Source: Planctomycetota bacterium
GTDB lineage: Bacteria > Planctomycetota > UBA1135 > GCA-002686595
NCBI GenBank assembly: GCA_030746555.1
Contig: JASLMK010000076.1
Coordinates: 1 to 64,000, forward strand
DNA length: 64,000 nucleotides
Direction of reading: 5' to 3'
Shown piece after piece: positions 1-64,000 of this stretch. Made by a program: the position numbers and the translations under genes. The notes beneath the pieces were generated by a model, which was given only the letters and a program-made list of their open reading frames with translations, was not told the DNA's origin and did not search any database. Numbering within the stretch: the first letter of the stretch is position 1; the number at the start of each line of letters is the position of its first letter.

Positions 1-1290
1 TGGATCAACACCTCCTGCCAGGGCCTGGGCTCCCACTCCTGGTGGCCCGGCAAGGCGAGCTACTTCAACCCCGACGACAAGCCGGAGAGGACGACCACCC
101 AGCTCGTCGTGCCCGCGGGTCTCTACGGCGTCAGCAACGGCCGACTGGTGAGCGAGGAGGACGGACATCCGGACTGGTTCGCTGCTCCCGACGCCGGGAG
201 CTGGAAGACCTTCTCCTGGGAGCACCCCTATCCGCTGGAGACCTACACGGTGACCCTCAACGTCGCCCCCTACGTCGTGGTCGAACAGGACCTCGAGATG
301 CCCGGGATCGAAGAGCCGGTCCCCTTCGTCTATTACGTCCTGCCGGAGAACGCGGAGAAGGCGGCCGTGCAGTTCGCCGAGGTGCCTCGCCTCATCGAGG
401 TGTTCTCCGAGGCCTTCGGTCCCTGGCCCTTCCCCGACTCGAAGTTCGGTCTGGTGGAGACGAACTTCTGGGGCATGGAGCACTCGACGGCGGTGGCCTA
501 CGGCTCGAGCTACCCGGCCTGGTGCAAGGAGACCGGGGCGCGCGATCCCTACGCGCGGCGCAACCGCTTCTTCGACTACATCCTGATCCACGAGGTCGCC
601 CACGAGTGGTGGGGCAACGCGGTCTCGACCGACGACTGGGGACACTTCTGGATCCACGAGGGGTTCGGGACCTACGCCGAGGGGGTCTACGTGGAGTTCA
701 CCGAGGGCCGCGAGCGCGCCGACGAGTACTTCCGGACCCAGCGCGGCGGGGCGATGCACCCCGAGGGACGGCTCTGGCGCGGCGAGGACCCCGAGTCGGG
801 CGACGCCTACGCCGGGTTGATCTACAGCAAGGGCGCGTGCGTCCTCAACACCCTGCGCCACTTCGTGGCCGACGACGAGGTCTGGTGGAAGAGCTTGCGC
901 GACTTCAACCTCGCCTTCCGCTACGGCAACGCCGACACCGAGGACTTCCGGGCGGTCCTGGAGAAGACCACCGACCGCTCCTGGGAGCGCTTCTTCGCCG
1001 AGTGGTTCTACGGCAAGGGCGCGCCCGTCACCCTCGGGACGGTGACGGCGGGCGACGGCTCGGTCGCGGTGTCCGTCGAGGTCGAGGGCGAGTTCCACCT
1101 GCCCCTCGACCTGGCCTGGAGCGACGGCTCCGGCGAGGTCGCGCGCCGCGTCTGGCTCGATCCCGGAGACAACCGGATCACCCTCGACTGTGACGGCACG
1201 CCGGGCGACCTGCGCCTGGAGCACCTCTCGCGCGTGCTCGGCAAGCACAAGATCGAGGTCGAGGCCGCGAGCGGGGACGGGGGCGAGTAG
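1..1290 (+). CDS. M1 family zinc aminopeptidase, C-terminal part (5' end outside window)
   Basis: The reading frame is open from the first base, so the start lies upstream and at least 429 codons of the C-terminal part are visible. The gluzincin signature HEVAHEW is encoded at 589-609 and the third zinc ligand is the Glu of HEGFG (658-660), spaced as in M1 peptidases. The exopeptidase loop equivalent to GAMEN is read as GMEHS near 472-486. M1 enzymes remove N-terminal residues from peptides using one zinc ion. The zinc-site domain is followed by a helical region and a beta-sandwich end typical of shorter M1 proteins. A cupin gene begins two bases after the stop, suggesting one transcript. The family is certain; substrate and location cannot be judged without the N-terminus. 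Confidence 0.93.
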   Translation, partial: WINTSCQGLGSHSWWPGKASYFNPDDKPERTTTQLVVPAGLYGVSNGRLVSEEDGHPDWFAAPDAGSWKTFSWEHPYPLETYTVTLNVAPYVVVEQDLEMPGIEEPVPFVYYVLPENAEKAAVQFAEVPRLIEVFSEAFGPWPFPDSKFGLVETNFWGMEHSTAVAYGSSYPAWCKETGARDPYARRNRFFDYILIHEVAHEWWGNAVSTDDWGHFWIHEGFGTYAEGVYVEFTEGRERADEYFRTQRGGAMHPEGRLWRGEDPESGDAYAGLIYSKGACVLNTLRHFVADDEVWWKSLRDFNLAFRYGNADTEDFRAVLEKTTDRSWERFFAEWFYGKGAPVTLGTVTAGDGSVAVSVEVEGEFHLPLDLAWSDGSGEVARRVWLDPGDNRITLDCDGTPGDLRLEHLSRVLGKHKIEVEAASGDGGE

Positions 1291-1292
1291 CC

Positions 1293-1610
1293 GTGCCCTT
1301 CACCGACACCACCGACCACCGCCGCTTCGACCCGAAGAAACTCCAGAAGCTCAACCTGTTCGAGACCGAGCAGATGTTCTGCGACGTCTACTGCCTGGAG
1401 CCCGGCCAGGCCCAGACGCCCCACGCCCACGAGGGTGCGACCAAGTTCTACCTCGTGCTCGAGGGCGAGGGCGCGTTCACCTGCGGCGAGCACACCAAGA
1501 CCCTCGGCCCCGGCGCCCTGGCCTGGTCCCGCCCCGGCGAGGTCCACGGCGTCGAGAACCGCAGCGACGGCCGCCTCGTGCTGTTGGTCTCGATGGCGCC
1601 GAGGCCCTGA
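1293..1610 (+). CDS. Small cupin-domain protein
   Basis: This 105-residue protein starts at a GTG two bases after the aminopeptidase stop, so translational coupling is likely. It is a single-domain cupin. Motif 1 is visible as HAHEG...Y..LEGEG, with two His and a Glu for metal binding, and motif 2 as PGEVHGVEN with the last metal His. Such small cupins bind a divalent metal in a beta-barrel and act as isomerases, dioxygenases or sensors; nothing in the sequence fixes a substrate. There is no signal peptide, so it should be cytoplasmic. It is followed by about 115 bases and then a convergent gene. Confidence 0.85.
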   Translation: MPFTDTTDHRRFDPKKLQKLNLFETEQMFCDVYCLEPGQAQTPHAHEGATKFYLVLEGEGAFTCGEHTKTLGPGALAWSRPGEVHGVENRSDGRLVLLVSMAPRP

Positions 1611-1726
1611 CGCCTGGCCCCGCCCAGCTTCGCCCGTCTCCCGGTTCTCATCCTCGCACCGAGTGTTGACCAGGTCCGACGGCCGGGTCAGAGGCCTCGC
1701 GAGCCGGCCGTGACCGGGCACTCGGA

Positions 1727-2389
1727 TCACGCACGGCCGTAGGTCACCCTGAATCGGTGGACCGGGGGATCCTCGTCGTCCATGTAGTCATCGAAGGTGA
1801 GCTGGTGCAGGCCGTGGGTGTCGAAGAGCGACAGCTCCCGCCTGGTGAGGGGCCAGGGCATCTGGCCTTCGGGTTCCTCCTCTTCACGTCCGCGCGCGAT
1901 CACGAGCAGTGTCCCGCCAGGTGCAACGAAGGAGGCGATGCAGCGAATCGCATCGGAGCGAAGACCCGGAGGAAGCGCTTGCAGGGTGTAGGACTCGAGC
2001 ACGAAGTCAAACCTCCCACGCCACTCGGCCGGCGCATGGAACAGGTCCGCGGCGGTGTACTCGACAGTCGAGCCGGGGAAGCGCGCCCGGCTCCATGCGA
2101 CCGCCGACTCAGAGATGTCGAAGGCGGTCGTGACAAACCCCCGGCGTGCCAGCTCCTCAGCATCATCGCCCAAGCCACCCCCCACGTTGAGCGCCGAGCC
2201 CGAGGCTGGGGCGGCCGCCTGCTCCAGCCAGGCGACGAGGTTGGGGTTAGGGGCCTGATCGGCCCAGGGGATCAACGAGTCGTCGCCCCCCGCACGCGAG
2301 TAGACGTCCTCGAACCAACCCAGGGGATCGCCCGCTTCCAGGTGCTCGTGCGCGATCTCCCGCGCAGTCGGTCTGTGTGCGTCGCTCAT
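1727..2389 (-). CDS. SAM-dependent methyltransferase (class I fold)
   Basis: This 220-residue protein has a Rossmann-type methyltransferase core. Motif I reads LNVGGGLGDDA near residues 65-75, the acidic end of strand 2 is seen in TAFDISESAV, and motif IV reads FDFVLES. The short N-terminal extension with paired Trp residues resembles thiopurine or small-molecule methyltransferases rather than nucleic-acid enzymes. It probably transfers a methyl group from S-adenosylmethionine to a small acceptor in the cytoplasm; the acceptor is unknown. It converges on the cupin gene and is otherwise isolated, with no operon partner on its strand close by. Confidence 0.85.
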   Translation of the reverse strand: MSDAHRPTAREIAHEHLEAGDPLGWFEDVYSRAGGDDSLIPWADQAPNPNLVAWLEQAAAPASGSALNVGGGLGDDAEELARRGFVTTAFDISESAVAWSRARFPGSTVEYTAADLFHAPAEWRGRFDFVLESYTLQALPPGLRSDAIRCIASFVAPGGTLLVIARGREEEEPEGQMPWPLTRRELSLFDTHGLHQLTFDDYMDDEDPPVHRFRVTYGRA

Positions 2390-2730
2390 GTTCCGCTCGT
2401 ACGCATTTCGCTACCTGCCGGTGTGCGCAGCCCGATCCGTTGCTCTCGACTCGGGGACATGGGCGCACCCTCGTGGCCATCATCTCGGACCTGGTGGGTG
2501 GCGATGGAGCTAGCGGGGTGAGCGCTGCCTTGGTCGCGTGGCCCTTGTAGCCGAGGGCTCTCCCGGTGTCGAGCATCGACGTAACCCGCGGGAGGCCAGG
2601 GGCCGGCAAGCCGGTCCAACGGGCCGCGCACCTCGCGTCGAGGCCCTCCGAGAGATCGCACGCGGGATGGGTGAGGGCGGCCGGGCGAAACGCGCGCGGG
2701 GTAGCGGCGGACGGCCGGAGCCTGGGCGAG
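2390..2730. other. Intergenic region, nothing recognised
   Basis: The 341 bases lie between the methyltransferase start and the end of the VWA gene. The frames open here look like non-coding, Arg/Pro/Gly-rich translations of GC-rich DNA. I see no RNA gene, terminator, repeat copy or convincing promoter. It must contain the promoter of the methyltransferase gene, but no clear -35/-10 pair can be picked. Confidence 0.5.
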
Positions 2731-4200
2731 CTAGTCCTTGCGGGGCTCGCGTACGTAGCGGCCGCCGTTTTGCTCGGCGAGGCCCTTGGCGAACTTCGTG
2801 GGGGCCTTGTCGCCGAGGCAGATCACGTGCACGACCACGCGGCCGAAGAGGTTCCAGCGGCGGACCGCAGCGTGGATGCGCTTGACGGAGTCCGCCTTGC
2901 CCCCCCGGATCGGCAGGCCGTCGGTCAGCACGAAGAGGGTGTCGACGGTGCTGTCGTGGTAGCGATCGAGGGCACCGCCGCCCGCGACGGCGAAGGCGAA
3001 GTCGAGGACGTCGTAGGTGCGCGTCCCCAGGTTCATCGTCAGCCCGCCGATCCACTCCCGGGCCAGGGCGACGTTCTCCTCCGTGGCCGGGAGGACCTCC
3101 GGCGAGAACGGGTCGAGGGTGCCGCCGAAGGCGATCACGCCGAAGCGACGGCTCGGCGACAGGCGGCCGAGGACGGCCGAGAGCTCCTCCTTGGCCCGCG
3201 CGAAGCGGGACGGGTTGGCCTCCTCGGGAGCGTCCTCGCCCTGGTACAGGGGCGCCTGCATGGAGAGGGAGCGGTCGAACAGGAACAGGGTCGACTCGCC
3301 CTCGATCGGGATCCCGTGATAGACCGCCTGATCGGCCACGGCGGATGACTCGGAAGGCTCGCCGCCACCGAGAGCGACGTCGCCCGCGGCGTAGGCGGCG
3401 CCCTCCTCCTCGAACCAGCGCTGCCATACCGAGGGCGAGGTTCCCAGGGGACGTCGCGTCAGGATCTCCAGCGACCGGCCCATGCGGGTCCGCGTGCGGC
3501 CGCTCTCCTCGCCGAGCCGCCGCACCAGGGGCGCGATCGCCGCCGGCGACGCCGTCCGGGCGAGGGCCTCCGCCGCCTGCTCGCGCAACACGGCGTGCTC
3601 GTGTGACAACAGCCCGATCGCAAGGTCGTCGGCGGACCGGCCCCTTGGCCCCAGGGCCCCCGCGGTGCGCAGGAGGACGCACATCACGCCGGGCTCATGC
3701 CTGCGGCGCAGGGCCCGCGCGAGGAGGTCGTCGGCCTTCGGGCCGGCGTGGGCAGCGAGGGCCGGCAGGGCCGAGCGCAGGGAGAAGGGCAGGCGACGGC
3801 GCTCGAGAGCCTGTTCGAGGAGGAAGTGGGTCGCCACCGGATCGCGCAGGGCGAGCAGGTGGGCGCGAACGGACTCCTGCAGGCTCCTGAGGGGGTCGAG
3901 GCCCGGACGAACCTCGAGCTGCTTGTTGCGTCGCCCGTTCTCGAGGTATCCCAGGCGCTCGGCTTCCAGCGGCGCGGCCTCGCTCTCGAGCTGGACGAAG
4001 GCGTCCAGGAGCGACCGGGCGGCCTCGCGTGTGTCCTGGCCCGCGAGCGCCGCCAGTGCGGCCTCGCGGCGCTCCTGGTTGGCGGCGGGATCGCGCGTGG
4101 CCCGGAAGGCCAGATCGAACTCGCGCAGGGCCGCGGCGTCGGCGCTCCCCTGGGGGGCGGCGACCGCGAGGGCCAGGATGCCAGCGGCCGTCGCGAGCAT
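2731..4200 (-). CDS. Exported VWA-domain protein with HEAT-like repeats
   Basis: The ATG at 4200 gives a 489-residue protein with an N-terminal signal segment (LATAAGILALAVAAP). A longer frame exists upstream, but its Arg/Ser-rich extension has no coding character. The first half is alpha-helical, with repeated Leu/Ala pairs and HEAT-like units (about residues 40-250). The second half is a von Willebrand factor A domain with the metal-site motif DRSLS in FLFDRSLSM. Such proteins act in protein-protein interactions at the cell envelope. It starts 73 bases after the FG-GAP candidate selenoprotein on the same strand, so the two are likely co-transcribed; GGAG lies 7 bases before the start. Confidence 0.85.
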   Translation of the reverse strand: MLATAAGILALAVAAPQGSADAAALREFDLAFRATRDPAANQERREAALAALAGQDTREAARSLLDAFVQLESEAAPLEAERLGYLENGRRNKQLEVRPGLDPLRSLQESVRAHLLALRDPVATHFLLEQALERRRLPFSLRSALPALAAHAGPKADDLLARALRRRHEPGVMCVLLRTAGALGPRGRSADDLAIGLLSHEHAVLREQAAEALARTASPAAIAPLVRRLGEESGRTRTRMGRSLEILTRRPLGTSPSVWQRWFEEEGAAYAAGDVALGGGEPSESSAVADQAVYHGIPIEGESTLFLFDRSLSMQAPLYQGEDAPEEANPSRFARAKEELSAVLGRLSPSRRFGVIAFGGTLDPFSPEVLPATEENVALAREWIGGLTMNLGTRTYDVLDFAFAVAGGGALDRYHDSTVDTLFVLTDGLPIRGGKADSVKRIHAAVRRWNLFGRVVVHVICLGDKAPTKFAKGLAEQNGGRYVREPRKD

Positions 4201-4273
4201 CACCCCACTCCGGTCGGCTCCGGCCCCCGCGCCGTCGAGCGGCGCAGAGCGCGACGCTGGCCTCGTCCCATGG

Positions 4274-5629
4274 TCAGGTCCGCTCGAAGAACCACACGAA
4301 GGAGGAGCGCTGCGGGCGCGGGACGAGCTCGTCGAGCTCCTCCTGCGCCGAGCGCTGCTTCTCGGAGAGCGCGCGGCGCTGCTCCGCCGTGGCCTCGAAG
4401 GTCCCGCGGAAGATCTCCCGGGCCGCTTCCCCATCGGGGTCGAGTCCTTCGGCCGCGGCCGCGGCCGCGGCCTCGGCGGAGACGCGCTCGAAGAAGGCCT
4501 CGAGCTCTGCCCGGGTGGTCTCGAGTCGCGCCTGCAGCTCGGCCACGCGGGCGGTCTCTTCTTCGCTCAGGGGACGACCCGCGGGCTGCCAGGTCGAGTA
4601 GGCCCCGACGAGGAGGTCCAGGTCCCCGTCGCCGTCGAGGTCCGCGATCTCGGGGTACAGGCCGACGTCCGGACCGGTGGGCTCCTCCCCGCCCGACAGC
4701 CGGGGCGCGATCAGGTCGCGGAGCGGACCGAAGGCCGGTGCGCCCGGTTTGCCGTGGTTGAGGGAGAGGACCACGCCGCCCCCCAGGCCCTTCTCACCGT
4801 GTTCCTTCCCGAAGGTCCCGGCCACGAGGTCCTGGTCTCCGTCCCCGTCCCAGTCCACGAGCTTGGGCGTCGTCATCTTGGCCGGCAGGGCGAACTCCTC
4901 CCCGCCCGCCAGGACCGGGACGTTCACGCCCGAAAAGCGCGGCTCGGCGTTCGTCCCCTCGTTCATCTGGCGGTAGAGCCGCCCTTGCTTGTAGCTGCCG
5001 AGCAACAGGTCGAAGTCCCCGTCCGCGTCCCAGTCGAAGGCGACGGCGGAGACGCAGCGCAGGCCGTTCTCCTCGCCGCCGGGGAGCGCGCGGCCGGTGT
5101 CCTGGTGTTCGTCCTCCTCGTAGCTCCAGAAGCTGGAGATCACAAGGCGCCTGCCGTCGGCGTCCAGGACGTGATCGGGCTGGTCGAAGCCGGCCTCACC
5201 CCCGAGCGCCACGTGGACGGAACCGTCGAAGGTGGCGCTGACGTAGTCGGTGTGTCCGTCGGCGTTGAAGTCCACGAACTGTGAACCCATGCCGATGCAT
5301 CACCAGTTGTTGAAGTCGAGCTTCTCCCCGTCGGTGGCAAGGAGAGGCTCCTCGGGACCGAAGGTCAGCCGCTCGTCCGCCAGCGCGTAGGCGACCGTCG
5401 GCCTTCCCGGAAGGTCTGCGATCACGACGTCGGCCCGGCCGTCGCCGTCGACGTCGTGGAGGGCCGGCGAGGGGTACAGGCGCTTCGCCCCGAGGAAGCC
5501 GTCGCCCGCCATCAGGCGCACCGGCGGCTGGAAGCGCGCCGGCGGATGCGGGTCGGACTCCTGGGCGTGGACGGCGGGCAGGGCGACGAGAGCCAGCAGC
5601 GCGGTGCCGGCGAAGTGGGTGGCGTGCAT
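4274..5629 (-). CDS. Exported FG-GAP/VCBS repeat protein with in-frame UGA (candidate selenoprotein)
   Basis: Read as one gene from ATG 5629 to TGA 4274, this is 451 codons with a UGA at 5302-5300 (codon 110). Both halves are in the same frame and belong to one protein: signal peptide (THFAGTALLALVALPAVHA), a calcium-loop repeat DVDGDGRAD before the UGA, then DFNADGHTD, DWDADGDFD, DWDGDGDQD and DLDGDGDLD after it, and a C-terminal coiled coil. The context is NNW-UGA-CIGMG, so Sec would stand directly beside Cys. A hairpin at 5270-5286 lies at SECIS distance. FG-GAP proteins fold as secreted beta-propellers; a Sec-Cys pair would suggest a redox or metal-binding role. Automatic annotation would split it at 5300 and restart at ATG 5290. 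A nonsense mutation is the alternative, but the flanking frame is intact and conserved in style. Confidence 0.75.
5270..5286 (-). promoter_or_regulatory. Candidate bacterial SECIS hairpin for the FG-GAP UGA
   Basis: On the minus strand, 13 bases after the UGA, GTTCAC pairs with GTGGAC (six pairs, one wobble) around the loop AGTTC. Two further G-T pairs can extend the stem. The loop begins 20 bases after the UGA and has G as its second base with a GU step. This fits the known bacterial pattern: a short stem, a 3-14 base loop with G in the first two positions, and a loop about 16-37 bases from the UGA. SelB binding is inferred. Confidence 0.6.
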
Positions 5630-6000
5630 GGGAGCGGTCTGGGAGTTCGGATGGGAGCGCGGCGGCGGGCCACGGGCCCGCGTACGCGGTGGTCCGGACC
5701 ATCCTACCCCCTCCGGTCCCCCACGGCCTCCCGCCCTTCCCCCGCGCGCCCCCGACCGCGGCGGCCCAGGGCTCGAGGGAGCGGTTCCGCTTGGGTCTCG
5801 ACGAAGCGGGAGGACGATGAGGGTGGCCACCGGGCCGGCGCCCCTCGGCATGGCGCGAGCACCCCTCGGCGGCCGGTTCGTTCCGTCGAACGGGCGGAGC
5901 CTCTTGACACTCCTCCCCCCCCCCCCCCGACTAGTGTCAGAGGGTTGCGCTGGTGCTCTGCTCGCGCGCACCCTTCCCTCTCTCGCCGAAAGGAACTCGC
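5630..6000. other. Divergent intergenic region with poly-C tract
   Basis: The 371 bases separate the FG-GAP gene (leftward) from the Cys-rich gene (rightward). Apart from the poly-C/inverted-repeat structure at 5905-5939 nothing coding is seen; frames here are Arg/Pro-rich artefacts. Promoters for both directions must lie in it. A ribosome-binding AGGA at 5991-5994 precedes the GTG at 6001. Confidence 0.5.
5905..5939. repeat. Perfect 7-bp inverted repeat around a 14-C homopolymer
   Basis: TGACACT (5905-5911) and AGTGTCA (5933-5939) are exact reverse complements. They are separated by 21 bases that contain an uninterrupted run of 14 C (5915-5928). TTGACA at 5904-5909 resembles a -35 box, with no good -10 at normal spacing. 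The tract lies 62 bases upstream of the GTG at 6001. It could be a protein-binding palindrome with a slippable spacer, or simply a hairpin. Confidence 0.7.
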
Positions 6001-6501
6001 GTGGTCTCGCCCGCCGGCCTGCCTCGCCTGCTGTCGGTCGCCTTCGCCGGCTTCGTCGTTTTCCCCCTGGTCTGGGTGTCTCCGCCAGCGCCCGGCCCAG
6101 CCGCCGATGAGGCCTGTCCCGACACCTGTGGACCCGAGGGGACCGAGGACCCCCTCGTGGGGTCGAGCTGTGCCACCGTCGACTTCTGCCCGGTCAGCCT
6201 CGGCAGCGTGGTGGGCACGGCCACCGAATCCTGTGCAGCCACTTGCCGCGTGTGCACGCTGCGCGTGGAGTTGGAATGGAACTGCTCGGGTTGCCCGAAC
6301 GGTTGCACCTACCTTTGGGAGAACCGCAGCCACGACAGACAAGGCGCCGCGCTCCCCATCGAATCGGGAACCGGAATCGCGAAGGGGATCGGAAAGGTCA
6401 CGCAGTCGCTCACGACGAGCTGTAACGGCCCCGAGACGCAGTTCGGCATCTCGATCGAGGGCACCCTGGGAATCTACACGCTCGAGTGTCCTTGTGACTG
6501 A
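6001..6501 (+). CDS. Small exported Cys-rich protein, function unknown
   Basis: The chosen start is GTG 6001, because AGGA lies six bases upstream and the next residues form a signal peptide (LLSVAFAGFVVFPLVWV). An ATG at 5953 lacks a ribosome site. The 166-residue product has a mature region rich in Cys, including CPDTC, SCAATCRVC, CSGCPNGC and a C-terminal ECPCD, suggesting several disulfides or metal binding outside the cytoplasm. I do not recognise the family. Its TGA stop overlaps the GTG start of the next gene by eight bases, so the two are translated together. Confidence 0.6.
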   Translation: MVSPAGLPRLLSVAFAGFVVFPLVWVSPPAPGPAADEACPDTCGPEGTEDPLVGSSCATVDFCPVSLGSVVGTATESCAATCRVCTLRVELEWNCSGCPNGCTYLWENRSHDRQGAALPIESGTGIAKGIGKVTQSLTTSCNGPETQFGISIEGTLGIYTLECPCD

Positions 6502-7168
6502 TCCCCATCCGGAGCGACCCGCCCGCTTCCCCGCGGCTCGACTGGCCGCGATCGCGTCCTTCCTCGCAGTCGGAATCTTGGTGGTCTGGAGAGTCGCGAG
6601 TCCCGCGATCCCCGACGCTGCGGCTCTCGAAGCCCCCGAGACCGGGACCGTCGATGCCACCACCTCCGCCGACCGGGGGACGGGAGAGCCCACACTCCCC
6701 CGCGCAGCGCCGGCACCCCAGGCCGTCGGGGACCCACCGGCCGAGCCGGGCGAGGAGCGCGTCGCCGTGGCGGCCGCGGACGAGCTCCCGTGGGCCGGCT
6801 GCATCTTGAAGCTGCGCACCGACCTGGCCAACTTCGAGAAGAACCCCGATACCTTCCGCGGCAAGACGCTCATCAAGCAGACGATCATCACCTGGTGCGA
6901 CGCGAACGGCACTTCCATGCCCCAGGGGGAGGAGGATCGCAGCAAGCTCAAGTTCGACGACCAGCACCACTACATCTACCGGATCGACCCGCACCTCGGC
7001 CCCCGCTACTGCACGTGGACCCGTGACGAGTTCCCCGAGTACTGGGAGGTGACCGAGGTCGATGAGAATCGGGAATTCCTCCAGATCCCAAGACTGTCTC
7101 CCGAGCTGCGCCAGACGATCATCGACCGGGCGAACATGGTGTTGCAGTTCGCCTCGGGAGGCGGGTGA
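6494..7168 (+). CDS. Membrane-anchored protein of unknown function
   Basis: A GTG at 6494 overlaps the end of the Cys-rich gene. The 224-residue product has one N-terminal transmembrane helix (LAAIASFLAVGILVVW), an Ala/Pro/Glu-rich linker (about residues 40-95) and a compact C-terminal domain of about 125 residues. That domain contains Cys at WAGC, TWC and YCTWT. It is probably anchored in the membrane with the C-terminal domain outside. I do not recognise the domain. Overlap with the upstream exported Cys-rich protein suggests a functional pair. Start choice rests on the overlap; no other start is better supported. Confidence 0.6.
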   Translation: MTDPHPERPARFPAARLAAIASFLAVGILVVWRVASPAIPDAAALEAPETGTVDATTSADRGTGEPTLPRAAPAPQAVGDPPAEPGEERVAVAAADELPWAGCILKLRTDLANFEKNPDTFRGKTLIKQTIITWCDANGTSMPQGEEDRSKLKFDDQHHYIYRIDPHLGPRYCTWTRDEFPEYWEVTEVDENREFLQIPRLSPELRQTIIDRANMVLQFASGGG

Positions 7169-7236
7169 ACCCCGAAGGTCCCCGCGTGAGCGGATCGGCG
7201 AGGTCACACCGACCTCGTCGGGCAGGGCCAAGCCTC

Positions 7237-7292
7237 TCACGGGTTGAACCCCACCTCGAGCCCGTCGGTCAGGTTCGAGCCGCTCCCGAAGA
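7237..7292 (-). pseudogene. Possible gene-tail remnant next to REP copy 1
   Basis: On the minus strand about 18 codons run from the REP border into a TGA at 7239-7237, ending in GLEVGFNP. The style resembles the end of an outer-membrane or surface protein, but no start or upstream body exists. The same arrangement (REP copy, then an orphan gene tail) occurs at 48.3-48.5 kb, where the tail is a proven duplicate. Here the parent gene is not in the window, so this remains a guess. Confidence 0.25.
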
Positions 7293-7386
7293 ACCGCCGG
7301 CCCCGCGGGGCGTGGCGCGCCGAAGCGACGGGTGTGCGGTACGCCCGTGTTGGTGAGGTGGCGACGGGTGTGCGACACCGTATGCG
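7293..7386 (+). repeat. REP copy 1 (extended, 94 bp)
   Basis: The core, about 7331-7386, matches the other four copies and ends in the hairpin ACGGGTGTGCGACACCGT (GGTGT-GCG-ACACC stem with one bulged G). This copy and copy 5 (48281-48372) share a longer left arm beginning ACCGCCGGCCCCG. It is in the same orientation as copies 3 and 4. It lies between genes. Confidence 0.85.
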
Positions 7387-7422
7387 CCTTCGGCGAAGAC
7401 AAACTGCGCACATCGGCCATGG

Positions 7423-7448
7423 GTGTGCCGAGGCTTCCCTAGGCACAC
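7423..7448. promoter_or_regulatory. Hairpin upstream of the nos operon
   Basis: GTGTGCC (7423-7429) and GGCACAC (7442-7448) form a perfect seven-pair stem with a 12-base loop. No T-run follows, so it is not a terminator. It could be an operator palindrome or a leader structure for the operon that starts at 7675. Confidence 0.3.
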
Positions 7449-7674
7449 TTCCTGAGCCGAACTCTGCCCCGGGAATGCGTCCGCTGGCCGACCGAGCGGC
7501 CTGGAACGGTCGCCGCCGACAGCGAATGTCCGCAGCGACCTTCATACAGAACCCACACACTCCTGCGGCCCTGCTCCGGAGAAGCCACTCGTGACAGCGA
7601 CCCTCTCTGCCCTCGATACCTGCCCGCGGTTTGGATTCGACCACCTGGAGAGCGAGCCAGGAACGTCTGGACGG

Positions 7675-8562
7675 ATGCGCCGGAGGCCGGCTCGAGCCTG
7701 GGTGACGGGTGGGGCCCTTGCCATGCTGATCAGCGTCAGCTGCGGCGATTCATCGGCTTCGCCCGATGAGGCCGACAATCCCGGGGCGTCCGAGGAGGCC
7801 ACCGTTCAATACGAAGCTTCGGTGCTCTACGAGCGGTACTGTCTCAGCTGCCACGGCGAAGAGGGCTACGGCGACGGCGTCTCCTCCCCGCTGCTGTTCA
7901 TCAAGCCCCGTGACTTCAGCATGGGGATCTTCAAGTTCCGCACCACCCTCGGGGGAATGCCCACGGACGAGGACCTGTACCGGACCATCGAAGAGGGAGT
8001 CGGTGGGACCGAGATGAGTCCCTACGAGAACCTCCCCCCCGAGGCCATCAACGAGCTCGTTGCCTACGTCAAGAAGCTGACCGTGGGCGAGATCGAGGTC
8101 GCGGACGAGGAAGAGGCCAAGGAACTCGAGGGGCTCCAGGAGGTCATCGAGGACGACGGCTGGTACTACGCCCGCATCAACTGGTTCGAGTTCAGGGGCG
8201 TGGGCGAGAAGATCACCGTCCCGGAGCCGCCGAAGCCCACCCAGGAGCTCGTCGACCGGGGGAAGGAGCTGTTCACGGGAATAGCGACCTGCAACACCTG
8301 CCACGGCGACGAGGGTCTGGGCGACGGCACGGCCGGCCAGGATCTGGTCGACGACTGGGGCGTCCCCATCAAGCCGCGGAACTTCAAGGAAGACCAGTTC
8401 AAGGGTGGCTCCGATCCCGAGGACCTCTACCTGCGCGTGGTGATCGGGATCCCCGGTACACCGATGCCCTCCTCGAGGGGCGTCATCACGGACCCCGAGG
8501 ACGTATGGGCCATCGTCTACTACGTCTTGAAGCTCAAGGGCAGGCTCTACATTCCCAAGTGA
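7675..8562 (+). CDS. Di-haem c-type cytochrome lipoprotein
   Basis: ATG 7675 is preferred over an upstream GTG (7591), because it directly precedes a lipoprotein signal (ALAMLISVSC). The 295-residue product has two cytochrome c domains. CLSCH at residues 56-60 and CNTCH at 206-210 attach the haems, and MP in GTPMPSS is a likely axial Met of the second domain. Between them lies an acidic helical linker. It should sit on the periplasmic face of the membrane and pass electrons, most plausibly to the NosZ encoded three genes downstream. It is the first gene of a packed run, with ten bases to the next start. Confidence 0.9.
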   Translation: MRRRPARAWVTGGALAMLISVSCGDSSASPDEADNPGASEEATVQYEASVLYERYCLSCHGEEGYGDGVSSPLLFIKPRDFSMGIFKFRTTLGGMPTDEDLYRTIEEGVGGTEMSPYENLPPEAINELVAYVKKLTVGEIEVADEEEAKELEGLQEVIEDDGWYYARINWFEFRGVGEKITVPEPPKPTQELVDRGKELFTGIATCNTCHGDEGLGDGTAGQDLVDDWGVPIKPRNFKEDQFKGGSDPEDLYLRVVIGIPGTPMPSSRGVITDPEDVWAIVYYVLKLKGRLYIPK

Positions 8563-8572
8563 GGCGAGAAGC

Positions 8573-9211
8573 ATGGGCCACGAGGTACTCTGCTGGTTCG
8601 GTATCGTCCTGCTCGTCGGCGTCCAGGGCTGTGGCGGATCCGAAGCCCCCCCGGCCGAGGAGGAGCCGAAGCTCAACCTCGAAGCGGCGGGCAAGCGAAT
8701 CCTCGAGCGCAAGGAGCTGCCCATCGGAATGCCCGCGCCCGACTTCGAACTCGTGGACCAGGACGGGAAGACGGTCACCCTCGGCGACCTGCGAGGTCCG
8801 GTCATCGGCATCGGCTTCATCTACACGAGCTGCCCGGACGTGTGCGGACTTCTCGCGGCCAGCTTCCTCGATATCGAGAAGCAATTCGTGGAGGCGGTAG
8901 ACGAGGGTGACCTACAGTTGGTGCTCATCACGACCGACCCCGAGACCGACGTTCCCGAGCGCCTCAAGAAGTACACCGACGGGAATGGCGGTAAGTGGAG
9001 GTTCCTCACCGGCGACATGGCCGCGTGCGAGGAGGTCTGGGATGCCTACGGTGTCCAGCGGACCGTCAACCCGTCCGCCGATTACGTGTACCACACCTAC
9101 AAGATCGTCCTGATCGACGGCGACGGGAACATGCGCTACGAGTTCATCGGTCTGGACGATCCCGAAGCGGATCTCGTCAGGGACCTCACCTTCTTGCTTG
9201 GAGAGTCATGA
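8573..9211 (+). CDS. SCO1/SenC family copper chaperone lipoprotein (first copy)
   Basis: The 212-residue product starts with a lipoprotein signal ending GVQGC. It has a thioredoxin fold with the SCO copper site: C87 and C91 in TSCPDVC and the distal His174 in YHTYK. SCO proteins deliver copper to, or reduce the cysteines of, CuA centres outside the cytoplasm. Here the likely clients are the CuA protein and the C-terminal CuA domain of NosZ encoded downstream. GAGG precedes the ATG at a normal distance. The stop overlaps the start of a second SCO gene (ATGA). Confidence 0.93.
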   Translation: MGHEVLCWFGIVLLVGVQGCGGSEAPPAEEEPKLNLEAAGKRILERKELPIGMPAPDFELVDQDGKTVTLGDLRGPVIGIGFIYTSCPDVCGLLAASFLDIEKQFVEAVDEGDLQLVLITTDPETDVPERLKKYTDGNGGKWRFLTGDMAACEEVWDAYGVQRTVNPSADYVYHTYKIVLIDGDGNMRYEFIGLDDPEADLVRDLTFLLGES

Positions 9212-9867
9212 GAAACGACCTGTATCGAGTGCTTCCCTTCATCTTCGGAGGGGGATGCCTGCTGGTCGGTTGCGGTGCAGGCGATGCCACCGAGGCGTCG
9301 GCCAGCGAGCTGAACCCCGTGGAAGCGGCGCTGGTCCACGCGAACGAGCCCTTCATCAACCGGGACGAGCTGCTGGTACCGAAGGCCGCGCCCCCGTTCG
9401 CCCTCACCGACCAGAACGGAGGGCCGGTGACGAATGAGGACCTGGCCGGGAAGGTCGCCCTCATCGGCTTTGTCTTCACGAGCTGTCCGGACATCTGCCG
9501 CAATATCACGGCGACGTACCTGGACATGCAGGACGAGTTCGCGGACGACGTGGATGAGGATGATCTCGAGCTCATCCTGATCACGACGGACCCCGAGCGT
9601 GACACCACCGAACAGGCCAAGAAGTACACCGAAGGCTTGGGGGGGAAGTGGGCCTTCCTGACCGGGACAGCCGACGAGCTGGACAAGGTCTGGAACTCCT
9701 ACCACGTGACTGTCGATCAGCACGTGGATGCCGAGAAGAGCAAGCACAGCTGGATGGTCGTCCTCATCGACCGCAGCTCGAAGATCCGGATTCGCTACGT
9801 GGGCCAGGATGTCCCCAGGGACATCTTGACCGCCGACGTCCGCTCAATGTTGGAGCAGAAACCATGA
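9208..9867 (+). CDS. SCO1/SenC family copper chaperone lipoprotein (second copy)
   Basis: ATG 9208 overlaps the previous stop as ATGA. The 219-residue product has a lipoprotein signal ending LLVGC and the full SCO copper set: C93, C97 (TSCPDIC) and His180 (KHSWM). It resembles the first copy in the core but differs strongly at the N-terminus, with an extra segment before the thioredoxin fold, so the two are not a recent duplication. One may insert copper and the other act as thiol reductase, or each may serve one of the two CuA clients nearby; this division is inference. Confidence 0.93.
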   Translation: MRNDLYRVLPFIFGGGCLLVGCGAGDATEASASELNPVEAALVHANEPFINRDELLVPKAAPPFALTDQNGGPVTNEDLAGKVALIGFVFTSCPDICRNITATYLDMQDEFADDVDEDDLELILITTDPERDTTEQAKKYTEGLGGKWAFLTGTADELDKVWNSYHVTVDQHVDAEKSKHSWMVVLIDRSSKIRIRYVGQDVPRDILTADVRSMLEQKP

Positions 9868-10385
9868 AACAGAAGATGACTGCTGGTGCCACCGTCTGGT
9901 TGGGTTTGGTCGCCGGTCTCGTGGCAGCGTGCGGAGGAAGCACCGGTCCGGTGACCAGCGAGGCCAAGGTGGGCGAGTATATCGTCGGGACCAAGCGGTT
10001 CGCCGGTCCCTACCAAAGAGTCGCCGGTGCGTCTCGGGAGGCCGACGAGGAGCTCGGGCCCGCTGACACGACGATCGAGCTCAAGGCGGCCATCGCCGGC
10101 TGGGACCCCCCTGAGTTCACGGTCAAGAAGGGCGATGTCGTCGAGATCAAGCTCATCGGCACCGACAACGGACAGCTCCCGGCACTCACCGGGATAGAAA
10201 AGAGGTTCACGGGCCACGGCTTCCACGTCTACGCCTACGACATCTGGGCCAACGGGCTGCGCGCCGGTGTCGAACGAACAGTCAAATTCAGGGCCAGTGA
10301 AGCGGGTACCTTCCCCTTCGAGTGCGTCGTCTTCTGCAGTCCGGACCACTACAAGATGGTCGGCACCATGACCGTGACCGAGTAA
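9864..10385 (+). CDS. Free-standing CuA-type cupredoxin lipoprotein
   Basis: ATG 9864 overlaps the SCO stop (ATGA). The 173-residue product has a signal with LVAAC as lipobox and one cupredoxin domain. The CuA loop is complete: C154, C158, H162 and M165 in CVVFCSPDHYKM, with H118 or H121 as the first His ligand. CuA centres are two-copper electron entry sites known from cytochrome oxidase subunit II and NosZ. Unlike subunit II it has no two-helix hairpin. Its place between SCO genes and nosZ suggests an electron carrier or a copper donor for NosZ. A lone CuA protein in a nos cluster is unusual. Confidence 0.9.
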   Translation: MKQKMTAGATVWLGLVAGLVAACGGSTGPVTSEAKVGEYIVGTKRFAGPYQRVAGASREADEELGPADTTIELKAAIAGWDPPEFTVKKGDVVEIKLIGTDNGQLPALTGIEKRFTGHGFHVYAYDIWANGLRAGVERTVKFRASEAGTFPFECVVFCSPDHYKMVGTMTVTE

Positions 10386-10403
10386 CTGGGGAGTTCAGGA
10401 AGC

Positions 10404-12353
10404 ATGATCAAAATAAGGAAGACTCACGTTGGGGTGCTCTCCGGAGCCGCCTTGGCCGTATCCGCCGCAGCTCTGCTCTGCCTGCCGTCCTGCGAACAGG
10501 GTTCTTCGGCCCCCTCCGCGGGCGCCAGCCCCTTCGCTCGTCCCTTCCCGATGCCCCACGGGTATTGGAAGAAGACGGACGAGTTCTACTGCTTCGCGAG
10601 TGGTGGTCAGCAAGGGGGCATCTACGTCTACGGGATGCCGTCGATGAAGCTGCTCTCGGAGATCCCCATCTTCAACGTCGACCCACGCTGGGGGTGGACC
10701 ACCGCGAACCCCGAAGTGCGCGAGATGATGACGAACCCCCGGACTGGGGAGGTCCTCATCTCCGGTGACACGCACCACCCGGTCTTGAGCCGCAAGGACG
10801 CGAAGTACGACGGAAAGTGGCTGTTCATCAACGACAAGCGCAACGCGCGGATCGCACGGATGAACCTGGCCACGTTCAGGACCGAGGAGATCCTGTGGAT
10901 GGAGAACGTCCCGGGCGGGATGCACGGATTCAGCTCCGGCCCCAACACGGAACTCCTCATCGGGAACATCGAACTCGAGTCCTATCCGGCCAAGGAAATC
11001 CGCGACTACCTGGGCGCCGAGGTCGACATCGACCTGATCAAGGGCCCCTACGTGTCGTGCGTGTTTGGGGTGAAGGTCGCGCCCGACGGGACGATGAAGA
11101 CCGCCTGGCAGGTCTGGGGACCGTGGCAGTACGACCTCGCCCGCGCGGGCTGGGGCGAATCCGACGGCTGGTTCATCAACACCGCCTACAACACGGAGCG
11201 TTCGGTCAACACGGTCGGGATGTTCAAACGTCCGGAGGACTACGTCTTCTACTGGAACATCGCGAGCATCGAGAAGGCCGTTGCGGATGGCAAGTTCATC
11301 ACGACCGAAGAGGCACCCGACGTGCCCGTCATCAAGTGGTCTGATATCGAACTGTACGCGGCGCCCTGCCCCTTGAACCCCCACGGGCTGGATATCGACC
11401 CGACCGGTCGCTACGCCCTTTCCAGTGGCAAGGCGACGACCCTCGTCCGCCACTACGACTTCCGCAAGGTCAAGACGGCCATCGAGGAGCAGAACTTCAT
11501 CGGCGAGGAGTTCGGCGTCCCCATCATCGACAAGGAAGCGATCTCCGGTGACATCGACACGGGCCTCGGCCCCACGCACATCGAGTACGACAACGAGGGC
11601 TACTGCTACATCGGATTCTTCGTGGACTCCGACGTGAAGAAGGTCGCCCTGGGCGATCCGTGGGACAAGAAGCACGGTCATGAGCCCTGGTCGGTGGTCG
11701 ACACGATCCCCGCCCACTACTCGGTCGGACACCTCATGGTGCCGGGCGGTGATTCGGCCGAGCCCTACGGGAAGTACCTCGTCATCATGAACAAGCTGAC
11801 GAAGGACACCTTCCTGCACCATGGACCTCTCATCTGCGAGAACCACGAGCTGTACGACATCGAAACGGTCCCGGCACCTCTGATCGATCAGATGTCGCTG
11901 CCGCCCGAGTCTCACTACGCGCAGGGCATTCCGGTGAGCCTGGTCACCCAGCACGCCAAGTCGGTCTACGACCTGCCCTCCACCCTCCCGACTCCGGGTG
12001 TGGCCTACGACTACGACAACAAGAAGGCCACGGTGACCATGACCTGTGTGAGGAGCTTCTTCACCCCCGACATGTTCACGGTACCACAGGGCTGGGACGT
12101 CGATGTCCAGATCCAAAACGTCGAGATGTCCCTGGACATGACCCACGGCTGGGCATTGACCGGCTACGACGTGATGGAGAGCATCGATCCCGGCGAGCAC
12201 AAGACGCTGCAGTTCAAGGCCACCCACGAGGGCGTGTTCTGGTACTACTGCCTGTGGTTCTGCAGTGAACTCCACATGGAGATGCGCGGCCGGATGATCG
12301 TCATCCCAGAGGCCGAATGGACCCCCGAGCTCGAGTGGAGCGCGCTGAAGTAG
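10404..12353 (+). CDS. nosZ: Nitrous-oxide reductase NosZ (Sec/lipoprotein-signal type)
   Basis: The 649-residue product reduces N2O to N2. All CuZ histidines are seen: H124 and H125 in DTHHP, then H174, H327 (NPHG), H392, H443 and H504. The CuA domain is complete with H581, C616, C620, H624 and M627 (CLWFCSELHMEM). The spacing matches known NosZ closely. The N-terminus (SAAALLCLPSC) is a Sec lipoprotein-type signal with no twin arginine, as in the clade II (Sec-dependent) type. AGGA lies five bases before the ATG. The usual nosD, nosF, nosY and nosL are absent from the window, so maturation genes must lie elsewhere or be replaced by the neighbours. Confidence 0.95.
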   Translation: MIKIRKTHVGVLSGAALAVSAAALLCLPSCEQGSSAPSAGASPFARPFPMPHGYWKKTDEFYCFASGGQQGGIYVYGMPSMKLLSEIPIFNVDPRWGWTTANPEVREMMTNPRTGEVLISGDTHHPVLSRKDAKYDGKWLFINDKRNARIARMNLATFRTEEILWMENVPGGMHGFSSGPNTELLIGNIELESYPAKEIRDYLGAEVDIDLIKGPYVSCVFGVKVAPDGTMKTAWQVWGPWQYDLARAGWGESDGWFINTAYNTERSVNTVGMFKRPEDYVFYWNIASIEKAVADGKFITTEEAPDVPVIKWSDIELYAAPCPLNPHGLDIDPTGRYALSSGKATTLVRHYDFRKVKTAIEEQNFIGEEFGVPIIDKEAISGDIDTGLGPTHIEYDNEGYCYIGFFVDSDVKKVALGDPWDKKHGHEPWSVVDTIPAHYSVGHLMVPGGDSAEPYGKYLVIMNKLTKDTFLHHGPLICENHELYDIETVPAPLIDQMSLPPESHYAQGIPVSLVTQHAKSVYDLPSTLPTPGVAYDYDNKKATVTMTCVRSFFTPDMFTVPQGWDVDVQIQNVEMSLDMTHGWALTGYDVMESIDPGEHKTLQFKATHEGVFWYYCLWFCSELHMEMRGRMIVIPEAEWTPELEWSALK

Positions 12354-12373
12354 ACTTCACGCAAGAGAGGCGC

Positions 12374-13870
12374 ATGATGCAGGCGTTGATCGTCGGGCTG
12401 CTGGCGAGCTGCGTATGGACTCCGGTTTCCTTGGCTCAGAGCCTGGGAGCCCGGAGTCCCGTAACCGCGAAGGCGCACGCTAAGATCACGCTGAGCGTCG
12501 AGATCCCCAATCCGGTGGGATCCAAGTACCTCAACCTGTGGATCCCGTACCCGGTCTCAGACGCATATCAGACCATCGAGAACGTCGAGGTCACCGGCAA
12601 CTTCCAACGCCAGGGCGTGTACCGCGAGACCGACTTCGGGAACACGGCGCTCTACCTGCGCTGGTTGCAGGTCCAGGGCAACGCCACCGTGAACTTCACC
12701 TTCGAGGTCAAGCGACACGAACGCGTGGTCAGGGACCTGGTCGCTAGCGAGAAGTCTCCTTCCATCCTGGCAGAGCCCTTCTTGGAGGTCGATCCAGGGG
12801 TGGTGTTGGCCCTCGCCGATATCGTGGAGGCCATCGACGTCGGCGACAAGCCGATCGTGGATAGGGCTCAGGCCATCTATGACTACATAGTCGACAACTT
12901 CGAGAGGGACCCAAGAATCGTAGGCTGTGGCACGGGGAACGTCCCCACCTTCCTGAACGTGCGCAAGGGCAAGTGCGCGGACTTCTCCAGCACGTTCATC
13001 GCGCTCGCGCGATCCGTGGGCGTACCCGCGAGGGAGGTCTACGGCCTGCGCATCTCGAAGGAGGCCAGGGAAGACATCTCGGACGACTACCACTGCTGGG
13101 CAGAGTTCTTTGCACCTGAAATCGGCTGGGTGCCTGTGGACCCCTCGGACGTGGTCAAGTTCGCCAGCAAGAACGGTCTCGCCCTCGATGACCCTCAGAC
13201 TCTTGAAAAGCGCGAATACTACTTCGGAGCCGTCGACGAGCACCGCGTGAGGTTGGGTACCGGCCAGGAGATCCTGCTCGCACCCGTCCAGTTGCTCGGC
13301 CCGTTGCCCTACTTCATGTGCCCGTACCTCGAGGTCGGCTACGAGAGCAACTGCGAGGGCGCCGACCTCAAGAAGATGAATCTGAAGGGCCTGACCTTCA
13401 CGGCTCCCTGCCACCCGATCGTCGAACGCCGTTCGCTGATCGGAGTCGGCGAAGAGGCACCTGTATTCAGCGGCCAGACCGTGAGTGGGGAGTCCTTCGA
13501 TGTGGCTCCGTTCATCGGCTCGAAGTACCTGATACTCAGCTTCTTCGCCACCTGGTGAGGACGCTGCATGTGGGAGTCCGGTGGACTCCAGAAGGTGAGC
13601 GAGGAATACGCGGACCGCGACGTCCGGGTCGTTCGGGTCTCATCCAACGAGAAACGTGAGAAGGTCTCCAGCTTCGTCAAGGACACGGGGGCCACGTTCC
13701 CGGTCCTCCTGGACATGGACAGCACGATCTCCGAGCAGTTCGGGATCAAGTACTTCCCGACGACGGTCATCATCGGCAAGGACGGCAAGGTCCGCCACGT
13801 TGCCGGCCTCCTTCCAGAGGAAGACTTGCGCACGGCCGTTGACGCAATCCTGAGAAGAGACGGGCAATGA
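12374..13870 (+). CDS. Exported transglutaminase-like/thioredoxin fusion with in-frame UGA in the CxxC position (candidate selenoprotein)
   Basis: Read through UGA 13556-13558 (codon 395), the gene encodes 498 residues. A signal peptide is followed by a transglutaminase-like domain with triad C201 (GKCADF), H240 (YHCWAEF) and D256 (VDPSD). A TlpA-like thioredoxin domain begins near residue 365. The redox site reads FFATW-Sec-GRC-MW, where family members have WCxxC; cis-Pro is in FPTT and the fold continues intact to the end. Sec therefore replaces the attacking Cys exactly. A perfect SECIS-like hairpin lies at 13573-13589. Gene finders would stop at 13558 and call a separate small protein from ATG 13568. 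The start is ATG 12374 or 12377, after GAGAGG. The final TGA overlaps the next ATG. It probably reduces exported thiols or copper ligands for NosZ. Confidence 0.88.
13573..13589 (+). promoter_or_regulatory. Candidate bacterial SECIS hairpin for the thioredoxin UGA
   Basis: GGAGTCC (13573-13579) and GGACTCC (13583-13589) form a perfect seven-pair stem with the three-base loop GGT. An eighth T-A pair is possible across one bulged G. The loop begins 22 bases after the UGA and starts with G, matching the known bacterial SECIS pattern for SelB recognition. The stem is GC-rich and stronger than chance would readily give at this exact position. Confidence 0.8.
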
Positions 13871-14475
13871 ACGACACGCGCGGCGGAAGATGCTCTTGGC
13901 TCTTGCTTGTCGCTGGGGTCTTCCTACTGGCATCTGCCTGGCTCCCACTTCTCACGGTGCGGTTTACGTCGCCGCAGTACCCTACCGATAAGCCGACCCT
14001 GGCCGTCTACGCCGACAAGATCACCGGCGCTACCCACGAGTTCCAGGTGCTCTCGCACTACGTTGGGATCGTCTTCCCCCCGGAGGTCCCCGAGATGGAG
14101 TCGGGGTTGCTCAGGTGGGTCTTCGCCGGCTTGGGCGTAGCCGCGCTGGTCGCGTCGGGTCTCCCCCGGCGGACCCGCAGGATCTCGGCCTCGCTGCTGA
14201 TCCTGGGCATCCTCTTTCTAGCTGCCTGGGGGCAGTACCGGTTCTATCAGTCAGGGCACACCCTGGACCCCGAGGCACCGATGCGGATGGCGGTGAAGCC
14301 CTTCACTCCCCCCCTGTTCGGCTGGGTGAAGATCCACAAGATCGCCATCTACCACCTGCCACACATCGGCTCGGCCCTCATGCTCGGGGCTCTGGGGTCG
14401 CTCATCCTGTCGCTTCGTACGGTGTCGCACACCCGTCGCCACCCCACCGACACGGAAGTACCGCACACTCCGTAA
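13867..14475 (+). CDS. Integral membrane protein closing the nos operon
   Basis: The 202-residue product overlaps the selenoprotein stop as ATGA. It has four likely membrane helices: WLLLVAGVFLLASAWLPLL, a central pair around WVFAGLGVAALVA and ASLLILGILFLAAW, and a C-terminal one. A soluble loop after helix 1 (TSPQYP...YADKI...VLSHYVG) resembles small membrane proteins I recall beside nos or copper-enzyme genes, but this is from memory. His residues near the third loop (KIHKIAIYHLPHIG) could bind metal or haem. The last 18 or so codons are encoded by REP copy 2 (14416-14469), so the original C-terminus has been replaced. Confidence 0.75.
   Translation: MNDTRGGRCSWLLLVAGVFLLASAWLPLLTVRFTSPQYPTDKPTLAVYADKITGATHEFQVLSHYVGIVFPPEVPEMESGLLRWVFAGLGVAALVASGLPRRTRRISASLLILGILFLAAWGQYRFYQSGHTLDPEAPMRMAVKPFTPPLFGWVKIHKIAIYHLPHIGSALMLGALGSLILSLRTVSHTRRHPTDTEVPHTP
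14416..14469 (-). repeat. REP copy 2
   Basis: This minus-orientation copy contains the reverse complement of the hairpin unit (ACGGTGTCGCACACCCGT). It lies inside the 3' end of the membrane-protein gene and 38 bases before the RAYT start. It is inverted relative to copy 3 on the other side of the RAYT gene. Confidence 0.85.
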
Positions 14476-14506
14476 CCGCCCCCCTCTTTCCCCCGTCCCT
14501 CTTCCC

Positions 14507-15547
14507 ATGGGACGCAGACCGAGAGCGGACGGGCCGGGCACCTGGCACCACGTCATCAACCGCGGCATCGCCAGGCGGCCGCTGTTCGAGACCCGTTCCG
14601 ACGCGCGCTTCTTCCTGGCGCGCCTGGTGCGCCAGGTCCGCCGCGGGCGCGTCGAAGTCCACGCCTACTCCCTCCTCACGACCCACTTCCACCTCCTCCT
14701 GCGCAGCCCCATTGGGGAGCTCTCCGAGGCGATGCGCCGGGTCCAGAACGAGCACTCCCGGCAGTTCAACCGCCGCCGCAAGCGCGACGGCTCCCTCGTG
14801 CGTGGCCGGTTCTTCTCCAAGCTGGTCGACTCCATCGAGTACCGTCGGGCCGTCGTGCGCTACATCGACCGCAACCCCCTGGGTGCCCGCATGGCGACGA
14901 GGATCGGAGAGCACGAACTGGGGAGCGCGCGGCACTACCTCCATGGGAACGGCCCCCGCTGGTTGAGTCGGGGTTGGGTGGAATCCGACGCGTGCACGCT
15001 CACCGGCCGGGACGCATTCTCGCCAGTTGCCTACCAGGAGGCGTTCGGGTCTCTCGCGCTCGGCGATGGGCGCCACCTCGCCGAGCTGATGGAGGCCCGA
15101 CAGCGCTCCCATGCCGGCGACGATCCTCTCGAGGACCTGATCGGCGCCGCGCCAGAGCGGGTGCGTGCTTGGATGGTTCGCAAGGCGCGCCTGGCAGACG
15201 GCCATCGCCCGGGCCTGCCCGTCTGTGGGCTCCGGGCCGTGCGCGAAGCCCTCGCTGCCGACGAGAGCCTACGAGGCCCATGGTTGGTCGAGGAGGGGGA
15301 GCTGCTCCGGCGGGGCGGGGGATTCGCGGCTCTCGGGCTGGCGCGCGACTTGTGCGGTCACTCCCTGGAGGAGCTCGCGCGAAGCTGTGGCGGCTCTCGC
15401 GCCCGCGCGCGCAGGTTGATCGCGGGGCACCGGCGCTTCCTGATCTCCGATCTCGCCCATGCGGAGCGCGCATCCCTCCTGGCCCACGCCGCCCTCGAGC
15501 TCTGCCACGGCCGCCGCCCGGCCCCCGTTTCTCACCCAGGCGGCTGA
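14507..15547 (+). CDS. REP-associated tyrosine transposase (RAYT, Y1 HUH family)
   Basis: The 346-residue product has an IS200-like Y1 transposase domain in its first 135 residues. The HUH motif is H60-F-H62 in TTHFHLLL, and a Tyr follows in VVRYIDRNPLGAR (probable nucleophile, residue 119). The remaining 200 residues form a helical C-terminal extension with a likely helix-turn-helix near the end (GHSLEELARSCGGSRARARRL), as in longer RAYTs. RAYTs nick single-stranded REP hairpins and are thought to spread them. It is flanked by REP copies 2 and 3 in inverted orientation and three more copies lie in the window, which supports the assignment independently. Confidence 0.9.
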   Translation: MGRRPRADGPGTWHHVINRGIARRPLFETRSDARFFLARLVRQVRRGRVEVHAYSLLTTHFHLLLRSPIGELSEAMRRVQNEHSRQFNRRRKRDGSLVRGRFFSKLVDSIEYRRAVVRYIDRNPLGARMATRIGEHELGSARHYLHGNGPRWLSRGWVESDACTLTGRDAFSPVAYQEAFGSLALGDGRHLAELMEARQRSHAGDDPLEDLIGAAPERVRAWMVRKARLADGHRPGLPVCGLRAVREALAADESLRGPWLVEEGELLRRGGGFAALGLARDLCGHSLEELARSCGGSRARARRLIAGHRRFLISDLAHAERASLLAHAALELCHGRRPAPVSHPGG

Positions 15548-15592
15548 GTCCCTGCGCCAGGCCCCCGAGCCTCGCCGTCGGGACTATCGGGA

Positions 15593-15645
15593 CGTGCGGT
15601 ACTGTCGTGTGGGGGAGGTGGCGACGGGTGTGCGACACCGTACGC
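15593..15645 (+). repeat. REP copy 3
   Basis: The core matches the other copies, including the exact hairpin unit ACGGGTGTGCGACACCGT near its right end. It follows the RAYT gene by 46 bases and is inverted relative to copy 2, so the transposase gene sits between a pair of inverted REPs. Seven bases separate it from the end of the convergent carboxypeptidase gene. Confidence 0.85.
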
Positions 15646-15652
15646 CTCACTG

Positions 15653-18532
15653 TCAGGGTGCGTCCGCCCCCAGGCCCGGGCCGTAGACCACCGCGTTGGA
15701 GAACAGCCGCCCCGTCGCTGCGTGGTGGCCGCGGAAGGCCGGCTGGGAGGCGAAGAGGATGAGCTGGCCGTGGCCGACCGATTCGGTCACGAGGTAGGCG
15801 CCCTCGGCGGTGCGCTCGCGGGCCTCGGGCCAGAGCAGGCCGGAGAGGCGCAAGGAAGCGGCGCGGGCGAGACGGACGGCGACCCCGGAGCGGGCCAACA
15901 AGACCGTCGAGCCGGAATAGAAGACCGGCAAGGAAGGCGGAGTGCCGGCGGTGATCCAGGCGTCGGGGTCGGCCCGGGCCAGGAGGGTCACGCCGAAGGG
16001 AGAGAAACGACGCAGCCACTCGTCGCGGGCGGCGGCGGACTCCGACGGCTCGGCGGCACCCGCGGCGTCTTCCTCCGCGCCACCACCGGCATCGGGCTGC
16101 GCGTCCTCCGCTGCACCGGGGGCCGAGGCCTCGGTCGGGACGCCCTCCCAGACGAGGCGCTCGTCGATCTCGACCGTGCGGGCGGCGCGCTCGCGGCGGG
16201 CGGCGAGGAGGTAGGGGTCGAGGTCGTCGAGCACGTCGCGGCGACGCACGACCGAGGACAGGCCGACACGCTCGCGGGTGAGGGCCGCGGCGCTGGAAGC
16301 GCAGGCGATCAGCGTGCCGCCGGCGCGCACCCAGGACTCCAGGTCGTCGGCCGCCGTGCGCAGGACGCCGTCGAGACCGCCCGGCGGCAGGACCAGGACG
16401 TTGTAGCGCCGCAGGTCCACGCGCTGGAGGGCCGCGGCGTCGAGGATCGTGAAGGGCACGCCCAACACCACGTCGAGGTGGTGCCAGAGGTGGCCGTAGC
16501 GGTCGGAGCTGACCGGCGAGTTGGCGAGCACCGCGATGCGCGGAGGGGTGAGCAACCCGAAGTGGCCGCCGCCCAGGTCGGGACCGTCGTCGGGGGCGCG
16601 GCCCGTGGCGGCCTCGACGACCTCCACGCCGGCCTGGGACGCCGCCTCGGCGAGGACGGCGCGGAGCTCGGAGAGGGGGCCGGGGTTCTCGGCCCGCCGC
16701 AGGAGCAGGCTGGCGCGCGCGAAGCGACGACCGGCGGCCGTGAAGGGCGCGTCGGACAGGTGCACGGACAGGCCGCGCTCCAACACCCGCGCCGCGAAGG
16801 CGACCGACCCGTCGTCGTCGCCGTCCACGGCCCAGGCCACCGGCGCCGCGCACTCGAGCAGCGCGCCGGGGGCGGTCGGGACGTCGGTCACCGCCTTCAG
16901 CGCGACCTCGACCGTGTCGCACCACCAACCGTCCAGGCCCAGGGCGTGGGGCAAGGACCAGGAGGTCACGTCGTAGATCTTCGAGGAGCCCTTGCGCTCC
17001 AGCTCCTCACGCTCGGACTGCAGGGCCGCCCGGCCCATGCGCGTGTCGAAGTCGAGGTAGGCGCGCACCATGCGACCCTGGGGCTGGCGCGCGGGGACGA
17101 CGAGGGAGCCGGCGACAAAGCGCACCTCGTCCTCGCGCTGGCCCAGGGAGCCTTCCGCCCCGGCGCCGGTGAACGGCGCCTCGGCCCGGAACACCTCGAC
17201 CCCCTGGCCGAGCAGGATGCGCAAGAGCTCCCGCTCGCGGCCGTGGTGGGGGCCCGGGGGCAGGACGAAGACCCGGTCGTTGCCCGGGGTGTCCGCCGCC
17301 ACGCTGGCGCGCTTGTCGGCCAGGAAGCTCGCGAGCACCTCGTCGCCGCGCTCGGCGAGGGTCCAGAGGTTCGCGAGGCTCGCCGCCGCCTGGTGGTGCA
17401 CCGCCTCGCGGTAGGTCAAGACCTCCCCCGAAGGCCGCCGGACGGGCGTCCCGGCGGTGGCGGCCTGCTCGTAGAGGATCCCCACCGCTCCGGCGAGCGA
17501 GCTCCACGAATCGGAGTAGAACGGCGCCCAGCCGTCGGCCCACTCCCGCGTGTAGTAGCTCCAGCCGTGCTCGTCGAAGGCGCGCGCTGCGCCCGCGGCA
17601 AAGGTGCTCTGCCACTCGACGTGGCGCGGGCCGAAGGCGGGGTGGATGGGCTCCGCCTGCGGGTAGAAGAGGAAGGTGTCGAGGCTCCCCATCTCGTGGG
17701 CGTCCACGAAGAGCTGCGGATGGAAGGAGAGCACCGCACGCCAGCGCCCGCGGGTCTCCGGCTGGGTCCCCGCCATCCAGTCGCGGTTGAGGTCGAACAG
17801 GTAGTGGTTGCCGCGCCCGTGGGGCCAGCGGCCGCGGTGCATGCCGGCGTAGTCGAAGTTGGGCGTGTAGCCCGCCGACTGCTCGACCATGCCGATGATG
17901 CGCTGGCGGCCGTCGGGGTTCATGCAGGGGTCGATCACGACCACGACCTCGTCGAGCAGGCGCGCCGTGTCGGCCGTGGTGTCCGCCGCCAGGTGATGGG
18001 CGAGGGCCACGGCCGCGTCGGTCCCCGACAGCTCGTCCCCGTGGATGCTGTAGCCCATCCAGGCCACCGGCGGCGTGCGGGCGATGATCTCGAGGGCTTC
18101 CTCCTCGCTCAGGCCGCGCGGGTCGGCCAGGCGCGCGTGGTCGGCGCGGATGGCGTCCATGCGCGCCTGGTGCGCGGGCGAGGCGACCACCGCGTAGACC
18201 AGCCGCCGCCCCTCGTGGGTGCGGCCGTAGTCGGAGAGCGTGACGCGCTCGGACCCGGCGGCGAGGGCCTCGAAGCAGGCGAGCACCTCAGCGTGGTGGC
18301 TGAGGCGCGAGCCGAGGGCCTGCCCGATGACCGCCTCGGGGTCGGGCACCGAGGCGTCGTAGGCTGCGCCGGGGAAGAAGGGCGCGTCGTAGGCGACCTG
18401 GGGCGGGTCGCCGAAGCGCAGGACCGCGTCGCCCTCTCCGCCCTGGATCACGGCGGAAGCGGCGGGGGGCGGGACGGCGCAGCCGAGCAGCACCGCGATC
18501 ACGAACAGGGTCGGAGATGAGGCGGTCTTCAT
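15653..18532 (-). CDS. M14 family zinc carboxypeptidase-like protein, exported
   Basis: ATG 18532 gives 959 residues; a longer frame upstream merely translates REP copy 4. The N-terminus is a signal of lipoprotein type (VIAVLLGC). The M14 metal site is visible: H164 and E167 in SIHGDE and H279 in VDAHEMGS, with the usual NPDG and DLNRDW between. Such enzymes cleave C-terminal residues or peptidoglycan peptides outside the cytoplasm. The long C-terminal part (about residues 600-959) contains a class I glutamine-amidotransferase-like fold signature (ILDAAALQ...VLPPGG) without clear catalytic residues. It stands alone, bounded by REP copies on both sides. Confidence 0.88.
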
Positions 18533-18670
18533 GGGCGAACAGCGTACGGACCGCAGCCGTGCTTTGTCCTGACCCGCCCGCCGACGGGGGCGGCAGGCAT
18601 CGGAGCGGTGGTTGGAGGGGACCGCGGCCAGGGGCTCGAGCGGCTCCCGCGGCGGAGGGGAGGGGCGAGC

Positions 18671-18725
18671 GGTGTGCGGCACTCTCGTGTCGGTGGAGTG
18701 ACGACGGGTGTGCGACACCGTACGC
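18671..18725 (+). repeat. REP copy 4
   Basis: This copy has the same hairpin unit as the others and a slightly divergent left half (GCGGCACTCTCGTG). It lies in the 200-base divergent region between the carboxypeptidase and the rpiB-like gene, ending only 7 bases before the GTG start of the latter. It therefore occupies the leader of that gene. Confidence 0.85.
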
Positions 18726-18732
18726 TGTCGGC

Positions 18733-19548
18733 GTGTCCGTCGATGTCGATCAGCTCGTCCGCCGCGTCGTTGCCCGCGTCCTCTCCGAGCGGGGGATGGC
18801 GGGCGGTGCGGCGCGGGTGGGTGGCGTCCACGTCGACGTGCGTCCCGCCGGAGAGGATCTGCGGCCCGGCGCCCCCGAGCGCACGCCCCGCTCCGAGAGC
18901 GGCGCGCGGCTGTGGTCGGCGAGCGAGGTCGCGCTGCTCCCCGACGGGGCGACGATCTCCCTGGAGCCCGGCGCGATCGCCACTCCCCTGGCCCGCGAGG
19001 AGGCCCGCCGTCGCCGCATCCGCATCGAGAGCGGAAGCGGGGGCTCGGCGGGCCGGCGCCTGCGCGTCGCCGTCGGCTCCGACCACGGGGGCTTCGAGCT
19101 CAAGGGCAAGCTCCTGCGCGTCCTCGGCGAGGCCGGCCACCACGCCGTCGACATGGGCTGTAACGGCCCCCACGCCGTCGACTACCCCGATTTCGCCCTC
19201 GCCGTCGCCCGTGCCGTGGCCGAGGGGCGCGCCGACTTCGGCATCGCGATCGACGGCGCGGGGATCGGCTCGGCGATCGCCGCGAACAAGGTACCGGGCG
19301 TGCGCGCGGCGATGTGCCCCTCCCCCCGCCTCGCCGCCAACGCCCGCGAGCACAACTTCGCCAACGTCCTGTCCCTCGCCGGCGACCTCGGCGAGCTCGA
19401 CGCCGCCGAGATCGTGGGCGCGTTCCTCGCCACGCCAGAGGGCGCCTGCCGCCACGAGCGCCGCGTGGCGAAGATCGCCGACGCCGAGGGCCGCTACACC
19501 TCCCGCCGCCGCGCCGTACGGCGCGTCCTGGAGAGAGAGGAAGGCTGA
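18733..19548 (+). CDS. RpiB/LacAB-family sugar-phosphate isomerase with N-terminal extension
   Basis: From GTG 18733 the product has 271 residues. The C-terminal 150 residues are RpiB-like: [11 protein letters not shown] at the N-end of the fold and [15 protein letters not shown] at the catalytic loop. The Cys of the usual CGTG loop is replaced by Asp, as in some relatives. In front lies an extension. It has a short amphipathic helix ([14 protein letters not shown]) and a stretch like those on bacterial-microcompartment proteins ([16 protein letters not shown]). RpiB isomerises ribose/ribulose 5-phosphate or related sugars. deoC follows five bases after the stop. The pair would link deoxyribose or deoxysugar breakdown to the pentose pathway. 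No shell protein genes are in the window. Confidence 0.82.
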
Positions 19549-19552
19549 CGCC

Positions 19553-20395
19553 GTGGACCCCCGCCGCCTCGAGGAGATCCTGACCGAGATCGCGCGCCAG
19601 ATCGTCGACCACGGCCCCGACGGCGTGCACTACGGGTCCTGGGGCTGCACGTCGATCCAGGTCGAGCTGTGCCCCGACCACGTCCAGGGGGTGCTCGACG
19701 CCGGCGCCTGCCGCGTCGGGGTCTGCGACCCCCACGCCGCCGGTCTCTCGGGGCTGGGCGGGGTGATCGACCACACCCTCCTCAAGCCCGACGCCACGGC
19801 GGCGGAGGTCGACCGGCTCTGCGACGAGGCGCGCACCCACTCCTTCGCCTCGGTCTGCGTCAACGGCGTGTGGGTCAAGCGCTGCGCCGAAATCCTCTCC
19901 GGCTCGCCGACCCTGGTCTGCACGGTGGTCGGCTTCCCCCTCGGCGCCGTGGCGCCCGAGGTGAAGGTCTACGAGGCCCGCCGCGCGATCGAGGACGGGG
20001 CGTGCGAGATCGACATGGTCATGAACGTCGGCGCCCTCAAGTCGGGGGACGACGAGTTCGTGCGGCGAGACATGGCGGGCGTCGCCGAGGTCTGCCACAA
20101 GCTCGGCGCGAAGCTGAAGGTCATCCTGGAGACGGCGCTCTTGACCGACGCCGAGAAGGTCCGCGCCTGCGAGCTCGCCAAGCGCGCCGGCGCCGACTTC
20201 GTAAAGACCTCGACCGGGTTCTCCAAGGGCGGGGCCACCGCCGAAGACGTGGCGCTGATGCGGCGCGTCGTGGGTGAGGTGATGGGCGTCAAGGCCTCGG
20301 GCGGCGTGCGCGACACCGAGCAGGCGCGCGCCATGATCGCGGCGGGCGCGACGCGCATCGGCGCCTCGGCGTCGGTCTCCATCGTCGGGGGCTGA
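19553..20395 (+). CDS. deoC: Deoxyribose-phosphate aldolase
   Basis: The GTG at 19553 follows a long purine-rich ribosome site overlapping the end of the rpiB-like gene. The 280-residue product has DeoC signatures: [20 protein letters not shown], the catalytic-site [12 protein letters not shown] and KVILETALL, and the Schiff-base Lys218 in [13 protein letters not shown]. It cleaves 2-deoxyribose 5-phosphate to glyceraldehyde 3-phosphate and acetaldehyde. About 60 extra N-terminal residues precede the barrel, beginning with an amphipathic helix ([14 protein letters not shown]) of the kind that targets enzymes into microcompartments. That targeting is inference. Confidence 0.92.
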
Positions 20396-20442
20396 CCCCG
20401 CGGCTCGCACGGGATCTCGCTCCCACACCGCGGGAGCGCGCC

Positions 20443-21105
20443 TCAGTCGCCCGCCAGGAGACCGCCCTCGCGCAGGCGGTCGGCGATCAGGAACTCGTCG
20501 GGCGCGGGCCGCCCGCCGCCCTCGAAGAAGGCGATGCGCGTGGTGTCGACACCGGCCATCGCCGCGGCCAGCCTGCACAGGCGCACCACGTCCATGACCC
20601 GGTCCTCGAGGCGGCGGCCCGGCGGCTCCTGAACCACGAACTCCACCACACCGCCCTCCACCGTGGAGCCGTCGATGCGCACCGGCTCGGCGGGACCGAC
20701 CACCCGCAAGCGCACGGGGCGCTCGCCCTGAAACAACGGGCAGCGCCCCACCAGGCCCCACAGGCGCACGCCGTCGTGGGCCCGGAACTTGATCTCCTGC
20801 ACCTCGACAGAGCGTGAAGAGAGATCGGGACGCTCCAGGGTGAGCAGGCCGTGACGAACCAACTGCTGCAGTTCCAGGCGCTTACGCCAGTAGTCGGGGT
20901 CGAGGAGGGAAGGGTGCAAGAAACCGGTGGCGTGCAGATACGAGTCGTCGCGGACAGCCGGGGAGGGGAGGCGATCCGAACGGCGAGCCTGGCGAAAAGC
21001 GGTGGTTTTCGACCGTCGGCGTGAAAGGTGGCCGGCCGCCCTGCGCACAGAGCCGTTCGGGTCGCGGCGGGCCGCCGGCGGCCCCGCACGGGCGTGTAAG
21101 GCCAT
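20443..21105 (-). CDS. Unrecognised protein, weak alpha/beta-hydrolase resemblance
   Basis: ATG 21105 gives 220 residues; the longer open frame upstream looks non-coding. The N-terminal 45 residues are basic. The rest contains VQEIKFRAHDGVRLWGLV and DRVMDVVRLCRLAAAMAGVD, followed by RIAFFEGGG. This order recalls alpha/beta hydrolases of the acetylxylan-esterase type. However, the nucleophile elbow lacks Ser (FEGGG) and the protein ends where the hydrolase would continue, so it is either a degenerate relative or an unrelated family. No signal peptide is evident. It diverges from the amidohydrolase operon. Confidence 0.5.
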   Translation of the reverse strand: MALHARAGPPAARRDPNGSVRRAAGHLSRRRSKTTAFRQARRSDRLPSPAVRDDSYLHATGFLHPSLLDPDYWRKRLELQQLVRHGLLTLERPDLSSRSVEVQEIKFRAHDGVRLWGLVGRCPLFQGERPVRLRVVGPAEPVRIDGSTVEGGVVEFVVQEPPGRRLEDRVMDVVRLCRLAAAMAGVDTTRIAFFEGGGRPAPDEFLIADRLREGGLLAGD

Positions 21106-21113
21106 CGTAGGGG

Positions 21114-21134
21114 GCTCTCGGATCGCCCGAGAGC
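21114..21134. promoter_or_regulatory. Hairpin just upstream of the 21105 start
   Basis: GCTCTCGG (21114-21121) and CCGAGAGC (21127-21134) form a perfect eight-pair stem with a five-base loop. In the leftward transcript it ends nine bases before the ATG and would cover the purine-rich GAGAGC, so it could limit ribosome access. No T-run follows in either direction. Confidence 0.35.
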
Positions 21135-21286
21135 ACACTGCAGGTCGGCCCGCCCATGACCTATCATGCGGCCACCCGCGAGGCGGCAGGCTCCGATGAG
21201 GGCCGTGCGGTCCGCCGCGAGGGGTCCTTCGATCACGCCGGGCGAGCCCGTCCGGCCACAGGAGTACAGAGAGCCAAGGGGAACGG

Positions 21287-22756
21287 ATGAAGACGGTCGC
21301 ACATTGGTTGGTGGTGGGGGGCACCGCCCTGGCCTCCGGGTTCTACGACGGTGCGGCAGCGGCCGCAAAACCGAGCATGAACCCAATCGTAGCGGGCCTT
21401 GATTTCGATGACGCAAAGGTCGTGGCGGTCCGTGCGAAGCGCGTGCTCGTGCGCCCCGGCGTGACCCTCTCCGACGCGGTCGTCCTGGTGCGCGACGGGG
21501 TGATCGAAGCGGTGGGCGAGGACCTCGCCGTCCCCGAGGGCGCGCGCGTGGTCGAGGGCTCGGTCTGTTGCGCGGGCTTCATCGATCCCTGGTCCGCCCT
21601 GGGCCTGGAGTCGGGGGTCCTCTCCGACCCCAGCCCCGACGCGGCGACCCGAACCGCGGACGGCCTAGATCCCTACGAGGGCGACCACCTGCGGACCCAG
21701 GCCCTGGCCGCCGGCGTGACCAGCGTTCGCCTGCAAGGCGGCCGATCCGCGGCGATCGGCGGGCTGGGCGCGATGGTGCGCCTCGATCCCGACCTGCCAG
21801 CCGGCGCCTCCCTGCTCGACGACCGGACGTCCCTCGCCATGGCCGTCGGCCTCTCGGTCGACGGCGGCAGCCAGTTCATCCAACGCCCCGACGGCACCTT
21901 CACGATGATCTCGGGCGAGCGGGCCGTCGACCCCTTCGACCGCCTCTCCCAGATCGAGAAGGTCGCCGCCAAGCTCGATGAGGGCCGCGCCTACCTCATG
22001 GCCGGAGTCGAGTACCGCCACGAGCTCGAGGCGTGGGAGCTCGCGATCGCCGAGCAGGTCGAGGAGATCGAGAAGGACTTCAAGAAGGCCAAGAAGGCCC
22101 GCGACAAGAAGGTCGCCGAGGCCGAGGAGGAGGGCGAGGAGCACAAGGAGAAGAGGTACAAGGAGGACAAGAAGCCCAAGGCGCCGAAGTACGACGCCGA
22201 GAAGGAGGCCCTGGCGCTCGCCGCCGACGGCATGGTCCCCCTCGTGGTCGAGGTGCACCGCGCCGCCGAGATTCGAAACCTCTTGGCGATGACCGAGCGC
22301 TTCGATCGCCTGCGGCTGGTGATCGCCGGGGGCTCGGAGGCCCTCCACTCCGCCGACGAGCTCGCCGAGCGCGGGGTGCCGGTCATCGTCTGGCCCTCCC
22401 TGCGGGGCACCCGCCACTCCGACGAGCTCACCGGCGGCGGCCTGGAGCTCGCTGGAGAGCTCGCCGCGCGCGGCGTCACGGTGCTGTTGGGCAGCGGCGG
22501 GCGCGACGGGGAGACGACCCGCGACCTGCCCCTGCTGGCCGCCCTGACCGTGGCCCACGGCTTCGAGCGCGAAGCCGCCTTCGAGGCATTGACCCTGGGC
22601 GCCGCGACGACCTTCGACCTCGCCCATCGCCTGGGCAGCGTCGAGGCCGGCAAGGAGGCCGACCTGCTCGTCCTCGACGGCGATCCGCTCGACACCACCA
22701 CCCGCGTCTTGCACGTGATCTGCGGCGGCCGCGAGGTCGCCAACCGAGAGGACTGA
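21287..22756 (+). CDS. Amidohydrolase-family protein 1 (metal motif lost), exported
   Basis: This is the first of ten packed genes. AAGGGGAA precedes the ATG at good distance. The 489-residue product has an N-terminal export segment, then the composite beta-sandwich typical of amidohydrolases (AVVLVRDGVIEAVGEDL). Where active members have HxH it reads GFIDPWSALG, and the late catalytic Asp region reads GSGGRDGET, so the usual metal ligands are missing. The C-terminal LGSVEAGKEADLLVLDGDPL is classic. Residues about 250-305 form a Lys/Glu-rich helix. Catalysis by the normal mechanism is unlikely. The stop overlaps the next start (TGATG). Confidence 0.85.
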   Translation: MKTVAHWLVVGGTALASGFYDGAAAAAKPSMNPIVAGLDFDDAKVVAVRAKRVLVRPGVTLSDAVVLVRDGVIEAVGEDLAVPEGARVVEGSVCCAGFIDPWSALGLESGVLSDPSPDAATRTADGLDPYEGDHLRTQALAAGVTSVRLQGGRSAAIGGLGAMVRLDPDLPAGASLLDDRTSLAMAVGLSVDGGSQFIQRPDGTFTMISGERAVDPFDRLSQIEKVAAKLDEGRAYLMAGVEYRHELEAWELAIAEQVEEIEKDFKKAKKARDKKVAEAEEEGEEHKEKRYKEDKKPKAPKYDAEKEALALAADGMVPLVVEVHRAAEIRNLLAMTERFDRLRLVIAGGSEALHSADELAERGVPVIVWPSLRGTRHSDELTGGGLELAGELAARGVTVLLGSGGRDGETTRDLPLLAALTVAHGFEREAAFEALTLGAATTFDLAHRLGSVEAGKEADLLVLDGDPLDTTTRVLHVICGGREVANRED

Positions 22757-23874
22757 TGCCGATGCTGGAGACCGTGACCCTCATGGCCGCCCTCGCCGCG
22801 GGCGCCGATCGCGTCGATCTGGACGCGCCGCTCGTCGGCGAACGCACGACCGTGTTCCGTGCGAGCGCCGTCCACCTCGGGGATGGGCGCGTCCTCGACC
22901 GGGGCGTCGTGTTCGTCCAAGACGGCGTGATCCGCGAGGTCGGCGTCGGCCTCGAGCCCCCCGACGGGGCGCACGTCGTCGACCACCCAGGCGACCTCTC
23001 ACCGGGGCTGGTCGCCCTGCACGGCTTCGAGGGCGGCGGCGGCGAGCTCGTCGACACCACGCGGCCGATCTTGCCCAAAGCGGACGCGGCGACCGCCTTC
23101 GACCCCGACCACCCTGACTTCGGCCGTAGCCTCGACTGCGGGATCACCACCGTGGTGCTCTCGCCTCCGGCCACCGCCCTCTGCCCTGGCACGACGGCGG
23201 TCGTCAAGACCTCCGGCGGCACCGTCGTCCGCCCGCGGGCCCAGCTCGTCGTGGGTCTGTCCTCGACGGCCCTCAAGTCCAACGAGTTCCCCACGAGCTT
23301 CGCCGGGGCCCTCGCCGCGCTGTCCGAGCGCCTCGAGGAGCCCACCGGGGCCTTTCGCGCGGCGGCGAGCGGCGAGCTAGGCCTGTTGGTGAAGGCCGGG
23401 ACCCGCTCCCAGATACAGCGCGCCCTCGGCTTCGTCGTCGAGCACCGCCTGCGCGGGGCGCTGTACGGCTCGTACTGGGCCGAGGACCTCGTGGGGGAGA
23501 TCAAGGCCTCGGGGCTCTCGGTGGTCTGCACGCCCTCCGATCCGGGCGACGACGCCCGCTGGGCGCGCTCGATCGCGGCCCTCTCCGCCGCCGGCGTGCG
23601 CTTGGGCTTCGGCCTCGACGCCCCCGGCCGCCATCCCCACTGCCTGCGCTTCGGCGCGGCGGTGGCCGCACGGGGCGGGATGACCAACGAGGCGGCGCTC
23701 ACCGCCCTGACCGGCGACGCGGCGGCCATCGCCGGCGTCTCCGATCGCCTCGGTCGCATCGACCGCGGCCTGGACGCGGACCTGGTGCTGTGGAGCGGGG
23801 ACCCCCTGGACCTCGCGAGCGAGATCACCGCCGTCTACGTGGACGGCCAACGAGTCCGAGGAGGTGAGCGATGA
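22756..23874 (+). CDS. Amidohydrolase-family protein 2 (metal motif degenerate)
   Basis: The 372-residue product starts inside the previous stop codon. It shows the family frame: VVFVQDGVIREVG at the N-terminal sandwich, SPGLVALHGFEGGG where HxH should be (only one His), and LGRIDRGLDADLVLWSGDPLD at the end. The middle is shorter than in typical members and lacks a clear run of His ligands. A hydrophobic N-terminus (LETVTLMAALAAG) could be a weak export signal. It is probably a structural or binding partner of the other products. The stop overlaps the following ATG by four bases (ATGA). Confidence 0.82.
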   Translation: MPMLETVTLMAALAAGADRVDLDAPLVGERTTVFRASAVHLGDGRVLDRGVVFVQDGVIREVGVGLEPPDGAHVVDHPGDLSPGLVALHGFEGGGGELVDTTRPILPKADAATAFDPDHPDFGRSLDCGITTVVLSPPATALCPGTTAVVKTSGGTVVRPRAQLVVGLSSTALKSNEFPTSFAGALAALSERLEEPTGAFRAAASGELGLLVKAGTRSQIQRALGFVVEHRLRGALYGSYWAEDLVGEIKASGLSVVCTPSDPGDDARWARSIAALSAAGVRLGFGLDAPGRHPHCLRFGAAVAARGGMTNEAALTALTGDAAAIAGVSDRLGRIDRGLDADLVLWSGDPLDLASEITAVYVDGQRVRGGER

Positions 23875-25103
23875 GCCTTGCGATCACGATCACGACCGTC
23901 CTGGTTTGCGCGGGCGACGTCGAGGCGTCGAGCGCGCCGATGACCGCCACGGGAGGCCAGAACCTCGCCGTCTACGCCGATGCGGTCTACACCTCCACCG
24001 GCAAGGTGATCGAGAACGGCATGGTGCGCGTGCGGGACGGGAAGATCCGTGTCGTGAGCAAGGGCGAGGCGGGCGAGGGCGACGTCCATGTGGCGGCCGT
24101 CACCGCCGGGATGATCGACCTCTCCGGCCGCATCTCCCCCAGCGGGGACGTCGAGGAGTCGAACGAGATCACGCCGCACGTGCGGGCCACGGACGCGATC
24201 GACTTCTTCTCGGTGAGCTGGGCCCGCCAGCTGCGTAGCGGCGTGACGACGGCGATGATCTCGCCGGGGGACGAGAACGTCATCAGCGGCCTCTGTGCGG
24301 TCCTCAAGACCGGCGGCCCGCGGACCTTGTCGAGCCGCACCCTCGCGGCTGACGCCGCCCTGCGCGGCGCCTTCGGCAGCCAGCCCAGCCGGCGCAACCA
24401 CGCAGCCTTCGGCAGGCCGACCGACTTCTACTCTCGGCGGCCGACGACTCGCATGGGCGTCGAGTGGGAGTGGCGCAAGGCCATGTACGACGCCATCGCC
24501 GCGGCAGGCGACCCGGCGCGGGCCTTCGCGGGCCACGAACGGCTGATGGAGGTCCTACGGGGCGAGTTGCCCCTGGTGGTCCAGGCTTGGACCACCCAGG
24601 ACATCCGCACCGCGGTGTTCCTCGCCGAGGAGATGGCCGCCCACGTCGAGGGCGGAGTCCGGTTGGTCATCGACGCCGGCGCGGAGGCCTGGAAGGAGCC
24701 CGCACTGCTCGTGCGCACCAAGGCGGCGGTCATCCTGCCGCCCTTCGACCACGACGGGCGCACGAGCGACGGGGCCTTCATGGCCTGGAACGTCGCCGCG
24801 CTCTTGGCCGAGAAGGGCGTACCGATCGCCCTCTCTTCCCACAACGCGGGCGCCGCGGCCGACCGGCTCGCAGTGCAGGGCGCCTGGGCCCGGCGCGGGG
24901 GCCTGTCCTTCGAGGACACCCTGGCCGCCGTCACGATCGCTCCGGCCCGCATGGTGGGCGTCGACGAGCGCGTCGGCTCGATCGAGGTCGGCAAGGACGG
25001 CGATCTGGCCCTTTGGAATGGGACACCCTTCGAGGCCGGCTCTCGCGTCGTGGGCGTCGTCCTCGGCGGCGAGCTGGTCGTCGACCCGCGAGGAGAGGAA
25101 TGA
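23871..25103 (+). CDS. Amidohydrolase-family protein 3 (metal motif lost)
   Basis: The 410-residue product has a short hydrophobic N-terminus (LAITITTVLVCAG) and the family scaffold (GMVRVRDGKIRVVSKG ... VGSIEVGKDGDLALWNGTP). At the position of HxH it reads TAGMIDLSGRISP, so both metal His are absent. The region VTTAMISPGDENVISG corresponds to the conserved VTTV strand that follows the metal site. It shares this pattern with proteins 1, 2, 5 and 10 of the array. It overlaps both neighbours by ATGA and is clearly part of one polycistronic unit. Confidence 0.84.
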   Translation: MSLAITITTVLVCAGDVEASSAPMTATGGQNLAVYADAVYTSTGKVIENGMVRVRDGKIRVVSKGEAGEGDVHVAAVTAGMIDLSGRISPSGDVEESNEITPHVRATDAIDFFSVSWARQLRSGVTTAMISPGDENVISGLCAVLKTGGPRTLSSRTLAADAALRGAFGSQPSRRNHAAFGRPTDFYSRRPTTRMGVEWEWRKAMYDAIAAAGDPARAFAGHERLMEVLRGELPLVVQAWTTQDIRTAVFLAEEMAAHVEGGVRLVIDAGAEAWKEPALLVRTKAAVILPPFDHDGRTSDGAFMAWNVAALLAEKGVPIALSSHNAGAAADRLAVQGAWARRGGLSFEDTLAAVTIAPARMVGVDERVGSIEVGKDGDLALWNGTPFEAGSRVVGVVLGGELVVDPRGEE

Positions 25104-26620
25104 GCGTGAACCTCAGCACAGACCAACGATCCGATCTCGATCATCCGGCTAGCAACCCCGAGTCCACGAAGATGAAGCACCTCTCCCGGGCCCTGGCCCT
25201 CTCCTGTGTCGCGGCCGCCTTCGCCGCCGCTCCCGCAGCCGCCGCCGGCGACGGCACCATCGTCCTGAAGGTCGGCAAGGTCATCACCAACGCCGGCGCG
25301 CCGATCGAGAACGGCACGATCGTGATCGAGAACGGTCGCATCGTCGATGTCGGCCCCGACGCGGCGGGACGCTGGGACGCGCCCGTACGCGAGTACCCAG
25401 ACCTGGTCGCCTTCCCCGGCTTCGTGGAGGCGCTCACCAACCGGGGGATGGACCGCCCCAACGAGAACGTCGACGTTGCGCCCTTCCTCGACGTTCGCGA
25501 CTCGATCGACCCGGTCAACTTCTACTTCGAGGACTGCCTGCGCTGGGGTGTGACGACCATCAACGTCCAGCACGGACCGGGCTGCGTGATCGGCGCCCAG
25601 GGCCACGTCGTCAAGCCCTTCGGCATGACCGTGGAGCAGATGAGCGTCCGGCCGCGCTCGGGGATCGTGATGGCGGCCTCGCCCAAGGGCGGCAAGTCAC
25701 GCGCGACCCAGGCCCAGGCCCTGCGGAGGGCCTTCAGCGGCCTGCGGCGCTACCTCGAGGGCGTCGTGCAGGAGAAGCGCGACGGGCTCGACTACGCCAC
25801 GCGCGAGGCGCGCTACCAGGGGCGGGAACCCGACGAGGAGACGGCACGCGGCCGCGTGATGGCCGGCTCGGGCTGGAAGGTCGAGGGCCTCGAGCTGGTT
25901 CCGCGCTGGGAGATCGACGAGAAGCAGGAGCCCCTGTTGCGGCTGGTCGAGGGCAAGGTCCCCGCGTTCATCTACTGCGGCTCCGCGATGGACGTGCGCG
26001 TTGCGCTCGAGGTGGCCACCGACAACGGCTTCGTCGACCGCACGACCCTGGTGTTGTCGTCGAGCTGCTGGAAGGCGGCGGACGAGATCGCGGCGGCGGG
26101 CGTGCCCGTCATCCTGAGTGCGACCCTGACGGCGATCGAGCGCGACCCGGTGACCGGCGAGGAGATCGAGACCTTCGTCCCCGGCGTGTTCGCAAAGAAG
26201 GGCGTCGAGTTCGCCCTGCGCTCGTCCAACGCCTCGACCCGGTCCCTGTGGTACCAGGCGGCGGCCTGCATCGGCCACGGGATGGAACGCGAGGCCGCCC
26301 TGGCGGCGGTGACGACGGCGCCGGCGCGCATGCTCGGCCTCGAGACCCGGGTCGGGACCCTGGAGAAGGGCAAGGACGGGAATGTCTTGTTGTTCTCGGG
26401 CGATCCCTTGAGCGTGACCTCGTTCTGCGAGTTCGTCTTCATCGAAGGCGAACAGCGCTACGACCGCTCCCAGGACGTGCGCAACACGCACCTCAACACC
26501 GGCGCGCAGCCGGAGAACACCGCCCCCGAGGAGGGAGCGGGCGAGGGGGATGATGCCCCAGACGAGGACGGAGACGAGGACGACGAGGAGAAGGAAGACG
26601 AAGACGGAGAGAAGGACTGA
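25100..26620 (+). CDS. Amidohydrolase-family protein 4 (metal motif lost), acidic tail
   Basis: ATG 25100 overlaps the previous stop and follows a strong AGGAGAGG. An in-frame ATG at 25172 would place a clean signal peptide (LSRALALSCVAAAFAAAPAAAA) at the very N-terminus and may be the true start. The product (506 or 482 residues) carries GTIVIENGRIVDVGPD and LGTLEKGKDGNVLLFSGDPL. The metal site position reads FPGFVEALTNRG, without His. A Cys-rich strand reads SSSCWKAADEI. The last 35 residues are almost entirely Asp/Glu/Gly. It is exported and probably inactive as a hydrolase. Confidence 0.83.
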   Translation: MSVNLSTDQRSDLDHPASNPESTKMKHLSRALALSCVAAAFAAAPAAAAGDGTIVLKVGKVITNAGAPIENGTIVIENGRIVDVGPDAAGRWDAPVREYPDLVAFPGFVEALTNRGMDRPNENVDVAPFLDVRDSIDPVNFYFEDCLRWGVTTINVQHGPGCVIGAQGHVVKPFGMTVEQMSVRPRSGIVMAASPKGGKSRATQAQALRRAFSGLRRYLEGVVQEKRDGLDYATREARYQGREPDEETARGRVMAGSGWKVEGLELVPRWEIDEKQEPLLRLVEGKVPAFIYCGSAMDVRVALEVATDNGFVDRTTLVLSSSCWKAADEIAAAGVPVILSATLTAIERDPVTGEEIETFVPGVFAKKGVEFALRSSNASTRSLWYQAAACIGHGMEREAALAAVTTAPARMLGLETRVGTLEKGKDGNVLLFSGDPLSVTSFCEFVFIEGEQRYDRSQDVRNTHLNTGAQPENTAPEEGAGEGDDAPDEDGDEDDEEKEDEDGEKD

Positions 26621-29505
26621 TGCTCTCGACGATCCTCCTCTGCCTCGCTCCCCTCGGCGGTAACGGCGAGGTCGCCGTCCAGGCGGGCACCATCCACACG
26701 GTCGACGCGACAGGCCTGATCGAGGGCGGCGGGACCGTCTTGATCGACGACGGGGTGATCGTCGCCGTGGGCCCCAGCGATGGGCCGGACGCGGTCCCCC
26801 TGCCCATCGGCGTGCGCGTCGTCGACTACGGCCCCGACGCGGTCATCGCCCCCGGCCTCGTGGCGGCGGACTCCACCCTCGGAGGCAGGATCGCCGGGCC
26901 GCGCACGGCGGACGCTTCCCTGCGCGGTACGGATCACTTCAACCCCTACGGCCGCTACACCAGCTCCCTGGCCGGCGGCGTGACGACCGCCTACATCGCG
27001 CCCGCGCGCTCCCGCCTCCTGGCGGGTCAGGGCGCGGTCGTCAAGCTCGCGGGCGAGCCCGGCCCCGACCGCATCCTCGCCGACGCGGCCGCCCTGCACG
27101 GGTCGATCGCGAGTGACGCCCGCAGCACGCCGGGGTACTGGGAGCCTCCGATCCCCGCCACGGTAGACGTCGGCATGGGCGTCGAGCGCAAGCAGCTCCC
27201 AAAGACGACCGCCGGCGCCCTCGTGGCGCTCGGCGAGATCCTCGACCTCGCCCGCAGCAAGTCGGCGTCGGAGGAGTACGGCCCTCAACTCGGCCCGGAG
27301 CTGGCGAGCCATCTCGAGCGCGGCACCCCATGGCGCATGCGCGCCGAGGACGCCGAGGAGGCCGGCGCCCTGTTGGACTTCTTCGGCGGCAACGGCCTGC
27401 CGTTGGTGATCGCCGGGACCCACGGCGCGGGTGAGACCGCCGAGCGCATCGCGGCGGCGGGCTCCTCGGTGGTGCTCTCCGTTCCGGTTCGACCCGGCGC
27501 CAGCCTCTTGGACCGCGGCAAGGGCGAGACCTCGGTGTGGCCGGAGTTCGGCGTGGCCGCGAAGCTCGCCGCCGCCGGCGTTCCCTTCGCCATCGCCCCC
27601 GGCGGTCAGGTCTCCGCATCGAATCTGCGCTTCGCCGCCCGAGTCGCCTCGCGCGGCGGTCTGGACGCGGCACAGGCCCTGGAGGCGATCACGATCGCCC
27701 CCGCGCGCATCCTCGGCGTGAGCGAGCGGGTCGGCAGCATCGCAGTCGGCAAGGACGCGGACCTGTGTGTCCTGAACGGCCCGCCCCTGGACATGACCTC
27801 GAGCGTGCGCGCCACCTGGGTGGGCGGTGAGCCCGCCTGGTCGGTCGAGGACGGCGCCACCGTGCTGGAGGTCGACGAGCTCTTCGTGGGCGACGGGACC
27901 ATCCTCGCCCCCGGCCAGCTCCTGATGGACGAGGGCCGCATCGTCGAGGTCGGCCGAAAGGTCGCCCACCCCGCCGGGTGTACGGTCGTGCGCGGCCGGG
28001 CGGCCATGCCCGGCGTCGTGGATGCCTTGGGCCATCTGGGGCTGGAGGGCTCGGGCAAGGTCCCCAAGACGCGCTTTGCGTTCGAGGCGATCATCGAGCC
28101 CGGTGACGAGGTCGACCGCCGCGTCGCCCGCGCGGGCGTGACGACGGTCGTCATGACCCCCCGGGGCGTGAACAAGACCGGTGCTCCCGCCATGGCCTAC
28201 AAGCCCGCGGCGAGCAACCTCGAGCGGATGGTCGTGGCCGACCCGGCAGTCGTCCATCTCAACTGGACCGACTCCAACCGCTACTCCGCGGGCGCGGTCG
28301 TGCGCGACAGCCTCGCGAAGGCCCTCGAGTACAGGAACAAGTGGGATGAGTACGAGAAGGCCATCGCCGCCTGGACGCCGCCGCCGCCCGAGCCGCCTGA
28401 AGAGGAGGACGAGGACGAGGACGAGGATGGAGACGAAGAGGACGAGAACGGCGAGGGCGAAGAGGAGGACGAGGACGACGAAGAGGACGAGGACGCCCCG
28501 CCCGCGCCGGTGACCGGCGTGTGGGTCGCGGAGATCTCCTTGGAGGGTGGCGACCCGACGCGCCTGCGCCTGCAGCTCTTCGACGAGGCAGGCGCGCTCT
28601 CCGGCCGCCTGCGCTGCGACACGCTCTCCGCCGAGCTCGTCCGCGTCGAGGGAGCCCTTGCGGAGGGCGAGCTGGAGCTGGAGGGCGTGGGGACCGGCGG
28701 GCGCCTGCGCCTCACGGCCGAGGTCCAGGAGGTCGAGAAGAAGAAGAAGAAGAAGAAGCGCAAGAAGGATGACGACGAGCCGGAGCCCGAGCCGCAGAAG
28801 CGCAAGCTCGTGGGGACCGTCGCCCAGGGCGAGGCTTCGTTCGCCTTCAGCGCGGAGCAGACTTCGACCGAGTACCGCGTCGCCGGGCGGCCCGAGCGGC
28901 GCAAGGTCGTTGAGGAGAAGGTCTCCGCCCCCAAGGGGAAGCCCAAGTCTCCAGGTGTCAACCCAGACCTCGAGCCCCTGCGGCGTGCGATGGAGGGGAG
29001 CGGCGCCGTGGCCGTGATCGTCCACCGCCAAGACGAGATCCTCGCCTGCGTCGACGCCTTCGAGGCCGTCGGGATCCGCCCCGTCCTGCGCGGAGCCACG
29101 GACGCCTGGAAGGTGGCCGAGCGACTGCGAGGCAGGGTGGCGGGCGTGCTGCTCGACCACCGAGTGGTCGTGGTCGATGCCGCCGAGGGCTACCGCGCAC
29201 GGCGCAACCGCTACGCCGAGTTGGCCGCCGCGGGCGTCCCCGTGGCCTTCCACAGCGCCGCCGAGGAGGGTGCCGCCGAACTGCCGATGGTGGCGGCCTA
29301 CGCCGTCTCCCAGGGCATGAGTCCCAGCGGCGCCCTGCGCGCGCTGACCGTCGATGCGGCGGCGATGATGGACATCGACGATCGCGTCGGGCGCCTCGCC
29401 GCCGGATTGGACGCCGATGTCCTGTTGCTGGACGGCAGCCCCCTCGAGCTGGACACGAGCATCGAGCGCGTTTGGGTCGCCGGCCGCGAGATCGGAGAGC
29501 GCTGA
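26620..29505 (+). CDS. Double amidohydrolase-family protein 5 (two fused degenerate domains)
   Basis: At 961 residues this is twice the family length. Domain 1 (about 1-410) ends with VGSIAVGKDADLCVLNGPPL; domain 2 starts immediately with EVDELFVGDGTIL and ends with VGRLAAGLDADVLLLDGSPL. Neither keeps HxH: domain 1 reads APGLVAADSTLGG and domain 2 reads MPGVVDALGHLGLE. Domain 2 is interrupted by an Asp/Glu run (about residues 585-628), a beta-rich insert (TGVWVAEISLEGG) and a Lys run (KKKKKKKRKK). The insert resembles a small lipocalin-like barrel. Translation is coupled to protein 4 (TGATG). Confidence 0.83.
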   Translation: MLSTILLCLAPLGGNGEVAVQAGTIHTVDATGLIEGGGTVLIDDGVIVAVGPSDGPDAVPLPIGVRVVDYGPDAVIAPGLVAADSTLGGRIAGPRTADASLRGTDHFNPYGRYTSSLAGGVTTAYIAPARSRLLAGQGAVVKLAGEPGPDRILADAAALHGSIASDARSTPGYWEPPIPATVDVGMGVERKQLPKTTAGALVALGEILDLARSKSASEEYGPQLGPELASHLERGTPWRMRAEDAEEAGALLDFFGGNGLPLVIAGTHGAGETAERIAAAGSSVVLSVPVRPGASLLDRGKGETSVWPEFGVAAKLAAAGVPFAIAPGGQVSASNLRFAARVASRGGLDAAQALEAITIAPARILGVSERVGSIAVGKDADLCVLNGPPLDMTSSVRATWVGGEPAWSVEDGATVLEVDELFVGDGTILAPGQLLMDEGRIVEVGRKVAHPAGCTVVRGRAAMPGVVDALGHLGLEGSGKVPKTRFAFEAIIEPGDEVDRRVARAGVTTVVMTPRGVNKTGAPAMAYKPAASNLERMVVADPAVVHLNWTDSNRYSAGAVVRDSLAKALEYRNKWDEYEKAIAAWTPPPPEPPEEEDEDEDEDGDEEDENGEGEEEDEDDEEDEDAPPAPVTGVWVAEISLEGGDPTRLRLQLFDEAGALSGRLRCDTLSAELVRVEGALAEGELELEGVGTGGRLRLTAEVQEVEKKKKKKKRKKDDDEPEPEPQKRKLVGTVAQGEASFAFSAEQTSTEYRVAGRPERRKVVEEKVSAPKGKPKSPGVNPDLEPLRRAMEGSGAVAVIVHRQDEILACVDAFEAVGIRPVLRGATDAWKVAERLRGRVAGVLLDHRVVVVDAAEGYRARRNRYAELAAAGVPVAFHSAAEEGAAELPMVAAYAVSQGMSPSGALRALTVDAAAMMDIDDRVGRLAAGLDADVLLLDGSPLELDTSIERVWVAGREIGER

Positions 29506-29587
29506 TGTCGATCACGATCGCCCCGAGCCCCTGCGTTTCCAGCGCAACGACAGGCCGCAGAGCGGCCCAGCCGTAGGAAGCCGATCC

Positions 29588-30877
29588 ATGAAGCGACCCT
29601 TCCACAGCCTGCTCCCCCTGGTCCTGTCCGGGGCTGCCTTCGCCTCAGGGCCCGGGAATCCGGGCGAGCCCGGCGTCGAGCAGGGGCTCGCCCTCAAGGC
29701 GGCCAAGGTCCTGACCGTTCCGGTCGACGGCCCCCAGGTCGTAGACAACGGCGTCGTGCTCGTCCACGACGGCCGCATCGAGGCTGTCGGGCCAGCGGCG
29801 ACGACCGCGATCCCAAAGGGCTGGGAGACCATCGACCTCGGCGAGCGCTGGCTCGCGCCGGGCATGATCGACCTGCACAACCACGTAGCGGGCGGGCTGA
29901 GAGACCTCAACGACATGGTCTACCTGACCAACCCGGGGCTGCGTGCCTCGACGACCATCACACCGCGCAACAGCAACGTGCAGCGCGCGCTCGGCGGCGG
30001 CGTCACTTCGGTGCTGTTGATCCCCGGATCGGGGACGAACGTCGGAGGTCAGGGTGTCCTGGTGAAACTCGGCCACCATTCCTACGAGGAAGTCGAGATC
30101 CGCAATCCCGGCTCGTTGAAGCTGGCCCAGGCGGGCAACCCCGAGCGCTTCCTGTTCGGCGTGGGGCGTTCGTTCATGAACTGGAACACGCGCAACACCT
30201 TCCGGCGCGGCGTCGCCTACGCCAAGCGCTGGGAGGCGCACGAGCGCGAGGGCGGCGAGGGCCCGGCGGTCGACCCGCAGTTCGAGGTCTTCCGACCGCT
30301 CTACACCAAGCAGACCCAGGTCTCGACCCACACCCAGATGTACCAGGTCGTGATGATGACTGTCTTGATGATCAAGCAGGAGCTGGGCATCGATGTGTAC
30401 ATCGACCACGGCACCTTCGACGGCTGGCGTGCCGCGCCGCTGGCCGAAGCCGCCGCGGTCCCAGCGATCCTGGGGCCGCGAAACATCTCCGTGCCCTCCC
30501 GGAGGATGATCGACTGGACCGGCAGCAACCCCGAGCGCATCCAGGGCGTGGCGGCGGGCTACCAGGACATGGGGCACACGATGATCGGCTTCAACACCGA
30601 CGCCCCGGTTCTGCCATCCGAGGAGCTCTTCTTCCAGGCGAGCATGGGGGTGCGCTACGGCTTCCGTTGGGACGAGCTGCAGTCCGTGCGAGGCGTGACG
30701 ATCGTTCCGGCTCTCGCCGCGGGCATCGCCGATCGCGTCGGGAGCCTGGAGGCAGGCAAGGACGCGGACATCCTCATCATCGGGGGCGACCCGGTCGATC
30801 CCCGGAGCATGGTGGAGGCGGTGCTCGTCGACGGCGTGCGCGTGTACGACGCCGGGAGGGACGGCCAGCGCTTCTAG
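29588..30877 (+). CDS. Amidohydrolase 6, metal motif intact, exported
   Basis: The 429-residue product has a signal peptide (FHSLLPLVLSGAAFA). It is the first member of the array with the metal motif: PGMIDLHNHVAGG contains HxH. Later candidate ligands are in QVSTHTQMYQ, YIDHGTFDG and the catalytic Asp in FNTDAPV. It shares long stretches with proteins 7 and 8 (NPGLR, IPGSGTN, VRYGF), so these three form a sub-family created by tandem duplication. It probably hydrolyses an amide or cyclic amide outside the cytoplasm; the substrate is unknown. An 82-base gap separates it from protein 5, where a secondary promoter could lie. Confidence 0.9.
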   Translation: MKRPFHSLLPLVLSGAAFASGPGNPGEPGVEQGLALKAAKVLTVPVDGPQVVDNGVVLVHDGRIEAVGPAATTAIPKGWETIDLGERWLAPGMIDLHNHVAGGLRDLNDMVYLTNPGLRASTTITPRNSNVQRALGGGVTSVLLIPGSGTNVGGQGVLVKLGHHSYEEVEIRNPGSLKLAQAGNPERFLFGVGRSFMNWNTRNTFRRGVAYAKRWEAHEREGGEGPAVDPQFEVFRPLYTKQTQVSTHTQMYQVVMMTVLMIKQELGIDVYIDHGTFDGWRAAPLAEAAAVPAILGPRNISVPSRRMIDWTGSNPERIQGVAAGYQDMGHTMIGFNTDAPVLPSEELFFQASMGVRYGFRWDELQSVRGVTIVPALAAGIADRVGSLEAGKDADILIIGGDPVDPRSMVEAVLVDGVRVYDAGRDGQRF

Positions 30878-30894
30878 CCGTTCGCCAGCCTTCC

Positions 30895-32199
30895 ATGTCG
30901 CTAGCCCGACCCCTCCTCTCGCCCGACGCCCTCCTGGCGGGTCTCGCGGCGGCGTGCCTCCTGGCCGCGCCGGCGACCGCCCTGGCGGACGGCATCGCGG
31001 ACGCCGGCGCGAGCGGAGGCCAGGGTCTCGCGATCCGCTCGGCCAAGGCGCTCTGCTGCGAGCTGGAGGGGGTGCAGGTCGTGGACGAGGCCCTGTTGCT
31101 CGTCCGCGAGGGCGTGATCGAGGCCGTGGGTCCCGCCGCCGAGCTCGCCATCCCTTCCGGCTATGCCGTCATGGACGTGGGCGAGCGGTGGCTCGTTCCG
31201 GGTCTGGTGGACCTGCACAGCCACGTCGGAGGCGGCGGCATCAACGACATGGTGTTGCAGGTGAACCCGGGCCTGCGTGTCGCACCGACCCTGCGCCCCG
31301 ACAACGCCGCCTTCCGGCGCGCCCTGGGGGCGGGTGTCACGACGGTCCTGTTCATCCCCGGCTCGGGCACGAACATCGGCGGCCAGGGGATCCTGGTGAA
31401 GACCGCACCGGGGACCTACGACGAGGTTTGCGTGCGCAATCCCGGCTCCCTCAAGATCGCCCAGGGCGACAACCCCACGCGCTGGGGCTACGGGATGGGT
31501 CGGCTGCTGATGAACCACCACATCCGCACGACCCTACGCCGGGGCTTGGCCTACGCGAAGCGCTGGGAGGCGTACGAGCGCGACGGCGGCGAGGAGCCCG
31601 AGCGCCTCCTCGACCTGGACATCTTCCGTTCCCTGGCGGCGAAGGAAGCGCAGATCTCGACCCACACGCAGTACTACCAGGTCGTGCTCGCAAGCCTGCG
31701 CATCCTGCGCATGGAGTTCGGCTTCGACGCCTTCATCGACCACGGCTCCTTCGACAGTTGGGAGCTCGGCGCGATCGCCGAGGAGATCGGCGTGCCCGCG
31801 ATCCTCGGCCCGCGCGAGGTGCTCTGGCCGCGCCCGCCGCGCTACGACACCGACGGTCGGGTCGAAGCCTCGTCCTGGGGCTTCCAGCGCATGGGCCACA
31901 CCCGCATCGGCTTCAATACCGATGCGCCGGTCGTTCCGCAGGAGGAGCTGCAGCTCCAGGCGGCCATGGGCGTGCGCTACGGCTTCGACGACAGCCGCGT
32001 GGACGCGGTGCGCGCCGTGACGATCGTTCCTGCTTGGACGGCGGGGATCGACGAGCGGCTGGGGAGCCTGGAGGCGGGCAAGGACGCCGACATCCTGGTG
32101 GTCACCGGCGACCCCACCGACCCGCGCAACGCGATCGAGCGCGTCCTCGTCGAGGGGCGCGTGGTGTACGACGCGGAAACGGAGGCGCGACGGTGGTAG
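30895..32199 (+). CDS. Amidohydrolase 7, metal motif intact, exported
   Basis: The 434-residue product is a close paralogue of protein 6. Signal peptide: LLAGLAAACLLAAPATALA. HxH is in PGLVDLHSHVGGG. The same further candidate ligands are present: STHTQYYQ, FIDHGSFDSW and FNTDAPVVP. The C-terminal signature is LGSLEAGKDADILVVTGDP. Seventeen bases separate it from protein 6 and its end overlaps protein 8 by seven bases, so it belongs to the same transcript. The loop that differs most from protein 6 follows ILGPRE and is likely to shape the substrate pocket. Confidence 0.9.
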   Translation: MSLARPLLSPDALLAGLAAACLLAAPATALADGIADAGASGGQGLAIRSAKALCCELEGVQVVDEALLLVREGVIEAVGPAAELAIPSGYAVMDVGERWLVPGLVDLHSHVGGGGINDMVLQVNPGLRVAPTLRPDNAAFRRALGAGVTTVLFIPGSGTNIGGQGILVKTAPGTYDEVCVRNPGSLKIAQGDNPTRWGYGMGRLLMNHHIRTTLRRGLAYAKRWEAYERDGGEEPERLLDLDIFRSLAAKEAQISTHTQYYQVVLASLRILRMEFGFDAFIDHGSFDSWELGAIAEEIGVPAILGPREVLWPRPPRYDTDGRVEASSWGFQRMGHTRIGFNTDAPVVPQEELQLQAAMGVRYGFDDSRVDAVRAVTIVPAWTAGIDERLGSLEAGKDADILVVTGDPTDPRNAIERVLVEGRVVYDAETEARRW

Positions 32200-33395
32200 G
32201 CCTGGCCGCGTTCACGCTCTGCTTCGCCGCCCTCGGCAGTCTCGCCGACCCGAAGCCGCCGACCGCCGTCGTCTGCGACAAGCTCCTGACGATGGATGCG
32301 TCCGACCGCATCCTCTCGCCCGGCATGGTGTGGATGGAGGGCGGCCGCCTCTCCTACGTCGGCGCTCCGCGCGCGGTGCCGGCGGGCTTCGAGCGCGTGG
32401 AGCTCAAGGGCTGGGCGGCGCCGGGCCTAGTCGACCTGCACACCCACATCCACAGCGGCGGTTGGGGCGATACGAACGACATGTGTCGCACGGTGAACCC
32501 CGAGCTGCGCAGCGCTCCCGCCCTGCGCCCCGCCAACCGCAAGCTGGAGGTAGCCTGCGCGGGAGGCGTGACGACGCTCCTAGGCATCCCCGGCAGCGGG
32601 ACGAACATCTCCGGGTTTGGCGTGCTCTACAAGGCCAAGACCTCCGGTGGCTTCGACTCGAGCGTGATGGCGGCGGTGGGTGGCATGAAGGTCGCCCAGG
32701 ACTCGAATCCCCAGGGGAGGGCGGGAGATTTCGGCTTCGGCAACAGCCGCGCCTCCATGTCCTGGGCGCTGATCGACGTCTGCGAGCGCGCCCTGGGCGC
32801 CCGGCGCGATGGTCGCTTCGATCCGGCGTTGGAGGACCTCGCCCGGGTCCTCACCCGCGAGCTGCCAGTCCTCATCCACACCGCCGGCAGCGACGGCGTC
32901 GTGAACACCGCGCGCATGTGGAAGCGCCGCTACGACACGCGCTGCACGATCAGCCACGGCAGCTTCGACGGCTGGAAGGCCGCCAAGGCCGTTGCGGAGT
33001 GGGGCGTTCCGGTGAACCACGGGCCGCGGACCGTGGACTACTATTCCAGCCGCAACGGCCGAGTGAACGGCACCTCCGCGGAGTACGTGGCCGCGGGTGT
33101 TCCGTTGTTCTCCCTCAACACCGATTCGGCGGTCATCCCCCAGGAGGAGTTCTTCCTCCAGGGCTCGATGAGCGCCCGCTACGGTGCTCCCTCCTACCAG
33201 ATGCTGAGGGCCGTGACGATCCATCCGGCTCAGGTCTTCGGCATCGACGACCGCGTCGGCAGCCTCGAGGAGGGCAAGGACGCGGACGTCGTCGTCTACA
33301 GCGGCGACCCGCTCGACCCGCGCTCGCGCGTGGAGCGCGTGTGGATCGACGGCGAACTCCAGTACGCCTGTGAGCGCGGCGGACAGGTCTTCTGA
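32193..33395 (+). CDS. Amidohydrolase 8, metal motif intact
   Basis: The chosen start is GTG 32193, seven bases after GGAGG and inside the end of gene 7. The 400-residue product has a short hydrophobic N-terminus (LAAFTLCFAALGSLA), a probable signal peptide. HxH lies in PGLVDLHTHIHSGG. Other candidate ligands: VLIHTAGSDG, CTISHGSFDGW and LNTDSAVIP. It is the most divergent of the three active-looking members, with Cys residues at DMCRTV and VACAGG. It probably acts outside the cytoplasm on an amide-containing small molecule; no substrate can be named. Confidence 0.88.
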   Translation: MVGLAAFTLCFAALGSLADPKPPTAVVCDKLLTMDASDRILSPGMVWMEGGRLSYVGAPRAVPAGFERVELKGWAAPGLVDLHTHIHSGGWGDTNDMCRTVNPELRSAPALRPANRKLEVACAGGVTTLLGIPGSGTNISGFGVLYKAKTSGGFDSSVMAAVGGMKVAQDSNPQGRAGDFGFGNSRASMSWALIDVCERALGARRDGRFDPALEDLARVLTRELPVLIHTAGSDGVVNTARMWKRRYDTRCTISHGSFDGWKAAKAVAEWGVPVNHGPRTVDYYSSRNGRVNGTSAEYVAAGVPLFSLNTDSAVIPQEEFFLQGSMSARYGAPSYQMLRAVTIHPAQVFGIDDRVGSLEEGKDADVVVYSGDPLDPRSRVERVWIDGELQYACERGGQVF

Positions 33396-33416
33396 GCTCG
33401 AAGAAGGACTCCAAAC

Positions 33417-34673
33417 ATGATCTCCAAATCACTTCTCCCGTTCCTGTGCCTGCTGGCCGTCGCGGGCCCCGCCCAGGCGGCGGACATCCTGGCCATCAAG
33501 GTCGGACGAGCCGAGACGATCTCGCACGGGACGATCGAACACGCGGTGATCCTCGTCGAAGACGGCCGCATCGTCATGGTCGGCGAGGACCTCCCCATCG
33601 AGCGCGGCATCGAGGTGCTCGACCGCGATCCCGAATGGACGGTCATGCCGGGGTTGGTGAACTGCTACTCGCGCGTCGGGCTCGACAGCAAGGGCGGCAA
33701 CGACTCGCGCCCCATGCAGATGGCGTCGGGAGAGCTCTATCCCGCCAGCGAGGACTTCGCCAAGGTCCTCGAGGCGGGCGTGACGACCCTCGGCCTCTAC
33801 CCGCCTGGCAACGGAATCCCCGGCCAGTCCGTCGTCGTTCGCCCCTCGGGCGAGACCGCCGGTGAGATGATCCTCGCGGACGGGGCGTACCTGAAAGTCC
33901 TGGCGCGCAGCAGCGCCTCGTCGAAGAAGATGATCCGCAAAGGCTTCGAGAAGGCGGACGACTACACGGAGAAGGAGCAGAAGGCGCGCGAGAAGTGGGA
34001 GAAGGCGAAGGAGAAGTGGGAGAAGGACAAGAAGAAGAAGGACGACAAGGAGGAGGAAGAGGACGGCGACCAGAAGAAGACCTTCGATCCCTACGTCGCA
34101 CCCGAACCCGATGACCAGGCGACGGCTTTCCAGGCCCTGCGGGATGGAGAGCTCAGGGCACTGATCTCGATTTCCGACTCCGCCAGCTACCTGCACTTCC
34201 TCGACGCGATCGACGACGAGGAGTTCACCTGGGATCTGCGCGTGCCCGTCACCCGTGAGCTGAATCTCTTCCACCTCGCCGGGAAGATCGGCGAGGCGGG
34301 GCGCCGGGTCGTCATGGAGCCGACGATGAGCCTGCACCCCGCCACCATGCGCCAGCGAAACCTCCCCGCGGAGCTCGCCACGGCGGGGGCGAAGCTCGTC
34401 TTGATCCCACGCTCGGACAGCGTGGAGAGCCACGAGGCCTGGCTGCGCCACACCGGCGAGCTGGTCGCTCTGGGCCTGCCGCGCGAGGTCGCCTTGCGCG
34501 CGATGACCCTGGAGGCCGCCGAGGTCCTGGGCATGGGAGAGACCCTGGGGTCGGTGGACGAGGGGAAGGCCGCCAACCTTGTTTTCTTCGACGGCGATCC
34601 CCTGGAGCCGGGAACCAACATCGAGGCCGTCATGCTCGACGGCCGCTTCGTCACCGAGGAGGTGGACCGATGA
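33417..34673 (+). CDS. Amidohydrolase-family protein 9 (metal motif lost), charged helix, exported
   Basis: The 418-residue product has a clear signal peptide (LLPFLCLLAVAGPAQA). The family frame is present (AVILVEDGRIVMVGEDL ... LGSVDEGKAANLVFFDGDPL). The metal position reads MPGLVNCYSRVGLDS, with no His pair. Residues about 175-225 form a long helix of repeating Glu/Lys/Trp units (EKWEKAKEKWEKDKKKK) that turns acidic at its end. It starts 21 bases after protein 8 and overlaps protein 10 by ATGA. Confidence 0.84.
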   Translation: MISKSLLPFLCLLAVAGPAQAADILAIKVGRAETISHGTIEHAVILVEDGRIVMVGEDLPIERGIEVLDRDPEWTVMPGLVNCYSRVGLDSKGGNDSRPMQMASGELYPASEDFAKVLEAGVTTLGLYPPGNGIPGQSVVVRPSGETAGEMILADGAYLKVLARSSASSKKMIRKGFEKADDYTEKEQKAREKWEKAKEKWEKDKKKKDDKEEEEDGDQKKTFDPYVAPEPDDQATAFQALRDGELRALISISDSASYLHFLDAIDDEEFTWDLRVPVTRELNLFHLAGKIGEAGRRVVMEPTMSLHPATMRQRNLPAELATAGAKLVLIPRSDSVESHEAWLRHTGELVALGLPREVALRAMTLEAAEVLGMGETLGSVDEGKAANLVFFDGDPLEPGTNIEAVMLDGRFVTEEVDR

Positions 34674-36181
34674 GCACACACGAGACCCTCTTCGCCACTC
34701 TGGCCGTCACCCTGCTCGGATCGGTCGCGCCCGCCGATCCCGCCCAGCCGTGGACAGCCGACGACGAGCCCGAAGAGAGCGAGAAGGCTCCGGTCGAGAT
34801 AGAGGACTACTACTTCGCCGTGACCGGCGGGGACGTCCACGCGGCCGGCGGCGAGGTGCTGCGCGGCGCGACCCTCCTGGCGAAGAACGGGAAGATCACC
34901 CACATCGGTTACGACGTGGAGATCCCCGGCGTCGACTACTTCGCGGACATGCCGCAGGAAGACCGCAACTTCGTCACCGAGACCCTCGACGCCACCGGCC
35001 TACGCGTCTACCCGGGGCTCGTCGCGATCAGCTCCTCGGGCCTGATGGGCGCCAGCGGTGACTTCGCCGATACCGCGGATCCCTTCCATCAGAATCTCGT
35101 GCTGGCCTTGGGGGGCGGCATCACCAGCACGGGCGCCTCGCGCGGCGTCGTGAAGCTCAAGCGCTACGTCGAGCACGACCCGCCGCGGGACTACGACTTC
35201 GGGGGGATCGTCCTTGGCGAGAGCACCTACGTCTCGCTGAGCTGGTCGGGGCGCAGCCCATCCGGCAAGGCCTCCCTGCGCGAGAAGCTCACCGCCGCCG
35301 CCGACTACCTGCGGGTCTATCGCCAGTGGGAGGCCGACGTGAAGAAGGACAAGGAGCTCGAGGAGCCGCGGAAGACGGGCGTGGATTCCTCGATCCTGGC
35401 GATTCTCAAGGGCGAGGTCCGGGCGCGCTTCGGGGCCGACGACCGGGACGACCTGCTGGGGATCGCGCGCCTGGCCCAGGAGTTCGGCTTCCGCCCGGTG
35501 ATCAAGGGCTGCCGTGAGGGCTGGACCGTGGCCGACGAGCTCGGTCGGGCCGGCGCTTCGGCGATCATCACGCCCCGCTCACGGCGGGACAAGAACGAGG
35601 ACCTCGTCCGAGAAGGGGGCTCGAGCATCGAGAACGCCGCGCTCCTGCACGCCGCGGGCATCCCGATCGTCATCGAGCCTCAAAGCGGCGGCGTGAACCT
35701 CAGCGGGATCGTCGGGCGGGACATCCTCCACCTCCCCGTGGAGGCTGCCTTCGCCGTGCGCGGTGGCCTGTCCGAAGCGGCGGCCCTGGACGCGATCACG
35801 ATCGAGCCCGCACGCATGATGGGGATCGGCCACCGGGTCGGTTCGCTGGCCGTCGGCAAGGACTGCGACCTGATCGTGACCGACGGCGACGTATTGCACT
35901 ACCAGACCTTCGTCCAGTACGCCGTCGTGGACGGCGAGCTCGTCTACGACAAGGAGAAGGAGTTGTTCTACGCCCACATTCGTCCGCGGGCGCAGGGTGA
36001 GGTCGCCCCCCCCGAGAAGCTCGATGCCGGCGAGAACCCCGAGGAGCAGGAAGACGAGGGCGACGGTGGCGAAGATCCCGGCGAAGAAGGGGAGGGGGAA
36101 GACAGCGGGGATGACGGGGGCGACGAAGAGGCGGACGAGGAGGAAGAAGGCGACGAGGCCGAAGGAGACGGAGGCGCCTGA
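34670..36181 (+). CDS. Amidohydrolase-family protein 10 (metal motif lost), long acidic tail, exported
   Basis: The 503-residue product begins with a likely signal peptide (TLFATLAVTLLGSVAPA). The scaffold is recognisable (GATLLAKNGKITHIGYD ... VGSLAVGKDCDLIVTDGD). At the metal site it reads YPGLVAISSSGLMG; late ligand positions also lack His. The last 55 residues are nearly all Asp, Glu and Gly, forming an acidic tail like that of protein 4. It is the last family member of the array, and the next gene begins 18 bases later, so the transcript may include the small membrane protein. Confidence 0.84.
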   Translation: MSTHETLFATLAVTLLGSVAPADPAQPWTADDEPEESEKAPVEIEDYYFAVTGGDVHAAGGEVLRGATLLAKNGKITHIGYDVEIPGVDYFADMPQEDRNFVTETLDATGLRVYPGLVAISSSGLMGASGDFADTADPFHQNLVLALGGGITSTGASRGVVKLKRYVEHDPPRDYDFGGIVLGESTYVSLSWSGRSPSGKASLREKLTAAADYLRVYRQWEADVKKDKELEEPRKTGVDSSILAILKGEVRARFGADDRDDLLGIARLAQEFGFRPVIKGCREGWTVADELGRAGASAIITPRSRRDKNEDLVREGGSSIENAALLHAAGIPIVIEPQSGGVNLSGIVGRDILHLPVEAAFAVRGGLSEAAALDAITIEPARMMGIGHRVGSLAVGKDCDLIVTDGDVLHYQTFVQYAVVDGELVYDKEKELFYAHIRPRAQGEVAPPEKLDAGENPEEQEDEGDGGEDPGEEGEGEDSGDDGGDEEADEEEEGDEAEGDGGA

Positions 36182-36199
36182 GCGCCCCGTCGATCCCCC

Positions 36200-36559
36200 G
36201 TGAAGCTCGGGTCCTTCGAGCCTCCCGGCGCGGTGGTCCCACCGAGCGTCGTCGCGGCCACGGTTGCGCTCGGGTTGTTCAGCATCTGGTACGTGTGGCT
36301 GGTCTGCACCTTGCGCTTTCCCACCATCGCGTCGGGTGAGCCGTGGCGCCTGCTCTCCGCGCGCGAGCTCGGCCTCTTCTCGATCATCGATGCCTGCCTC
36401 GTCTTGGGCCTGGTATTCGACGCGTGGCGCCTGCGAAGCGCTCCCCCGGGCCTGCTCTTGGCCCAGCGGCTCGGCCTGGGCCTGACCCTGCTCGTCGTCG
36501 TCCTGTTCCAGGTCTGGGTCGTCCTGGCCTACGGGCCGATCCGGGCCGGGCAGGGCTGA
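36200..36559 (+). CDS. Small integral membrane protein, unknown
   Basis: From GTG 36200 the product has 119 residues and three predicted membrane helices: VVAATVALGLFSIWYVWLV, LGLFSIIDACLVLGLVF and LGLTLLVVVLFQVWVV. There are no recognisable catalytic motifs. It follows the amidohydrolase array by 18 bases on the same strand and could be its last gene. It converges on the SGNH hydrolase gene with about 100 bases between. I do not recognise the family. Confidence 0.65.
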   Translation: MKLGSFEPPGAVVPPSVVAATVALGLFSIWYVWLVCTLRFPTIASGEPWRLLSARELGLFSIIDACLVLGLVFDAWRLRSAPPGLLLAQRLGLGLTLLVVVLFQVWVVLAYGPIRAGQG

Positions 36560-36664
36560 GTCTCCCGCACGAACGGCGCCCCTGGGTCTGGCGAGCAACC
36601 CGCCACAACCCTGGGTCGGTCCTGGCGACCGGGCCGCTGCGCCCCGAGCGGGACAGCTCAGCCC

Positions 36665-37618
36665 TCAGGGGCGCCATCCCCTCAGCCTCTTCGAGAGCGC
36701 CGCGGCGACCTCGGCATGGCCCACGGCAGTCCAGTGGCCGTCCTCCTCGAAGCGATCGAGCCCGCTCCCGCCCGTAGAGGAGTCCAGATCGAGGTGGGTG
36801 ATTCCCGCGTGTGCGCTGGTGAAGTCGCTCAGGCGCTTGCGGGGCACTTCTCCCTCCGAGACGATCAGGAGCGTGGCGGGACCGGCGGCCTCCTTCATGG
36901 CGGAGAGGAGGGCGAGGGTCAGGCTCCACTCTTGTCCGGGCGATGCCTCCCGTCTGGCGTGGTTGCGCTCCCAGCGCAGCTTCGCGACTCCGCGCCAGAG
37001 CTGGCTGTGTCGTGCGATCCAGGAGGGCTCGACGGGCGGGATGAGGGGGCCGAGCTCCTCTCCGGTCAGGACGAACCGGGGTTTGGGCTTGCCGTAGGAG
37101 AGCGCCCCGGCGTTCTCGTACAGGTCGTTGGCGCAGAACACGCACACGACGAGATCCGGGCGCACCTCGTCCACCAGGCGGCGGAGCACCAAGAGCTCCT
37201 GGTCGGTTCCGTATCCGCTGACGGCGGCGTTGACGACCAACCAGTGGGGGAACTCGGCGGCCAATCGGGCGCTGAACCTCTCGTGTTCCTCGACGCCCCA
37301 GCCGAAGGCGAACGAGTCTCCCAGCACCAGCACGCGCGCAGCGGCACTTGCTTCCAGGGACCACTCCTCTCCGCGGAACCCCCGAGAGTGGATCCGTACC
37401 TCGACATCGAACTCCTCGGAGCGGTGGCGGACGCTCGCGTCCGGCACGTACGCCCAGCCCAATTCGGGATCCCAGGCTACGTAGGCGGGATGGGTGGTCG
37501 GCCCCAGGTGAGGAGCCCGTATCCAGCGGTAGGCCAGCTCCCCACAGACCGGCGCGGCGGCCAGGCCCAACCCGATCGCGCAGAGGGCGCGGCGGACTCT
37601 CCTGCGGGTGGTCTCCAT
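36665..37618 (-). CDS. SGNH/GDSL-type hydrolase, membrane-anchored or exported
   Basis: ATG 37618 gives 317 residues with an N-terminal hydrophobic segment after basic residues (RRALCAIGLGLAAAPVCG). SGNH block I is VLVLGDSFAFGWG with the catalytic Ser, block III is VFCANDLYE with Asn, and block V is DGHWTAVGHAEVA, which carries the Asp and His. Such enzymes hydrolyse esters or remove or add acyl groups on envelope polysaccharides. A domain of about 60 residues before block I (DPELGWAYVPD) is typical of SGNH proteins linked to exopolysaccharide modification. It stands alone between convergent and divergent neighbours. Confidence 0.88.
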   Translation of the reverse strand: METTRRRVRRALCAIGLGLAAAPVCGELAYRWIRAPHLGPTTHPAYVAWDPELGWAYVPDASVRHRSEEFDVEVRIHSRGFRGEEWSLEASAAARVLVLGDSFAFGWGVEEHERFSARLAAEFPHWLVVNAAVSGYGTDQELLVLRRLVDEVRPDLVVCVFCANDLYENAGALSYGKPKPRFVLTGEELGPLIPPVEPSWIARHSQLWRGVAKLRWERNHARREASPGQEWSLTLALLSAMKEAAGPATLLIVSEGEVPRKRLSDFTSAHAGITHLDLDSSTGGSGLDRFEEDGHWTAVGHAEVAAALSKRLRGWRP

Positions 37619-37783
37619 CGAATTCGGCCCCTGGCGGGTGGAGCTTGCGGCAGGGCAACCGCCCGCTGTCGACCCCGGGTGCACCTATGCTAACCTTGTG
37701 CCGCGCAGCGGTTTGCAGTCCGTCCTGTGCGGGCTGGTCGAGCGGCTCGAGACGCCTCAGCCCCGACGCCCCGCGCGCGCCCC

Positions 37784-38851
37784 ATGAGCCTCCGCGATCT
37801 CCTCAAGCACGTCGCTCCCGGGCGCAACGACGTGCGCCACTTGACCTTCGACGAGTGCCGCGAGGCGATGGACGCCTGCCTCTCGGGCAGCGAGGACGAG
37901 GTCACCGTCGGGGCCTTCTGGGTGGCCCTGCGGGCGAAGGGGGCGACGGTCGAGGAGCTGCGCGGCTTCGCCAGCGCGGCTCGAGCTCGCGCCAACCTCC
38001 CCTGCGAGAACGTCGGCGGCCTGGTCTGGATCAGCCCGCCGCTCGGAGGGTACGAGAGCAACCCCCCGCTAGAGGTGGCCGCCGGCCTCGTCGCCGCCGG
38101 CGCCGGGGCGAGCGTGATGATCTGCACCGACCGGTGCGTTCCCCCCAAGCGCGGCCTGACCGCGTCCAGCGTCCTCGAGGGCCTGGGGCTCTCCATGACC
38201 TGGGATCCGGCGGAGGCGGAGTCGTGGGTGGAGCAGACGCGCTTCGCCGTGTGCAGCGTGAGCGGCATGCTCCCCGAGCTGCTCGCCCTGCGGCGGGTGC
38301 GCGATGAGATCGCCGTGCGCACGCCGCTCTCGACCGTCGAAAAGCTGATCTCCCCCCCTAGCGCCTCGGTCATGGCGGGGACCCAAAGCGGTCCGGTGCT
38401 GGGCATCGCCGTCGAGGTGCTCCAGGAGCTCGGGCACAAGCGGGCGCTGGCCGTCCAGGGGATGGAGGGAGGCGTGGTCCCCTCGGTGCGGCGCAAGACG
38501 CGCGCCATCGAGCTCAGCGAGGGCTACCTGATCTCGGTCCACGTCGAACCCGAGGACTTCGGGCTGGAGTGCGACGGCGAGCCTGAGCTTCCCCTGTTCA
38601 GTCCGCCCCCCGAAGGCAAGGGGCAAGGCGACAACGAGGCCTTGGTGCGGGCGGCCGCCGAGATGACCGCCCTCGTCCTGGCCGGCGAGCCCAGCCCCGC
38701 GCGCAGCGCCACCCTGATCGCCGGGGCGTTGATCCTCAAGGCTGCCGGGCGCTGCATGACCCTGGCCGAGGGTGTCGACGCCGCCACCATCTCCCTCGAC
38801 ACGGGCAAGGCGCGCGAGGCCCTCGAACGGCTGCGGGAGCTGAGCGGCTAG
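37784..38851 (+). CDS. Anthranilate phosphoribosyltransferase-like protein (TrpD2/YbiB type)
   Basis: From ATG 37784 the product has 355 residues. The N-terminal helical domain is that of glycosyltransferase family 3 (MDACLSGSEDEVTVGAFWVALRAKG). The Gly-rich PRPP loop of true TrpD is replaced (GAGASVMICTDR), as in YbiB-like proteins that bind nucleic acid instead. LEGLGLSM and the dimer-helix segment PLSTVEKLI follow the family order. It is therefore better not called trpD. Function is uncertain: either a PRPP-dependent transferase of unknown acceptor or a nucleic-acid-binding relative. The MOSC gene follows by five bases. Confidence 0.8.
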   Translation: MSLRDLLKHVAPGRNDVRHLTFDECREAMDACLSGSEDEVTVGAFWVALRAKGATVEELRGFASAARARANLPCENVGGLVWISPPLGGYESNPPLEVAAGLVAAGAGASVMICTDRCVPPKRGLTASSVLEGLGLSMTWDPAEAESWVEQTRFAVCSVSGMLPELLALRRVRDEIAVRTPLSTVEKLISPPSASVMAGTQSGPVLGIAVEVLQELGHKRALAVQGMEGGVVPSVRRKTRAIELSEGYLISVHVEPEDFGLECDGEPELPLFSPPPEGKGQGDNEALVRAAAEMTALVLAGEPSPARSATLIAGALILKAAGRCMTLAEGVDAATISLDTGKAREALERLRELSG

Positions 38852-38856
38852 ACACG

Positions 38857-39393
38857 ATGGACTTGTCCTGGCGATTCGACCGCTGGTTCGCGCGCCTCCC
38901 CGACTCCCCGCGAGAGGAGGGTCGGGTCTGCGGCATCGTCATCAGGCCGACCGCCGACGGCCACGGCGGTCGTCGACGCCTCGAGGAGGTCGAGTTGTCC
39001 GTCGAGGGCGGCCTGGCCGGCGACCGCTGGGCAGAGGGCGAGGAGCGCACCCCCGACAACCAGGTCAGCCTGATGAACGTCCACGTCCTGCGCTCCTTGG
39101 CCGGGGACGACCTCGACAGCATGGCGCGGTCGGGAGACAACCTCCACGTCGACCTCGAGCTCTCCGAGGAGAACCTCCCGGTGGGGACGCGCCTGTCGGT
39201 CGGCGGAGCGATCCTGGAGGTCTCCCCGATGCCCCATCGGCCCTGCGAGCACTTCGTCGAGCGCTTCGGCGCCACCGGCGCCAAGAAGGTGGCCCGGGCC
39301 GGCCGGATCGGCTTGCGTGGCAGGGGCGCCTTGTGTCGCGTTGCCTCCGACGGGCTCGTCCGAAGCGGCGACGTGATCCGCGTCTTGCGCTGA
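38857..39393 (+). CDS. MOSC-domain protein
   Basis: The 178-residue product is a single MOSC domain. Recognisable elements are GLAGDRW, the strand LMNVHVL, the segment NLPVGTRLSVGGAILEVS and the conserved Cys in RPCEHFVERFG. MOSC domains bind the molybdenum cofactor or transfer its sulfur, and free-standing ones often act on hydroxylated bases or nitrogen compounds. It lies five bases after the TrpD2-like gene. The molybdoenzyme locus 5 kb downstream may be coincidental. Confidence 0.9.
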   Translation: MDLSWRFDRWFARLPDSPREEGRVCGIVIRPTADGHGGRRRLEEVELSVEGGLAGDRWAEGEERTPDNQVSLMNVHVLRSLAGDDLDSMARSGDNLHVDLELSEENLPVGTRLSVGGAILEVSPMPHRPCEHFVERFGATGAKKVARAGRIGLRGRGALCRVASDGLVRSGDVIRVLR

Positions 39394-39398
39394 CCGGC

Positions 39399-40460
39399 TC
39401 AGTCGACCGTCGGCACGACGTCGATGATCACGACCTCGGGCGGGCAGAGCAGGCGCAGGCGGGGTGCGCGCCCGCGCTCGAGGCCGATGCCGCGGGAGAC
39501 GACCAGGGTCGTGTGGGCGCGCACGACGTGGGCCCCCGAGGTCCACGCGCGCGGGATGCGCGAGAGGGTCAAGAGGGGGCCGATCCCTGGCAGGCGCACC
39601 TGTCCGCCGTGGCAGTGCCCAGCGACGAGCAGATCGGCGTCCACCGCGCCCAGGGCGAAGTCGGGGGCGTGGCCGAGGACCACGTGGAAGCCCTCGGTGG
39701 GCTTGACGAGGACGTCGAGCGCGGCGGAGCGCTCAAAGGGCAGGCAGGTGACCGTGATGCCGGCCGTCTCGAAGTCCTGCTGCTCGCGGGCGACGTGGAC
39801 GTCGAGTCCCTCGAAGATCTCCGCCCAGTGCCGGTCATCGGTGTTGCCGCCGACAGCGAACACGCCCAGGGGCGCGGCCAAGCCCTCCTCGGCGAACAGC
39901 TCCCGCAGCTTCCCCCGTTCGACCGCGGCCCGCTCGGGATCGTCGATCTGGATGTAGTCCCCCGGCAGCAGGATCAGGTCGGGGTCCTGGTCCAGGGCCA
40001 TGGCGACGGCCCGGCGTTCGTGCTCGCCCACGGCGTCTGTCTGGATGTCGGCCAGGACGGCGATGCGGAAGGGCTCGACCGCCGTGCGAGAGACGACCTC
40101 GTGGCGGGTGAGCACGAGGCGGCCGGGCTCGATCAGGTAGGCGTCGGCGCCGACGCCCAACACGCCCACCGCCGAAAGGAACGAGGCGGCGGCGGAGCGC
40201 GGGCTCTTGGAGCGCAGGCAGAAGGCTGCGGCGGTGAGTTGGAGCGGCAGGTGCACGAACACGCCCCACGCCAACAGGCCCAAGCCGCCGAAGAGGCCCA
40301 AGTCGCCCATCCACGCCCCCAGGGCGGCGAACACGCAGGCCGCGGCACAGGTCATGCAGAGCCCAAGGACGCAGCTCGTCCCCGAGGGCACCTGGCGCAG
40401 TTGCACCAAGCCCAGGATGACCACGTGGGCCAGGAGGAGGTTGTAGATGATCTCGGGCAA
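39399..40460 (-). CDS. Membrane-anchored calcineurin-like metallophosphoesterase
   Basis: The 353-residue product has four or five N-terminal membrane helices (residues 1-115), then a metallophosphoesterase domain. Motifs in order: VLADIQTD (in place of the usual D-x-H), LLPGDYIQ, GNTDDRHW, LGHAP and GHCHGGQVRLPG. This layout matches the YkuE/YaeI group, membrane-bound phosphoesterases that act on lipid or UDP-linked substrates. The first motif lacks the usual His (ADIQ rather than SDIH), which may alter one metal site. It converges on the MOSC gene, with five bases between. Confidence 0.87.
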   Translation of the reverse strand: MPEIIYNLLLAHVVILGLVQLRQVPSGTSCVLGLCMTCAAACVFAALGAWMGDLGLFGGLGLLAWGVFVHLPLQLTAAAFCLRSKSPRSAAASFLSAVGVLGVGADAYLIEPGRLVLTRHEVVSRTAVEPFRIAVLADIQTDAVGEHERRAVAMALDQDPDLILLPGDYIQIDDPERAAVERGKLRELFAEEGLAAPLGVFAVGGNTDDRHWAEIFEGLDVHVAREQQDFETAGITVTCLPFERSAALDVLVKPTEGFHVVLGHAPDFALGAVDADLLVAGHCHGGQVRLPGIGPLLTLSRIPRAWTSGAHVVRAHTTLVVSRGIGLERGRAPRLRLLCPPEVVIIDVVPTVD

Positions 40461-40558
40461 GAACGGCCTCTTCTACCACCTTCGCCCAGGGGCGCGGGAG
40501 GGCAAGGGGGAACCCGCGGCGGCGCCCGCGAAGGCGCGGGAGAGGGCCTCCAGCCGGG

Positions 40559-41389
40559 CTAGGCTCGATCGAGCAACAGGCTCAAGCAACTTGCGGCCCC
40601 CTCGGCCTTCTGGAACTCGCCGATCGCGACGGAGGCGACCTCGAGGCCGTGGGCGCGAAGAGCGTTCGCCGTGCGCGGGAAGCCCGCGGGGTGCAATAGG
40701 GAGCCGCCGACGCGCACGGCATTCGCGGCCGCGGGCTCCTCGGAGGCGACGGGGATGAAGTCGAAGCCGGCGATGCGACCCAGATCGATCCAGTTGGGCT
40801 GCACCAACAGGGTCTTGGGAGCGACGAGGCTCATGGCGCTCTTGAGGTGCAGGCAGCCGTTGACCTCGACGGCCTTGACCCGCAGCCCCAAGGGCAGGAC
40901 ACGGTGGGCGAGCTCCTTGAGCCCTGCGTGGTTCGTGCGTGCCGAGACGCCCACGAAGAGCGTGTCGTCGGTCACGACCACGTCCCCGCCGTCGAGGGTT
41001 GCGGGAGCTTCGAGCCGGAAGAGCTGTCGGTGTGGCGCGAGGGCCTCGGCCATCGAGTCGACCTCGCCCCGGCGCGAGGTGGCGCCGGGCCGCGTGAGGA
41101 TCGCCACTTCGTCGAGGACGATGGCCGTGTCCTCGACGAAGCAGGCGTCGGGGAACCCGGAGAGGGGCTCGAGCACCTCAACCTCGACCCCCAAGGCGCG
41201 CAAGCGCTCGACGTAGGCCGCGTGCTCGACGAGGGCGCGCTCGACGTCGATGGACGCACGCTCCAGGTGGGTCAGTTCGCAGTCGACGAGCGAAGCGTCA
41301 GGTTTCCGCGTGATGGCCAGCGCCGGCGGGCGCGCTTCCCGCGGCGTGCCGTTGGCAGACAGCGCTCCGTTGGTCGAGCCCGCTCCCAT
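40559..41389 (-). CDS. Dimethylarginine dimethylaminohydrolase-like amidinotransferase-fold enzyme
   Basis: The 276-residue product shows the guanidine-modifying fold: FVEDTAIV (substrate acid), LDGGDVV, the catalytic His in NGCLHLKSAMS and the C-terminal nucleophile Cys268 in GAASCLSLL. DDAH enzymes release dimethylamine from methylated arginine, giving citrulline; arginine deiminase-like activity is a less likely alternative. The first 20 residues are low-complexity and the true start may be slightly downstream. The SPFH gene ends upstream of it on the same strand 22 bases away, so the two may be co-transcribed. Confidence 0.9.
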   Translation of the reverse strand: MGAGSTNGALSANGTPREARPPALAITRKPDASLVDCELTHLERASIDVERALVEHAAYVERLRALGVEVEVLEPLSGFPDACFVEDTAIVLDEVAILTRPGATSRRGEVDSMAEALAPHRQLFRLEAPATLDGGDVVVTDDTLFVGVSARTNHAGLKELAHRVLPLGLRVKAVEVNGCLHLKSAMSLVAPKTLLVQPNWIDLGRIAGFDFIPVASEEPAAANAVRVGGSLLHPAGFPRTANALRAHGLEVASVAIGEFQKAEGAASCLSLLLDRA

Positions 41390-41411
41390 GCGTGTGAGGT
41401 CGGTGGGCCGC

Positions 41412-42536
41412 CTAGCGGGCCACGCCGCACTGGCCGCAGAACTTCGAGTCCACCGCGAGGGCGCTCCCGCAGCCGGTGCAGAAGCCCTCGGCGGACGAGG
41501 CCGCCGGGGCGGTCGAGAGCTCGCTCCCGCACTTTGCGCAGAACTTCCCCGGCGGCACGGTCTGGGAGCAGGCGCCGCACACGATGCCGGCGGCGGCCGG
41601 GGCGAGCATCTCGCCGCCCTTGTGGTCGGTCACGAGCATGCGGGCCAGGCCGATGCCGACCCCCAGGCCGGCGCCTCCCAACAGGCCGCCGGCTCCGCCG
41701 CCCTCGCCGTCCCCGCCGCCGCCGCCGCCCCCGGCGGCCATGCCCTCGCCCGCGCCCATCATCGCCTTGCCGGCGGCGAACTGCTGGTAAGAGCCCACGC
41801 CGCCCACCGTGCGCAGGTAGGCCGCGTCGGTGTAGAGCTTCTTGAGGTTGTCCGCGTCCTCCTCGTCGATCGCGATCACGAAGTTGCCCAGGCGCACGAT
41901 CTCGACCCCGTAGGCGCCGACGTGCTCGGCCAGCCCCGCAAGGACGTCGCGCTCGATCTCCTCGGTGTAGGCGCCCGAGGTGACGTCCAACAGCGGCCAC
42001 TTGTTCTTCACGAGCAGCTCGGCCACCCGGTCGCGGATGACCTTCAGGACCTGCTCCTTCATCCACGAACGCACCAAATAGGACTCGGCCCGACCCATCC
42101 CCACCAGGCCGACGATCAGCTTCTCGGGGTCGGTGACCCGAAAGGAGAACTCCCCGTGGACCATGGTCTCGGCGGGGACGCCGCTCTTGGGGTCCTCGAC
42201 GTGGCCGATGCGACCGCCGAACTTGACGCCGACGTGCTCGCGAACGTTGACGAAGAAGACCTCGGCGATGAACACGTTCCCGCCGGTGAAGCGGTCTACG
42301 AGGTCGGAGAGGAAGGGGAGGTTGGAGGAGTCGAGCGTGTGCCGACCGGCTTCGAGGGTCTGGACGACCTCGCCGTCGCGGAAGAACACGGCGCGCTCGT
42401 CCGCCTCGACGGTCAGCTGGGACTTGAGCGGGATGGTCGGGTCGGGGTGCTTCCAGACGACGTGCGCCTTCGCGTCGTCGGGCCGGGCGACCATCATCTC
42501 GCCCACGCCGCGCTTGAACCAGTCGATCACGCCCAT
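41412..42536 (-). CDS. SPFH-domain protein with C-terminal zinc ribbons (YdjI-like)
   Basis: The 374-residue product starts with MGVIDWFKRG, typical of the YdjI (virion-core-like) SPFH family, followed by an SPFH domain (residues 30-280). A Gly/Ala-rich linker follows, and then two zinc ribbons: CGACSQTVPPGKFCAKCG and CTGCGSALAVDSKFCGQCG. SPFH proteins form membrane-associated ring or cage assemblies. In Bacillus relatives, ydjI is linked to ydjG, a zinc-ribbon gene. The same pairing is seen here divergently, with 90 bases between the two starts. It may respond to membrane or phage stress; this is inference. Confidence 0.85.
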   Translation of the reverse strand: MGVIDWFKRGVGEMMVARPDDAKAHVVWKHPDPTIPLKSQLTVEADERAVFFRDGEVVQTLEAGRHTLDSSNLPFLSDLVDRFTGGNVFIAEVFFVNVREHVGVKFGGRIGHVEDPKSGVPAETMVHGEFSFRVTDPEKLIVGLVGMGRAESYLVRSWMKEQVLKVIRDRVAELLVKNKWPLLDVTSGAYTEEIERDVLAGLAEHVGAYGVEIVRLGNFVIAIDEEDADNLKKLYTDAAYLRTVGGVGSYQQFAAGKAMMGAGEGMAAGGGGGGGDGEGGGAGGLLGGAGLGVGIGLARMLVTDHKGGEMLAPAAAGIVCGACSQTVPPGKFCAKCGSELSTAPAASSAEGFCTGCGSALAVDSKFCGQCGVAR

Positions 42537-42626
42537 GGTGGTGTGCTCCTCTCCGTGGAAAAAGGGGGGCCGATGGAACTCCGAGGGCCCCTACGCACAG
42601 AATACGGGCGCATTCACCCGACCGCC

Positions 42627-43793
42627 ATGTCCACCGATCCGCCCATGACCGAACCGCCGCAGGAGACAGGAGCGGACGAGGAGATCGTCGAGGAGCACGA
42701 GGAGCCCGGCGCAAGCGCCAACATCGACTTCCCCTGCGACGGCTGCGGCGCGGACATGGCCTGGGATCCCGACGCCGACGCGATGCACTGCGAGCACTGC
42801 GGGGCGACGGTCGAGGTGCCGCGCGCCGAAGGGGTGATCGTCGAGCGCGACCTCGCCGAGGCCGGTGCGGCGGCCCGCGGTCTTGGTGTGGAGGTGCGCG
42901 TCGCGGGGTGCGAGAACTGTGGCGCGCGGGTCAGCTTCGACGACGCGGGCACCTCCCATGATTGCGTTTACTGCGGCTCGCCCAGCGTCCTCGACCAGGA
43001 GGCCAATCGCAACGCGATCCGGCCCGAGTCCTTGGTTCCCCTCGACGTCGGACGCGCGACGGTCGAGGAGAACCTGAGGCGCTGGATCGGGGGCCTGTGG
43101 TTTCGGCCCAACGCCCTCAAGCGCAAGCGGCGCTTCGACGCGGTGGGGGTCTACGTGCCGTTTTGGACCTTCGACTGCGCCGTCCACTCGGATTGGTCGG
43201 CGGACGCGGGCCACTACTACTGGGTCACCCAGACCTACTGGACGACGGTCGACGGCAAGAGGGTCCAGCGCACGCGGCAGGTGCGCAAGGTCCGCTGGGT
43301 CCCGGCCTGGGGGCAGCGCGACGACGCCTACGACGATCTGTTGGTCTCGGCCTCGGGCGGCCTGCCCGCCGATCTGGTGGCGAGCCTTGGGAGCTTCGAC
43401 ACCTCGGCCCTGGTTCCCTACCGCCCCGAGTACCTCGCCGGCTGGCGGGCGGAGGAGTACCGGCTGGACCTCGACGGCGGCTGGGAGCTTGGTGAGGCGA
43501 TCGTCGTCGAGTCCCAGCGCCAACGCTGCTCGGGGGACGTTCCCGGAGACACCCAGCGCAACCTGCGCGTGCAGAACCGCATCTTCGACGTGCGTTGGAA
43601 GCACGTCCTCCTGCCGATCTGGAGCGCGCAGTACACCTTCAAGGGCAAGCCCTACACGGTCCTGGTCCACGGCCAGACCGGCCGCGTCGTCGGCCGGGCG
43701 CCCTTGAGCTGGGTCAAGATCCTGGTGGCGATCGCGGCGGTCCTCGCCGGGGTCGCCCTGGTGGCGGTGGTCGCCGCCGCGGCGGGGAGCTGA
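42627..43793 (+). CDS. Zinc-ribbon membrane protein (YdjG-like), partner of the SPFH gene
   Basis: ATG 42627 gives 388 residues. The N-terminal acidic stretch is followed by two treble-clef zinc ribbons: CDGCGADM...CEHCG and CENCGARV...CVYCGS. A beta-rich domain follows with repeated aromatic residues (VYVPFWTFDC, RVQRTRQVRKVRWVPAWG), and one C-terminal membrane helix (VLAGVALVAVVAAAAG). This is the YdjG-type architecture, sometimes mislabelled as a PriA-like helicase because of the ribbons. The membrane helix, ribbons and divergent SPFH neighbour suggest a joint envelope-associated complex. Confidence 0.82.
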   Translation: MSTDPPMTEPPQETGADEEIVEEHEEPGASANIDFPCDGCGADMAWDPDADAMHCEHCGATVEVPRAEGVIVERDLAEAGAAARGLGVEVRVAGCENCGARVSFDDAGTSHDCVYCGSPSVLDQEANRNAIRPESLVPLDVGRATVEENLRRWIGGLWFRPNALKRKRRFDAVGVYVPFWTFDCAVHSDWSADAGHYYWVTQTYWTTVDGKRVQRTRQVRKVRWVPAWGQRDDAYDDLLVSASGGLPADLVASLGSFDTSALVPYRPEYLAGWRAEEYRLDLDGGWELGEAIVVESQRQRCSGDVPGDTQRNLRVQNRIFDVRWKHVLLPIWSAQYTFKGKPYTVLVHGQTGRVVGRAPLSWVKILVAIAAVLAGVALVAVVAAAAGS

Positions 43794-43840
43794 AGCCCAG
43801 AGTCCGGCGTGTCGGGCTACCTCCCGACCGTTCCCAGGGG

Positions 43841-44044
43841 CTAACCCGGATGATTCATGAACACGCACACCAGACTTCGCAACCGGCCGTCTTCGACGGC
43901 CTCTCGGCCCCTGGCGGCGCTTTTCGGAAACCTGGCTTCCTCGACGACCCGTTCAGGGTCGCCTGCGTCGCCAGAACCCGCAAAGCACCACCAGGAACCG
44001 AGTTGCTGTGTCTCGTGCACGTCTTCATGAGTAATCCGGGCTAG
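43841..44044. mobile_element. MITE-like element with 43-bp imperfect terminal inverted repeats
   Basis: The ends CTAACCCGGATGATTCATGA (43841 onward) and, on the other strand, CTAGCCCGGATTACTCATGA (from 44044 inward) continue as matched sequence for about 43 bases (33 identical). The 204-base element has no coding frame of its own and no clear target duplication. It lies between the YdjG-like gene and the molybdoenzyme operon and may carry part of the promoter of the latter. The ends remind me of some insertion-sequence termini, but I cannot name the family. Confidence 0.7.
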
Positions 44045-44071
44045 GATCCCCGGTCCCCAAGGGGCGCCACC

Positions 44072-45574
44072 TTGCAGCTCGGCTTCGTCATAGACCACTC
44101 GCGGTGCATCGGCTGCCACGCCTGCACCGTCGCCTGCAAGTCGGAGAACGACGTCCCCCTGGGGAGCTTCCGCACCTGGGTCAAGTACACCGAGCGCGGG
44201 GAGTTTCCGACGGTCGAGCGCTCGTTCGCGGTCCTGCGTTGCAACCAGTGCAGCGAGCCGCCCTGCGTCACGATCTGCCCCGTCGGCTCCCTCGACAAGC
44301 GCCCCGACGGGATCGTGGACATCGATCCGCAGACCTGCATCGGCTGCAAGTCGTGCATGCACGGCTGTCCCTACGACGCGCTCCACCTCCACGCCGAGAA
44401 GGGGATCGCCCAGAAGTGCCATTTCTGCGCCCACCGGGTCGAGATCGGCCTGGCGCCCGCCTGCGCGGTGGTCTGCCCGACCGAGGCCATCGTGCCCGGG
44501 GACTTCGACGCGCCGCAGGGCCCCCTCGCCCGCATGGCGGGGGAGCACGAGCTCTCCGTGCGCAAGCCCGAGGCGCTGACCGGCCCGAACGTCCGCTACC
44601 TCGAGGCGGCCCCGGCCGGCCTGGACCCCAACCAGGCCGTCGCCAGCGGCGGCTACCTGTGGGCGGTGGGGCCGACGGGGTCGCACCTGGCCGCAGGGGA
44701 CTTCGAGGCGCTCGAAGCCGCACAGGCCCGCGCCCGCACGACCTACGACGTGCCGCGCTCGGAGGCCTGGGGGAGCAAGATCACCGGGTACCTCTTCGCC
44801 AAGTCGGTGGCCGCGGGGATCTTCCCCGCCGCGGCCCTGGCCACCGGAGCGGTCCCCGGTCCCCTCGCGAACGCGGCGGCTCTGGCCTTCCTGTCCCTCA
44901 CCGGCCTGCTCTTGGTCGCCGACCTCAAGCGCCCCGAGCGCTTCTGGCGCATCCTCGTCCACCCCAACTGGGACTCGTGGCTCGCCCGCGGGAGCTTCTT
45001 GATCATGGTCTACGGCGCCCTGCTCACCGGCTGGCTCGTGGCGGAGCTCTTGGGCTGGGAGCCCGACGGCGCCCTCGCCTCGGCGGGCGGCCTCGCCACC
45101 TGTGTCGCCGCGGGGGCGACGGCGGCCTACACCGGCTGGCTCTTCGGCCAGGCGCGGGGGCGCGTCCTGTGGATGAAGCGCGGCCTGTGGCTGGACCTTC
45201 TGGCCCAGGCCGCCGTGGCCGGGAGCGCCCTGCTGCTCCTGGTGCAGCCGGCGCTGGAGAGCGACCCCGCCGCGGTCGAGCGCCTCGAGGGTCTGTTGGA
45301 GCTGGGGCTGCTCGCCCACCTCTTCGCCCTGATGGTCGAAGGCCGGCTCGCCCCGAAGGGGCGCGAGACCGAGTACGCCCGAGCCTCGCGGTTGGTCTCT
45401 CACGGACCCTACGCGCACCGGTACTGGCTGGGGGGCATCGCCGTGGGCTGCGCCCTGCCGTTGGCCCTCATCGCCCTGGGCCTTCCCCTTCCGGCCGCGG
45501 CCTGCGCCCTGGTCGGCCTGTGGATCAGTGAGGATCTCTTCGTCCGCGCCGGCCAGGCCCTGCCCATCAGCTGA
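44072..45574 (+). CDS. Fused four-cluster FeS protein and NrfD-like membrane subunit
   Basis: The frame starts at TTG 44072 with AAGGGG upstream; no ATG is available. Residues 1-165 form a PsrB/NrfC-type electron-transfer protein with four cubane sites: CIGCHACTVAC, CNQCSEPPCVTIC, CIGCKSCMHGC and CHFCAH...CAVVCP. Residues 235-500 form a membrane part with eight or so helices and NrfD/PsrC signatures (DLKRPERFWRIL, DSWLARGSFLIMVYG). It would move electrons between a quinone and the molybdenum subunit encoded next (11 bases apart). Fusion of the two subunits in one chain is less common than separate genes. Confidence 0.88.
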   Translation: MQLGFVIDHSRCIGCHACTVACKSENDVPLGSFRTWVKYTERGEFPTVERSFAVLRCNQCSEPPCVTICPVGSLDKRPDGIVDIDPQTCIGCKSCMHGCPYDALHLHAEKGIAQKCHFCAHRVEIGLAPACAVVCPTEAIVPGDFDAPQGPLARMAGEHELSVRKPEALTGPNVRYLEAAPAGLDPNQAVASGGYLWAVGPTGSHLAAGDFEALEAAQARARTTYDVPRSEAWGSKITGYLFAKSVAAGIFPAAALATGAVPGPLANAAALAFLSLTGLLLVADLKRPERFWRILVHPNWDSWLARGSFLIMVYGALLTGWLVAELLGWEPDGALASAGGLATCVAAGATAAYTGWLFGQARGRVLWMKRGLWLDLLAQAAVAGSALLLLVQPALESDPAAVERLEGLLELGLLAHLFALMVEGRLAPKGRETEYARASRLVSHGPYAHRYWLGGIAVGCALPLALIALGLPLPAAACALVGLWISEDLFVRAGQALPIS

Positions 45575-45585
45575 GAGGGAAGCGA

Positions 45586-48345
45586 GTGAGCGAACAGCGC
45601 AAGTCACCCTGGGACCTGGCCGTCGGCCCGCCCCCGGAGCTATGGGAGGACTGGGTCGAGCTGGATGCCGACGCGTGGCCGGAGCGGCGCGAGCGCCACT
45701 TCGCCTGCGTGCCGACGATCTGCTTCAACTGCGAGTCGGCCTGCGGCCTCTTGGGCTTCGTCGACAAGGAGACCGGCAAGCTCGAGAAGTTCGAGGGCAA
45801 CCCCGTCCACCCCGGCAGCCGGGGGCGCACCTGCGCCAAGGGTCCGGCGACGATCAACCAGGTGCGCGACGGCGAGCGCATCCTCGAGCCCCTCAAGCGC
45901 AGCGGCCCGCGCGGGTCGGGCGAGTTCGTGCCGGTGAGCTGGGACGAGGCCCTCGACGACATCGGCGGCCGCATCCGCACCGCCCTCGACGAGGATCGCC
46001 ACGACGAGGTGATGTACCACGTCGGGCGGCCGGGCGACGACCACTTCGTCCTGCGCATGCTCCAGGCCTGGGGCGTCGACGGCCACAACAGCCACACCAA
46101 CGTCTGCAGCGCCGGGGCGCGGTTGGGCTTCAGCCTGTGGTTCGGGGCCGACCGCCCGTCGCCGGACTACTCGCAGACGAAGTTCATGCTCCTGATTTCC
46201 GCCCACTTGGAGACCGGGCACTACTTCAATCCTCACGCCCAGCGCATCGTCGAGGCGCGCGAGGGCGGTGCGCGCCTGGCGGTGGTGGACACGCGCTTGT
46301 CGAACACGGCCTCGCGGGCGCACCTGTGGGTCGCGCCCTGGCCGGGGACCGAGGCCGCCCTGCTGCTCGCGGTCGCCCGCGAGCTGCTCGCCTCGGGGCG
46401 CTTCGACGCCGAGTTCGTGCGCCGCTGGACCAACTGGGAGGCCTTTCTCGCCGCCGAGGATCCCGAGGGCGACGGGAGCTTCGAGCGTCTGATCGAGAAG
46501 CTGTGCGAGGTCTACGCGACCTACACCGACGAGTACGCCGCGAGCGAGTGCCGCATCCCCGCGGGTACGGTCGCTCAGCTCGCCGACGAGATCGCCGCGG
46601 CGGGGAGCGCCTTCTCGAGCCACCTGTGGCGCAGCACCGCCAGCGGCCACCTCGGTGGCTGGCAGGTGGCGCGCTCGCTCCTGTTCCTGCACGTGCTCAG
46701 CGGCAGCGTCGGCACGCCGGGCGGCTTGAACCCCAACTCCTGGGACAAGTTCGTGCCCCAGCCCAGCCGCAAGCCGCCGCAGAACACGCGCTGGAACGAG
46801 GCCATCTGGCCGCGCGAGTACCCGCTCGCCCACTACGAGATGAGCTTCCTCCTGCCGCACCTGCTGCGCGAGCAGGGCCGGCGCGTCGACACCTACTTCA
46901 CCCGCGTCTACAACCCCGTCTGGACCAACCCCGACGGCTGCTCGTGGATCGAGATGCTCGAGGACGAAGAGCGCGTGGGCTGCCACGTCGCGCTCACCCC
47001 CATCTGGTCGGAATCGGCCCAGTGGGCGGACTACGTGCTGCCGATGGGTCTGGGTCCCGAACGCCACGACCTGATGAGCCAGGAGACCCACGCGGGGACC
47101 TGGATCGGGTTTCGCCAGCCGGTGCTGCGGGAGTACCGCCGGCTCCACGGCGAGCAGGCCGACACGACGCTGGGCACGAACCCCGGCCAGGTCTGGGAGG
47201 AGGCGGAGTTTTGGATCGCCCTCACCCACCGCATCGACCCCGACGGCTCGCGGCAGATCGCGCAGTACTTCGAGTCCCCCGACCGGCCCGGCGAGCCGAT
47301 CTCGATGGACGAGTACTACGCCGACCTCTTCGAGAACAGCGTCCCCGGTCTACCGGAGGCCGCGCGGGCCGAGGGGCTGGAGCCGTTGGAGTACATGCGC
47401 CGCCGCGGCGCCTTTGCCGTGCCCTACGGCGGGCAGGAGCGCTACGAGCGGGAGGGAGCCGATGGCGGCGTCGACGTGGACGACGGCGAGCCTCGCGCGG
47501 GCTTCGCCACGCCGAGCGGGAAGCTGGAGCTCTACTCGCCGACGCTGGTCGAGTGGGGGCACGCCGACCAGGCGCTGCCGGGCTACATCCGCTCCCAGGT
47601 GCACCACGGCGAGATGGACTTCGAGGCGGGGGACCGGGCGCTGTTGCCGACCTTCCGCTTGCCGACCTTGATCCACACGCGCTCGGGCAACGCCAAGTGG
47701 CTGCAGGAGATCTCCCACACCAACCCTCTCTGGGTGCACCCCGAGGACGTGGCTGCCCTCGGTCTACAGAGCGAGGGCCTCGTGCGCGTGGCGACCCGCA
47801 TCGGCTACTTCGTCGCGCGCGTGTGGGAGACCGAGGGCGTCCACCCCGGCGTCGTGGCCTGCTCCCACCACGTGGGCCGCTGGCGCCTGTTCCGCTCGAT
47901 CGGCGGCCAGCGCATCGCGTCCTCCCGGGTCGAGCTCGAGCGCGGCGACGGCACCTTCCTGTTGCGCCAGACCGAGCAGCCCGGCCCGCACCACAGCGCC
48001 GATCCCGACACCGAGCACGTGTTCTGGAAGGAGAGCGGCGTGAACCAGAACCTCACCTTCCCCGTCCAGCCCGATCCGATCAGCGGCATGCACTGCTGGC
48101 ACCAGAAGGTCCGTGTCACTCCCGCCCAGCCCGAGGACCGCTACGGCGACGTCTTCGTCGACACGAACCTCGCCCGCGAGGTCTACGCCGAGTGGCTCGC
48201 CCTGACCACCCCCGCTCCCGGCCCCGGCGGCCTGCGGCGGCCGGCGTGGATGAACCGGCCGCTCAAGCCGACGCCGGACGCGTACGGTGTCGCACACCCG
48301 TCGCCACCTCACCAACACGAGCGTACCGCACACCCTTCGCTTTGA
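45586..48345 (+). CDS. Molybdopterin oxidoreductase catalytic subunit with REP-encoded C-terminus
   Basis: From GTG 45586 the frame encodes 919 residues. An N-terminal 4Fe-4S site reads CFNCESACGLLG...GRTCAKG, followed by the bis-MGD fold. A likely Mo ligand Cys lies in SHTNVCSAGARLG, and the C-terminal cofactor domain (about 660 on) contains LIHTRSGNAKWLQE. There is no twin-arginine signal, so it may face the cytoplasm. Substrate cannot be named; relatives include polysulfide, thiosulfate and formate enzymes. The last 20 residues (VAHPSPPHQH...) are translated from REP copy 5. The original ending DAYRVD survives in a duplicate tail at 48376-48540. The enzyme core is intact. Confidence 0.88.
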   Translation: MSEQRKSPWDLAVGPPPELWEDWVELDADAWPERRERHFACVPTICFNCESACGLLGFVDKETGKLEKFEGNPVHPGSRGRTCAKGPATINQVRDGERILEPLKRSGPRGSGEFVPVSWDEALDDIGGRIRTALDEDRHDEVMYHVGRPGDDHFVLRMLQAWGVDGHNSHTNVCSAGARLGFSLWFGADRPSPDYSQTKFMLLISAHLETGHYFNPHAQRIVEAREGGARLAVVDTRLSNTASRAHLWVAPWPGTEAALLLAVARELLASGRFDAEFVRRWTNWEAFLAAEDPEGDGSFERLIEKLCEVYATYTDEYAASECRIPAGTVAQLADEIAAAGSAFSSHLWRSTASGHLGGWQVARSLLFLHVLSGSVGTPGGLNPNSWDKFVPQPSRKPPQNTRWNEAIWPREYPLAHYEMSFLLPHLLREQGRRVDTYFTRVYNPVWTNPDGCSWIEMLEDEERVGCHVALTPIWSESAQWADYVLPMGLGPERHDLMSQETHAGTWIGFRQPVLREYRRLHGEQADTTLGTNPGQVWEEAEFWIALTHRIDPDGSRQIAQYFESPDRPGEPISMDEYYADLFENSVPGLPEAARAEGLEPLEYMRRRGAFAVPYGGQERYEREGADGGVDVDDGEPRAGFATPSGKLELYSPTLVEWGHADQALPGYIRSQVHHGEMDFEAGDRALLPTFRLPTLIHTRSGNAKWLQEISHTNPLWVHPEDVAALGLQSEGLVRVATRIGYFVARVWETEGVHPGVVACSHHVGRWRLFRSIGGQRIASSRVELERGDGTFLLRQTEQPGPHHSADPDTEHVFWKESGVNQNLTFPVQPDPISGMHCWHQKVRVTPAQPEDRYGDVFVDTNLAREVYAEWLALTTPAPGPGGLRRPAWMNRPLKPTPDAYGVAHPSPPHQHERTAHPSL

Positions 48346-48372
48346 CGCGCCACGCCCCACGGGGCCGGCGGT
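48281..48372 (-). repeat. REP copy 5 (extended), inside the molybdoenzyme gene end
   Basis: This minus-orientation copy has the hairpin unit plus the long arm shared only with copy 1, ending GGCCGGCGGT at 48372. It begins within the duplicated coding sequence at 48281 and supplies the last codons and the TGA stop (48343-48345) of the molybdoenzyme gene. Copies 1 and 5 match over about 92 bases with few differences, suggesting recent spread. Confidence 0.88.
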
Positions 48373-48375
48373 CCC

Positions 48376-48540
48376 AGGACCGGCTACGGCGACGTCTTCG
48401 TCGGCACGAACCTAGCCCGCGAGGTCTACGCCGAGTGGCTCGCCCTGACCACCTCCGCTCCCGGCCCCCGCGGCCTGTGGCGGCCGGCGTGGATGAACCG
48501 GCCGCTCAAGCCGACGCCGGACGCCTATCGCGTCGACTGA
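48376..48540 (+). pseudogene. Duplicate of the molybdoenzyme gene tail with the original stop
   Basis: This stretch repeats 48134-48288 almost exactly: both run from AGGACCG through the codons for EVYAEWLALT and RPAWMNRPLKPTPDA. Differences are a handful of substitutions and one extra G near the left end. It ends DAYRVD-TGA at 48540, which is most likely the ancestral C-terminus. No start exists, so it is a non-coding remnant. Together with REP copy 5 it shows that the insertion came with tandem duplication of about 155 bases. Confidence 0.85.
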
Positions 48541-48604
48541 GTCCGCCAACGGCCCTGCCCGTACCGGATGGATGGATCGGCCTCCACCGGCGAGGCTCTG
48601 GGGC

Positions 48605-50551
48605 TCAGGGCCGGGAGAACTCGCCCGCTTCCAGCTCGTAGGCGAGGCGGGCGGCGCCCTCCCAGGGGATCGCCTGCCAGGTGCCGCCGTGGGCGGCGAA
48701 TTCGAGGGAGGACGGGATGTACACCTCATCGGGAGCTCCGTCCACGAACACCATCGTCGCCCGCGCCTGCGGGGAAGTGCCCTCGAATCCGTAGTGGATC
48801 CGCTCGGCTCCAAGCAGGACTCCGGCCTTGCGAAAGCGCAGGTCGAACACCCCACCTCGCGCCATCGTCGCGTCGGGCTCGCGTCCTGCCCCGATGAGGA
48901 GCTCGTGGCTCGGCGCGACAGCGACCGTGTACACCGTCTGCTCCTCGATCAGATCGAACGCGGCGTAGCGCACCCCGAACTCCCCGCCGTAGAGCAGGCG
49001 TAGCTCGCCGGGGGGAAGGAACACGGACAGCCCGCCCCCGGGGGCGGCGGCTGCCTCCGACGGGATGAGCGATCCGGAAGAGAAGGCTCCTCGAGTGAGG
49101 AGGAGCGTCCAGCGGACGAAGGAGACCGTGGCGGGCTCGCCGGTCTGTCCGTCCACGAAGAGGATGTCCGTGCGTGCGGGCTCCGGCAGGGAGTGCTCGA
49201 ACCGGTTCTCCCGCCCTTCTTCGACCTCCACGATCCACGTGAACGGTCCCAGGGCCAGGACGTACTCCCCCGCTGCCAGATCGGGCCACGTCGCCGTGAA
49301 CTCGCTCTCTCCGAGGCTCGCCGACACGGGCGCAGCGACCCGCCGCTCCCGAGTGAATCCGTGGCCTCCGAACCGGCGGTAGGGAGAGAGCGCGCCATCG
49401 GACGCAGACAAGCCCGAGAGGTCGCCGGTGACGGTGACCGAGAGGCTGGAGAGGGCGGAGTGGCCGCTGACGACGATCACTTCGGTCTCGCCGGGTCCGA
49501 TGGAGACGACGCGGTTCGTGACGGTGTCGGTCGGGGTGCCTCCTCCGGAGACCGCGACGGAGAGCAGGTACTCGCCCGGGCGCAGGGGGCCCGTTTCGAG
49601 CGCTCCCGTGGCGCGCGCCGTCCAGCTGCCCAGGGTCTCACCGAAGGTACGGCGCTCCGTCGAGAGCAGGGCTGCTCGGAGGGTTGCTTGGGGGGCATCT
49701 CGACACTCGATCCTGAGGTCTGCGGCGGGGTCCAAGAACGCGGCATGGCCAAGCTCGTGCCGGCGCTGCACGCGATAGGGGAACCAGCAGTATCCCCTTC
49801 CTCCGAGCCAGAGCGTGTCCGCACGTTCGACGACGGGATCGACGATCAACACGCCCGAGGAGGGCAGCGGGACCGGCTTCGCGCCCACCGGGGGCGTCAG
49901 GCCTTCCAGGCCGGTCCAGGGACCCGCGGGGCTCCTCCGTACTTCCACGTCGCCGATCGCCAAGCCGGTGAGCGCGTCGAAGGCCTGCACTTCCCAGTGC
50001 TCGGCTTGTACGAACAGAGCGACCGGAGGCGGCGCGTCCGCCGGCAGTGCCACAAACGGGGAGCGTGGATGTGCCGACCGTCCGTCTTCCATCGCGAGGC
50101 GGACGAGGAGGATGCCCTTCGGCGGATCATCGGGGTCCTCGGTGTCCGTGCCGGGAGGGTCGGCTGCTGCGGGGAGGGAACACCACCCGCCGGTCACCGT
50201 CACCGAGTGCAGTGCGGCCCGGCCGCTTCCCACTCTCCGATACCAGAGCTCGCCCGCGGCCGGATCGGGCGCGATGTGCTCCCGCCGCTGGAGAAGGACC
50301 CGCATCCGGAGCGTGTCGGGCGGCTCGACGGCGGACCGACGGGCTTGGGTGGCATGTGCGGCGTCCTCGCTCTCCCTTCCCACGGTCTGGAGAGGAGGGT
50401 CCGAGCCGGCGGATGGGATCGGGGCGGGTTCGATCGGCGGGCGGTGCTGACGGGCGCGGTCCCACAAGAGGGCGAGGCCGACGGCGGCCAGCAGGCACAC
50501 GATCGCCGTGGTCTGGGCCGGAGCGGAAAGGTGGAACCCCCTGGGGGCCAT
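48605..50551 (-). CDS. Membrane-anchored surface protein, unknown, beta-rich
   Basis: The 648-residue product has one N-terminal membrane helix (TTAIVCLLAAVGLALLW) followed by Pro/Ser-rich spacer and about 550 residues of predicted beta-strands. Segments such as LRPGEYLLSVAVSGGG and LAAGEYVLALGPFTWIVEVEEG resemble carboxypeptidase-regulatory or Ig-like repeats found in envelope proteins. Few Cys are present. It should face the periplasm or outside. It begins five bases after the small exported peptide gene on the same strand, and the two are likely one operon. No enzymatic motif was found. Confidence 0.75.
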   Translation of the reverse strand: MAPRGFHLSAPAQTTAIVCLLAAVGLALLWDRARQHRPPIEPAPIPSAGSDPPLQTVGRESEDAAHATQARRSAVEPPDTLRMRVLLQRREHIAPDPAAGELWYRRVGSGRAALHSVTVTGGWCSLPAAADPPGTDTEDPDDPPKGILLVRLAMEDGRSAHPRSPFVALPADAPPPVALFVQAEHWEVQAFDALTGLAIGDVEVRRSPAGPWTGLEGLTPPVGAKPVPLPSSGVLIVDPVVERADTLWLGGRGYCWFPYRVQRRHELGHAAFLDPAADLRIECRDAPQATLRAALLSTERRTFGETLGSWTARATGALETGPLRPGEYLLSVAVSGGGTPTDTVTNRVVSIGPGETEVIVVSGHSALSSLSVTVTGDLSGLSASDGALSPYRRFGGHGFTRERRVAAPVSASLGESEFTATWPDLAAGEYVLALGPFTWIVEVEEGRENRFEHSLPEPARTDILFVDGQTGEPATVSFVRWTLLLTRGAFSSGSLIPSEAAAAPGGGLSVFLPPGELRLLYGGEFGVRYAAFDLIEEQTVYTVAVAPSHELLIGAGREPDATMARGGVFDLRFRKAGVLLGAERIHYGFEGTSPQARATMVFVDGAPDEVYIPSSLEFAAHGGTWQAIPWEGAARLAYELEAGEFSRP

Positions 50552-50556
50552 GGCGC

Positions 50557-50727
50557 CTAGGCCGGGTTGGACGCAGGCGGTGTCCCGAGGCTACTGAGGC
50601 GTGTCGACGCATTGAGAGCAGGACACCCGCCCCCGGACGAACCGCAGTCAATCGGATCCTGTGCCCGGAGCGCAGAGGAAACCAGGAGCGAACAAGGCAA
50701 GACGATGCAGAGCTGAAGGCGGTTCAT
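50557..50727 (-). CDS. Small exported peptide (56 aa)
   Basis: ATG 50727 follows GAGGAGG at eight bases and the frame ends at TAG 50557. The product has a strong signal peptide (LCIVLPCSLLVSSALRA, cleavage after Ala-Gln likely) and a short mature part of about 33 residues containing DCGSSGGGC. Two Cys could form one disulfide. It lies directly before the large surface-protein gene. It is short, but the ribosome site, signal and operon position support it. Confidence 0.6.
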   Translation of the reverse strand: MNRLQLCIVLPCSLLVSSALRAQDPIDCGSSGGGCPALNASTRLSSLGTPPASNPA

Positions 50728-50855
50728 GCGAGTGACCTCCTCGGTGGCGAGTAGGCGGGAACCAGAGCTGAACCGAGAGGATCACCAAGGTGCACCGCTC
50801 GGGGGCCCCTTGCAAGAGCGCTTCCTATCGACCGCGAGCCTCGACCCCCCGCGGA

Positions 50856-52328
50856 TCAATAGTTCTTCGCGAACAGGACCTTCTGCGCGCTCGGCGCGCC
50901 GGTCTTGATGCAGGCGCCGGGCTCGGGGTCGGGGCCCTCCCCGGGATAGGGGATGCAACGGACCGTGGCCTTGGTCGCCTGCTTGATGGCGAGCTCCGTC
51001 TCGATCGTGCCGTCCCAGTGGGCGTAGACGAACTTCGAGGAGGCGCCCTCGAACAGGTCGCTGAAGTCGTCCCAGGAGTCCACCTCGACCGTGTTCTCCT
51101 CGCGCAGGGCGAGGGCGCGGTCGAAGAGCGCTGCCTGGAATTCGTCCATGATGCGTCCGACGCTGACGCCGATGTCGGCCAGCGGCAGGGTCTCCTTCAC
51201 CGGCCGGCCCCGCTCGTCGGTGTCGGCCAGGCGGCGCTTGGCCATCACCGAGCGCTGCTCGAGGTCGCGCGGGCCGAGCTCGAGGCGCAGGGGGACGCCC
51301 TTGCGCTCCCACTCGTAGTACTTCGCGCCGGGCTTGATCCCCTCGCGGTCGTCCACCTCGACCGCCAGGCCGTCGTCACGAAGCTCGGCGGCGACCTTGG
51401 CCGTCGCCTCGCAGACGGCGGCCTTCTCGTCCTCGGAGCGGTAGATCGGGACGATCACCACGTGGATCGGCGCCAGGCGCGGGGGCAGGACCAGCCCGCC
51501 GTCGTCGGAGTGCCCCATGATGAGCGCGCCGATCTGGCGCGTGGACATCCCCCAGGAGGTCTGCCAGACGAACTCGCGCTCGCCCTCGGCGTTCTGGAAG
51601 GTGACGTTGAAGGCCTTGCCGAAGTTCTGGCCGAGGTCGTGGCTGGTCCCCGACTGCAACGCCTTGCCGTCCTGCATGTAGGACTCGATGCAGCGCGTCT
51701 CCAACGCGCCGGCGAAACGCTCGTTGGCGGTCTTGGTACCGCGGATGACCGGCAGGGCCATCACCTCGTGGCTGAAGTCGCGGTAGACGTCCAGCATGCG
51801 CTCGACCTCCTCGAGCGCTTCCTCGTGGGTCGCGTGGGCGGTGTGCCCCTCCTGCCAGAAGAACTCGCCGGTACGCAGGAACAGGCGCGTGCGCAGCTCC
51901 CAACGCATCACGTTCGCCCACTGGTTGATGAGCAGCGGGAGGTCGCGCCAGGAGTCGATCCACTTGGAGAAGAAGTGGCCGATGATCGTCTCCGAGGTCG
52001 GACGGATCGCGTAGCTCTCCTCGAGCTCCTTGCCGCCGGCGTGGGTCACCACCGCCAGCTCCGGCGCGAAGCCCTCGACGTGCTCGGCCTCCTTCTCGAT
52101 GAAGCTCATCGGGATGAGGAGCGGGAAGCAGGCGTTTCGGTGGCCGGTCTCCTTGAAGCGCCGGTCGAGGTCCGCCTGCATCTTCTCCCAGATCGCGAAG
52201 CCGTGGGGGCGGATCACCATGCAGCCCTTGACGACGCCCGCGGCCTCGGCGAGCTCCGCCTCGGCGATCACGTCCTGGTACCACTGGGCGTAGTCCTGGG
52301 CGCGGGGAGTGATGCGTGTCTGTGCCAT
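50856..52328 (-). CDS. proS: Prolyl-tRNA synthetase (eukaryote/archaeon-like short type)
   Basis: ATG 52328 gives 490 residues. It is a class II synthetase: motif 1 is in MVIRPHGFAIWEKMQ...NACFPLLIP, motif 2 is LRTRLFLRTGEFFWQEGHTAHAT and motif 3 is GALIMGHSDDGGLVLPPRLAP. It lacks the editing insertion of the bacterial type and ends in a short C-terminal domain with terminal Tyr (KVLFAKNY), as in the archaeal/eukaryotic type. It charges tRNA-Pro in the cytoplasm. A longer upstream frame is non-coding. Confidence 0.95.
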   Translation of the reverse strand: MAQTRITPRAQDYAQWYQDVIAEAELAEAAGVVKGCMVIRPHGFAIWEKMQADLDRRFKETGHRNACFPLLIPMSFIEKEAEHVEGFAPELAVVTHAGGKELEESYAIRPTSETIIGHFFSKWIDSWRDLPLLINQWANVMRWELRTRLFLRTGEFFWQEGHTAHATHEEALEEVERMLDVYRDFSHEVMALPVIRGTKTANERFAGALETRCIESYMQDGKALQSGTSHDLGQNFGKAFNVTFQNAEGEREFVWQTSWGMSTRQIGALIMGHSDDGGLVLPPRLAPIHVVIVPIYRSEDEKAAVCEATAKVAAELRDDGLAVEVDDREGIKPGAKYYEWERKGVPLRLELGPRDLEQRSVMAKRRLADTDERGRPVKETLPLADIGVSVGRIMDEFQAALFDRALALREENTVEVDSWDDFSDLFEGASSKFVYAHWDGTIETELAIKQATKATVRCIPYPGEGPDPEPGACIKTGAPSAQKVLFAKNY

Positions 52329-52457
52329 GATCGTCGCCTGGGGCCGGGGGGAACGGGGCGGCAGGCCCTCAAAGGGCCAGGAAGGGTAGTGGAGCGGCTC
52401 TCCCGGCACCACCCCGCGAGGCGCCGCTCCGGCCGAGGGGGGGCGGGGAGGGCGGGG

Positions 52458-52487
52458 TGGACACGGAAACGCCGAACCTGCTAGATT
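52458..52487 (+). promoter_or_regulatory. Sigma70-like promoter for the candidate RNA
   Basis: TGGACA (52458-52463, five of six to TTGACA) is separated by 18 bases from TAGATT (52482-52487, four of six to TATAAT). A start near 52494 would lie directly before the first hairpin. It is one of the best -35/-10 pairs seen in the window. Confidence 0.5.
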
Positions 52488-52493
52488 CTGACG

Positions 52494-52677
52494 CACACCG
52501 GGCGTTGCCCGATGTCCGGTGCGCCTCGGGTTCGCCTGAGGTGCCGCGGGGTCCTCCCTGCCATGAGCCCCGTGGCCGCCGATGGCGAACCTGCCATCGC
52601 CATCGGCCGTCGTCTGGTGTTCGCATCAGATACGACCCGCGCGGAGTCGTCTCTTCGGAGACGGCTCCCATTTTTTT
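52494..52677 (+). ncRNA. Candidate structured non-coding RNA or leader, about 184 nt
   Basis: Successive hairpins fill the region. One pairs CACCGG with CCGGTG (52496-52521). A ten-pair stem with loop TTCG covers 52521-52544. A seven-pair stem of CGCGGGG with CCCCGTG follows. A perfect eleven-pair stem joins 52578-52588 with 52597-52607. Another TTCG-capped stem covers 52609-52636. The terminator hairpin follows, also with a TTCG loop. Promoter before and terminator after delimit one transcript. It does not look like tmRNA, SRP RNA, RNase P or 6S RNA. It may be an independent RNA or a terminated leader of the gene at 52788. Confidence 0.6.
52644..52677 (+). terminator. Intrinsic terminator with TTCG loop
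   Basis: GAGTCGTCTC (52644-52653) pairs with GAGACGGCTC (52658-52667), ten pairs with one wobble, around the tetraloop TTCG. Seven T (52671-52677) follow after three bases. It acts rightward although no rightward protein gene ends nearby, so it terminates the candidate RNA or attenuates the downstream gene. Confidence 0.85.
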
Positions 52678-52787
52678 GTGCTCAGTGCGGTCGCCGGCAT
52701 GCCCGGAGGGCGGGGGACACCGTCAGGGAGGGTTCGGCAATCGCATGCCGGGGCGGTAGGTTTGGGCTGCGAGGTGCGCCCGCCGTC

Positions 52788-54833
52788 TTGAGAGTTCCCA
52801 AGCGTGAAGCCCTGACCGTCGGCGCCGTCGTCCTCTTGGCGGTGGCCCTGCGGGTGACCTACACCCTCGCCTCCGAGGCCAACCCCACCCACCAACAGCC
52901 AGCGATGGACTCGCTCTTCCACCTGGAGTGGGCCCGGGCCCTCGCCGCGGGCGAGGAGTTCGAGGAGCTGGCGGGCCGCCCGTTCTTCCGCGCGCCACTC
53001 TACGTGTGGCTGGTCGCCGGTCTCTTGAAGCTTGGCGGCGGCAGCCTGCTCTTCGTGCGCCTGTTCCAGGCGATGCTGGGGGGTGCGACGGCCCTGCTCG
53101 TCCACCTCGTCGGCAAGCGCGCCTTCGACGTGCGCACGGGGATGCTCGCCGCGCTCTGCGCGGCGACCTACTGGGTGCTCGTGTACTTCGACGCCGAGCT
53201 CCTCATCCCGACGCTGATCATCCCCCTCGACCTGCTCGCGATCTTGCTGTGCCTGCGGCTCGCCGACGCGCCGCGCCCGGGCCGGGCCGCCGCGGCGGGG
53301 GGGGTCTGGGGCCTCTCCGCCATCGCGCGGCCCAACGTGCTCCTGTTCATGCCCCTGCTCGCCCTCTGGATCCTCCTGCGGCCCCGCTCGACCGACGCCG
53401 CGGCGGACGAGCCCCGCCGCCGGCTCGCCTGGATCCCCGCCCTGGCCTTCTCGGCCGGCTTGATGGCCCCCATCCTGCCGCTCACCGCCCACAACGCCCT
53501 CGCCCGGGACGACTTCGTCCTGATCTCCTCCCAGGCGGGGGTGAACCTCTACATCGGCAACAACCCCACCTCCGACGGCGTCACCGCGATCGTCCCCGGG
53601 ACGCCCGGCGGCTGGTGGCCGGGATACCACGCCTCGATCGCCCTGGCCGAGCAAGCCGAAGGCCGCGAGCTGTCGGCGTCGGAGGTGTCCGCCCACTACA
53701 CGCAGAAGGCCCTCGACTTCGTGCGTTCCGAGCCCGGCGCCGCCCTGGCGCTCTTCGCCCGCAAGCTGCGCCTGTTCTGGAGCTCCTGGGAGATCGGCAA
53801 CAACCACGAGCTGCGCTTCTTCGCCCATCGCTTCGGGTCCTTCGTGCCCTTCGTCTCGATCGGCTTCCCGCTCCTCGCCGGGGCGGGGGTGGCCGGGTTT
53901 CTCCTGGCGTCGCGGCGACGCGGCGAGCACTTCCCGCTCTGGGGCTTCCTGCCGGTCTACATGGTCGGTGTCGTCGCCTTCTTCGTCTGCGCCCGCTTCC
54001 GCGCTCCGGTGCTGCCGGTGTTGATGATCTACGGCGCGCACGCGATCTGGTGGGGCGCGGACCGTCTCAGGGCCGGACGCGCCGCTACCCTGCTCCTGCC
54101 CTGTGCCGTCGCCGCCGCCGTCGGCGGCTTCAGCCTCGTCCATCCGGACTACGTCAAGGCGGACGAGGCCAACGGCTGGATGCAACTCGGCACGGCCGAG
54201 CTGCGCCGGGACGACGAGGCGGCCGCGCGCGAGTGCTTCGAGCGTTCCCTGGCGATCAACCCCAACAACCTCTACGCCCTCGTCCAGCTGGCCCGGCTGG
54301 AGCGGGAGGCGGGCCGCACCGATGAGGCCGTCGCCCACCTCGAGCGGGCTGTCGGCCTGCACCCGCGCAAGACCGACGGCATCGAGCTCTTGCTCGACAC
54401 CCTGCTCGCCGCCGGGCGCCACGACGAGCTGTTGGGCGTCGCGGAGGCCTACGCGCGCGACTACCCCGGCCCCGCGATCCCGCACTACTACCGCGGCCGA
54501 GCCCTCGCCCAGCTCGGCCGACTCGAGCCGGCCCTCGCCGCCTTCGGGCAGGCCCGCCGCCTCGACCCCCTCTCCTTCCGCGCGCCGCTCGCCTGCGGCA
54601 AGGTCGCGGGGATGCTCGGCCGCTGGGACGAGGCCGGCGAGCACTACGCCCGCGCCGCCTCCCTCCATGCTTCCACCACACCGGAGTGGGCCGACCAGGC
54701 CTTCGCGGGCCTCGTCACCGCCCACGCCCGCCGCGGCGATCCCACCGCCGCCTGCGAAGCCGCCCGCCGCTGGGCCCGCACCCTGCCCGCCTCCCCATCT
54801 GCCACCGCCGCCGTCACCGCGCACTGTCGGTGA
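52788..54833 (+). CDS. Polytopic glycosyltransferase-like membrane protein with TPR domain
   Basis: The start is uncertain. TTG 52788 directly precedes the first membrane helix (LTVGAVVLLAVALRVTYTL); an ATG at 52512 would lie upstream of the terminator and is rejected. From TTG the product has 681 residues. Residues 1-445 form about eleven helices with the ArnT/PMT-like first loop (MDSLFHLEWARALAAGEEF...FFRAPLYVW), as in lipid-linked sugar transferases. The C-terminal 220 residues are TPR repeats (MQLGTAELRRDDEAAARECFERSLAINPNN...). Such proteins probably glycosylate envelope molecules while binding partners through the TPR part. Confidence 0.82.
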   Translation: MRVPKREALTVGAVVLLAVALRVTYTLASEANPTHQQPAMDSLFHLEWARALAAGEEFEELAGRPFFRAPLYVWLVAGLLKLGGGSLLFVRLFQAMLGGATALLVHLVGKRAFDVRTGMLAALCAATYWVLVYFDAELLIPTLIIPLDLLAILLCLRLADAPRPGRAAAAGGVWGLSAIARPNVLLFMPLLALWILLRPRSTDAAADEPRRRLAWIPALAFSAGLMAPILPLTAHNALARDDFVLISSQAGVNLYIGNNPTSDGVTAIVPGTPGGWWPGYHASIALAEQAEGRELSASEVSAHYTQKALDFVRSEPGAALALFARKLRLFWSSWEIGNNHELRFFAHRFGSFVPFVSIGFPLLAGAGVAGFLLASRRRGEHFPLWGFLPVYMVGVVAFFVCARFRAPVLPVLMIYGAHAIWWGADRLRAGRAATLLLPCAVAAAVGGFSLVHPDYVKADEANGWMQLGTAELRRDDEAAARECFERSLAINPNNLYALVQLARLEREAGRTDEAVAHLERAVGLHPRKTDGIELLLDTLLAAGRHDELLGVAEAYARDYPGPAIPHYYRGRALAQLGRLEPALAAFGQARRLDPLSFRAPLACGKVAGMLGRWDEAGEHYARAASLHASTTPEWADQAFAGLVTAHARRGDPTAACEAARRWARTLPASPSATAAVTAHCR

Positions 54834-55002
54834 CCGGACTGCCCGGCGGAGCGGAGGTCCTGACGCGCCGCCCGCTGGCCTCCACGCGATCCAGGCCGCC
54901 GCTGGCCCGGCCCTGGGCCGGGGGGCTAGCGGGGGAGGAGGTCGCCCACGGGGCGACGGTGATCGGGGAAGGCGGAGGAGCCGCCGCGCGGATCGGGCGC
55001 CC

Positions 55003-55887
55003 CTAGTGATACAGGCTGATCCAGTCCTCGTAGACGTCGAGGTCCATAGACTTGAAGAAGTCATCGTCACCGACGAGCGGGGGCCCGTCGAACACGCCGT
55101 CGTTGTCCGAATCCACGAGCATGATGCGCCTGTGCGAGGCGAAGGCCGTGCCGAACTTGAAGACGCGGCCGAGTTGCACATGGTCGGCTACCTGGGCGTA
55201 CTGCACGTCGTTCAACTCGGGGATCGCCGTCGAGTCATGCAGGACCACCGGCGGTGCCGCTAGGTCTCGTGCGTCGATCTGTACGAGCGAGACCTCGCCC
55301 TGCGGGTCCCGAATCGCGCAGACGACGAAGCGGCCGGCGGGGTCGTACTCGAAGGCAACCGCCCCCTGGTCCGGTGCACCCTCGAAGATGCGGGTCTTCT
55401 GGAACTTCTTCGGGATGAGTTGCGGGGACGTGGGGCCTCCGCCGGCTCCGTGGACGACAACGGCACCCTGATCGGGGACGAGGTTCCACAGCTCGACCAC
55501 AGGCTTCTTGTCCCGCGTCAGGCCGAACACCGCGTAGCGGTCGGGGCCCCCACCCGCCGAGGTGACGTGGAGCACCGAGAAGTTGGCGCTGCTCTGGTGG
55601 GTGACGGACTGCCAGGCACCGGTGGTGGCGTCCTGTACCGAGTCGGTCACGAGGACGGAGTTGAAGTTCACCGCAGTGAAGCGCTGCTTGAAGCCGGGTT
55701 CGCGCCACGCGGTGACACCATCGCCCTCGGTGTAACCCTGGTCGGCCAACCGGCCGACGGACGGCTCGCTCTCGAGTGCCAATGGAATCGCCTCGTGCTC
55801 GGTCATGACTTCGGGGGGCGGTGCGGATGAGGTTCCGCACGCGGTTGCGAGCAGACCGGCGACCGAAGAGTAGGCTATCTGCTTCAT
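55003..55887 (-). CDS. Exported lipoprotein of unknown function with a calcium-loop-like tail
   Basis: ATG 55887 lies nine bases after GGAG and starts a lipoprotein signal (SSVAGLLATAC). In-frame ATGs at 55908 and 55905 overlap an upstream open frame but place the signal less well. The 294-residue mature protein is beta-rich, with strands such as DRYAVFGLTRDKKPVVELWNL, and ends with DSDNDGVFDGP, an EF-loop-like calcium motif. It may be a small beta-propeller. The neighbours on this strand are envelope proteins too. No enzymatic motif was found. Confidence 0.75.
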   Translation of the reverse strand: MKQIAYSSVAGLLATACGTSSAPPPEVMTEHEAIPLALESEPSVGRLADQGYTEGDGVTAWREPGFKQRFTAVNFNSVLVTDSVQDATTGAWQSVTHQSSANFSVLHVTSAGGGPDRYAVFGLTRDKKPVVELWNLVPDQGAVVVHGAGGGPTSPQLIPKKFQKTRIFEGAPDQGAVAFEYDPAGRFVVCAIRDPQGEVSLVQIDARDLAAPPVVLHDSTAIPELNDVQYAQVADHVQLGRVFKFGTAFASHRRIMLVDSDNDGVFDGPPLVGDDDFFKSMDLDVYEDWISLYH

Positions 55888-55901
55888 GATCGGTGTCTCC
55901 A

Positions 55902-56099
55902 TCATTGGTCGCAGGGGCACTCGCAGCCACAGTCGGGAATGACCTTGTTGCCGGGGTAGGGGTCCTCGGGGGGACCGGGCGGTGGAGGGAAGTCGGGACA
56001 GTCGCTGAAGTCGTCCCCCTCCCCCTCCTCGTCCTCGGGATCCGACCCGCTGGAGGCGCACTCCGCAGCCTTCTTGGGGATCGCGGCGTGGGACGTGAA
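55902..56099 (-). other. In-frame continuation after the phosphatase stop: acidic, Cys-rich frame
   Basis: Directly after the TGA at 56102-56100 the same frame stays open for 65 codons to TGA 55902. Third positions are mostly G or C, as in real genes here. The peptide is acidic, Pro-rich and Cys-rich, ending DCGCECPCDQ, reminiscent of the ECPCD end of the 6001 gene. No ATG, GTG or TTG start exists within it. It could be a readthrough tail of the phosphatase, a gene remnant, or chance. No good SECIS-like hairpin follows this UGA. Confidence 0.35.
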
Positions 56100-57494
56100 T
56101 CAGTCCCCGAGGTAGCCGAGCTGCTCGAGGCGCTCGAGCATGGCCGCGTCGTAGGGGCTCTCGGTGGCGGTGGATCGTCGGCGGCCGGTCTCGTGGGTGG
56201 GGATCGTGGTGACCGGGTGGTCGCGGAGGAACTCGTCGGTGAACAGGCCGCGCAGGACGTGGCCGTCCATGTCCTCACCGACCGGCAGGCCAAGCAGCGC
56301 GAGCAGGGTCGGGGTGACGTCGAGCACCGTCGCGCCGAGGTCTGTCGCGCCGCGGCGGATCGGGCCGCCCATGGCCGCGATGATGCCGCGCTCGGTGTGC
56401 CAGAAGGCCTGGCCCTCGAGGAAGTCGCCGTAGGTGCGCTCGATGGGCTTGCGCCCGGGGTTGTCGAAGAAGCCGTGGTCGCTGATGACCATCACCGTGT
56501 CCTCGGGCCGGGCCTCGTCCATCAGGAAGCCCAGGGAGGCGTCGATGCGCGCCAGATGCGCGTCCATCGCCTCGCCCAGCGCCCGCCAGGAGGGGTCGAG
56601 GCCCGCCAAGGCCGCCTCGCCCTGGCGGCGCGCGGCGCTGTAGGCGCGGTAGGCGGGCCAGAAGACGTGGCAGAAGGCGTCGTAGCCGTCGAAGTAGGTC
56701 GCGATCAGCGACTCACCGTTTCCCTTCTCGACCATGTGGCGCGTCATGGCGTCGATGGAGACGTCTTTCAGGAAGATGTCCCGGATGGCGTAGCCGCGCA
56801 CCGGCGGGATGGCGGAGATCTTCAGCTCGTCGAGCCGCTCGCTCGACAGGCGCGCCTCGGTCAGGTTCAAGGGCTCGAGCTCCGCCATCAGCTCCCGCGG
56901 CCAGGTCCTGTCCTCGCGGTCGATGGCCGGGTCGGTGCCGGTGGCGAAGCCGCGCTCGTCCTTGCGCAGCGGCCAGGCGTAGTCGGTGATCATGAAGCCG
57001 CGCACCGGTTCGGCGGGCCACGACACCCACCAGGCCAGGAAGCCGACGGAGACCCCGGCGCGGCCGGCGATGTTCCACACCGCCTCCACCTCGCGCATGG
57101 TCGAGGAGACCGGCACGGTCTGGCCCGCCTCGGTCTCGGCCACGAAGCCCAGGATGCCGTGCTTCTTGGGGAGCTTGCCGGTGGCGATGGTCGTCCACAG
57201 GATCGCGGACGCCGTCGGGCTCATCGAGCGCAGCTCGGCCTTGGTGCCGCGCGCGCAGAGCTCCGCCAGGCGCGGCATGACGCCGTCGGCGAGGACGAAG
57301 TCGAAGACGTCCCAGGAGGCGCCGTCGATGCCGACGAGGAAGACGCGGCCGGGGACGGGACGCTCGGGGAGACCGTCCTGTGCGGCCTCCGGCGGCCGGC
57401 CCCCTTCTCCGGAGGACCCGCCGGCCTGCTTCGAGCAGGCCGGCAGGAGGAGGCACGCGAGGCCCAGGGCGACGACGAGGTGCGGGATGCGCAT
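56100..57494 (-). CDS. Alkaline-phosphatase-superfamily (type I phosphodiesterase-like) lipoprotein
   Basis: The 464-residue product has a lipoprotein signal (LACLLLPAC). The superfamily core is visible: VFLVGIDGASWDVFD with metal Asp, SPTASAILWTTIATGKLPKKHGI with the catalytic Ser or Thr region, FDGYDAFCHVFWP and VISDHGFFDNP with the second metal pair. A late His is in AFWHTERGIIAA, and DVTPTLLALLGLPVGEDMDG ends the fold. It should hydrolyse phosphodiester or phosphate esters outside the cytoplasm. It belongs to the same family as the larger protein at 58423. The ending LEQLGYLGD matches the usual C-terminus of the family. Confidence 0.9.
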   Translation of the reverse strand: MRIPHLVVALGLACLLLPACSKQAGGSSGEGGRPPEAAQDGLPERPVPGRVFLVGIDGASWDVFDFVLADGVMPRLAELCARGTKAELRSMSPTASAILWTTIATGKLPKKHGILGFVAETEAGQTVPVSSTMREVEAVWNIAGRAGVSVGFLAWWVSWPAEPVRGFMITDYAWPLRKDERGFATGTDPAIDREDRTWPRELMAELEPLNLTEARLSSERLDELKISAIPPVRGYAIRDIFLKDVSIDAMTRHMVEKGNGESLIATYFDGYDAFCHVFWPAYRAYSAARRQGEAALAGLDPSWRALGEAMDAHLARIDASLGFLMDEARPEDTVMVISDHGFFDNPGRKPIERTYGDFLEGQAFWHTERGIIAAMGGPIRRGATDLGATVLDVTPTLLALLGLPVGEDMDGHVLRGLFTDEFLRDHPVTTIPTHETGRRRSTATESPYDAAMLERLEQLGYLGD

Positions 57495-57528
57495 CGAGGT
57501 CGCCGGGCCGTAGCTCTTGGGGAGCGGA

Positions 57529-58302
57529 TCAGAAGCCGAAGCGCAGGCCGGCGTAGGGACCGCCGAACTGCAGGTCGAGGTCGGCCGAGTCCCCGCCGTC
57601 GTTGTACTCGGCCAGGAAGTCGATCATCCGGTAGCCGACGACGATGCCGCCGTTGTCTCCCAGGATCTGTAGCCCCGCGGAAACGTCCAGGTCGGTCGCC
57701 TCCACTTCCGCCTCGTCCACGCTCACGGTCAACATGGCGTAGGTGGCCTCGATCCTGACCGGGCCGATGTCGCCGCCGGCGCGCGCCGCGACGAGGGGGA
57801 CGGGCAAGGTCTCGTCCATGGTGGCGGTGACGGTCAAGCCGGTGAGCTCTTCGTCACCGGTCAGGGAGATCGCGAAGTCCAGGGCGGTGACGCCCAGGCC
57901 CAGGCCGAAGTAGGCGGTGTTGCCGATGGTCCAATCGTAGGTCCACACGGCGTTGGTGGCGGCGAGGTCGAGGTCGGTGGCCACGTTGACCGTGCTCGAG
58001 TCGATCGTGATGCCGTCGATCTCGATGTCGTCGCTCAAGGTGCCTTCGTCGTCGGAGACGTCGGTGGAGGTGTAGGAGAGGCTGAAGTGGGAGTGGTCGC
58101 CACGGACGTCGATCCGGCCGCCGAGCACAGACTCCTCGTCGTCGACCCCCAGCGTGGCCAAGCTGGTCGAGCCGCTGGCCACGCCGCTGGAGGAGGCGAT
58201 CGAACCCTCGAGCGTGTTCATGGCCAGGTAGGGCGTGACGCTCATCGAGGGGGATGAACAGGAAGCGGCCGCGGCGAGCGAGAGTGCGAGAATGCGTTTC
58301 AT
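57529..58302 (-). CDS. Outer-membrane beta-barrel-like protein
   Basis: ATG 58302 gives 257 residues with a signal of lipoprotein type (ALSLAAAASC). The rest consists of alternating strands with many Asp, Thr and Gly (HFSLSYTSTDVSDD, YFGLGLGVTALDFAISL) and ends GPYAGLRFGF. A terminal aromatic residue is the signal for insertion by the BAM complex. It resembles small eight- to ten-strand barrels. Function is unknown. It stands 34 bases upstream of the phosphatase lipoprotein on the same strand, and the two may be co-expressed. Confidence 0.75.
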   Translation of the reverse strand: MKRILALSLAAAASCSSPSMSVTPYLAMNTLEGSIASSSGVASGSTSLATLGVDDEESVLGGRIDVRGDHSHFSLSYTSTDVSDDEGTLSDDIEIDGITIDSSTVNVATDLDLAATNAVWTYDWTIGNTAYFGLGLGVTALDFAISLTGDEELTGLTVTATMDETLPVPLVAARAGGDIGPVRIEATYAMLTVSVDEAEVEATDLDVSAGLQILGDNGGIVVGYRMIDFLAEYNDGGDSADLDLQFGGPYAGLRFGF

Positions 58303-58422
58303 GGTTTGCCTCGAGCAGGGGCGGGGTGCGATGTGGGCGCGAAACGTCCGCGCCCGCCCCAATTCTTACCATTCGAGGCCTCCAGGGGCCAGATTGCGCG
58401 GCCCGGGGCCGCGACGTGCCGC

Positions 58423-60567
58423 CTACTTGGTGTAGCCCAAGGCGCGCAACTGCTCGAGGATCTCCCGCCGGGCGGCCTCGTCGACGGGCGCGGCGGCGCG
58501 CTCGGGATCGAGCAGGCCGCGGTGCGAATCGACCGCCTCGCGCGCACGGGGTCTCGCGCCGAGCACGCGTTCCATGACGCGCCCGTGCATGTCGCGGCCC
58601 AAGGGCAGGCCGAGGTAGGCGAGGACGGTCGGCGTGACGTCGAGCGAGGTGTAGGGCTCGAAGAGCCCCAACCTGCGGGCCACCTCCGCGAGGCGATCGA
58701 CGCTGCGCGAGGTGCCCAGGGCGAAGCCGAGCAGGGTGGACAGGGAGGTCTCCGAGCACAGGGCGGCGACCGGTCCGGCGGGCTCGATGTCGGGGGCGGC
58801 GAAGAGGAACATCCCGTGGGGGTCGTGGTTGCCGCTGTTCTCGGTGCGCACGGTCATGTAGCGCGCGAGCGGCCGCGCCTGGCCCGCGACCTCGACGGTC
58901 TGCCCTCCGGGCGGCTCTCCCAGGCAGCTCGCCGGCACGACGAAGGCGGCGGGCCGGCTGCCTGCGGGCATGGGGCCGACCGAGGTGAACAGGGGCTCGC
59001 CGGTCTCCGAGATCGCCAGGCCCGACAGGGTCTCGATCAGCACCGCCAGGGAGAGGGCCTCGACCCCTTCGGTCACGGCCTCGTCGAAGAGGATGCCGAT
59101 GCGGTGGCGCGTGGCGCTCGATCCCGCCTCGCGCGCCCGCGCGCGCTGGGGATCGAGGTCGTCGCGGTCGAGGCGCTCGCCGTCGAAGGCGATCAGACCC
59201 AAGTCCGCCAGCAGGTTGTCGAGGTGGAAGAGGACCAGGGGCGCCGCCCGGGGTCGCGCGCCGTGGTCGGAGACCACCAACACCGCGCCCCCCTCGGCTG
59301 CCAGCGCACCCAGCCACTCGTCGAGGCGCGTGAAGATGGCCGGCACGTCCTCGGCGCGCTCCGCGGCGCTCGCGGCGTCGGCGCCCCACGACTCCAGGTC
59401 GAACTCCTCGGGGAAGGTGTCGAGGTAGCGCAGGTGCAGGGCGCTGTCGGAGGACTGGGTCCCGGTGACCACCAGGTCGAACTCGGCGAGACCTCGTACC
59501 GCCTCCCAGGCGTCGATCTCCATCTCCAACAACCGCGCGATGTTGGTGTAGGCGTCGGGGGAGCTCTCGTCGGGATAGGCCGAGAGCGCGTCGGCGACCA
59601 GGGAGCGCACGGGTTCGGGGTGGGTCGCTGGCACGCTGCCGCCGAGCGCAGGCTTGAGGTTGGGCACGACGACGCCGCCGACCGCCTCGGCCGGCGCGGT
59701 GATCAGCCAGTTGTGCACCAGCGACGTCAACCCGGCTGCGTCGGCGATGTTCCACAGCGCCGCGGCGGTGCGCTCGGTCGAGGGCGTGGGGAGCGGCCGC
59801 GGGTCCTCGTCGTCGGAGAGCACGGTGAAGTCGTGGATGCCGTGCCCCGCCTCCGCCATGCCCGTCACCATGCTGGTCCAGACGACCGGCGAGAGGCGGC
59901 GGCCGTGGGTCATCAGGTGTCCGAAGGAGCCGCGCTCCTTCAGGGCGGCCAGGTGCGGCATGCGCCCCTCGTCGATGAAGCGGTCGACCATCGTCCACAG
60001 CCCCGCGTCGATACAGAACAGGGTCAGACGCCGGGGCGCCTGCTCCGCCTGGGCCACCGCGTCCACCCGCGCCACCGCCACCGGCTGCAGGGAGAGGGCG
60101 TTGTTCCCCACCAGGGCGACGGTCGCCGCGGCCTGCACGACGAGCAGGGCCGTCGGCCATCGGCGCTTCGGGCCGGATCGCGCCGGCGTGGAGACGAGCA
60201 GGCCCGCGGCGATCCCCACGGGCAGGGCGAAGGCGGCGCCGCGGCCGAGGGCGTCGAGGCGCTCGGGGTCGCCGAGCCCCACGTAGAAGGGCAGGTCGAC
60301 GTTCCAGCCCACCGTCAGCTCGCCCGTCACCGCCAGGGTCGTGATCAGTGCCGTGGGCAGCCCGGCCGCCAGGCGCGGCCACCGCCGCAGGGGGAGCGCG
60401 CAGACGAGCAGCACCGCCCAGAGGAGGTTTCCCCAGACCGCGACGCCCGCCGCCATGCGGAAGCACAGCTCGGCCGGTCCGCCGAGGGCGTGGTGCCAGC
60501 GCAGGGCTCCCACGAGCACGTATCCGAGGGCGATCAGGAAGGCGGAGCGGGCCTGCAGGTGGACCAT
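58423..60567 (-). CDS. Polytopic alkaline-phosphatase-superfamily protein
   Basis: The 714-residue product has five or so N-terminal membrane helices (residues 1-165) followed by an exported phosphatase-superfamily domain. LTLFCIDAGLWTMVDRF carries the first metal Asp; SPVVWTSMVTGMAEAGHGIHDF contains the nucleophile region; VVTGTQSSD, VLVVSDHGARPRA and ENSGNHDPHGMFLFAAP supply the later ligands. DVTPTVLAYLGLPLGRDMHG ends the fold as in the lipoprotein at 56100. Membrane anchoring and this fold suggest a lipid or glycan phosphotransferase or phosphodiesterase of the envelope. A strong terminator lies upstream of its start and ends the preceding transcript. Confidence 0.87.
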   Translation of the reverse strand: MVHLQARSAFLIALGYVLVGALRWHHALGGPAELCFRMAAGVAVWGNLLWAVLLVCALPLRRWPRLAAGLPTALITTLAVTGELTVGWNVDLPFYVGLGDPERLDALGRGAAFALPVGIAAGLLVSTPARSGPKRRWPTALLVVQAAATVALVGNNALSLQPVAVARVDAVAQAEQAPRRLTLFCIDAGLWTMVDRFIDEGRMPHLAALKERGSFGHLMTHGRRLSPVVWTSMVTGMAEAGHGIHDFTVLSDDEDPRPLPTPSTERTAAALWNIADAAGLTSLVHNWLITAPAEAVGGVVVPNLKPALGGSVPATHPEPVRSLVADALSAYPDESSPDAYTNIARLLEMEIDAWEAVRGLAEFDLVVTGTQSSDSALHLRYLDTFPEEFDLESWGADAASAAERAEDVPAIFTRLDEWLGALAAEGGAVLVVSDHGARPRAAPLVLFHLDNLLADLGLIAFDGERLDRDDLDPQRARAREAGSSATRHRIGILFDEAVTEGVEALSLAVLIETLSGLAISETGEPLFTSVGPMPAGSRPAAFVVPASCLGEPPGGQTVEVAGQARPLARYMTVRTENSGNHDPHGMFLFAAPDIEPAGPVAALCSETSLSTLLGFALGTSRSVDRLAEVARRLGLFEPYTSLDVTPTVLAYLGLPLGRDMHGRVMERVLGARPRAREAVDSHRGLLDPERAAAPVDEAARREILEQLRALGYTK

Positions 60568-60923
60568 GCCGGGGGGGGCGCCGAGGGGAGGATGGGGGGC
60601 GGGCGAACCTCCCAGGGTAGGTCAGCCCCTCGTGCCCGGCTGCGGCCGGGGACGAAAAAAGACGGCCGGGAGCGCTGTGGAGCGCTCCCGGCCGCAGCCG
60701 TCGGCAATAGTCAGCCCCAATAGTGTGGTTCGGTGTGGGGCTCGTCGCGGCGTCGGTCTCCTTCGCAGCACCGGAGCGCGGGAGGAGAGAGAGGCTTCTT
60801 GGGGTTCTCCCACGGGCCGGAAAGACCGGAATCCGCGACGCTTGAGTCCCTTGGACGGGCCCTCGCCCCTGGGGGTTCGCCCCGATCCGCGAAAACCGCG
60901 CCGGGGCCGGCGCGCCGCCGGGC
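60568..60923. other. Intergenic region with a strong leftward terminator
   Basis: The 356 bases lie between the pseudopilin-like gene end and the start of the phosphatase-like gene. Only the terminator at 60655-60694 is clear. The 230 bases before it have GC-rich local pairings, including AGCCCCA with TGGGGCT, but no known RNA family. The phosphatase promoter must lie left of the terminator. Confidence 0.5.
60655..60694 (-). terminator. Strong intrinsic terminator, leftward
   Basis: On the minus strand CGGCCGGGAGCGCT pairs perfectly with AGCGCTCCCGGCCG (14 pairs) around a four-base loop CCAC, followed within three bases by six T (A-run 60655-60660 on the plus strand). It ends transcripts from the two pseudopilin-like genes. 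Confidence 0.92.
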
Positions 60924-61442
60924 TCAGTCGCCCCCGTCGCTCCAGGGCCGGCCGAGCCCCTCGATACGCACGGCGCCCGAGGCGGCCTCCACCTCGACCG
61001 TGCGGCGCTCCCCGTCCAGCTCCAAGACGACGGTCCCCACCGAGCGGGCGAAGCCGTGGGCGTCGAAGGTGATCCGGAGCTCGGGGCCGAGGTCGCGGTC
61101 GGTGATGCGAACGCCCTCGAAGACTCCGTCGCGCGAGTAGGAGCGCACGAACTCGCCCACGCCGGTGGGGTGGGGGATCGGTCGTTCTCGGGCGTCGACG
61201 ATCCCGTAGCCCGTGCCGTCGGGGGCGAAGACGACGCGCAGCTCGCGCTCGCCGAGCACGGCCTCGTTCTGGGCGGCCCGTAGGTCGGCTGCGAGCAGGA
61301 GGGCGGCGTTGTCGAGGCTGACCTCCGCGCGGGCGAAGAACCCGGGGATGGCCAGGAGGGCGAGGGCGCTGACGCAGAGCAGGGCGACGGCGAGGCCGAC
61401 GATGTTGACGCCGCCGGGTCGTTTGGAGGGCTGGGTGGTCAT
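60924..61442 (-). CDS. Pseudopilin-like protein (GspH-type)
   Basis: ATG 61442 gives 172 residues. A basic N-terminus is followed by one long hydrophobic helix (NIVGLAVALLCVSALALLAIPGFF) and a beta-rich C-terminal domain. The segment DNAALLLAADLRAAQNEAVLGERELRVVF matches the helix-to-strand transition of type II secretion GspH/FimT proteins. The prepilin-peptidase site (G-F/T-L-E) is missing, so processing is doubtful. It should be anchored in the inner membrane with its globular domain outside. A second pilin-like gene lies 32 bases upstream; a strong terminator follows. Confidence 0.75.
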   Translation of the reverse strand: MTTQPSKRPGGVNIVGLAVALLCVSALALLAIPGFFARAEVSLDNAALLLAADLRAAQNEAVLGERELRVVFAPDGTGYGIVDARERPIPHPTGVGEFVRSYSRDGVFEGVRITDRDLGPELRITFDAHGFARSVGTVVLELDGERRTVEVEAASGAVRIEGLGRPWSDGGD

Positions 61443-61474
61443 GGCCGTCGCCGGGTGTTGGCAGACCCCGGTCG

Positions 61475-62053
61475 CTACAGATCGTAGTAGCGTTGCGTCC
61501 GCCCGCGCACGCGTCCGGGGACGTTGCAACGCACTTCCCCCGTGCGCGGGTCGTAGATCCAGCCCGTGCTCCCGTCGGGAATGGGCGGCATCGGCGTCTC
61601 GCCGTCGAGGATCCAAACCGTGCTCTTCCCGTTGAGCGGGTTGATCGGGATCCCGTGCGGCAGGTAGGGCACGTGCGCCTCGCGCAGGATCAGCGGAGGC
61701 GGAGGCGGTCCGTCCTGTTCGTGGAAGCCAAGCTCGCACCCCAATGCGTCGTGGTCGCAGCCAGCGTGGGTCAGGGCGGCGGTCTCGGCGCTCGGCCAGC
61801 CTCCGCGGTCGGTGCGGTAGTCGGCGATGGCCCCGCGCAGGACGCGCAGGTTCTGCCAGAGCTCGTTCTCCACGATGCGGATTGCGGCCTGGGGGGGGGT
61901 GACCCGAGCCGACGGTGCCGCCACCGCGAGGACCAGCCCGGAGACGACGGCGCAGATCGAGATGCCGGCCCAGAGCGCCCCGGAGCTCTGCCTGGCGCTC
62001 GACTCGAAGGCCGGGGGGACGGCGATCGTGGCCTGTGAGAGGTGCGTGGACAT
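61475..62053 (-). CDS. Pseudopilin-like protein (GspG-type)
   Basis: The 192-residue product has a membrane helix at residues 26-47 (ALWAGISICAVVSGLVLAVA) and then an amphipathic helix (IRIVENELWQNLRVLRGAIADYRTDRGGWP). It ends with the type II secretion G-protein signature: YLPHGIPINPLNGKSTV and GWIYDPRTGEVRCN. It lacks the standard prepilin cleavage motif. With the following GspH-like gene it forms a two-gene unit. Such orphan minor-pseudopilin pairs without other secretion genes probably take part in an unrecognised envelope structure. Confidence 0.8.
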   Translation of the reverse strand: MSTHLSQATIAVPPAFESSARQSSGALWAGISICAVVSGLVLAVAAPSARVTPPQAAIRIVENELWQNLRVLRGAIADYRTDRGGWPSAETAALTHAGCDHDALGCELGFHEQDGPPPPPLILREAHVPYLPHGIPINPLNGKSTVWILDGETPMPPIPDGSTGWIYDPRTGEVRCNVPGRVRGRTQRYYDL

Positions 62054-62216
62054 CGGCGTCTGCGGGCTGGGGTGAACCCGGCGCTCTGCCTCCCTTTCGA
62101 CCCGCGTCTGCGGGAGCCTTGAGCCCGACCGACCGCGGATTCGGAAAGAACTTCCCCCCTCGCGCGTCCGAGGCGCGATGCGCCTCCCCCGCGACCGAAT
62201 AGACTGTCGCCCGCCG

Positions 62217-63899
62217 ATGCTCCGCCTGTGCCACCTCGTCGCCGCCGCCTCGACCGCATCCCTCGTCGCTTGCGGGCCGGGCGACGGCGGCGCCCGACCC
62301 GCGCCCGCCCCGCCGCCGGCGAGTCCGACCTGGTTCTGGGAGCACGCGGCCGCCTCGGGGCTCGACTTCGTCCACGTGCGCGCCCACCAGCAGCGGTTCT
62401 GGATCCCCGAGACCGTGACCGGCGGCGGTGGGTTCCTCGACTACGACGGTGACGGCCGCCTGGACGTCTACTGCGTCCAGGGCGGCGACCCCGTGCCGCA
62501 AAACCAGACCAACGAGCCCAACCGCCTGTTCCGCCAGGAAGCCGACGGCACCTTCACCGACGTCACCGACACCGCGGGCGTGGGCGATCGCGGCTACGGC
62601 TTCGGCTGCACCGCCGGAGACCACGACGGCGACGGCGACACCGACCTGTACGTGTGCAACCTCGAGGGCAACGTGCTCTTTCGCAACGAGGGCGACGGGA
62701 CCTTCACCGACGTCACCGAGGCCGCCGGCGTGGGCGAGCCGCGCTGGAGCTCGGCGGCCTCGTTTTTCGACTACGACCGCGACGGCGACCTCGACCTGTT
62801 CGTCGTCAACTACCTCAACTGGAAGCCCGAGCACGAGCTCCCGTGCCAGACGAGCTACGGCGAGCGCGACTACTGCAACCCGATCAACTACAACGCGCCG
62901 ACCCGCGACACCCTGTATCGCAACGAGGGCGACGGGACCTTCACCGACGTCAGCGAGCAGGTTGGCCTGGGCGCGGGGACCGGGACCGGCCTGGGGCTTG
63001 CGTGCGCCGACTTCGACGGCGACGGGCGGGTGGACGTCTACGTCACCAACGACGGCATGCCCAACCACCTGTGGCTGCAGCTGGAGCCCGGCCGCTTCAC
63101 CGACCGCGCCCTGCTCGCGGGGTGCGCCGTCAACAGCTCGGGGGCGCCGGAGGCGGGCATGGGCGTGCACGCCGTGGACGTCGAGTCCGACGGCGACTGG
63201 GACCTGTTCATGACCCACGTGCGCGAGCAGACCAACACGTTCTACCGCAACCAGGGCTCCTCCTTCGCCGACACGACCGCGAGCACGGGCCTCTCGGCGG
63301 CGAGCGTGCCCTTCACCGGCTTCGGCCTGGGCTTCCACGACTTCGACCTCGACGGCGAGATCGACCTGTTCGTCGCCAACGGACGCGTCGGCCTATGGCC
63401 CCCGGCCTTGAGCGAGACCGACCCCTACGCCGAGCCCAACCAGCTCTTCTTGGGGCGCGGCGACGGGAGTTTCGAGGAGGTCCCCGGCGGCGGTGCTCCC
63501 GCCGTTGCGTTGGGGACGAGTCGTGCGGCGGCCTTCGGCGACGTCGACGACGACGGGGACGTGGACATCCTCTACATCGACGCCCACGCTTCCGTGCGGT
63601 TGTTGCAGAACGACTTGCCGCGGGCGGGGAACTGGATCGGCCTGTCCGTCCTCGGCGAGAGCACGGCGGCGGCCTTGGGCGCGACCGTGCGCGTCCGCAC
63701 CGGGGAGCGGGACCGCTTCCGCATCGTCCACACCAGCTACTCCTACTGCGCGACCAATGACCCGCGCGTGCACCTGGGCCTGGGGGCCGCCGAGCGCGCC
63801 GACGAGGTCGAGGTGCGCTGGCCCGACGGGCAGGGCGAGCGCTTCGGCCCCCTCGAGGCCGGCCGCTACCACACCCTGCGCAAGGGTGAGGGGCGCTGA
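62217..63899 (+). CDS. CRTAC1-type FG-GAP/UnbV lipoprotein
   Basis: ATG 62217 gives 560 residues with a lipoprotein signal (STASLVAC). Seven or so FG-GAP repeats with calcium loops follow (DYDGDGRLD, DHDGDGDTD, DYDRDGDLD, DFDGDGRVD, DFDLDGEID, DVDDDGDVD), interleaved with NEGDGTFTDV motifs. The C-terminal ASPIC/UnbV domain contains NWIGLSVLGESTAAALGATVRV and VRWPDGQGERFG. These proteins fold as beta-propellers on the cell surface. The chain is unbroken and has no in-frame UGA, unlike the FG-GAP gene at 4274-5629. Confidence 0.92.
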   Translation: MLRLCHLVAAASTASLVACGPGDGGARPAPAPPPASPTWFWEHAAASGLDFVHVRAHQQRFWIPETVTGGGGFLDYDGDGRLDVYCVQGGDPVPQNQTNEPNRLFRQEADGTFTDVTDTAGVGDRGYGFGCTAGDHDGDGDTDLYVCNLEGNVLFRNEGDGTFTDVTEAAGVGEPRWSSAASFFDYDRDGDLDLFVVNYLNWKPEHELPCQTSYGERDYCNPINYNAPTRDTLYRNEGDGTFTDVSEQVGLGAGTGTGLGLACADFDGDGRVDVYVTNDGMPNHLWLQLEPGRFTDRALLAGCAVNSSGAPEAGMGVHAVDVESDGDWDLFMTHVREQTNTFYRNQGSSFADTTASTGLSAASVPFTGFGLGFHDFDLDGEIDLFVANGRVGLWPPALSETDPYAEPNQLFLGRGDGSFEEVPGGGAPAVALGTSRAAAFGDVDDDGDVDILYIDAHASVRLLQNDLPRAGNWIGLSVLGESTAAALGATVRVRTGERDRFRIVHTSYSYCATNDPRVHLGLGAAERADEVEVRWPDGQGERFGPLEAGRYHTLRKGEGR

Positions 63900-63978
63900 G
63901 GAGGCGCGGGGGTTGGGCGTCGGCCTCCTGCTCGCGAGTCTGGCGGCGCTGTTGGTGGGGCCGACGAAGCGCCGATAG
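63886..63978 (+). CDS. Possible tiny membrane peptide (30 aa)
   Basis: A GTG at 63886, inside the end of the CRTAC1 gene, opens a frame of 30 codons to TAG 63978. The product is a single hydrophobic helix (GVGLLLASLAALLVG) with a basic end TKRR. The overlap start and membrane-helix composition are suggestive, but the length is too short for confidence and it may be chance. Confidence 0.25.
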   Translation: MRGAEEARGLGVGLLLASLAALLVGPTKRR

Positions 63979-64000
63979 AATCGTCGCCCGCGCCCGTCAT

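Follow-up and report, generated by a model that had tools for sequence, protein, structure and literature searches.

A predicted selenocysteine-containing transglutaminase-thioredoxin fusion protein in a planctomycete nitrous-oxide reductase cassette

The gene at 12374–13870 of the window (the whole 64,000-nt stretch of planctomycete DNA that was analysed) very probably encodes a selenoprotein with the architecture laid out in Table 1, a judgement that does not extend to the role in copper handling discussed below. Its internal UGA at 13556 is, to judge from the nucleotide sequences compared here, almost certainly read as selenocysteine (Sec). According to our model, SelB and tRNA-Sec would decode this UGA under the guidance of the hairpin at 13573–13589, giving rise to an exported product that combines an N-terminal transglutaminase core with a C-terminal ResA/TlpA-like domain (active site U395-GR-C398) and that would form one part of a seven-gene N2O reduction cassette.

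The gene runs as a single frame between ATG 12374 and the terminal stop TGA 13868–13870, the latter overlapping the ATG of the membrane protein gene (ATGA). The lone internal stop is TGA 13556–13558 at codon 395, just as the first-pass annotation had described a frame broken solely at the position of the attacking Cys. The TGA lies in the context FFATW-U-GRC-MW and is followed by FPTT and a full C-terminus, so that the earlier statement that the fold runs on past the UGA to the cis-Pro and the C-terminus also stood. The protein displays both a WCxxC-type site (W-U-G-R-C) and the cis-Pro (FPTT) of thioredoxin folds. In the PF01841 core, C201, H240, and D256 are candidates for a Cys-His-Asp triad and are invariant in three family members. 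Export is predicted from the N-terminal hydrophobic stretch. With three sequences as input, AlphaFold modelled the whole protein poorly (pLDDT 53), and the thioredoxin part alone was used for structural comparison.

Table 1. Coordinates of the Sec-encoding gene, its predicted elements and the surrounding nos cassette in the window.
Feature	Position	Strand	Remarks
Di-haem cytochrome c, first cassette gene	7591..8562	+	conserved cassette
SCO1/SenC copper chaperone a	8573..9211	+	CxxxC...H
SCO1/SenC copper chaperone b	9208..9867	+	CxxxC...H
CuA-like cupredoxin	9867..10385	+	conserved cassette
Divergent nitrous-oxide reductase NosZ	10404..12353	+	GDxHHP, CLWFCSELHMEM, DMTHG retained
Transglutaminase-core/ResA-like thioredoxin selenoprotein gene, predicted exported	12374..13870	+	498 aa; Sec395; U395-G-R-C398
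Probable signal peptide	12374..12439	+	hydrophobic stretch ALIVGLLASCVWTPVSLA, cleavage near AQS; by sequence inspection
Transglutaminase-core domain PF01841, residues 151-257	12824..13144	+	Pfam 3e-24
ResA/TlpA-like thioredoxin domain PF00578/PF08534, residues 358-476	13445..13801	+	Pfam AhpC-TSA/Redoxin 3e-22
UGA probably read as selenocysteine, N-terminal attacking position of UxxC	13556..13558	+	TGA in L051, TGT in L052
Predicted bacterial SECIS hairpin GGAGUCC-GGU-GGACUCC	13573..13589	+	loop GGU 21 nt after UGA
Membrane protein of planctomycete nos clusters	13867..14475	+	overlaps selenoprotein stop

Three family members were found, with TGA at codon 395 in two. The closest relative of the window protein (L051; Planctomycetota SP2985, sequence-identical to G078), which stems from another genus of the same family, is 68% identical and has the TGA, and the next one (L052; Arabian9_MAG_43, that is G160) is 51% identical and has TGT (Cys) at the same codon, which is the distribution that the first-pass annotation had anticipated. 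The Cys form of L052 demonstrates that selenium is not indispensable; as tRNA-Sec and selB are present in the L052 genome, the Cys form is carried there though Sec decoding would be possible. Searches of the class and the phylum yielded no full-length members beyond matches to the L051 and L052 sequences, no relatives of the protein were found in IMG/VR, and a search of plasmids returned, for the most part, transglutaminases standing alone, and at no place was 80% of the selenoprotein covered. For the window gene versus L051, dN/dS was 0.16 in the part preceding the TGA and 0.20 in the part following it, and purifying selection, as far as it can be read from this gene pair, is unchanged past position 13556.

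The predicted SECIS hairpin starts after 14 nt from the UGA, consists of seven perfect pairs and a 3-nt loop, folds alone at −10.3 kcal/mol and lies within all four limits published for bacterial SECIS elements (model of PMC13188914), in line with the earlier description of a seven-pair hairpin with loop GGT following the bacterial SECIS pattern. When the same peptide was re-coded synonymously, 1.4% of the trials gave seven perfect pairs in the SECIS window; among 1461 codon positions from four gene stretches close by, there was no such case. In the TGA homologue L051 the hairpin is letter-for-letter identical: codons 400–406, from which it is formed, are the same in 7 of 7 cases, four 4-fold degenerate codons included, versus an identity of 35–43% at 4-fold degenerate codons elsewhere. 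The Cys homologue L052 has a weaker stem (5 bp, −5.8 kcal/mol), which may be explained in part by its WESxGL peptide. Because the hairpin is partly dictated by the WESGGL peptide and because a 5-bp stem is retained in the Cys homologue, we consider the hairpin, taken alone, as modest evidence.

The search for a Sec machinery that had been suggested along with the original reading found selA, selB, selD, and tRNA-Sec in the window genome, all with scores above the curated cut-offs: SelB 297 bits (324 with its C-terminal piece), SelA 484 bits, SelD 328 bits, and tRNA-Sec (anticodon UCA) 72 bits. In the L051 MAG, selB was not found, which may be a gap given its completeness of ~90%; the MAG has tRNA-Sec, and selA is present in the conspecific G078. 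Within the host planctomycete class, selA was identified in 139 of 154 genomes (52 of the 53 good ones), and Sec use is nearly universal in this class. The Sec-rich window genome encodes nine PF00578 domains with a TGA, each at a peroxidatic or UxxC position. The eight proteins besides the one described here (L085, L086, L089, L090, L091, L092, L093, and L096) comprise AhpC- and BCP-like peroxiredoxins and several WUGPC proteins of ResA/TlpA-like type, among them L089 (G000:C36:45909-46259, minus strand) with a second in-frame TGA (DEF-U-ERG) off the redox motif. The selD frame (L018; G000:C126:434-1375) likewise contains one TGA, and SelD of this genome may itself be a selenoprotein; a motif scan did not locate the Sec position in this frame.

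As the window stems from a metagenome-assembled genome in 137 contigs, one could suspect a pseudogene with a nonsense mutation, or a sequencing error at a true TGC or TGG codon. We regard this as very improbable, since an independently assembled genome of another genus has the same TGA, coding constraint persists beyond it, and TGAs occupy redox-Cys positions nine times in the window genome. Conservation of the TGA together with the hairpin in L051 refutes this explanation in practice; an error or a nonsense mutation, the latter already thought unlikely in the first-pass annotation, would hardly be expected to arise again in a second genus along with the hairpin. Hardly any more credible is the idea that the UGA acts as a true stop, so that a free transglutaminase would be released and the thioredoxin part synthesized separately from ATG 13568. 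This ATG, the sole restart candidate right after the UGA, is indeed preceded by a purine-rich stretch, but it is replaced by AAG in L051 and by AAT in L052, and for this lack of conservation internal re-initiation was rejected; furthermore, the product would possess neither the first strand nor the UxxC motif, and the L052 homologue is a single unbroken protein. The frame being open on both sides of TGA 13556 would also be compatible with a changed genetic code in which UGA specifies another amino acid. However, the selenoprotein gene itself, the two SCO genes, and the gene for cytochrome c all end in UGA as their ordinary stop codon, so the code is not reassigned, and a full Sec machinery is present in the same genome; the probability left for this alternative is vanishingly small.

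UxxC and UGC modules of the ResA/TlpA type are already known as selenoproteins (PMC13188914, Table 1). The protein predicted here has in common with the ResA-like WAxxUGC family NF041054, UGC TlpA, and UxxC Prx-like thiol:disulfide oxidoreductases a thioredoxin domain of ResA/TlpA type with a Sec residue in the redox motif and an occurrence in Sec-decoding bacteria. Against NF041054 it reached 42.6 bits, below the cut-off of 300, and it lacks the WAxxUGC motif; in contrast to these relatives, it carries Sec in the first position of the motif (U-G-R-C), and its thioredoxin domain follows a transglutaminase core on the C-terminal side. The nearest match by sequence as well as by structure is Bacillus ResA (1st9, 2f9s), with TM scores of 0.91–0.92 for the AlphaFold model of the thioredoxin part and an identity of 28–29%. 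Unlike in Bacillus ResA, Sec replaces the first Cys, a transglutaminase core is fused and the gene belongs to a nos cassette. Extra domains are also found in Trx-fold selenoprotein fusions from marine metagenomes (Prx-PP2C, UGSC-Unknown_1, and others; PMC2398784), none of which, in the main text of that publication, is named as having a transglutaminase domain. The word 'transglutaminase' is absent from the selenoprotein review PMC13188914, and in the open literature we found no description of a transglutaminase-core fusion selenoprotein, in agreement with what the first-pass annotation had stated, nor of Sec in a nos cassette, nor of a cassette placement with a divergent NosZ and two SCO chaperones.

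The first-pass annotation had placed the gene in a nos operon, and it does directly follow nosZ. The order of the seven genes (cytochrome c, SCO, SCO, cupredoxin, nosZ, selenoprotein, membrane protein) is shared by the window, L051, and L052. The NosZ of the window scores 483 and 342 bits against the curated models TIGR04246 and TIGR04244, respectively, below the cut-off of 625 that applies to each, and its CuA and CuZ ligand motifs are present both in an alignment to 9f8x and by pattern. Together with its counterparts (5996–7930 in L051 and 5947–7920 in L052) it groups in a clade with full support and a long branch, the exact position of which should be viewed with long-branch caution; identities are 85% and 72% inside the clade, and do not exceed 38% in comparison with the NosZ from 16 further genomes of this phylum. 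In the class and phylum searches, the fusion protein was seen solely beside this divergent NosZ. At several conventional nos loci the membrane protein lies closely behind nosZ, leaving no space for a fusion gene, as in L108, where nosZ ends at 3345 and the membrane protein starts at 3433. The membrane protein, which had no Pfam or NCBIfam match, may in view of this recurrence behind nosZ be looked upon as an unnamed nos gene. Just past the cassette, an open reading frame at 14507–15547 resembles REP-associated (Y1-type) transposases, and successive frames at 21287–30877 resemble paralogous amidohydrolases, both by eye, the latter from the translations.

As to function, in the role that we favour the selenol of Sec395 would attack disulfides of the SCO CxxxC motifs and/or the CuA Cys pairs of NosZ and the cupredoxin, and the attacked Cys pairs would stay reduced for copper loading. 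A selenol would offer quicker attack and resistance to over-oxidation. Binding or processing of the client may fall to the transglutaminase-like domain, which may alternatively act independently. A reductant role of this kind, for which gene neighbourhood and analogy to TlpA speak, is in our estimation a reasonable possibility, if somewhat short of probable. Bradyrhizobium TlpA reduces ScoI and CoxB and is likewise a periplasmic thioredoxin-like reductase with an SCO protein and a CuA site as partners (PMC6696091). It differs from the protein described here in being membrane-anchored, Cys-based and without a transglutaminase domain, and in serving cytochrome oxidase; moreover, the SCO/CuA partnership proposed for the selenoprotein, unlike that of TlpA, is suggested by gene neighbourhood. 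The selenoprotein could have another task, such as reduction of apocytochrome c for the di-haem cytochrome c in the manner of ResA or CcmG, or general repair of envelope thiols, and both the resemblance to ResA as the nearest solved structure and the presence of the di-haem cytochrome c in the cassette would fit this idea. We deem it unlikely, though by no means negligible, as nosZ adjoins the gene, two SCO genes belong to the cassette, and some conventional planctomycete nos loci have a related cytochrome c with no fusion protein in view (L109, L112). Returning to the reductant role, we would tentatively picture a deeply divergent planctomycete NosZ lineage with a maturation cassette of its own, in which a fusion of Sec reductase and transglutaminase may ready the SCO/CuA thiols, a composite picture that is itself rather unlikely to hold in all its parts.

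Standard annotation ends at the UGA, whereby the thioredoxin half is lost, and a selenoprotein architecture that escapes it in this way is added here. The finding puts a predicted Sec residue into a cassette whose NosZ belongs to a clade scoring below the cut-offs of curated models, and it draws attention to a class of planctomycetes where selA is near-universal and ResA/TlpA-type proteins are frequently Sec-using. If the functional reading is true, selenium would be tied directly to N2O respiration, a link that would then be directly testable, and selenium may assist the assembly of an enzyme that breaks down a greenhouse gas.
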